Positions 1-25,014 of a stretch of DNA of 25,014 nt are shown here, piece after piece. The translations under genes and the position numbers were made by a program. Source of the stretch: a virus; IMG/VR virus record IMGVR_UViG_3300021068_000287, positions 1-25,014 of that record; one strand, given 5' to 3'. Numbering within the stretch: position 1 is the stretch's first letter; each line of letters opens with the position of its first letter. The notes under the pieces were generated by a model. That model made no database searches. It had not been told where the DNA came from and saw only the letters and a list, made by a program, of their open reading frames with translations.

Positions 1-15
1 TAACATCTTCTAATT

Positions 16-276
16 TCATGACTTCTCCAAACATTCCATAATACTTTGCTTTATATCATCTACATCAACACAATCATAATAACGATCTAAACTATGCCAT
101 GTATTATACACTGGGTCAGCCGATTCTTCCCAACCACCTACATATACTTTTATCTTTACGCAATTATGTTTCGGCGAATATTCAAAGAATACATGATTCT
201 GGAAATAACTCTGATGACTAAGATCATAACAAAATTGTGCCAACTCTGCTATTTTCTGATGTCCATTCATTTTCAT
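16..276 (-). CDS. hypothetical protein, 86 aa
   Basis: I do not recognise this protein. It is a small soluble product with many aromatic residues (Tyr, Trp, Phe) and no membrane segment or catalytic motif that I can see. A GTG codon at 285 could extend it by three residues, but the ATG at 276 is preferred because an AGGTGG ribosome binding site lies five bases upstream. It is the last gene of the window in transcription order and has its own exact-consensus sigma70 promoter 33 bases upstream of the start. That layout matches the early accessory genes at 11.4-18 kb, so I infer an early gene of unknown role. Coding potential looks good; function is unknown. Confidence 0.7.
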   Translation of the reverse strand: MKMNGHQKIAELAQFCYDLSHQSYFQNHVFFEYSPKHNCVKIKVYVGGWEESADPVYNTWHSLDRYYDCVDVDDIKQSIMECLEKS

Positions 277-308
277 AACAACCACCTATTTCATTAACTT
301 ATGCGACT

Positions 309-337
309 ATTATATCAAACTCTATACTGATTGTCAA
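309..337 (-). promoter_or_regulatory. consensus sigma70 early promoter
   Basis: The minus strand reads TTGACA (337-332), a 17-bp spacer, then TATAAT (314-309). The -10 box is preceded by TGA, giving an extended -10 (TGnTATAAT). It drives the 86-residue gene that starts at 276. Confidence 0.85.
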
Positions 338-365
338 CACTTTTTTATTAACATTTAGTAATATA

Positions 366-433
366 CCTCTGGTACCCCGATTAATAGGAATACCATCAAC
401 TTCTAAAACCAGACACCAGAGGGGTGCTCTTAG
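366..433 (-). repeat. dispersed CACCAGAGG inverted-repeat element, copy 1
   Basis: CCTCTGGT (366-373) is complementary to ACCAGAGG (415-422), with about 41 bases between. It carries the AATAGGAATACC-like middle shared with the other copies and lies between the helicase stop codon (438) and the next promoter. It belongs to the same family as the elements at 11718, 12629-12891, 14925-15191 and 17394. Confidence 0.75.
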
Positions 434-437
434 ATAT

Positions 438-1769
438 TTACTCAACAAACACCAAATGATTTAACGCTCTTGTACAAGCAACATAATATAGATTATCTTC
501 CTGCATCTTTTCCCACTCAGACTTAGCCTTTTCCTTATAATCATTACATTGTGATGGCTTAATAAAATATACAATCTCGCTTTCTAAACCTTTTGCACCA
601 TGAATAGTCATTAACTTACGTTTACTTGAACTATTAGAATGTAATATTAAACTATTAAGAAAAGATGGTATATCCTTAACGGTATCAATAATATACAATA
701 ACCCATCATACTTATTCTCAATACTCGTTGTACTCCAACCATTAGTTCTGGCTTTATTTAATGCCATATCATATTCTCTAACAGTACTCTTACGTATATC
801 ATCTATTGATTTACCCTTTTTACATACTTTATCTAAATCAGTCTTTAATTGTGTTATGAACTTAGTACCTATTGAAAAATGGTCATCATTCTTAATAAAT
901 TTATATGCCAACTTAAACAAATTATTATTAGTCCGACTTAATATAAAACATTCATCTTCATAATCAGCAACTACAGGCTTTATCTTAGTACTAGTTCCAC
1001 CATTTTTATCACTATACATATTTGGTACAATATGCTTAATTTCATCTATAACCTCATTAGGACATCTGAAACTCTGTGTCATATCATATTCAACTGGCTT
1101 ATATTTCTTAATAATATTCTGTATAGCATAAGGATCAGAACCTCTAAAACCATATATAGACTGATTAGCATCACCTACAAATACTATTCTTTTAGTAGGA
1201 ATACAATCCAAAAATGCTAACTGCTGTGGATTTAAATCTTGACATTCATCTACTAATACAACATCAAACTCTTTAGTTTTCCAATCATTATCAATAGGAT
1301 ACTGTAACATATCCTCACCACTAATCTGTGATGTATTATTCTTACCCTTTTCTAATACTTGTTTAGCTGAATCTATCCTACTTCTATCAATATGAAAATG
1401 GTCACACGTACTTTGCCACGACTTAGTAGTATTATTTCCAGCCATAGATATATGCTTATTTACTAAATCAACTGTAGTCTTATTACCATAATCATTATAC
1501 TTATAAAAATTTACTTTACTATTAGGATAATGCTTCTTTACTAAACTTAAACCTAATGAATTAAAAGTCTTACATTGCCAACCCGATGGTAACTTACCAA
1601 CTATTTCATTAATTATAGATTTATTAAATGCTAAATAAATACCATTATTAAACTTTTCAGCCAATAACATTAATGTTGCTGTTTTACCACTACCAGCATA
1701 TGCATTAACTAATATTGTCTTACTATTACTTGTAACTATAGCTTTCTGCTGTTCTGTTAATTCTAACAT
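438..1769 (-). CDS. SF1 DNA helicase, Dda/UvrD-like
   Basis: This 443-residue protein is a superfamily 1 helicase. The motifs appear in order: Walker A NAYAGSGKT (residues 22-30, Lys29), Walker B VDECQD (173-178), motif III GDANQSIYGFRGS (about 199-211), motif V TIHGAKGLE (near 390) and motif VI YYVACTRA (near 430). The length is close to T4 Dda (439 residues), and the protein is too short for full UvrD/Rep, so a Dda-like role is likely: 5'-3' unwinding, replication initiation and displacement of proteins from phage DNA. An AAGAGAG ribosome binding site precedes the ATG. An extended -10 promoter overlaps the end of the upstream gene. Helicase identity is firm; the Dda assignment rests on length and phage context. 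Confidence 0.92.
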   Translation of the reverse strand: MLELTEQQKAIVTSNSKTILVNAYAGSGKTATLMLLAEKFNNGIYLAFNKSIINEIVGKLPSGWQCKTFNSLGLSLVKKHYPNSKVNFYKYNDYGNKTTVDLVNKHISMAGNNTTKSWQSTCDHFHIDRSRIDSAKQVLEKGKNNTSQISGEDMLQYPIDNDWKTKEFDVVLVDECQDLNPQQLAFLDCIPTKRIVFVGDANQSIYGFRGSDPYAIQNIIKKYKPVEYDMTQSFRCPNEVIDEIKHIVPNMYSDKNGGTSTKIKPVVADYEDECFILSRTNNNLFKLAYKFIKNDDHFSIGTKFITQLKTDLDKVCKKGKSIDDIRKSTVREYDMALNKARTNGWSTTSIENKYDGLLYIIDTVKDIPSFLNSLILHSNSSSKRKLMTIHGAKGLESEIVYFIKPSQCNDYKEKAKSEWEKMQEDNLYYVACTRALNHLVFVE

Positions 1770-1801
1770 TATATACTCTCTTATTTATATCTTGAATGAC
1801 T

Positions 1802-1830
1802 ATTATATCACAATAAACCGCAATTCTGAA
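1802..1830 (-). promoter_or_regulatory. extended -10 promoter of GTTC class
   Basis: The minus strand has TTCAGA (1830-1825), a 17-bp spacer and TATAAT (1807-1802) preceded by TGA. It overlaps the last codons of the upstream 165-residue gene and drives the helicase gene. The -35 region reads TTGTTCAGA, like the GTGTTC boxes in front of other replication genes. Confidence 0.6.
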
Positions 1831-2305
1831 CAAATTCTTGCTTATATCGTTCTATATTATTATATATTTCATTATCTGGATAGGTATTCTTTGTAAAATT
1901 ACCACCCATCTGATAATTCAAAAACATCTCAGAACGACATACATTTAACTCAAACTGCCATATAAACTCAGCCATTAATGCTGTTCCCCATTTATCATAA
2001 TAACCTAATATATATCTATCCTCAATTGAATCTTCTGATGCCTCCTTAAGTATACTTGAAGACGTATTATACGACCGCCACTTATGCTCAGATAATGGCT
2101 TTTTAGGTCCTCTCTTAAATGAACTAGGTGGTCTATTAATACGTGCCCAAAACTTCTTAGCACCAACATACTTATGCCCATCCTTTAAATGAACTACATA
2201 TACAAAAGCAACATAATCATTAGGGTCAAAATCACCACATATCGAAGTGTTCCAATGACCATACTCTAAAAGCTCTTTTGGATTTTTCTGTTTTCGCTTT
2301 GCCAT
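1808..2305 (-). CDS. putative GIY-YIG-like nuclease
   Basis: This 165-residue protein has the layout of short phage GIY-YIG proteins. A VYVVHL strand (about residue 35) is followed by KYVGAKKFW (about 45-53) in place of the GIY and YIG pair. Next come WRSYNTSSS (near 76-84), the glutamate of MAEFIWQFE (near 111) that would bind metal, and a late Asn motif NYQMGGNF. Such proteins are often freestanding homing endonucleases. It sits alone between a strong terminator (2345-2369) and the helicase, with a TATAAATA late-promoter-like box 26 bases upstream, which fits an independently expressed, possibly inserted gene. The YVG replaces the usual YIG and I see no DNA-binding tail, so activity and homing behaviour are uncertain. 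Confidence 0.6.
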   Translation of the reverse strand: MAKRKQKNPKELLEYGHWNTSICGDFDPNDYVAFVYVVHLKDGHKYVGAKKFWARINRPPSSFKRGPKKPLSEHKWRSYNTSSSILKEASEDSIEDRYILGYYDKWGTALMAEFIWQFELNVCRSEMFLNYQMGGNFTKNTYPDNEIYNNIERYKQEFVQNCGLL

Positions 2306-2330
2306 TTACAAATACTCTATTAAATAAAAA

Positions 2331-2338
2331 TATTTATA
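2331..2338 (-). promoter_or_regulatory. possible T4-type late promoter
   Basis: An exact TATAAATA on the minus strand lies 26 bases upstream of the 165-residue gene and just downstream of a terminator. The phage encodes a gp55 homologue, the sigma factor that reads this box in T4. AT-rich sequence produces such matches by chance, so confidence is modest. Confidence 0.4.
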
Positions 2339-2344
2339 AACATA

Positions 2345-2369
2345 TAAAAAAACCACCCGAAGGTGGTTT
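2345..2369 (-). terminator. intrinsic terminator
   Basis: The minus strand reads AAACCACC, a TTCG tetraloop, GGTGGTTT, and then more T residues. The stem is perfect with a stable UUCG-type loop. It follows the C5-methyltransferase-like gene directly (stop at 2376). Confidence 0.9.
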
Positions 2370-2375
2370 TATAAT

Positions 2376-3638
2376 TTAATTAACAAAATACGTAGTTATA
2401 TCAACACTATCATTTGGCAAAATACCAACATCAACTGTATTCTTATGATTATTCTGCTTAACTAAGTCTGACTCAGAAAATGCCAACTCGCCTTTTACAA
2501 ACTTTACAGCTTGTCTTACCATATCTGCTGCAGTACATACTGGAACATTCTGAGCAATCATGTTAACATTACGAAGTCCACCAATTAACTCAAAATCATC
2601 AGGAAATGCCATCATATGTAATGCTTCACGAACTGTTAATGAACGATCTTCTGTAGGATGAATAGTATCATTTAAATTTCGACCAATAACAGCATTCATA
2701 TACTCATTAAATACATGAGTACTACCATCCCAAATTCCCTTATCAATCGACTGCTTATACTCAGCATGACGAGCTTGTCTTAAACCCTTCTCATCACCTG
2801 TTTCCTCGAACCACTTAATAGCATCCTGTAACAAACCCTTTCGATTAACATAATTATAAGAAGTCTTAAAATTCTCATCATGCAATGCTTTACGAGTATC
2901 AGCACCCTCACCTAAAAGATGTGTAATAAAACGATAATATGGCTCTTTATTTCCAACATTTTCATTTATAACTAACTCTTGCTGAAGTGCATTATCTGGA
3001 ATATCTGATAAATACTCCTTAAATTCCTTAAACTCTTTATCATGCCACTCGAGAATAGGTGCTGTAGGACTACGCCAAAAACAAGCAAATGTACGGTCAC
3101 GAGCTTGAGGAACACCATGATACATTGTAGAAGTCTTATATAATGATAAAGAATAATTGTTCTCTTTTGCCATCTCATACATTCGCTCCGCAACTAATGT
3201 ACCCTTTTTGGTATACAATGCTGGAGCATTCTCAATCATAATAACATCGGCTTCAAAAATCTTCATACCATCTTCTGCAACTTTATACATCCAATCATTC
3301 TTAGGCGATGTTGCACCCTTAGCATCAGCTGACTTACTAGTATTTAATTGCGATAACGCAGCACATGGCGGCGTACCTACGATAATATTAATCTTACGCT
3401 TTAATGTATCTGCATTCTCTTCAGTGATCTCAGTATATGGAATATCCTCCCGACCCCTAGTATTATGCTGAAAATTTACATACTGTGAATCATTTCCAGA
3501 AAAACCATCATAAGAAAAAATCTCTACAGGAGGCTTACCTATAGCTAACTCAGCTCCTAATGGAAAACCACCAATTAATGGCACAATAGGTGCCCATGTA
3601 ATTCCATCATTACTACTTGTTGTTGTATTATTATTCAT
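2376..3638 (-). CDS. DNA (cytosine-5) methyltransferase-like protein
   Basis: This 420-residue protein carries the catalytic motifs of C5-cytosine methyltransferases. Motif IV is GTPPCAALS with the nucleophile Cys92, motif VI is IENAP with Glu136, motif VIII is GVPQARDR with Arg180 and Arg182, and a C-terminal LTVREALHMMAFPDDF resembles motifs IX-X. The N-terminal SAM-binding motif I is unusual: GGFPLG near residues 23-28 replaces the common F-x-G-x-GG. The segment between motifs VIII and IX is long and would hold target recognition. The gene is monocistronic, ends in a strong terminator, and lies downstream of gp42, where T4 carries its DNA modification genes. Because cytosine C5 should already be hydroxymethylated in this phage, the substrate may be unmodified DNA or something other than plain cytosine. 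The family is secure; the reaction is open. Confidence 0.88.
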   Translation of the reverse strand: MNNNTTTSSNDGITWAPIVPLIGGFPLGAELAIGKPPVEIFSYDGFSGNDSQYVNFQHNTRGREDIPYTEITEENADTLKRKINIIVGTPPCAALSQLNTSKSADAKGATSPKNDWMYKVAEDGMKIFEADVIMIENAPALYTKKGTLVAERMYEMAKENNYSLSLYKTSTMYHGVPQARDRTFACFWRSPTAPILEWHDKEFKEFKEYLSDIPDNALQQELVINENVGNKEPYYRFITHLLGEGADTRKALHDENFKTSYNYVNRKGLLQDAIKWFEETGDEKGLRQARHAEYKQSIDKGIWDGSTHVFNEYMNAVIGRNLNDTIHPTEDRSLTVREALHMMAFPDDFELIGGLRNVNMIAQNVPVCTAADMVRQAVKFVKGELAFSESDLVKQNNHKNTVDVGILPNDSVDITTYFVN

Positions 3639-3761
3639 ATTATTACCTATTTAAAAATTTCAGTGCTATTCATTTTAAACACTATGTTAATATATTAACT
3701 ACCTGCTAATGTTATTATATATGATAGTAAAAATATAACATAAAATAAATAGCACCACCTA

Positions 3762-4124
3762 TTATCTATCCATCCACTTATAAAAATCTTCTATATTCAT
3801 CGCTTTATCATCAACATAATAAGTCGATGAATATGGCTTACCCCATCGCAACTCATCAAATGGAACATTATATCGCTCTAACCAATCAACTGTAATATCT
3901 CCAACATCTGCAATAATTAAATCTATATCACCATTATGTGTTAACATACGACGAGCGGTACTAATAATAATACTATAACCCTTTTCAGACAATAATCTCA
4001 TTGACTCAATTACTTTTAAGTTAGGCTTTGCTTTAGCATATTTGTTAACAGCATCTTTATACTCGTGATTAGGATAACATATTGTATCGTCTAAATCAAA
4101 CACTATACTTTTTATTTGTGACAT
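3762..4124 (-). CDS. HAD-superfamily phosphatase
   Basis: This 120-residue protein has the HAD fold signature. Motif I is VFDLDDT, with nucleophile Asp10 and acid Asp12. Motif II is IISTARR, with the threonine near residue 56. A terminal YYVDDKAMN supplies the motif IV aspartates. No large cap domain is present, as in small HAD phosphatases found beside sugar-nucleotide genes. The start overlaps the end of the nucleotidyltransferase-kinase gene by 29 bases, so the two are translationally linked and probably act in one pathway, plausibly removing a phosphate from a sugar or alcohol intermediate. The ribosome binding site lies within the upstream gene. The substrate cannot be read from the sequence. 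Confidence 0.85.
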   Translation of the reverse strand: MSQIKSIVFDLDDTICYPNHEYKDAVNKYAKAKPNLKVIESMRLLSEKGYSIIISTARRMLTHNGDIDLIIADVGDITVDWLERYNVPFDELRWGKPYSSTYYVDDKAMNIEDFYKWMDR

Positions 4125-5637
4125 ATTCTATAACCTTATTCCGTAGTCGTTCTTGTCTTAACGCATCGTCATAATGCAATGGTATACACGTAGCTAATAA
4201 CAAAATACCTGCATCTGTAATTAACTCAACATCTAAATCATTATCCTTTAAACAATTAATAAAAATATCTTGTACAGTTTCATTATGTGGAACATTTGAA
4301 ACTAAAGCATTATAACCATGTATTAAATCATGACTTAACTTAGCAAAATCATAAATATCACAACCATGATTACCAGAATATGAACCATATTTACCACGAG
4401 GGTCAATTAATACCATTTTATCTATATACGGGTTATATAATACATTGCCAAAATGCATATCACCATGTAAACCATCTATTGGCTTAGTTGACAAATGCAC
4501 CTTAATAGCTAACTCATTTAACCATTCATTAATCTCTTCAGGTAAACCAGCTACAAACAATCGTTCATATGTTTTACTTATCCACATACTATGAGAACAC
4601 GCATCAAAACTCTTTATAAATTCAATATCTTCACATGGACTATTAAAATACTTTAACTTAATTTTAAGCAACTTATCTATAATATATTCCCATGTACTAT
4701 CTGATAAATGGTCATATAACATCATATCAGACAATAACGTACCAGCAACATACGACATTGATAAAGAATATTCACTATTATATATTTGTGGTACAAACAT
4801 TTTCTGAGTATCTGATAAAGAACTATACCATGACTTTTCATTAGCAATAGTTTCAATACCATGCTCATCATGATAATCAGGCGTCTTAATTATAATACCT
4901 AAATCATTATCATACTTAATATTATTAAATGCTCTAGACTTTAACTTTAACAACTCAGCACAAGTCTTATAATATGTTCTTAAATCACCAATATCATACC
5001 AAGCATTAGTCTTAATGTTTTTATATTCTGTTTCAGTTTTATATGAATATACCTTTAATGCACTTGATATTTCTACTATATTATTCTCTGGCATATAAGT
5101 TGTTTCAAAAGCGTATTTTGCAGAATTAAAACTACTAAATGAATATAAACCAACTAACGCACTAGCATCTTCAACTTTAAATGCTGGCTTATTATAAAAA
5201 TCATTACCATCCCACATACACCAAGCAGATTGTTCAGTAACTTCTTTTGTTAACAAAAAATCTGTACCTAATGGCAAATCATCTTCTAAAATAATTGCAT
5301 CACCTAACCATACTACAACTGAATCATTCTCACTTTCAGGTAATACTTTGAAACCTTGTGCAATTGCATCAAGTGGTCCATTTAATGATTTTTGCTTAAC
5401 ACATTTAATATTTGGATGTTTAACTGCACAATACTCTCGTATATCATCAAACTTTCCATCAACTATAACAATTTCACCTAACTCGTATTTTTTATTATGA
5501 CATATACTTTTAATTGACTCAACAATATAATCTAAACATGGTTTACCATTTACTCTCACCATAATCTTAGATGTATTAGAAGATAATGGTCTTAATCGTG
5601 TCGCTGCTCCTGCAGCAGGTATAACAAAATGTATCAT
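4096..5637 (-). CDS. nucleotidyltransferase-kinase fusion protein
   Basis: This 513-residue protein joins two enzymes. Residues 1 to about 230 form a sugar-1-phosphate or LicC-type nucleotidyltransferase: PAAGAATRLRP (7-17) is the nucleotide-binding loop, followed by Lys24 and a VWLGDAI metal-site strand near 110. The C-terminal part, about 270-513, is an aminoglycoside/choline-kinase-like fold with the catalytic loop HGDMHFGN (391-398) and the metal-binding IDPRG (411-415). Such pairs can phosphorylate a small alcohol or sugar and activate it as an NDP or CDP derivative. It overlaps a HAD phosphatase gene and follows gp42, so I infer a route to an activated group, perhaps for hydroxymethylcytosine or for a surface glycan. 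The fold calls are good; the substrate is unknown. A GTTC-class promoter lies directly upstream. Confidence 0.85.
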   Translation of the reverse strand: MIHFVIPAAGAATRLRPLSSNTSKIMVRVNGKPCLDYIVESIKSICHNKKYELGEIVIVDGKFDDIREYCAVKHPNIKCVKQKSLNGPLDAIAQGFKVLPESENDSVVVWLGDAIILEDDLPLGTDFLLTKEVTEQSAWCMWDGNDFYNKPAFKVEDASALVGLYSFSSFNSAKYAFETTYMPENNIVEISSALKVYSYKTETEYKNIKTNAWYDIGDLRTYYKTCAELLKLKSRAFNNIKYDNDLGIIIKTPDYHDEHGIETIANEKSWYSSLSDTQKMFVPQIYNSEYSLSMSYVAGTLLSDMMLYDHLSDSTWEYIIDKLLKIKLKYFNSPCEDIEFIKSFDACSHSMWISKTYERLFVAGLPEEINEWLNELAIKVHLSTKPIDGLHGDMHFGNVLYNPYIDKMVLIDPRGKYGSYSGNHGCDIYDFAKLSHDLIHGYNALVSNVPHNETVQDIFINCLKDNDLDVELITDAGILLLATCIPLHYDDALRQERLRNKVIEYVTNKKYSV

Positions 5638-5670
5638 AAATTCCCTTCCTATTTAAATATCAATATGGCT

Positions 5671-5699
5671 ATTATACCATATTGATATTCATTATTGAA
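5671..5699 (-). promoter_or_regulatory. GTTC-class promoter
   Basis: On the minus strand AAAGTG is followed by TTCAAT (5699-5694), a 17-bp spacer and TATAAT (5676-5671) with a TG extended -10. It drives the nucleotidyltransferase-kinase and HAD pair. The -35 box departs from TTGACA in the same way as those in front of gp43 and gp45. Confidence 0.65.
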
Positions 5700-5704
5700 C
5701 ACTT

Positions 5705-6466
5705 TTAATTATTATACTTATTATCATAATCAGCTTTACTAATAAAAGTTTCGCCAGTCTTGATATAATGATCAACTAAATAAAAATTCTTTTCATAAAT
5801 ATGAAGATTCTGTGCTTGCCAATAAATCTTACCTGGTTTAAGCGGAAACAAATCTCTAATATAAACTAAATAATTGTTACAATGACCAGTTAACTTTTCA
5901 AGTACGTGTTTTTGCCATGCCAAATCATTACGATAACCTGCCCATATATCATTACTTCTCATCTGTACTACAGCGTGTAACTCACCACCACGAGCATAAT
6001 ATGTAACAGCATTAGTACAAATAAAATCTGACTTACCATCCTTATTATAATCATCCCAAATAGAAGGTCGTGTATATACCATTGTTGCTCGACGTGTATC
6101 ATGATGACCATGGGTTAACTCTTCAAGCACATTTTCAAATTGATTATTAAACTCTTTACTATAAATCAAATTACCATAATTTGAATTAACATCACCATTA
6201 TCATCAGCAGTACTTACCCATGATGCCGGCGGTTCACGTTCTTCACCATAAATATCTTTAATATTAGTACTTTGACTGTTATACCACTCTATCTCTTTTT
6301 CAATATATTCTTCATTCAACTTACCAAAAATACAATCCTCATCAGCAATAAATGATGCACCTAATAACTCAATTGTTAAGTCTCCATTTTTATCATCACT
6401 AAACTCACGCTTCTTAAACTTATCTGCAATATAATCTCTAATATCCTGTACTTTCATTACGTCCAT
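5705..6466 (-). CDS. 42: dCMP hydroxymethylase (T4 gp42 homologue)
   Basis: This 253-residue protein resembles T4 gp42 (246 residues) almost end to end. Shared stretches include ELLGASFIADE, YTRPSIWDDYNKDG, SDFICTNAV, MRSND and FYLVDHYIKTGETFISK. It converts dCMP to 5-hydroxymethyl-dCMP with methylene-tetrahydrofolate, as part of the phage nucleotide synthesis complex. The catalytic cysteine is Cys150 (T4 Cys148). Asp181 in YRND corresponds to T4 Asp179, the residue that selects dCMP over the dUMP used by thymidylate synthases, so this is a hydroxymethylase rather than a thymidylate synthase. The start overlaps the previous stop as TAATG, with a GAGGAG ribosome binding site; a second ATG follows at codon 4. 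It is the third gene of an operon with two nucleotide pyrophosphohydrolases. Confidence 0.96.
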   Translation of the reverse strand: MDVMKVQDIRDYIADKFKKREFSDDKNGDLTIELLGASFIADEDCIFGKLNEEYIEKEIEWYNSQSTNIKDIYGEEREPPASWVSTADDNGDVNSNYGNLIYSKEFNNQFENVLEELTHGHHDTRRATMVYTRPSIWDDYNKDGKSDFICTNAVTYYARGGELHAVVQMRSNDIWAGYRNDLAWQKHVLEKLTGHCNNYLVYIRDLFPLKPGKIYWQAQNLHIYEKNFYLVDHYIKTGETFISKADYDNKYNN

Positions 6467-6783
6467 TACTCGTTCTCCTCACTTATATAACGATCATCCA
6501 TATTTCTTGCTTTATTATACTGTTCCATTAATATAATCAATTGTGTAGCAGCATGATGCAAATGTGGAAAACCCGATTCTTGATCTAAATCCTCTCCATC
6601 CCAAAATGATAACAAATGACGCTGTAATGATGAATATGTTCTGCTCCACTCAGTACTATCTAAATCATCTCGCCAATTATTAGCACCATACTTCTCTGCT
6701 CCAAAACCTAATACCATTGCAATTTCTTTAATTGCATCAACCGGAACTAAATGAATTGGCGCTTTACCTTCATCATACTTCAT
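6466..6783 (-). CDS. dATP/dGTP diphosphohydrolase-like protein
   Basis: This 105-residue protein matches the N-terminal domain family of phage dATP/dGTP diphosphohydrolases (DUF5664-like). The signatures are KYDEGKAPIHLVP (residues 2-14), FGAEKYGANNW (27-37), a conserved RHL (55-57), DQESGFPHLHHA (67-78) and a terminal helix LIILMEQY. The His and acidic residues would form the metal site of an all-alpha pyrophosphohydrolase. It lies three bases after the MazG-like gene and overlaps gp42 by one base, so all three share one transcript. A role in shaping the dNTP pool alongside hydroxymethylcytosine synthesis is likely. Family membership is clear; which dNTP it hydrolyses is inferred from the family name. 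Confidence 0.82.
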   Translation of the reverse strand: MKYDEGKAPIHLVPVDAIKEIAMVLGFGAEKYGANNWRDDLDSTEWSRTYSSLQRHLLSFWDGEDLDQESGFPHLHHAATQLIILMEQYNKARNMDDRYISEENE

Positions 6784-6786
6784 ATA

Positions 6787-7203
6787 TTATTCTACCAACT
6801 TGAGAACATCTTCAACTGTACCTAAATTATCCTTATGACATGGTGCAGTCCAACCTTTTGGCTTAATCAAGTCAGGCAACCCTAATGAATTAGGTCGAGT
6901 CGCTTTTGTACCAACTTCTTTACTCATATTTGCAGCATCAACTCGGTCCCACGCCAACTCAGCATCTACACCAAAAATATCCAATGTACCTAATGCAATA
7001 ACTACCAAATCAATCAATGCATCTACTAACTCATCAGCATCCTTTTCAGCCAATGCCTCATGTGCTTCAGTAAACTCTTCAGTCAACATACCAAAACGAA
7101 ACTTCATTAACTCACCTAATTTCTCAGGATTAGCTTTTACCCACTCATGAACTTGATACTTATCATGCATTGCTTTAATATCTGCGAACATCTCTTTACT
7201 CAT
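6787..7203 (-). CDS. MazG-like nucleotide pyrophosphohydrolase
   Basis: This 138-residue all-alpha NTP pyrophosphatase has the metal-binding helices of the MazG/dUTPase superfamily: TEEFTEAHEA (41-50, Glu42, Glu43, Glu46) and ADELVDALIDLVV (56-68, Glu58, Asp61, Asp65). The C-terminal tail with TRPNSLGLPDLIKPKGW resembles phage phosphoribosyl-ATP pyrophosphohydrolase-like proteins. It is first in the operon with the DUF5664-like gene and gp42. T4 makes hydroxymethylcytosine DNA only because gp56 destroys dCTP and dUTP. No gp56 homologue is visible here, so this protein could supply dCTPase activity, which is inference. The ribosome binding site AGGAAGG is strong. Confidence 0.85.
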   Translation of the reverse strand: MSKEMFADIKAMHDKYQVHEWVKANPEKLGELMKFRFGMLTEEFTEAHEALAEKDADELVDALIDLVVIALGTLDIFGVDAELAWDRVDAANMSKEVGTKATRPNSLGLPDLIKPKGWTAPCHKDNLGTVEDVLKLVE

Positions 7204-7234
7204 TTTATACCTTCCTATCCATTTCTAAAATTAT

Positions 7235-7262
7235 ATTATATAACACTTTTTACTATAGTGAA
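7235..7262 (-). promoter_or_regulatory. GTTC-class promoter
   Basis: The minus strand shows AAAGTG, TTCACT (7262-7257), a 16-bp spacer and TATAAT (7240-7235). It lies 32 bases upstream of the MazG-like gene and would transcribe the three-gene nucleotide operon ending with gp42. Confidence 0.55.
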
Positions 7263-7266
7263 CACT

Positions 7267-7563
7267 TTATGCATTTAAAGTGAACGAAATAGCTAAACGA
7301 TCACGTATTGTATTATAACTCATACAACACTCAACTGATTCACCTTCACCTATCTGAATAACTTTATCAAAGTCCTGATAAGACTCACATACAAAGTTAC
7401 GATTTAACCCATACTTCTGATAATACTCATTACACTTATCTCTTGATACATTACGTACCCTAATACTAATATACTTATCATTCTTATTAATAACAGAAAA
7501 ACCACCCAAACTACGTAACTCTGTTATCATTGGCTCAACAAACTTAATCTCTGAATATTTCAT
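7267..7563 (-). CDS. hypothetical protein, 98 aa
   Basis: I do not recognise this product. It is a mixed alpha/beta, fairly basic small protein with no membrane segment and no motif I can name. An AAAGGAA ribosome binding site lies at good distance from the ATG, and a GTTC-class promoter sits 28 bases further up, so it is expressed separately from the nuclease gene before it. The stop codon comes just before the promoter of the nucleotide operon. The context of replication and nucleotide genes suggests a middle-type accessory function, which is only inference. Confidence 0.7.
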   Translation of the reverse strand: MKYSEIKFVEPMITELRSLGGFSVINKNDKYISIRVRNVSRDKCNEYYQKYGLNRNFVCESYQDFDKVIQIGEGESVECCMSYNTIRDRLAISFTLNA

Positions 7564-7590
7564 ACCGTTCCTTTTGTGATTTATGTGTAT

Positions 7591-7619
7591 ATTATATCAA
7601 ATTCTATAACAAAGTTGAA
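7591..7619 (-). promoter_or_regulatory. GTTC-class promoter
   Basis: The minus strand reads AAAAGTG, TTCAAC (7619-7614), a 17-bp spacer and TATAAT (7596-7591) with TGA in front. It sits directly upstream of the 98-residue gene and abuts the end of the nuclease gene. Confidence 0.6.
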
Positions 7620-7627
7620 CACTTTTT

Positions 7628-8323
7628 TTAATTATTTTCTTTATTATAATGACCTATCTCAGTAAGCTGCTTAATTAACCGCTTAACTAACTGGTCAGTC
7701 TTATAACTAAATACTTGAACTATAGGCTTATTTACGTTCTTATGCGACCCACACGCTATTACGCACTGCTCTATAAGTAACCCTGTCTCTTTATATATGA
7801 TTAATGCATATACCGCAACTTGACGTCTATACCCAGTTATATACATTTCTTCCTTCTCTTTGCTAGAAAACTTAAAATCAATGATAGATAACACACCCTT
7901 ATAGTAACCTATGCAATCCACAATTCCATGCATTCTAAGGGCCTTACTGTACAATATCTTCTCTATATATAATGGCTCAACATCAACTAAAAACTTTGAA
8001 TGATACGACTCTTGTAACTTTAAATACTTACCAACTTCATCATCTGAATGCGCTGGTGGCTTATCTTGATAATAATTCTCAATGTTTTCATGTAACATCG
8101 TACCACGATTAAAACACTCTTCCATATATCTATCACAAGCGCCCTCACCATGCTTCTTGTCATAGTTCTCTTTCCACCGTCGTAATCCTTCACGATCTTC
8201 TTCAGTTTCAAACAAACCATTAATACCGCCAGCTGATAAAGAACCATTTTTCTTAAACTCTGTAAATGTATCCCTTCCTGGAATATATTCAGGTAATGAC
8301 TTTAACGCTTCTACATTTTTCAC
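7628..8323 (-). CDS. PD-(D/E)XK exonuclease, RecB/Cas4/MGME1-like
   Basis: This 231-residue protein is a RecB-family nuclease. The fold motifs in order are GTMLHENIE (residues 74-82, His78), an acidic helix and strand near Glu117-Glu121, HGIVDCIGY (132-140, Asp136), IIDFKFSS (147-154, Asp149 and Lys151) and the motif RRQVAVYAL with Gln168 and Tyr172. This is the complete H-D-DxK-QxxxY set of Cas4, AddB C-terminal and MGME1-type single-strand exonucleases. The start is a GTG overlapping the previous stop as GTGA; no in-frame ATG lies nearby. A role in recombination, repair or host DNA breakdown is likely. I see no cysteines arranged for an iron-sulfur cluster, which argues against a true Cas4. 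Confidence 0.85.
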   Translation of the reverse strand: MKNVEALKSLPEYIPGRDTFTEFKKNGSLSAGGINGLFETEEDREGLRRWKENYDKKHGEGACDRYMEECFNRGTMLHENIENYYQDKPPAHSDDEVGKYLKLQESYHSKFLVDVEPLYIEKILYSKALRMHGIVDCIGYYKGVLSIIDFKFSSKEKEEMYITGYRRQVAVYALIIYKETGLLIEQCVIACGSHKNVNKPIVQVFSYKTDQLVKRLIKQLTEIGHYNKENN

Positions 8324-8565
8324 AAGACAGCCTTCTTAAATTTCCTTCGAGTTTTACTAAATGAACGAATCGGATTTGTATACCTAATATAAGTATCATC
8401 CTTAGCACTATAAAACGCAATTAAACTCCCAGACCGATCTAATGCATATACTGAATCTTCACTAACTTTAAAATTACCATCATAAGCCGTCTGTACTTCA
8501 GTTAACAAACTTAACTTTTCAGTACTAGCCATTTTAATAAACTCTTGCTTAGACATCATAATCAT
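8320..8565 (-). CDS. hypothetical protein, 81 aa
   Basis: This is an unrecognised small basic protein, with a middle beta-rich part (FKVSEDSVYALDRSG) and an Arg/Lys-rich end (KTRRKFKK). The start is ambiguous: ATG at 8565 or, three codons later, at 8556. A GGAAAA ribosome binding site lies about 13 bases from the first. The stop overlaps the nuclease GTG start by four bases (GTGA), so the two genes are translationally coupled. The basic tail would suit a nucleic-acid-binding partner of the nuclease, but that is a guess. Confidence 0.65.
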   Translation of the reverse strand: MIMMSKQEFIKMASTEKLSLLTEVQTAYDGNFKVSEDSVYALDRSGSLIAFYSAKDDTYIRYTNPIRSFSKTRRKFKKAVL

Positions 8566-8585
8566 AATATAATATATTTTCCTTT

Positions 8586-8620
8586 TTTAAAAATAAAGTA
8601 TACAGAAAAATTCTGTATAC
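8586..8620 (-). terminator. putative intrinsic terminator
   Basis: The inverted repeat GTATACAG / CTGTATAC (8598-8605 and 8613-8620) has a 7-base loop and is followed on the minus strand by a T-rich run. The stem is AT-rich, so termination may be partial. It separates the 77-residue gene from the nuclease operon. Confidence 0.6.
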
Positions 8621-8639
8621 CTCTTACTTATAAACTTTT

Positions 8640-8873
8640 TTATGGTCGCTTTAAACATTCTAATACATTACGTACTGATTTATCATCAGGGTTAAAATTA
8701 ATCAACTGCTCTTCTACATATCTAATCGCTTTATCAGTCCTAACCGCTGTTAATGCTAAACCTAAATAATCAGTATACGCACCACCATGATCTAACGCAA
8801 TCTGAATCTCACGCTTGTTTTGCTGTAACTCACTGACGCAACTTTTTAATATTTTTGTATGTAAATCTTCCAT
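8640..8873 (-). CDS. hypothetical protein, 77 aa
   Basis: I cannot assign a function. It is a mostly helical small protein (long amphipathic stretches such as KSCVSELQQNKREIQIAL) without a membrane span. The ATG follows an AAAGGAA ribosome binding site. It has its own promoter with a TTTACA -35 box and a perfect -10, and a likely terminator follows, so it forms a single-gene transcription unit between the polymerase operon and the nuclease operon. Confidence 0.7.
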   Translation of the reverse strand: MEDLHTKILKSCVSELQQNKREIQIALDHGGAYTDYLGLALTAVRTDKAIRYVEEQLINFNPDDKSVRNVLECLKRP

Positions 8874-8905
8874 ATAATATTCCTTTGTTTTTAAATTATA
8901 TAGCT

Positions 8906-8934
8906 ATTATATCAAATAATAGCCTTCTTGTAAA
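8906..8934 (-). promoter_or_regulatory. sigma70 promoter
   Basis: The minus strand reads TTTACA (8934-8929), a 17-bp spacer and TATAAT (8911-8906) with a TGA extended -10: one mismatch from consensus. It drives the 77-residue gene. Confidence 0.75.
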
Positions 8935-8945
8935 ATTAACATTTG

Positions 8946-9203
8946 TTAATAATTATACTTACTTAACTCTTCTGTAACATATTCTAACTCACTCTCAATA
9001 TCACTCCTAATCTTCTCCAGATTAGTATACTTATCAATGTTATCACTGCTATTCAATATACACAACTGAGAAACCAACTCATCTTGTAATTGTATTAATT
9101 TATTTATATTTTCTTTAGCTTGCTCATCAAACTCATCATTAACATACATACCTATAACTTGTCCTATAACTGACTTATACCCATCACGATCTAAACTTAT
9201 CAT
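8946..9203 (-). CDS. hypothetical protein, 85 aa, coupled to gp43
   Basis: This unrecognised acidic, largely helical protein is likely to form a coiled coil in its second half (DELVSQLCILN to ELEYVTEEL). The start overlaps the polymerase stop by four bases (ATGA), so it is translated together with the truncated polymerase. It has none of the polymerase fingers, motif B (K-x3-NS-x-YG) or motif C (DTD) residues, so it is not the missing half of gp43. The tight coupling raises the possibility that it binds or completes the split enzyme, which is speculative. Confidence 0.7.
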   Translation of the reverse strand: MISLDRDGYKSVIGQVIGMYVNDEFDEQAKENINKLIQLQDELVSQLCILNSSDNIDKYTNLEKIRSDIESELEYVTEELSKYNY

Positions 9204-11056
9204 AGTTCACCACGTAACCTTAACTCTTTCTCAATTGCTTTAACATTGTGCTCATGGTCCATCATCTTTTTCTTATGAATCTTACGCTCCTTAAAGACTT
9301 TAGTTATCTCTTCAGGTATTACTCCTAATACATCTTTCTTATACGATGCTCCATTTGAACTTAATGAATAACTACTATTATCATATATCATATTACCACT
9401 TAATAACTCCTCTATACAATACATGATCTCACCATGCTCCTCATCTTCTAACTCACTTGAACAATTACTAAAATTAATATTAGGCTCTTGCTTTGTTACA
9501 AAAGTCTCGGGCGATATATTTACTTGTCTAATAATAGATGGATATAACGACTCCAAGTCAAACGATGCTATACGCTTTTTCAAACCCTTAATAGGCTTTT
9601 TAACATAACCACCAATATAACGCTGCTTACGAGCATTAGACCTACCCGGTAATACTACTTTATTCTGCTTAACTGAATTAAATATAATAGCATCCCACGT
9701 CTTAATCGGCGAAAAAACATTACTAAAATTAATCCTAGCATAATAAGCAAGCGATATAGACAAGTTAATAAAACCACGCTTAGCATCTAAACGATTAACT
9801 AACTCAACGTCTTTAACGTTATAATCAGTAACCATCTGAAATGATAACTGAATTGCTTTACTTGATACATAATCATATAACTGCTCACAACGATTACTAT
9901 CAGAAACTATTAAATCCTTAAACTTATCAATATTATTCTTAACATTTAATAAATCTTTTTCTGTACCAGCCATAAACGCTGTAACTTCTTCAGTTGGCTC
10001 AATTGACTTATATCCAACTTCAGATAATAAATGCTTCATATATGCATAATACTCATAAGCATGGGAATCATCATAAAGCTTATTCTGCTTTATCTCAGAT
10101 TTACCATAAACTTCCATGAAATTATGCCTAAAATGTATCTTGTTCTCATTTATCTCCGACTCACCAATAGCATCTAAACGATAACTAGGCTGTGGCGTAA
10201 AACTGAACTTCTTATATAATTGCAACCAATCTAATGATTCTATACCAAAAATATTAACATCATAATGATACTTGTTTTTAGAAATAAGCTCATCTTTTAA
10301 CTCATCAGTTTTTGCACTTGCTTTAATACCCATCGGCCATTCAATAACTTGCTTACGGGTAACTTTACCCCATGGCGACAAATTATCAGCAATCGGCTTA
10401 CTTAACACTTTACAATAACGATTATATAAATATGGTATATCAAAACCATCAGTATTATACCCAGTTACAATAACTGGACAATTCTCACGCCAAAAACGTA
10501 AATATCCAATCAATAATGACTTCTCATCAGTAAAAGTCAATATATCGACCTTTTCTAATAAATCATCATCCAATATAGATAAATCTCGACTCCACCGCTG
10601 TGACTTACCTAACATTACAAAAACTGTATATTTATCCAAAATGGAATCATAATGTGCTATTGACGTTATCTCATAAGCAGCCTGATTCGCACTAGGGAAC
10701 TTTGGAGCGGGTACTTCAATATCAAAATTAGCAACACGGATTGACTTAATATACTTACTTAAGTCAATTTCATCATTATACTTATCTGATATATACTGTA
10801 AACCAAAATCATCTTGACCTAACATACCTACCGCAGCATTTCTTGATGCCTTACCAGCTTCATTTATACTCGGAAATTTACACTTAACACAAGGAACTCC
10901 ATAAATGGTTTTATAATTTGATACTGCTGACTTATTTTCAACAAATAACGATGGCTGAAAATCTTCAACAATTCGCTTCTTCTCAACCAAATCATCATCT
11001 AAATACCTCTCATATATTTTACCACCACTATTAAGAACATTTAAATATAGTGACAT
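9200..11056 (-). CDS. 43: DNA polymerase gp43, N-terminal part (split)
   Basis: This is the N-terminal portion of a family B replicative polymerase closest to T4 gp43. Exonuclease motifs are complete: Exo I FDIE (Asp112, Glu114, the same numbering as T4), Exo II GYNTDGFD (Asp205) and Exo III YNVKD (Asp416). Polymerase motif A is FDLESLYPSIIRQVNISPET with Asp500. The protein stops at residue 618, soon after VIPEEITKVFKERKIHKKKM, where the T4 fingers domain begins; T4 gp43 continues to 898. Motifs B and C are missing here and are not encoded anywhere in this window. Between Exo II and Exo III there are about 100 residues more than in T4. The ribosome binding site is AAAGGAG. It is the expected gene after regA in the T4 order but is separated from it by 7 kb. 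I read it as a genuine split gene whose second half lies elsewhere. Confidence 0.93.
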   Translation of the reverse strand: MSLYLNVLNSGGKIYERYLDDDLVEKKRIVEDFQPSLFVENKSAVSNYKTIYGVPCVKCKFPSINEAGKASRNAAVGMLGQDDFGLQYISDKYNDEIDLSKYIKSIRVANFDIEVPAPKFPSANQAAYEITSIAHYDSILDKYTVFVMLGKSQRWSRDLSILDDDLLEKVDILTFTDEKSLLIGYLRFWRENCPVIVTGYNTDGFDIPYLYNRYCKVLSKPIADNLSPWGKVTRKQVIEWPMGIKASAKTDELKDELISKNKYHYDVNIFGIESLDWLQLYKKFSFTPQPSYRLDAIGESEINENKIHFRHNFMEVYGKSEIKQNKLYDDSHAYEYYAYMKHLLSEVGYKSIEPTEEVTAFMAGTEKDLLNVKNNIDKFKDLIVSDSNRCEQLYDYVSSKAIQLSFQMVTDYNVKDVELVNRLDAKRGFINLSISLAYYARINFSNVFSPIKTWDAIIFNSVKQNKVVLPGRSNARKQRYIGGYVKKPIKGLKKRIASFDLESLYPSIIRQVNISPETFVTKQEPNINFSNCSSELEDEEHGEIMYCIEELLSGNMIYDNSSYSLSSNGASYKKDVLGVIPEEITKVFKERKIHKKKMMDHEHNVKAIEKELRLRGEL

Positions 11057-11086
11057 TTTTTACTCCTTTACCATCAATATAGGTCT

Positions 11087-11115
11087 ATTATATACCATAA
11101 CAAACCTATTTTGAA
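11087..11115 (-). promoter_or_regulatory. GTTC-class promoter of gp43
   Basis: The minus strand reads AAAAGTG, TTCAAA (11115-11110), a 17-bp spacer and TATAAT (11092-11087). It lies 31 bases upstream of the polymerase start and directly after the stop of the preceding 101-residue gene. Confidence 0.65.
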
Positions 11116-11121
11116 CACTTT

Positions 11122-11427
11122 TTATAAATTGCTTAATTTACCTTTATTCTCATAATGATACTCACTAGCTTTAATTAACGCATCTAATGTATGCGCACTT
11201 GGATAAGTACTATACTCTTTAAAAGCATCATCTAATAATTTCTGAGGGTCAATAACAATCAAATCCTCTGCGGCAATTGCTATTTTAACAGTATAATAAT
11301 TTTCCAATGTGACAGAAAATGTAACTTCACACTCAGGATGACCATAACAATCAAAAACTGGACCTACGTTGCACTTTTTGTACTTAGTAATCCCAATAAG
11401 TTCTAAGGTAGCGGCTACATCAATCAT
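11122..11427 (-). CDS. hypothetical protein, 101 aa
   Basis: This unrecognised small alpha/beta protein has a central beta region (CEVTFSVTLENYYTVKIAIA) followed by helices. Its start overlaps the stop of the 68-residue gene as ATGA, so the pair is co-translated from the consensus promoter at 11664-11692. No catalytic motif or membrane span is visible. It is the last gene of the accessory block before the polymerase. Confidence 0.7.
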   Translation of the reverse strand: MIDVAATLELIGITKYKKCNVGPVFDCYGHPECEVTFSVTLENYYTVKIAIAAEDLIVIDPQKLLDDAFKEYSTYPSAHTLDALIKASEYHYENKGKLSNL

Positions 11428-11630
11428 AATAACTTCTCTATTTTATCTGATGGAACAATACCAACAAATTCCATACTTTTATATGATAATATACATTCAT
11501 ATTTTACACCACGCCACATTTCATATGCTTTTGCTACTAATTCAGCATATTCTTCACTTTCATATTCACCTAAATATAGGTTAGTATTAGCTGATGAAAC
11601 ACCGTATCTTAAACCATATACTTTAACCAT
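11424..11630 (-). CDS. hypothetical protein, 68 aa
   Basis: This is an unrecognised small protein rich in Tyr and Glu (for example EYESEEYAELVAKAYEMW), probably a compact alpha/beta fold. A GGAGAGG ribosome binding site precedes the ATG, and an exact-consensus sigma70 promoter lies 34 bases upstream. It overlaps the following gene by four bases. I infer an early accessory gene of unknown role. Confidence 0.7.
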   Translation of the reverse strand: MVKVYGLRYGVSSANTNLYLGEYESEEYAELVAKAYEMWRGVKYECILSYKSMEFVGIVPSDKIEKLL

Positions 11631-11663
11631 AATTACCTCTCCATTTAATCAATTTATGCGTAT

Positions 11664-11692
11664 ATTATACCACAGAATAGGTATATTGTCAA
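11664..11692 (-). promoter_or_regulatory. consensus sigma70 early promoter
   Basis: TTGACA (11692-11687), a 17-bp spacer and TATAAT (11669-11664), both exact, with a TG extended -10. It drives the 68- and 101-residue pair. Confidence 0.88.
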
Positions 11693-11717
11693 CACTTTTT
11701 CAACATTTTTTAATATT

Positions 11718-11794
11718 ACCTCTGGTGTTTTCTGGTAACCTTTCAATAGGTATACCGTCAAACCAAGATTCCATACACCAGAGGTGTTGTCTCG
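11718..11794 (-). repeat. dispersed CACCAGAGG inverted-repeat element, copy 2
   Basis: CCTCTGGTG (11719-11727) pairs with CACCAGAGG (11776-11784). Between them lies the family core with CAATAGGTATACCGTC and AACCAAGATTCCAT. It sits between the end of the 105-residue gene and the next promoter. Confidence 0.8.
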
Positions 11795-11804
11795 GTGATA
11801 ACGC

Positions 11805-12122
11805 TTAATGCCATACGTCATCATCATTAATGGCTTCAACTACAGGCATTGCACGTAACACTTCTCTTGCTTTTGTTACTATACCTTTAAAACGCTCATT
11901 GTCACTTTCAGGAATAGCTGAATAACCTCTACCCCATGCTTGCCACGATACTGAACTGCCATAACCATCGTCACTACTCAACCAATTGTCTATATTGTGA
12001 ACAATAGCATCAGACCACTCTTCAAACATCTCTACAATGTTATCAGGCAAATCATCCAAACTATAAAGAACTTCAAACTTTAACCAATCACCCATGGTCG
12101 CGTTACCGTAATAATCACCCAT
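11805..12122 (-). CDS. hypothetical acidic protein, 105 aa
   Basis: This unrecognised protein is very acidic, with clusters such as DDLPDNIVEMFEEWSD and a terminal NDDDVWH. Acidic early phage proteins are often DNA mimics or host-enzyme inhibitors, but nothing here proves that. An AAAGGAG ribosome binding site precedes the ATG and a near-consensus promoter (TTTACA / TATAAT) lies 32 bases upstream. The stop codon falls just before repeat copy 2. Confidence 0.7.
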   Translation of the reverse strand: MGDYYGNATMGDWLKFEVLYSLDDLPDNIVEMFEEWSDAIVHNIDNWLSSDDGYGSSVSWQAWGRGYSAIPESDNERFKGIVTKAREVLRAMPVVEAINDDDVWH

Positions 12123-12153
12123 ATCTCACACTCCTTTATCAATTTATAAGACT

Positions 12154-12182
12154 ATTATATCAAGCCATAACCTTATTGTAAA
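12154..12182 (-). promoter_or_regulatory. sigma70 promoter
   Basis: TTTACA (12182-12177), a 17-bp spacer and TATAAT (12159-12154) with a TGA extended -10. One mismatch from consensus. It drives the 105-residue gene. The AT-rich block AAATGTTAACA lies just upstream of the -35 box, as at the other early promoters. Confidence 0.78.
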
Positions 12183-12226
12183 CACCTTTTGTGTTAACAT
12201 TTGGTAATATAACCGCTATTGACTTC

Positions 12227-12526
12227 TTATCCAATAGCACGCATATACATCCACGTCATACCCTCATTATCCATATACTTATATTTACAACTAATATCCT
12301 TATTCATCCGCTTGAATGACTTAACCGATGAACATAAGAAGTCTGGCATATTAGAAAACTCATACTCAGTTTCAGTATCAAAATCCAAAACCAACGTAGG
12401 ATATTCACCGTGATCAGTCACCTGAATAGCATTACCATATGCACCAATAACATAATCACCTTTAACGGGTACATGGAAACCACGAATCTTAAAACCTAAT
12501 GGCGACTCAATCTGAAGTGGGTTCAT
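12227..12526 (-). CDS. hypothetical protein, 99 aa
   Basis: This unrecognised, probably beta-rich protein contains FKIRGFHVPVKGDYVIGAYG and YPTLVLDFDTETEYEF, which suggest a small barrel-like fold. I chose the ATG at 12526, which follows a good AAAGGAA ribosome binding site. An upstream in-frame ATG at 12556 lies within the conserved 5' leader shared by unrelated neighbours (TTAAACGGAAAGG), so it is untranslated leader. An exact-consensus promoter precedes it. Function unknown. Confidence 0.7.
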   Translation of the reverse strand: MNPLQIESPLGFKIRGFHVPVKGDYVIGAYGNAIQVTDHGEYPTLVLDFDTETEYEFSNMPDFLCSSVKSFKRMNKDISCKYKYMDNEGMTWMYMRAIG

Positions 12527-12562
12527 AATATTTCCTTTATCCTTTCCGTTTAACATGGGTAT

Positions 12563-12591
12563 ATTATACCAAATTATATCGCCACTGTCAA
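12563..12591 (-). promoter_or_regulatory. consensus sigma70 early promoter
   Basis: TTGACA (12591-12586), a 17-bp spacer and TATAAT (12568-12563), both exact. The conserved leader TTAAACGGAAAGG follows. It drives the 99-residue gene. Confidence 0.88.
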
Positions 12592-12628
12592 CGGTTTTAT
12601 ATTAACATTATGTAATATTTACTGAATG

Positions 12629-12891
12629 TATCTCTGGTAATCAACCTATAGGTATACCCGCAAACCAAGATTCCATTCACCAGAGGGGTGCTCTCAGTAT
12701 ACCCGATATTTAATACCCCTCTGGTGATTTCTGACACAGAACCTAATGGATTACCGTTAAACCAAGATTCCATTCACCAGAGGGGCTCTCTCAGTATACC
12801 CGATATTTAATACCCCTCTGGTGATTTCTGGTGCAGAACCTAATGGATTACCGTTAAACCAAGATTCCATTCACCAGAGGGGCTCTCTCAG
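12629..12891 (-). repeat. array of three inverted-repeat elements, 97-bp period
   Basis: Three units lie at 12629-12697, 12716-12794 and 12813-12891. The last two differ at only a few positions and are offset by exactly 97 bp. In the third unit CCCCTCTGGTGA pairs perfectly with TCACCAGAGGGG around a 46-50-base interior, and TTCTG/CAGAA can form a small inner hairpin on the minus strand. No gene lies between 12592 and 12952: the stretch holds this array and a terminator. Confidence 0.88.
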
Positions 12892-12910
12892 TATTACCAT
12901 ACCCCAGGCA

Positions 12911-12934
12911 TAAAAAAACCACCTGTAGGTGGTT
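12911..12934 (-). terminator. intrinsic terminator
   Basis: The minus strand reads AACCACC, loop TACA, GGTGGTT, then seven T. It follows the 124-residue gene (stop at 12953) by about 20 bases. Confidence 0.88.
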
Positions 12935-12952
12935 GTTTCTTAACACTTTATT

Positions 12953-13327
12953 TTAATCAATATCGACACAACGGGTGCGCTTATATAATAAACCGATTAC
13001 AGCATCATCCTTCTTGAAGTTTGGCATTGAACCGCTTATATAATAACCATCATGAGTTTCACGTTTAGCACCTTTAGGCAATCTCCAAGCAATGTATACA
13101 TATTCGCTTATTTTATATTTTTTACCCCAATGGTTTACTTTGACTTCAGTGTTATTCTTGTTGCGTTCCTTACATTCAGCACGCATTTTATTAACCAAAA
13201 GATTGTCAAAATAGGACTTAGGATCAATATAACACTTGAAGTGTTCTGGGCGGGTTTTACCCATTTTCGCCATACGTGAATCCAAACGAGCAGCGGCTTC
13301 CATATAAGTTTCAGTACGTGTAGTCAT
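12953..13327 (-). CDS. hypothetical basic protein, 124 aa
   Basis: This unrecognised basic protein is rich in Lys and Arg (KMRAECKERNKNNTEVK, RLPKGAKRET), with a likely helical N-terminus and a beta-rich remainder. The charge would suit nucleic-acid binding. It has its own exact-consensus promoter, a GAGAGAAA ribosome binding site and its own terminator, so it is a single-gene unit. Its codons are less AT-rich than those of the core replication genes, as in other genes of this block. Confidence 0.7.
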   Translation of the reverse strand: MTTRTETYMEAAARLDSRMAKMGKTRPEHFKCYIDPKSYFDNLLVNKMRAECKERNKNNTEVKVNHWGKKYKISEYVYIAWRLPKGAKRETHDGYYISGSMPNFKKDDAVIGLLYKRTRCVDID

Positions 13328-13365
13328 AATATTTCTCTCTCAATCAAATTTTTTAATATGGGTAT

Positions 13366-13394
13366 ATTATACCAGGTTTGGATACCGTTGTCAA
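13366..13394 (-). promoter_or_regulatory. consensus sigma70 early promoter
   Basis: TTGACA (13394-13389), a 17-bp spacer and TATAAT (13371-13366), both exact. The -35 box begins only three bases after the stop codon of the next gene upstream. It drives the 124-residue gene. Confidence 0.88.
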
Positions 13395-13397
13395 CGG

Positions 13398-13529
13398 TTA
13401 TTTGAATTCTTTTTCCATTGAATCCAACTCAAATTCGAGATCATTTGCGCTTTCCAACAAACATTCAATGTCATTGTTAAGGGCGTTTAGTTCGGCTTCC
13501 ATTGCAGCGATAATTTCTAAATCAGTCAT
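13398..13529 (-). CDS. small coiled-coil protein, tandem copy 1, 43 aa
   Basis: This tiny protein begins MTDLEIIAAMEAEL and ends SMEKEFK, and is acidic with heptad-like leucines, so a short coiled coil is likely. It is one of three tandem paralogues with a 201-bp period and is the most diverged: the middle reads NNDIECLLESANDLEFEL. An AAAGGAA ribosome binding site and an exact-consensus promoter precede it. I do not recognise the family. Conservation of ends and reading frame across copies supports it as a real gene. Confidence 0.75.
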   Translation of the reverse strand: MTDLEIIAAMEAELNALNNDIECLLESANDLEFELDSMEKEFK

Positions 13530-13566
13530 AATAATTCCTTTGTGCCTTTCCGTTCAAGATGTATAT

Positions 13567-13595
13567 ATTATACCAGGTTTGGATACCGTTGTCAA
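13567..13595 (-). promoter_or_regulatory. consensus sigma70 early promoter
   Basis: TTGACA (13595-13590), a 17-bp spacer and TATAAT (13572-13567), both exact. It drives coiled-coil copy 1. Confidence 0.88.
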
Positions 13596-13598
13596 CGG

Positions 13599-13730
13599 TT
13601 ATTTGAATTCTTTTTCCATTGATTTCAGTTCAAGATCAAGAGCATTAACATCGTCTTCTAAAGTATCGACTTCAGTGTTAAGGGCTTTCAACTCGGCTTC
13701 CATTGCAGCAATAATTTCTAAATCAGTCAT
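13599..13730 (-). CDS. small coiled-coil protein, tandem copy 2, 43 aa
   Basis: This protein is identical to copy 3 as translated, with a middle of TEVDTLEDDVNALDLELK that is strongly heptad-like, so a coiled coil or helical oligomer is expected. It differs from copy 3 at several synonymous codons (for example GAG TTG against GAA CTA for Glu-Leu), which suggests selection on the protein rather than a very recent duplication. It has its own exact-consensus promoter and an AAAGGAA ribosome binding site. Function unknown. Confidence 0.78.
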   Translation of the reverse strand: MTDLEIIAAMEAELKALNTEVDTLEDDVNALDLELKSMEKEFK

Positions 13731-13767
13731 AATAATTCCTTTGTGCCTTTCCGTTCAAGATGTGTAT

Positions 13768-13796
13768 ATTATACCAGGTTTACATACCGTTGTCAA
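13768..13796 (-). promoter_or_regulatory. consensus sigma70 early promoter
   Basis: TTGACA (13796-13791), a 17-bp spacer and TATAAT (13773-13768), both exact. It drives coiled-coil copy 2. Confidence 0.88.
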
Positions 13797-13799
13797 CGG

Positions 13800-13931
13800 T
13801 TATTTGAATTCTTTTTCCATTGATTTCAGTTCAAGATCAAGAGCATTAACATCGTCTTCTAAAGTATCAACTTCAGTGTTAAGGGCTTTTAGTTCGGCTT
13901 CCATTGCAGCAATAATTTCTAAATCAGTCAT
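13800..13931 (-). CDS. small coiled-coil protein, tandem copy 3, 43 aa
   Basis: This protein has the same amino-acid sequence as copy 2 and a heptad-like acidic helix. It is first of the three in transcription order. Unlike the others it lacks its own good promoter: the matching region (about 13950-13978) retains leader-like sequence, but the -10 has decayed to GCAATA and the -35 to CTGTTT. It is therefore probably read through from the 88-residue gene just upstream. An AAAGGAA ribosome binding site is present. Function unknown. Confidence 0.78.
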   Translation of the reverse strand: MTDLEIIAAMEAELKALNTEVDTLEDDVNALDLELKSMEKEFK

Positions 13932-13979
13932 AATAATTCCTTTGCGCATTTCCATTTAATATGTGTATTGCTAAACAGT

Positions 13980-14246
13980 TTAAAAATAACCAACACAAAT
14001 CATGATGGTTTCACTGTCATGTGGTTCAGCATACCAACCCTTGCTGTGGAGGTATGTGTTCAATTTATTGTCGTCCAAAGTACCATCGGCATACGGGTAA
14101 TAATCGGTTTTTTCGGTACAGATATCATCATTGATCCAAATGTTTTCAGACTCACGGCCGTAAAACTTAGTGGCATCGACCGCTGAAAGACCGAATCTTT
14201 TGTTAAGGTTTTTGATCAAGGTTTCGCGTTTCATTGGCTTCTTCAT
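13980..14246 (-). CDS. hypothetical protein, 88 aa
   Basis: This unrecognised protein has a basic N-terminal helix (MKKPMKRETLIKNLNKRF) and an acidic, aromatic remainder with many Asp and Tyr. It ends IMICVGYF. No membrane span or catalytic motif is seen. An exact-consensus promoter with the conserved leader lies upstream. Transcription may continue into coiled-coil copy 3, whose promoter is degenerate. Confidence 0.72.
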   Translation of the reverse strand: MKKPMKRETLIKNLNKRFGLSAVDATKFYGRESENIWINDDICTEKTDYYPYADGTLDDNKLNTYLHSKGWYAEPHDSETIMICVGYF

Positions 14247-14283
14247 AATTTTTCCTTTGTACCTTTCCGTTCAAGATGTATAT

Positions 14284-14312
14284 ATTATACCAGGTTTGGA
14301 TACCGTTGTCAA
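14284..14312 (-). promoter_or_regulatory. consensus sigma70 early promoter
   Basis: TTGACA (14312-14307), a 17-bp spacer and TATAAT (14289-14284), both exact. The spacer is identical to those at 13366 and 13567. It drives the 88-residue gene. Confidence 0.88.
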
Positions 14313-14332
14313 CGGTTTTTTGAAGTTTTTTA

Positions 14333-14569
14333 TTAACTTTCTGTAATATTTAACTCAGGATAATAATAATCGAATGTATCAATTTCCATACCGTAATCAT
14401 CGCCTAACAAAAATGCCTTGATTTTTTTAGGGTCACCTGTAATGGTGGCTTCCATTCGACCGTCATCCACGATGGTAATACCGTGTTCACGAGACAACGC
14501 TTTATCCAAACCGTTTTCCTCAGAAGCCCAATCAACGATAACAGTGGTGGTTTTGATTTCATTCGTCAT
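14333..14569 (-). CDS. hypothetical acidic protein, 78 aa
   Basis: This unrecognised acidic protein is probably a small alpha/beta fold: strand TTTVIVDWA, a helix, then strands HGITIVDDG and MEATITGD, followed by an acidic aromatic tail DTFDYYYPEL. It has its own exact-consensus promoter, the conserved leader and an AAAGGAA ribosome binding site. Function unknown. Confidence 0.72.
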   Translation of the reverse strand: MTNEIKTTTVIVDWASEENGLDKALSREHGITIVDDGRMEATITGDPKKIKAFLLGDDYGMEIDTFDYYYPELNITES

Positions 14570-14606
14570 AATAATTCCTTTGTGCCTTTCCGTTCAAGAT
14601 GTGTAT

Positions 14607-14635
14607 ATTATATTAAGTTTGGATACCGATGTCAA
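14607..14635 (-). promoter_or_regulatory. consensus sigma70 early promoter
   Basis: TTGACA (14635-14630), a 17-bp spacer and TATAAT (14612-14607), both exact. It drives the 78-residue gene. Confidence 0.87.
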
Positions 14636-14655
14636 CGATTATTTTAAGTTTTTTA

Positions 14656-14814
14656 TTAACTTTCGTTAATGTTTTCACCCCATATTGCTTTCATCATAGC
14701 ATCATGTAATTCTTCCTTGGTGGCACGTTTGGTAGGACCCTTTTTTGCAGTACGAGCATTGGCGTTTTTGATGATTTCAGCGAAGATTGCATTGGTTTCT
14801 GATTGAGTTTTCAT
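14656..14814 (-). CDS. hypothetical small basic protein, 52 aa
   Basis: The protein begins MKTQSETNAIFAEIIKNA and carries a basic middle (ARTAKKGPTKRATKEEL), then a helix ending AIWGENINES. I do not recognise it. The layout matches its neighbours: an AAAGGAAAA ribosome binding site, the conserved leader TTGAACGGAAAGG and a near-consensus promoter at 14853-14881. A basic linker in such a small early protein would suit binding to nucleic acid or a host enzyme, which is only a guess. Confidence 0.72.
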   Translation of the reverse strand: MKTQSETNAIFAEIIKNANARTAKKGPTKRATKEELHDAMMKAIWGENINES

Positions 14815-14852
14815 AATGTTTTCCTTTGTGCCTTTCCGTTCAAGATGTGTAT

Positions 14853-14881
14853 ATTATATAACGGATTGGTACCAAGGTCAA
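14853..14881 (-). promoter_or_regulatory. near-consensus sigma70 early promoter
   Basis: TTGACC (14881-14876), a 17-bp spacer and TATAAT (14858-14853). One mismatch. It drives the 52-residue gene. Confidence 0.82.
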
Positions 14882-14924
14882 CGGTTTATTAATGTTTTTT
14901 TATTAACATTTTGTAATATTCAGA

Positions 14925-15191
14925 GAGTGTTTTCTAGTGCTTGATCAATAGGTATACCCGCAAACCGAGATTCCATTCACCAGAGGGGCTCTCTCAGTAT
15001 ATCCGATATTTAATACCCCTCTGATGATTTCTGGTGCAGAACCTAATGGATTACCGTTAAACCAGGATTCCATTCACCAGAGGGGCTCTCTCAGTATATC
15101 CGATATTTAATACCCATCTGATGATTTCTGGTGCAGAACCTAATGGATTACCGTTAAACCAGGATTCCATTTACCAGAGGGGCTCTCTCAG
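14925..15191 (-). repeat. second array of three inverted-repeat elements, 97-bp period
   Basis: Units lie at 14925-14997, 15016-15094 and 15113-15191, and the last two are again exactly 97 bp apart. Some stem bases differ from the first array (CCCCTCTGATGA, CCCATCTGATGA), so the outer stem is weakened in places. The last unit runs into the 3' end of the 104-residue gene. The 14882-15170 stretch holds nothing else that I can see. Confidence 0.86.
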
Positions 15192-15485
15192 ACCATTATG
15201 ATCACCAAAATGATCACCCTCGTGGTCACCTTCATGTACGCCAAAATGGTCACCATAATGATTACCCCAATGACCACCATCATGAAGACCTTCGTGACAT
15301 CCATAATGGTCACCAATTAAGTCACCGACATGGTCACCATAATGATTACCATGATGGTTACCTAAAATATCACCTAAAATATCACACCCAATATGGGTAA
15401 TATATACCTCACCAGTTTGCTCATCGAAACCAAAGGTCATATTTTCTTTAATAAATTTTTGGATTGCTTTTTCTTTAGTAGTCAT
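15171..15485 (-). CDS. Gly-x-His-x tetrapeptide-repeat protein A, 104 aa
   Basis: After a 33-residue head (MTTKEKAIQKFIKENM, then FGFDEQTGEVYITHIG) the protein is about 15 repeats of four residues, mostly Gly-Asp/Asn-His-x, as in GNHYGDHVGDLIGDHY. A histidine every fourth residue and a glycine every fourth residue suggest a regular solenoid or a metal-binding surface. I do not know a named family. A full paralogue lies at 16754-17065. Here the last residues LREPLW are encoded by the CTGAGAGAGCCCCTCTGG of the repeat element, so the original C-terminus seems to have been replaced. The start overlaps the previous stop as TAATG, so it is the last gene of the 16453-15171 operon. Confidence 0.8.
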   Translation of the reverse strand: MTTKEKAIQKFIKENMTFGFDEQTGEVYITHIGCDILGDILGNHHGNHYGDHVGDLIGDHYGCHEGLHDGGHWGNHYGDHFGVHEGDHEGDHFGDHNGLREPLW

Positions 15486-15709
15486 TATGAGTCCCTATCG
15501 ACTAGTAATTCGTTATTAAACCGCTTAATCATATCATAATCATCGCTGAATACTGATATCCAAATATGAGAACAACCTTCTAACATAAAAGTATCAACAA
15601 TCTGTTCACGCATATCTTCAGTATCTAATTTAGCCAAACGTTCTTTAGCGTTATTAGCCAAATCCCAAGATTCATCAAGAACATAATTATCCGTATTAAT
15701 ATTGTTCAT
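15485..15709 (-). CDS. hypothetical protein, 74 aa
   Basis: This unrecognised acidic protein has a helical N-terminal half (WDLANNAKERLAKLDTED) and a C-terminal alpha/beta part (HIWISVFSDDYDMIKRF). The ATG at 15709 is chosen because GGAGA lies six bases upstream; an ATG three bases earlier and a TTG at 15730 are also open. It overlaps the end of the parS-bearing gene by 14 bases and touches the following gene as TAATG, so the three are translationally coupled. Confidence 0.68.
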   Translation of the reverse strand: MNNINTDNYVLDESWDLANNAKERLAKLDTEDMREQIVDTFMLEGCSHIWISVFSDDYDMIKRFNNELLVDRDS

Positions 15710-16187
15710 CATACGTCTCCACTGACTCAATTGATTGAACTGCTACAAAACTACATGGAATAATTTCACAAGCGTCTAAAATGCGGATTCTATCCAATAC
15801 GTTCTGTAAGCGCAAATCTTTATCATGATTTAAACCAAACTCAGCAACAGCACTTAACGTCATTTGCTTAGCAGCCCACCATCGCCACATACGACGACTA
15901 TTTTTTAGCTGAACAGTGCGACCTTCGTTATACTCCAAATACCCAAAATGAACACCTGAGTCACGACTACGAACAATTACAGGCTTTCCTACCAATGGAT
16001 CATCTAAAGGTATATTACCCATTGTTTCACGTGAAACATCTTCATTACCTATTGTTTCACGTGAAACACCTCTATTATCCATTGTTTCACGTGAAACACC
16101 TCTATTATCCATTGTTTCACGTGAAACAATAGGCTCCTCTGAAAGAAGCATTTCTAACAATTTGTACACTAAATCTTTTTTCATCAT
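15696..16187 (-). CDS. phage protein with parS-encoded repeats, 163 aa
   Basis: The protein has two parts. Residues about 20-57 are four repeats of VSRET, ten residues apart (VSRETMDNRG pattern); the underlying DNA is four perfect parS palindromes. Residues about 65-163 form a domain seen in other phage proteins (DUF6948-like, from memory): GKPVIVRSRDSGVHFGYLEY, RRMWRWWAAKQMTLSAVAEFG and LDACEIIPC. Its function is unknown. The repeat region looks like an insert or linker after a short N-terminal helix (MMKKDLVYKLLEMLLSEE), so the DNA rather than the peptide may be under selection. The ribosome binding site AAAGGGAAA precedes two adjacent ATG codons. Confidence 0.82.
   Translation of the reverse strand: MMKKDLVYKLLEMLLSEEPIVSRETMDNRGVSRETMDNRGVSRETIGNEDVSRETMGNIPLDDPLVGKPVIVRSRDSGVHFGYLEYNEGRTVQLKNSRRMWRWWAAKQMTLSAVAEFGLNHDKDLRLQNVLDRIRILDACEIIPCSFVAVQSIESVETYDEQY
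16023..16128. promoter_or_regulatory. cluster of four parS centromere sites
   Basis: The palindrome TGTTTCACGTGAAACA occurs perfectly at 16023-16038, 16053-16068, 16083-16098 and 16113-16128, at a constant 30-bp spacing. It fits the conserved bacterial chromosomal parS motif (B. subtilis form TGTTNCACGTGAAACA), the loading site of ParB CTPase clamps. The fourth copy extends to a 20-bp palindrome. All lie inside the 163-residue gene. No parA or parB gene is visible in this window. That the motif is parS rests on established knowledge; that ParB binds here is inference. Confidence 0.85.
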
Positions 16188-16195
16188 ATTTCCCT

Positions 16196-16453
16196 TTATA
16201 AAATTTTAAACTCTTCTTCTGAATATTGTACACCTTTAACCCACCATTCAGTAATACCTTCGGATTCAACCGCTGGGCCATCTGTACGATGAAGACGACC
16301 ATCTATATACCATGACTGTGTGCCATCTTTGAATATTCTTGCAGGACCATCAGTGCGATGTGGGATACCATTTTTTAACCAATCAATACGGTCGTGTAAT
16401 ACCCTGATACTATGTATTTCTGAAGTTTTAACACTATATGTTGACTTTTTCAT
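16196..16453 (-). CDS. HRTDGPA-repeat (MORN-like) phage protein, 85 aa
   Basis: The protein contains two copies of the phage repeat x-H-R-T-D-G-P-A (residues about 32-38 and 55-61), alternating with short W-Y/W-hydrophobic-x-G strands (QSWYIDGRLHRTDGPA, TEWWVKGVQY). This repeat makes small beta-sheet modules resembling MORN repeats and is common in phage proteins of unknown function, sometimes thought to bind proteins or membranes. Transcription probably comes from the promoter at 16701-16729 through the 66-residue gene. It lies directly upstream of the parS-bearing gene. The repeat family is clear; its role is not. Confidence 0.78.
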   Translation of the reverse strand: MKKSTYSVKTSEIHSIRVLHDRIDWLKNGIPHRTDGPARIFKDGTQSWYIDGRLHRTDGPAVESEGITEWWVKGVQYSEEEFKIL

Positions 16454-16466
16454 AATATTTTACTCT

Positions 16467-16667
16467 TTAAACTCGAGTTGCACCACGTGGCTTTTTAGTA
16501 GGTTTAACCGTATAAGTATAACCAATCAATATAATAACACCCACACATGAAGCGATATAAGTCCATAACTCGCTTCGCTCTGAAGGTCGATCTTCAATGC
16601 CAAGTGCAATGCATAAACCACCAATTGAACTCATTAATACTAGGACCAAAAATTCTCGTATTTTCAT
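16467..16667 (-). CDS. small membrane protein with two transmembrane segments, 66 aa
   Basis: Two hydrophobic segments, about residues 5-22 (EFLVLVLMSSIGGLCIAL) and 35-53 (TYIASCVGVIILIGYTY), are joined by a charged loop (EDRPSERSE) and followed by a basic tail (KPTKKPRGATRV), so a hairpin membrane protein with a cytoplasmic tail is likely. The ATG at 16667 is chosen; an upstream in-frame ATG at 16694 lies in the conserved untranslated leader. It is the first gene of a five-gene operon leading through the HRTDGPA protein and the parS gene. Small phage membrane proteins often act in superinfection exclusion or lysis control, which is not shown here. Confidence 0.75.
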   Translation of the reverse strand: MKIREFLVLVLMSSIGGLCIALGIEDRPSERSELWTYIASCVGVIILIGYTYTVKPTKKPRGATRV

Positions 16668-16700
16668 AATCACTTCATCCTTTCCGTTTAACATGGGTAT

Positions 16701-16729
16701 ATTATATCAAGGTATGGAACCATTGTCAA
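16701..16729 (-). promoter_or_regulatory. consensus sigma70 early promoter
   Basis: TTGACA (16729-16724), a 17-bp spacer and TATAAT (16706-16701), both exact. It is the only clear promoter for the five genes from 16667 down to 15171. Confidence 0.88.
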
Positions 16730-16753
16730 CACTTTTATATTAACAATAGGTAA

Positions 16754-17065
16754 TTAACGCCATGCAGCCCACGCTGTACGTTCACCCTCATGGGTACCAA
16801 AGTGATCACCAACATGGTTACCATCATGTATACCTATATGGTTACCTTTATGATTACCATAAAAACTGCCTTCAAGATCACCTTCATGGTCACCATAATG
16901 ATCACCTTCGTGGACACCTATATGGTCGCCTATATGGTTGCCTTCATGATTACCAATTATATCACCTTTAATATTGGTAATATATACCTCACCAGTGTTT
17001 TCATCAAAACCAAAGGCCATGTTTTCTTCGATAAATTTTTGAATTGCTTTTTCTTTAGTAGTCAT
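16754..17065 (-). CDS. Gly-x-His-x tetrapeptide-repeat protein B, 103 aa
   Basis: This is the intact paralogue of protein A. The N-terminal 31 residues are nearly the same (MTTKEKAIQKFIEENM, FGFDENTGEVYITNI), followed by about 15 tetrapeptide repeats such as GNHEGNHIGDHIGVHE, and a distinct end GERTAWAAWR. The conserved head and drifting repeats suggest that the head is functional and the solenoid length is free to change. The ATG at 17065 follows an AAGGAAA ribosome binding site; an in-frame ATG at 17092 lies in the conserved leader and is rejected. It has its own exact-consensus promoter. Spaced histidines could bind divalent metal ions, which is inference. Confidence 0.8.
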   Translation of the reverse strand: MTTKEKAIQKFIEENMAFGFDENTGEVYITNIKGDIIGNHEGNHIGDHIGVHEGDHYGDHEGDLEGSFYGNHKGNHIGIHDGNHVGDHFGTHEGERTAWAAWR

Positions 17066-17101
17066 AGTATTTCCTTCATCATTTCCGTTCAAGATGTGTA
17101 T

Positions 17102-17130
17102 ATTATACCAGGTTATCTATCAATTGTCAA
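17102..17130 (-). promoter_or_regulatory. consensus sigma70 early promoter
   Basis: TTGACA (17130-17125), a 17-bp spacer and TATAAT (17107-17102), both exact. It drives tetrapeptide-repeat protein B. Confidence 0.88.
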
Positions 17131-17148
17131 CACCTTTTACAATATTTT

Positions 17149-17292
17149 TTACTGAAGATCTAATAGACGAAGTATAAACCTTAAAACTTCTTTAATTACT
17201 TCATTATCATCAGCAATATTAGATGCACTGTTCAATATTTGAACTACATTTAAATCGAAACCAAAAGTATTGATAATTTCTAAAATAACCAT
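17149..17292 (-). CDS. hypothetical small helical protein, 47 aa
   Basis: The protein begins MVILEIINTFGFDLNVVQIL and ends EVLRFILRLLDLQ. It is hydrophobic but amphipathic, and probably a helical bundle or a peripheral membrane peptide. I do not recognise it. An AAGGAG ribosome binding site lies seven bases before the ATG, and an exact-consensus promoter and conserved leader are present, which supports a real gene despite its size. Confidence 0.7.
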   Translation of the reverse strand: MVILEIINTFGFDLNVVQILNSASNIADDNEVIKEVLRFILRLLDLQ

Positions 17293-17329
17293 AATAACTC
17301 CTTTAAATATTTCCGTTCAATATGGGTAT

Positions 17330-17358
17330 ATTATACCATGTACCAAACCCATTGTCAA
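17330..17358 (-). promoter_or_regulatory. consensus sigma70 early promoter
   Basis: TTGACA (17358-17353), a 17-bp spacer and TATAAT (17335-17330), both exact. It drives the 47-residue gene. The AT-rich block TATTACTAAATGTTAATA lies directly upstream of the -35 box. Confidence 0.88.
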
Positions 17359-17393
17359 CCGTTTTATATTAACATTTAGTAATATACGTATAG

Positions 17394-17462
17394 TACTTCT
17401 GGTAACTGACCAATAGGTATAACGTCAAAGTCTAATTCCAGACACCAGAGGGGCTCTCTCAG
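17394..17462 (-). repeat. dispersed CACCAGAGG inverted-repeat element, copy 9
   Basis: This copy contains CAATAGGTATAACGTCAAA and CACCAGAGGGGCTCTCTCAG; the partner arm is shortened to TTCTGGT. It begins exactly at the TGA stop codon of the 192-residue gene, which lies within the CTGAGAGAG end of the element on the minus strand. Confidence 0.78.
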
Positions 17463-18037
17463 CCTCTACCCTTTTCCTTTAATCTTGCTATAATTCTTTC
17501 ACGACGAGCAACACTTTTAGCTATACTTTCTTCATAAATTAACCGATCTTCGCTGCTCATGAACTTATACAGAATTTCATCATATAGTCGGTGTAATCTT
17601 CCATATTCTTTTAATGCCAAACGATATTTAGAGTTTTCTAATGGCTCACCGTTACACCTTTCTATTATTTTTTTATTTTCTTCATAATACTGACTAATAC
17701 GACTTTTTGCTTTAAGTATATCCATTAAGTCATCTTCTTTTATGCGTTCACTATCACAATAGTCATTAATATGATCTAAATAATAGTAATATGTATCAGG
17801 CCCAATTGCCTCTTTTACTACACCTAAGGAAACATACTCAGACAAAACTCGATTTACAAGTAAATGTATATGCTCGGCACCTTCTATTGTTCCTATATCA
17901 GATTTAAACACACTATAAACATCTTGAGCATCCATATATTCAACTAAGTGGTTCAATATTGAACCTTTTACACCATAATCAGCAGCAATGCGCTCAATAC
18001 GTTTTTGGGCATTATCCATTAATAGTTCTTTAATCAT
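17459..18037 (-). CDS. hypothetical helical protein, 192 aa
   Basis: This unrecognised all-helical, charged protein has coiled-coil-like stretches (SRISQYYEENKKIIERCN and ESIAKSVARRERIIARLK) and a basic C-terminus (KEKGRG). The N-terminal part with GVKGSILNHLVEYM and VNRVLSEYVSLGVVKEAIG has the feel of a small helix-turn-helix or protein-binding domain, but I cannot name one. The start at 18037 has a weak ribosome binding site (GGAAAAG); an ATG at 18019 is an alternative. It is the largest unknown gene of the accessory block and the first after regA. The stop codon is supplied by the repeat element. Confidence 0.72.
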   Translation of the reverse strand: MIKELLMDNAQKRIERIAADYGVKGSILNHLVEYMDAQDVYSVFKSDIGTIEGAEHIHLLVNRVLSEYVSLGVVKEAIGPDTYYYYLDHINDYCDSERIKEDDLMDILKAKSRISQYYEENKKIIERCNGEPLENSKYRLALKEYGRLHRLYDEILYKFMSSEDRLIYEESIAKSVARRERIIARLKEKGRG

Positions 18038-18068
18038 ATGGTTTCACTTTTCCGTTCAAGATGGGTAT

Positions 18069-18097
18069 ATTATATCAAGGTCTAGAACTAATGTCAA
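18069..18097 (-). promoter_or_regulatory. consensus sigma70 early promoter
   Basis: TTGACA (18097-18092), a 17-bp spacer and TATAAT (18074-18069), both exact, followed by the conserved leader CTTGAACGGAAAAG. It is the first promoter of the accessory block and drives the 192-residue gene. Confidence 0.88.
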
Positions 18098-18142
18098 CAG
18101 TTTTATATTAACATTTAGTAATATTTACCATTTAACACGGAC

Positions 18143-18194
18143 AAAAAAACCACCAAGGTTGCGCGTTATCTAGAAGATACTAAGCGTGGCGGTT
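18143..18194 (-). terminator. intrinsic terminator after regA
   Basis: The minus strand pairs AACCGCCA (18194-18187) with TGGTGGTT (18155-18148), with one G-T wobble, and ends in a run of T. The loop of about 31 bases can form a small inner hairpin. It closes the replication operon before the accessory block. Confidence 0.75.
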
Positions 18195-18216
18195 ATGTTA
18201 TGACTTTTATATTTTT

Positions 18217-18582
18217 TTACTTAGTCGAACCAATACGATACTTATATGTTAAAGTCCAATCTTTTGATTCCTTATATCCAATAACTCTGAAGTTTGGTGT
18301 TTCTGAAGGTTTTACTTCATCAACTAACTCACATAAACCCCATTGAGCAATTAAATAACTAATATTATCTCGTCGCTGATAATCTTCATCAGATATCTCA
18401 ACTTGTAACCCATCCAACTGTAACATCTCTTTAAAATGACAAATAAAATATCTACCTGCCTGGTGCAAAATATGACAAGATTGCCATAAAACCTTTTCGT
18501 TTGAATTCGCAATACCACATCGTGTTAAAGTCTCGCGAATCTTTAAAAAATCAGTTGGCTCATTTAGTGTAATTTCAATCAT
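18217..18582 (-). CDS. regA: RegA translational repressor
   Basis: This 121-residue protein aligns end to end with T4 RegA (122 residues): MIEITL at the start, FLKIRETLTRCGIAN, VLWQSCHIL, HFKEMLQLDG and the terminal YRIG. RegA binds ribosome-binding regions of early phage mRNAs and represses their translation; T4 targets include clamp-loader and clamp messages and regA itself. It follows gp62 by 47 bases, has an AGGTAAT ribosome binding site, and a TATAAATA box upstream that could serve late transcription. A terminator follows. In T4 the next gene is gp43; here a 7-kb accessory block intervenes. Confidence 0.96.
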   Translation of the reverse strand: MIEITLNEPTDFLKIRETLTRCGIANSNEKVLWQSCHILHQAGRYFICHFKEMLQLDGLQVEISDEDYQRRDNISYLIAQWGLCELVDEVKPSETPNFRVIGYKESKDWTLTYKYRIGSTK

Positions 18583-18610
18583 TGTATTACCTATACATTT
18601 TATAAAATTA

Positions 18611-18618
18611 TATTTATA
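18611..18618 (-). promoter_or_regulatory. possible T4-type late promoter
   Basis: An exact TATAAATA on the minus strand lies 28 bases upstream of the regA start, in the gp62-regA gap. The gp55 homologue in the window could read it. Chance occurrence in AT-rich DNA is possible. Confidence 0.3.
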
Positions 18619-18629
18619 CGATATAATTT

Positions 18630-19130
18630 CTAACGACCACCTAGTCGTGTTAAATATTGGTCAACCATTTCTCTCAAAGCGGTTGGATTCACTTCACTAA
18701 GCATATCATATAACTCATATGCTCTTTCTTCATTTACGTTATATAATATCTGTACTATCTCAATTTCAGACTGTTGTTTTTCAGTCTTATTTTTATACCA
18801 CCATGCTCTACGCCCTTTACGTACTGTATTCATATAATAATCATACTGCATCTGATTAGGTAAATACTGCCCTAACTTATTCATCTCCCTAGCGTTAAGA
18901 ATAGTATCTATATGCATGGAAAATAACTTGTTAACTATAAAAGGATTATAATCGTCAGTATGTTTTATTTCCGTTTTACTATTAATCGACTTAATATAAT
19001 CAAATGGCGATAACTTTTTCAACGACTCCTTTATTGTCGCTGCAGCTACTTCATCTTCAAGTTCTTGCTTTGCTTTTTTCTGCTCCGATTTTTTTATACC
19101 AGCTAAAAAATCACTAACACCAAAACTCAT
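18630..19130 (-). CDS. 62: clamp-loader small subunit (T4 gp62 homologue)
   Basis: This 166-residue protein is assigned from position between gp44 and regA and from sequence pattern. The stretch PFIVNKLFSMHIDTILNARE, then QYDYYMNTVRKGRRAWWYK and a helical end with NEERAYELYDML correspond to the T4 gp62 segments around its MNLIGSGL and MAAVPRGKRYGKW. With four gp44 subunits it forms the ATPase that loads the gp45 clamp. Similarity is weak compared with gp44, as is usual for gp62. The ATG at 19130 is chosen, with GGAGAG upstream; a TTG at 19148 is rejected. The start overlaps the stop of a 42-residue gene as TAATG. Confidence 0.85.
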   Translation of the reverse strand: MSFGVSDFLAGIKKSEQKKAKQELEDEVAAATIKESLKKLSPFDYIKSINSKTEIKHTDDYNPFIVNKLFSMHIDTILNAREMNKLGQYLPNQMQYDYYMNTVRKGRRAWWYKNKTEKQQSEIEIVQILYNVNEERAYELYDMLSEVNPTALREMVDQYLTRLGGR

Positions 19131-19258
19131 TAATATACTCTCCACCAAAGGTTTAAACCTATACGATAATAAAAGTCATCACCATATACCATATGCATTT
19201 TACTACACTTATTAAGTTTTGCTGTAAATAACAATCGACCCATCTTAATATCTTTCAT
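19130..19258 (-). CDS. small protein between gp44 and gp62, 42 aa
   Basis: The protein starts MKDIKMGRLLFTAKL and ends YRIGLNLWWRVY. It is basic and aromatic and is not recognised. A TAGGAAAA ribosome binding site overlaps the gp44 stop region, and its own stop overlaps the gp62 start (TAATG), so ribosomes can pass from gp44 through this gene into gp62. In T4, gp44 and gp62 are directly adjacent and translationally coupled, so this is an extra cistron or a coupling device. The close packing supports translation; a function of its own is uncertain. Confidence 0.65.
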   Translation of the reverse strand: MKDIKMGRLLFTAKLNKCSKMHMVYGDDFYYRIGLNLWWRVY

Positions 19259-19267
19259 AATATTTTC

Positions 19268-20230
19268 CTACTTAAAACTTAACGAGCACATTAACTGGGT
19301 TAACAAAAATGTTAATTCAATTTCTTTTGATATAACAGTTGGCATTGCCCTATTTGATTCACCAATCGCTTCAACCAAATCTGGTATACTTGATGGCTGA
19401 ATCTTAGTAAGTAACTCATTATATAAACTCACAATTAAAGAATCCGCATTATCACCAAACTTACCAGCATTTTCTCTAATAATTTTAAATTGCTTATTCT
19501 TAATAGCTTCAACCAAAACAGAAATATCCGCAGTCTTCTGAACTTCCGATAATACGCCCTCGTCAATTTCTCGACCACCAGTGGAATAATGCTGTAATGC
19601 TACAACTACATTACGATTGTTTGGATAATTTTGTTTAACTAATTCCAAAATAACTTTTGGTGAGGATAACTTAATACCCTCAGCTTTTAACATATTAACA
19701 TTATACATAACAGCTTGCTTAATACAATGCTTTACTTCATCGTCACTATATACAAACTCGACTGTATTAAATCTTGATTGTAATGGCTCTGATAAATTTT
19801 GCTTATAATTACAAGTTAAAATAAAACGACACTTAGATGAATACTCATCTATACACCCACGTAATGCCTTTTGAGCATCAGCTGATAAATTATCAGCCTC
19901 ATCCAAAATAATTGCTTTAGGCTTTCCACTTAATGATTGCTGACGACAATACTCTGGAATAGTATGACGTACTAAATTAATACCATTCTCAACTGAGGCA
20001 TTAATGAACATTACCTCATAATCTAACTGATTAACAATAGCACAAGCTACAGTGGTTTTACCTGTACCAGGCTTTTGTGATGCTAACAATAAATTCTGTA
20101 ACTTACCACTCTTAATAATACCGTTAAAATAATCTTTTAATCGTTGTGGCAATACACATTCATTAATAGTTTTTGGTCTATGAGAATATTCCCATAATGC
20201 ATTTTCAGCGGTATTGGTTTTTGCTATCAT
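19268..20230 (-). CDS. 44: clamp-loader large subunit, AAA+ ATPase (T4 gp44 homologue)
   Basis: This 320-residue protein is close to T4 gp44 (319 residues). It starts with the conserved W-E-Y-S-H-R-P-K-T-I (residues 13-22) and has Walker A QKPGTGKTT (52-60, Lys58), Walker B ILDEADN (108-114) and the sensor region SRF (152-154, arginine finger Arg153). It forms the clamp loader with gp62 and uses ATP to open and load gp45 at primer ends. An AGAGGAAAT ribosome binding site precedes the ATG. It sits between gp45, with a 78-base gap containing a hairpin, and the 42-residue gene. Confidence 0.96.
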   Translation of the reverse strand: MIAKTNTAENALWEYSHRPKTINECVLPQRLKDYFNGIIKSGKLQNLLLASQKPGTGKTTVACAIVNQLDYEVMFINASVENGINLVRHTIPEYCRQQSLSGKPKAIILDEADNLSADAQKALRGCIDEYSSKCRFILTCNYKQNLSEPLQSRFNTVEFVYSDDEVKHCIKQAVMYNVNMLKAEGIKLSSPKVILELVKQNYPNNRNVVVALQHYSTGGREIDEGVLSEVQKTADISVLVEAIKNKQFKIIRENAGKFGDNADSLIVSLYNELLTKIQPSSIPDLVEAIGESNRAMPTVISKEIELTFLLTQLMCSLSFK

Positions 20231-20271
20231 ATCTATTTCCTCTAATAATCATAATATTTAATTTTAAAACT

Positions 20272-20291
20272 CTGAGGGCATATACCCTCAG
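20272..20291 (-). promoter_or_regulatory. intercistronic hairpin between gp45 and gp44
   Basis: CTGAGGG and CCCTCAG (20272-20278, 20285-20291) form a perfect 7-bp stem with a six-base loop in the mRNA. No T run follows, so it is not a standard terminator. It lies 42 bases upstream of the gp44 start and could be a processing site, a stabiliser of the gp45 message or a translational control element. Confidence 0.6.
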
Positions 20292-20308
20292 TAATACAGT
20301 CGATGCTT

Positions 20309-21001
20309 TTACTCGAATGTGGACTTACCTGATAAAGCAATAAAATACTGTACACCTAGTCCTTTAAATTCTGAAATACCATCAGGAGATACCGACACAT
20401 CATAATCACCCTTCTTTAAAGTCTTAATCAATGAAGGCTGCAAATTAAAAGAAAATGTGTTATCAGTAATGGAATCACTTGTACCAATTAAAATCCTAAA
20501 ATTATTTTTATTCTGCTGCTTCTCATCAATTGCAGCCGCATAAATTTTATTACTACCAGCGTCACTAACAAATGAAATAGCATTAAGCTTTAATCGCTCA
20601 GTTGCTTTGTTAATATTATCACGCATAGTTTCTGTCAAAGTAAACTTAATAGCACCAGCTTCAGGGAAGTCCAAACGCTCAGGAGCTTTATTTGTAATAA
20701 ACTCTGGGTTAGAATATTGATAACGTAGTGTAGTATTATCATCATTCTTAATTAGAAGATACTCATCTTCAAACTCAATGTAACCATCATTAACTAATGA
20801 CTGTACTGATAAAAACTGTGCTACATCATATAATGGAACATCTTGTGGAAATTTCTCTTCAATATCAGCATAAGCAATACAAGTAGAAAACTCATTAATA
20901 ACTCGAATTCTATTACCTGCAGGAATAATCATGCTATTAGAAATAGAAGCAAAGTTAGATAGTGTTTCAGTTGTTTCTTTAGTAAGTGTTAATTTTGTCA
21001 T
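20309..21001 (-). CDS. 45: sliding clamp (T4 gp45 homologue)
   Basis: This 230-residue protein matches T4 gp45 (228 residues) in length and pattern: LTKETTETLSNFASI at the start, PLYDVAQFLSVQSLVND near 60-75, and TFSFNLQPSLIKTLKKGDYD and YFIALSG near the end. It forms the trimeric ring that tethers gp43 and, in T4, also activates late transcription with gp33 and gp55. The ATG at 21001 is used because AAAGGAT lies just upstream and the N-terminus then matches T4; an upstream in-frame extension is rejected. Two possible promoters lie in the 175-base gap before it. Confidence 0.95.
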   Translation of the reverse strand: MTKLTLTKETTETLSNFASISNSMIIPAGNRIRVINEFSTCIAYADIEEKFPQDVPLYDVAQFLSVQSLVNDGYIEFEDEYLLIKNDDNTTLRYQYSNPEFITNKAPERLDFPEAGAIKFTLTETMRDNINKATERLKLNAISFVSDAGSNKIYAAAIDEKQQNKNNFRILIGTSDSITDNTFSFNLQPSLIKTLKKGDYDVSVSPDGISEFKGLGVQYFIALSGKSTFE

Positions 21002-21043
21002 AATGTTATATCCTTTTCTATATTGTTTTTGTTTGTATTGGTA

Positions 21044-21073
21044 TATTGTATCATAGTACTCTATACTATGGAA
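21044..21073 (-). promoter_or_regulatory. proximal gp45 promoter, GTTC class
   Basis: AAAGTG TTCCAT (hexamer 21073-21068), an 18-bp spacer and TACAAT (21049-21044) with a TGA extended -10. It shares the sequence AAAGTGTTCCATA with the distal promoter about 100 bases upstream. Confidence 0.5.
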
Positions 21074-21143
21074 CACTTTATACGTATTATTTTGATTTTT
21101 ATACACAGCTATATATGCCTGTTCTTATTTCATATATACCTAT

Positions 21144-21172
21144 ATTATATCATACCTACCTATATAATGGAA
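21144..21172 (-). promoter_or_regulatory. distal gp45 promoter, GTTC class
   Basis: AAAGTG TTCCAT (hexamer 21172-21167), a 17-bp spacer and TATAAT (21149-21144) with a TGA extended -10. It lies directly after the gp46 stop codon and gives a long leader for gp45. Confidence 0.6.
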
Positions 21173-21176
21173 CACT

Positions 21177-22910
21177 TTATAAGGTATTTTTACTGATCTG
21201 GGTAAAATTACCCACCTTGGTTAACTCAATGGAATCAGTCCATACACCACTTGTCACATTGTGTGGGTTATGTGATATAACGAACACCTTAGTACCACCA
21301 TTTTCTTTGCTTAACTCTTTAAGCAAACTGTTAACATTATCAGTACCCGAACCATCTAATGATGAATCTAAAACTTCGTCTAATATAAAAACATTCATTA
21401 TAGCAGTATTATTAGACCGCGCTTCTACTAATTTCCTAAATGCTAATATAATTGATAAATCTATACGAGAACGCTCACCCTGAGAAAATGAGGTGTATGT
21501 AAAACTATCACGACCACTAGATTTAATTGTCTCATTAAACTCTTCATCTAATATAAAAACATAGTCTGCTCCTAATGCATCCAAATAATGATTTACATAA
21601 CTATTTAATAATGGTATATACTGACCAATAATAAACTTCTTAACTCCTGTATCACCTATCATATTTTTTATAATATCACGGTTATACAACTCATCAGTAA
21701 TATCTTTCTTAGTATTAATTAACTCATCTAACTCACTTGCAGCTCTATTTAAATGCTCAGACATATCCTCTTTTGGCTTTAATAACTCTTGTATAGAATT
21801 ACTTAAACTCTCATTAGACTTAATACTAGTCTTTATAGTCTGCTCATTTAATTTTATCTCTGCTATATAATCATCTATATATTCTTGCGCTTCTTTAGCT
21901 TCTAACTTCTGACTAGTTAATAATTTAATCTTATCACTTAACTCTATAGCATTATCCATTATATTTTCTATCTTTGACTCTATAATAGGATATTGACTTT
22001 CCTTTAAACTTGAACATATACCCTGCTCACAAGTAGGACAACTATTATGCTCGTCCAATAATTTCTTCTTATTAGTTATATACGTCTTTTCAGATTTTAA
22101 TGCAACTAAATTCTGCTTATATTTCTCAATCTGAGAACTAACATCTCTAAATTTATTAGCTATCTCACTTAATGAAACTATATTACTATCTTTAATAATA
22201 TTTTCTTCTGTTAATAACTTAATCTTATTATTGTTCTGTGTAATCATTTCCTCTATTGATTCAATCTGACTATCAGTTGCTATCTGCTGCTCATCCTGAT
22301 ATGCTTTATGTAACTTATACTGATCTTTCTTTGCAATAATAGAAACGTCATTAGTCTTATCTTCAATTTTTAAATCTCTTATACTCGACTTATTAAAATC
22401 ATTAATAATACTAAATATATCAATACCAACTAAATCTTCAATCATGGCCCTACGCTTAAATGTAGGTAACTGCATAAATGGCAAATACCCAGCAGTACCT
22501 ATTGCAACAATTTGCTTAAATGTATTAAGCTCAATTCCTATAATCTGATCTAATAACTCTTGATACTCAGCAACCGATGATGCTTGCTGTAATAATTCAC
22601 CACCTTTATATATCTCAAAAATATTAGGCTTTTGACCACGCCTAATATTAAACTCAGTATTATTCTTTAAAAAAGATAACTCAACCATAGCACCTTTCTT
22701 ATTAATAACATTAATTAACTGACCTTTCTTTAAATTACGAAACGGCTTACCATACAATGCATAACATATTGACTCAATGAAAAGCGTAGACTTACCAACA
22801 CCATTTGCTCCATTTATAATTGTTCTATGATGATCTTCAAAATTAATAACAATTGGCTTCTCACCAACTGATAAAAAGTTCTTAACCGATAAAGTTTTTA
22901 ACTCAACCAT
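21177..22910 (-). CDS. 46: recombination nuclease subunit, SMC-like ATPase (T4 gp46 homologue)
   Basis: This 577-residue Rad50/SbcC-type protein resembles T4 gp46 (560 residues). It has Walker A NGANGVGKST (33-42), two long coiled-coil arms meeting at a zinc hook CPTC (291-294), the ABC signature TSFSQGERSRIDLS (near 470) and Walker B VFILDEVLDSSLDG (near 515), followed by the switch histidine region VISHNPH. With gp47 it resects DNA ends for recombination-dependent replication and degrades host DNA. The ATG at 22910 is preferred: GAGG lies upstream and the protein then begins MVELKTLSVKNFLSVG, as expected. An earlier start at 22934 would overlap gp47. The gap after gp47 is seven bases. Confidence 0.96.
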   Translation of the reverse strand: MVELKTLSVKNFLSVGEKPIVINFEDHHRTIINGANGVGKSTLFIESICYALYGKPFRNLKKGQLINVINKKGAMVELSFLKNNTEFNIRRGQKPNIFEIYKGGELLQQASSVAEYQELLDQIIGIELNTFKQIVAIGTAGYLPFMQLPTFKRRAMIEDLVGIDIFSIINDFNKSSIRDLKIEDKTNDVSIIAKKDQYKLHKAYQDEQQIATDSQIESIEEMITQNNNKIKLLTEENIIKDSNIVSLSEIANKFRDVSSQIEKYKQNLVALKSEKTYITNKKKLLDEHNSCPTCEQGICSSLKESQYPIIESKIENIMDNAIELSDKIKLLTSQKLEAKEAQEYIDDYIAEIKLNEQTIKTSIKSNESLSNSIQELLKPKEDMSEHLNRAASELDELINTKKDITDELYNRDIIKNMIGDTGVKKFIIGQYIPLLNSYVNHYLDALGADYVFILDEEFNETIKSSGRDSFTYTSFSQGERSRIDLSIILAFRKLVEARSNNTAIMNVFILDEVLDSSLDGSGTDNVNSLLKELSKENGGTKVFVISHNPHNVTSGVWTDSIELTKVGNFTQISKNTL

Positions 22911-22917
22911 ATATACC

Positions 22918-24003
22918 TCATAACCCTGCATCACTCTTTAATTTAATTGCTTCTATATACATACTATCAAACATCCGCTTAATACTCTTCTTACTATTAT
23001 CATCACAGTCTAACTGAGAAATATAATCTTGTACTAAATCCATATTGTCCTTTATTATAATATCATCACTTGTAACTAACTCAATATCATCATAATTTAT
23101 AGTGTCTGATATTTTTAATGAATGAACTCCAGCGTCAATTAATAACTGCTCGAATTTGTTTAAATTCATTTTACCATTTTCACTTTCTCGCTTGATTACC
23201 TTTACGTCTAAATGCTTTCCTGTATATTCACCAACAGTCTTCTTATCAAAAGTATCAGCATTAAACCGAATCTTAACATGATTCATTACATCATTTTCTA
23301 TGAACTTTTCAGTACACTTTTTATTAGTAAATTGCAGTTCCCATACTCCACGAGAATCATTACCATCACCACTTGTTAAGGTATATGGCGTTCCAACATA
23401 TAACACATTACCACCTTCCGATATAGTATGATAATGACCAGAAAAAACTCTATTATATCTCTTTAAAAACCCTGGGTCAGCACCACTCGACTTCATCCCT
23501 TGATAAAAATAATATCCATCTAACTCAAAATGACCAATACAATACTCAGTAGAACTATTCTTAATAAAGTCCATAATAACATCACGGTTTTCATTACATA
23601 TCCATGGTATAATATCAATAGCCACTTTATCGTTTAACATAAATTTAGTTGGCTTATTTATAATTGTTACATTATCATAGTACCCTAAAACTTCATCTAA
23701 TGTATTTGGCTCTATTACTTCACGATACCGCATATCATGATTACCAACTAATGCTACCAAATCTAAACCATTAAATAATGGCATTATCTCAGTACGTACC
23801 CTATTTAAAGTGATCTGAGACACTGAACTTCTTACATCGAAAAAATCGCCCGTTGATATTATCGTGGAAATATCATTAGCTCTAGCATAATCAGTTATCT
23901 TTTTTAAGGCATCGTACTGATAACTATACACCCATTTATCATCTCGCCTTATACCCAAATGGAGATCACCGACCACCAGGGTTTTTGTTAATATATCATC
24001 CAT
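22918..24003 (-). CDS. 47: recombination nuclease subunit, Mre11-like (T4 gp47 homologue)
   Basis: This 361-residue Mre11/SbcD-type phosphoesterase matches T4 gp47 (339 residues) closely, for example GHFELDGYYFYQGMKSSG and GTPYTLTSGDGNDSRG. The five metal-binding motifs are present: GDLHLG (12-17, Asp13 and His15), STGDFFD, VGNHD, IGHFEL and SGHYHT. It cuts DNA ends in complex with gp46. A strong GGGGGAG ribosome binding site precedes the ATG. The gene follows gp55 by 118 bases; that gap contains an inverted copy of the repeat element. Confidence 0.96.
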   Translation of the reverse strand: MDDILTKTLVVGDLHLGIRRDDKWVYSYQYDALKKITDYARANDISTIISTGDFFDVRSSVSQITLNRVRTEIMPLFNGLDLVALVGNHDMRYREVIEPNTLDEVLGYYDNVTIINKPTKFMLNDKVAIDIIPWICNENRDVIMDFIKNSSTEYCIGHFELDGYYFYQGMKSSGADPGFLKRYNRVFSGHYHTISEGGNVLYVGTPYTLTSGDGNDSRGVWELQFTNKKCTEKFIENDVMNHVKIRFNADTFDKKTVGEYTGKHLDVKVIKRESENGKMNLNKFEQLLIDAGVHSLKISDTINYDDIELVTSDDIIIKDNMDLVQDYISQLDCDDNSKKSIKRMFDSMYIEAIKLKSDAGL

Positions 24004-24065
24004 TTATACTCCCCCTTATTTTGTATATGACAACTATCGCCATAGCTACCACACTATACCTTCTA

Positions 24066-24110
24066 CTGAGAGAGCCCCTCTGGCGAATGGAATCTAAGTT
24101 CAAAGGTATA
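24066..24110 (+). repeat. partial repeat element in opposite orientation
   Basis: CTGAGAGAGCCCCTCTGG followed by CGAATGGAATCT and GGTATAC on the plus strand matches the same half of the element that other copies carry on the minus strand. The second stem arm is missing. It lies between gp55 and gp47, far from the other copies, and is the only inverted one. Confidence 0.78.
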
Positions 24111-24121
24111 CATACAGACCG

Positions 24122-24691
24122 TTAAAAGAACCCCTTCAGATTAGGATTACCCTTCTTATCTACGTATATATCTATCTCACTGAACTCATCGTCAACTGAT
24201 GCTAATGGCTTGGTCTCATAATCATTAATACGACTATACATTTGGTCGACTATCTCGTAATCAATGGCCGAACCCGACTCACTAGCTAAGGTATCAGCAT
24301 TGGTCTCAACGAAGTTAACATAATGCTTATACTTTTTAATCATATCTTTCTTTTCAATATTAATCCTATTGGTAAAAGCGTTCCAACAACAAGTCGTTAT
24401 ATAAGCATGAGGATTAGTTTTAGTAATATCATAATTCCGCATATACTTCAATATAACATACATAGCATCTTGAATCATATCATCTCTAAATGAATAACCA
24501 TTAAAATTATACCTATTAGATAATTGATTCGCTATAGTATATATCGACTTGGTTAAATCTTCACTTACTCCAATATGCTCACCTGTATCTTCAAAAACTT
24601 TATCATACTCAGTTTTCCATTCAAGTATCTGCTTATAAACAGTATCATTCTCTATATAATTTTTACTCTTCTTCTTATCTGTAGTATCCAT
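24122..24691 (-). CDS. 55: late-transcription sigma factor (T4 gp55 homologue)
   Basis: This 189-residue protein matches T4 gp55 (185 residues) over most of its length: LEWKTE near residue 20, ANQLSNRYNFNGYSFRDDMIQD, NPHAYITTCCWNAFTNRI and KKYKHYVNF. It is the small sigma-like factor that directs host RNA polymerase to TATAAATA late promoters, with gp33 and the clamp as co-activators. The ATG at 24691 is chosen: AAGAGA lies upstream and the N-terminus then fits T4. A longer reading frame would need a TTG at 24745 and would overlap the previous gene. The stop codon borders the inverted repeat remnant. Confidence 0.94.
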   Translation of the reverse strand: MDTTDKKKSKNYIENDTVYKQILEWKTEYDKVFEDTGEHIGVSEDLTKSIYTIANQLSNRYNFNGYSFRDDMIQDAMYVILKYMRNYDITKTNPHAYITTCCWNAFTNRINIEKKDMIKKYKHYVNFVETNADTLASESGSAIDYEIVDQMYSRINDYETKPLASVDDEFSEIDIYVDKKGNPNLKGFF

Positions 24692-24713
24692 ACATATTTC
24701 TCTTAGTTGTAGT

Positions 24714-25014
24714 TTAAATAATTGCTTCAGCAATACACGAAGCAAATATGTTAACTAGTGTTTTACGCTGTTTTATTTCCTGAGTTTTTGCATTAATAGC
24801 TTTAACTATTTGACCGTCTTTAGTACTGTCAAAATTTCTATTTGAAGTTATTGTATCATATGACTGTCTTGATTTGAACACTTTCTTACTAATCACTATG
24901 CATGAAGAAACATCTTTAAACAAATAATTTATATCTGTAATATTCTTTTTCTTATATTCTTCTTTTGAAACGTTCTTAGTATTTTTACTTAACTCAAAAT
25001 GATCACAAACACTT
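24714..25014 (-). CDS. hypothetical protein, partial at window edge
   Basis: The reading frame is open from the right edge of the window to a stop at 24714, giving at least 100 residues without a start, so the gene is cut by the edge. The visible part is basic and polar, with KEEYKKKNITDINYLFKDVS and a Lys/Gln-rich end (NAKTQEIKQRKTLVNIF). I do not recognise it. A TTG at 24923 would give a 69-residue protein, but the open upstream frame makes an N-terminally longer protein more likely. It lies 22 bases before gp55 and is probably co-transcribed with it. Confidence 0.6.
   Translation of the reverse strand, partial: SVCDHFELSKNTKNVSKEEYKKKNITDINYLFKDVSSCIVISKKVFKSRQSYDTITSNRNFDSTKDGQIVKAINAKTQEIKQRKTLVNIFASCIAEAII

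What the first reader, a model, noticed from the sequence alone, without database searches (positions are those of the whole stretch)
9200..11056. Split DNA polymerase ending just after motif A
The gp43 homologue has all three exonuclease motifs and motif A but stops at residue 618, at the start of the fingers. Motifs B and C are absent from the whole window. The stop is followed by a coupled 85-residue gene rather than by the missing half. Split gp43 genes are known in some T4-like phages (Aeromonas phages 25 and 44RR), but there the halves are near each other.
Basis: partly seen in the sequence, partly recalled or inferred. Interest (0 to 1): 0.7.

Follow-up and report, generated by a model that had tools for sequence, protein, structure and literature searches.

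The report
Phage replicative polymerase split in two
A T4-like phage contig encodes only the front half of its replicative DNA polymerase, cut at the spot where two other phage groups also cut theirs, and the back half is missing from its usual place, so it probably lies elsewhere in the unsequenced genome.

Summary
Window 9200-11056(-) encodes a 618-residue gp43 N-terminal half with all exonuclease motifs and motif A. No motif B/C half exists in any frame of the 25 kb record. The stop overlaps the next start codon (ATGA).

One correction: the break is not just after motif A. It lies about 118 residues later, at the end of the first fingers helix (RB69 residue about 502-507).

That is exactly where gp43A ends in Aeromonas (44RR, 25) and Acinetobacter (Acj9, Lazarus) phages. 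There the two halves are separate cistrons, and a review reports that they co-purify and polymerise. A 43A tree places the window outside both groups and rejects one clade for all splits (AU p 0.0001), suggesting a third origin at the same site.

In the known phages 43B lies 0.05-4 kb downstream, before gene 42. Here that interval lacks it, and near-identical and 85%-identical contigs lack it further downstream too. 43A has its own phage-type promoter and intact catalytic residues.

Best reading: a working two-subunit gp43 whose C-half gene has left the local cluster. That gene was not found, so distance and function are inferred. This is a new variant of a known kind, of moderate interest.

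The parts
9200..11056 (-). gp43A: N-terminal half of a T4-type family B DNA polymerase (N-terminal domain, 3'-5' exonuclease, first part of palm with motif A, first fingers helix), 618 aa
11087..11121 (-). Own promoter of 43A: AAAGTGTTC box followed by TATAAT; one of 7 such boxes in the window
10712..10729 (-). Exo I motif (D112, E114)
   Evidence: invariant columns
10430..10462 (-). Exo II motif (N201, D206)
   Evidence: invariant columns
9875..10135 (-). About 85-residue insert between Exo II and Exo III (residues 308-394), low confidence in the model; environmental relative L125 has an insert at the same place
9806..9823 (-). Exo III motif (Y412, D416)
   Evidence: invariant columns
9533..9565 (-). 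Palm motif A SFDLESLYPSI (D500)
9212..9322 (-). First fingers helix (residues 579-615); the protein ends at its far end, where gp43A of Acj9, Lazarus and 44RR end
9200..9203 (-). ATGA overlap of the 43A stop with the start of the 85-aa gene
8946..9203 (-). 85-aa gene coupled to 43A; no match in Pfam, PHROGs or named phages
8906..8934 (-). Promoter-like site (TTTACA-17-TATAAT, TG before the second hexamer) right after the 85-aa gene; 43A plus the 85-aa gene look like one transcription unit
5705..6466 (-). Gene 42-like / thymidylate synthase-family protein; in Aeromonas and Acinetobacter relatives 43B lies between 43A and this gene, here it does not

Best explanation
This is the gp43A half of a two-subunit T4-type replicative polymerase. 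Shown here: the gene stops at the end of the first fingers helix, at the same place as gp43A of Aeromonas and Acinetobacter phages; it keeps every catalytic residue of its half; it has a promoter-like site of a type recurring in this phage; and its partner is not in the 25 kb. Inferred: a gp43B gene (second fingers helix, motifs B and C, thumb, clamp-binding tail; about 390 aa) lies elsewhere in the same genome, at least 9.2 kb downstream or 14 kb upstream. The two polypeptides fold together without a peptide link at the fingertip, rebuild the palm active site (D500 from gp43A, the DTD of motif C from gp43B) and work with the gp44/62 clamp loader and gp45 clamp encoded in the window. The split probably arose independently of the other two groups at a fingertip site that tolerates a break and attracts mobile elements, and the C-half was later moved out of the cluster.
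For: Break position equal to Acj9/Lazarus gp43A and 44RR. Stop overlaps the next start as in an ordinary operon. Intact catalytic residues. Confident N-terminal and exonuclease folds close to RB69 gp43, but pLDDT under 50 around the half palm (473-502), as expected if its strands need the other half. AAAGTGTTC-TATAAT promoter shared with gp45 and gp55. Same order as Acinetobacter relatives (55-47-46-45-44-62-regA-43A-...-42) without 43B. Independent contigs L204 (99.9%, window 32-5151) and L205 (85%) carry no 43B downstream either. AU test rejects all splits as one clade, p 0.0001; window with Acinetobacter p 0.0025; with Aeromonas p 0.02. A review reports that 43A and 43B of an Aeromonas phage co-purify and polymerise (PMC2988022). 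Distant halves exist as deposited in Acinetobacter phage DLP2.
Against: The partner gene was not found: four DNA-pattern scans of IMG/VR, one of genome contigs and the window itself give no 43B of this lineage. The window is one metagenome contig; no other contig confirms the 5.2-11 kb part. The window row has a long branch in the tree, so the third-origin claim is model-dependent. No interaction or activity is tested.
Confidence: 0.75

Rival explanations
1. Assembly artefact: the contig joins the 3' end of 43A to unrelated DNA or drops a segment that held 43B, so in the real genome 43B follows within a few kb as in other phages.
For: Single metagenome contig; no independent contig spans 5.2-11 kb. 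Close relatives keep 43B in that interval.
Against: Stop and next start overlap by ATGA, not a ragged junction. The same lineage-specific promoter boxes occur on both sides of the point (5704, 7267, 7624 and 11120, 21078, 21177, 24883). The break falls exactly at the known split site. No frame downstream resembles gp43.
Confidence: 0.12
2. Relic or repurposed half: the gp43B half has been lost, a different polymerase replicates the genome, and this protein survives as an exonuclease or clamp-binding factor.
For: No gp43B found anywhere. The window row sits on a long branch. A half palm alone cannot polymerise.
Against: The palm and fingers parts, useless without gp43B, are conserved, including motif A. 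The whole gp44/62/45 replisome and regA are present, and 43A shares the promoter type of gp45 and gp55.
Confidence: 0.08
3. The halves are joined after expression, by a trans-splicing group I intron or a split intein.
For: Intron and intein insertions are known in gp43B of Aeromonas phages (phage 25, Aes508, Aes516).
Against: No intein N-part: the protein ends where gp43A homology ends. No Rfam intron in the window or at the junction. The stop sits in a normal operon overlap.
Confidence: 0.03

Closest known systems
gp43A/gp43B of Aeromonas phages 44RR, 31 and 25 (Biquartavirus, Tulanevirus)
   Same: Two cistrons, break at the end of the first fingers helix; gp43A ends at the same place; T4-type replisome cluster
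   Different: 43B follows 43A by 49 nt (44RR) or about 0.85 kb with a GIY-YIG gene between (25); here it is at least 9.2 kb away or beyond the record. The exonuclease insert is absent there. Separate branch in the 43A tree.
gp43A/gp43B 'split DNA polymerase' of Acinetobacter phages (Acj9, Lazarus, ZZ1; Twarogvirinae)
   Same: Highest identity to the window (43-49%), same break, similar order of neighbouring genes, including the sugar nucleotidyltransferase and HAD genes downstream
   Different: 43B lies 2-4 kb downstream, before the gene 42-like gene; not here. AU test rejects a shared clade with the window (p 0.0025).
Acinetobacter phage vB_AbaM_DLP2 (OP946502)
   Same: Split gp43 with the halves far apart: 43A 48814-50322(-), 43B 18291-19463(+)
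   Different: As deposited, a block of about 31 kb is inverted between the halves compared with DLP1; possibly an assembly error. In the window the downstream genes keep their strand and only 43B is missing.
Intact T4/RB69 gp43
   Same: Fold and motifs of the first 500 residues
   Different: One chain of about 900 residues; no insert at 308-394

Membership tests
T4-type (Straboviridae-like) gp43 family B polymerase, N-terminal half | Exo I/II/III and motif A residues, homology over gp43 residues 1-500 | tested here: met
Two-cistron split gp43 (43A/43B) | 43A ends at the fingertip, at the known split site | tested here: met
Two-cistron split gp43 (43A/43B) | A separate 43B gene in the same genome, starting about 44 codons before N-R-K | tested here: inconclusive
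   not in the 25 kb record; the rest of the genome is not held; the start position is shared by the known cases
Two-cistron split gp43 (43A/43B) | 43B close downstream, between 43A and gene 42 (usual in known members, not strictly required) | tested here: not met
   interval 6467-9199 and everything down to position 1 lack it; L204 and L205 agree for 32-5151
Two-cistron split gp43 (43A/43B) | The two products form one active enzyme | not testable with these tools
   reported for an Aeromonas phage in PMC2988022
Split intein / trans-spliced polymerase | Intein N-part after the extein, or an intron in the RNA | tested here: not met
Group I intron-interrupted gp43 | Second exon in cis downstream | tested here: not met

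The most novel reading that the evidence does not exclude
A T4-like phage lineage whose replicative polymerase is made from two genes in unlinked parts of the genome, a split that arose a third time at the same fingertip residue. In the strongest form, the N-half has a partner other than a standard gp43B.
Probability: 0.3. Interest if true: 0.6.

Novelty: new variant of a known kind. Interest (0 to 1): 0.4.

Why it matters
Three lineages breaking an essential polymerase at the same loop suggests that the fingertip is a natural permissive cut site. It would let one ask whether a polymerase whose halves come from distant genes is assembled and regulated differently. It also extends a known curiosity of cultured Aeromonas and Acinetobacter phages to an uncultured lineage. 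The basic phenomenon, a two-cistron gp43 that works, is already known.

Tried and rejected
Frameshift at 9200: no gp43-like sequence in any frame. Intron or intein: nothing found. Finding the partner gene: pattern scans for split 43B starts and for two conserved 43B motifs in IMG/VR gave only known phages and unrelated or intact polymerases; genome contigs gave none. Close kin through 43A or gp46: none closer than about 46%; the sugar-nucleotidyltransferase gene found two kin contigs without 43A. The GIY-YIG gene at 1808-2305 shows no similarity to the GIY-YIG gene between 43A and 43B of phage 25. Several environmental polymerases interrupted near the same place (L133, L143-L151) have no clear own start and no Rfam intron; they were not counted as two-cistron splits. 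No megablast match of the window in named phages.

Full report
What is there. The window is a complete IMG/VR record of 25,014 bases, a fragment of a larger virus. Reading leftwards on the minus strand it carries the T4 replication cluster: gp55 sigma (24122-24745), gp47, gp46, gp45 clamp, gp44, gp62, RegA (18217-18582), then about 7 kb of small genes, then 43A (9200-11056), small genes, an exonuclease-like gene, MazG-like and dATP/dGTP pyrophosphohydrolase genes, a gene 42/thymidylate synthase-like gene, a sugar nucleotidyltransferase, an HAD-type gene, a C5 DNA methylase, a GIY-YIG gene and a helicase.

The polymerase half. The 618-residue product aligns to RB69 gp43 residues 4-502. Exo I, II, III and motif A residues are all present and invariant in a 30-row alignment. 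It has an insert of about 85 residues between Exo II and Exo III, and about 20 extra residues after motif A. An AlphaFold2 model (pLDDT 76.8) matches RB69 gp43 structures. The N-terminal and exonuclease domains are confident, the half palm around motif A is not, and residues 579-615 form one long helix, after which the protein ends. From my own knowledge of RB69 (fingers roughly 470-572), this is the tip of the fingers, not their start.

No second half in the record. Two gp43B proteins find nothing by tblastn. A gp43B profile finds nothing better than E 0.48 in six frames, while control loci score below 1e-100. Motifs B and C are absent in all frames. No Rfam intron is found. The stop overlaps the start of the next gene, as is usual in such operons.

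The same split is known. Aeromonas phages 44RR and 25 and Acinetobacter phages Acj9 and Lazarus have gp43A ending at the same place and a separate gp43B. The gaps between the halves are 49 nt in 44RR, about 0.85 kb in phage 25, and about 2-4 kb in Acinetobacter phages. The two-cistron cases compared share a 43B start 44 codons before N-R-K. A review reports that the halves from an Aeromonas phage co-purify and polymerise (PMC2988022); ZZ1 is described as split in PMC4177764. In the deposited genome of Acinetobacter phage DLP2 the halves are about 29 kb apart on opposite strands, because a block of about 31 kb is inverted relative to DLP1; whether this is real is untested.

What differs here. 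In the Aeromonas and Acinetobacter relatives 43B sits between 43A and gene 42. Here 43A and the gene 42-like gene are both present, on the same strand and in the same order, but 43B is not between them, nor anywhere down to position 1. Contig L204 (metagenome 3300021185, 99.9% identical) confirms window 32-5151, and L205 (3300021085, about 85-92%) covers most of 179-4599, neither with 43B. The stretch 5.2-11 kb rests on this contig alone.

Independent origin. In a 43A tree the window branches outside core Straboviridae, near L297 (a 245 kb virus, probably KVP40-like). Holding all seven split sequences in one clade is rejected (AU p 0.0001), and so are window plus Acinetobacter (0.0025) and window plus Aeromonas (0.02). 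The window has a long branch, and sequence alone cannot exclude transfer of a splitting element.

It looks like a live gene. Two promoter families recur in the window: eleven perfect TTGACA-N17-TATAAT sites on the minus strand in the 11.6-18.1 kb stretch plus one at 309-337, and AAAGTGTTC or AAGTGTTC followed by a TATAAT-like element at 24883 (before gp55), 21177 and 21078 (before gp45), 11120 (before 43A), 7624, 7267 and 5704. The second family resembles T4 middle promoters in architecture; that comparison is from memory. 43A therefore has its own promoter-like site of the type found before the clamp and the late sigma factor, and a further promoter-like site follows the 85-aa gene, so 43A need not share an operon with 43B. 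The same boxes on both sides of the 43A end also argue against a chimeric contig.

Search for the partner. Lone 43B genes turned up only in known Acinetobacter and Aeromonas phages and one Aeromonas-like environmental contig (L128/L210). The nearest environmental polymerase with a similar exonuclease insert, L125, is intact across the split site.

Conclusion. Shown: a gp43A-type half at the known split site, with no partner in its usual place. Inferred: a distant partner and non-covalent assembly. The missing partner gene is the main gap.

Noticed in passing
window 309-18097, minus strand: Twelve perfect TTGACA-N17-TATAAT promoters, many followed by a conserved leader ATCTTGAACGGAAAGG, before small genes: an early-promoter family of this phage.
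   Followed up: partly
window 24883, 21177, 21078, 11120, 7624, 7267, 5704 (minus strand): Second promoter family AAAGTGTTC, about 18 nt, TATAAT-like, before gp55, gp45, 43A and nucleotide-metabolism genes; looks like a middle-promoter class with its own activator box.
   Followed up: partly
window 15171-15485 and 16754-17092: Two proteins built of repeated G-[DN]-H-x units (12-nt DNA repeat), no Pfam match for the first.
   Followed up: no
window 15983-16128: 30-nt repeat holding the palindrome GTTTCACGTGAAAC, about four times, inside the coding region 15696-16187.
   Followed up: no
window 12536-12988 and 14836-15288: 97-nt tandem repeats present as two arrays about 2.1 kb apart.
   Followed up: no
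L335 (OP946502, Acinetobacter phage DLP2) 5292-6464 and 35815-37323: Inversion of about 31 kb puts 43A and 43B on opposite strands about 29 kb apart compared with DLP1; either real or an assembly error.
   Followed up: partly
L205 825-2069: The 85%-identical kin contig carries an extra 414-aa gene between the HAD-type gene and the DNA methylase that the window lacks.
   Followed up: no
L143-L151, L154, L133, L148: Environmental T4-type polymerases interrupted near the same fingertip or at N-S-x-Y-G by 0.2-1 kb without a clear start for the second part and without an Rfam intron in those scanned; perhaps undescribed introns.
   Followed up: partly
L296: Polymerase fragment with what looks like an intein C-terminal end right at motif C.
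   Followed up: no
L125: Polymerase with an insert at the same place as the window's, and Y-I-D-T-D-S instead of Y-G-D-T-D-S at motif C.
   Followed up: partly
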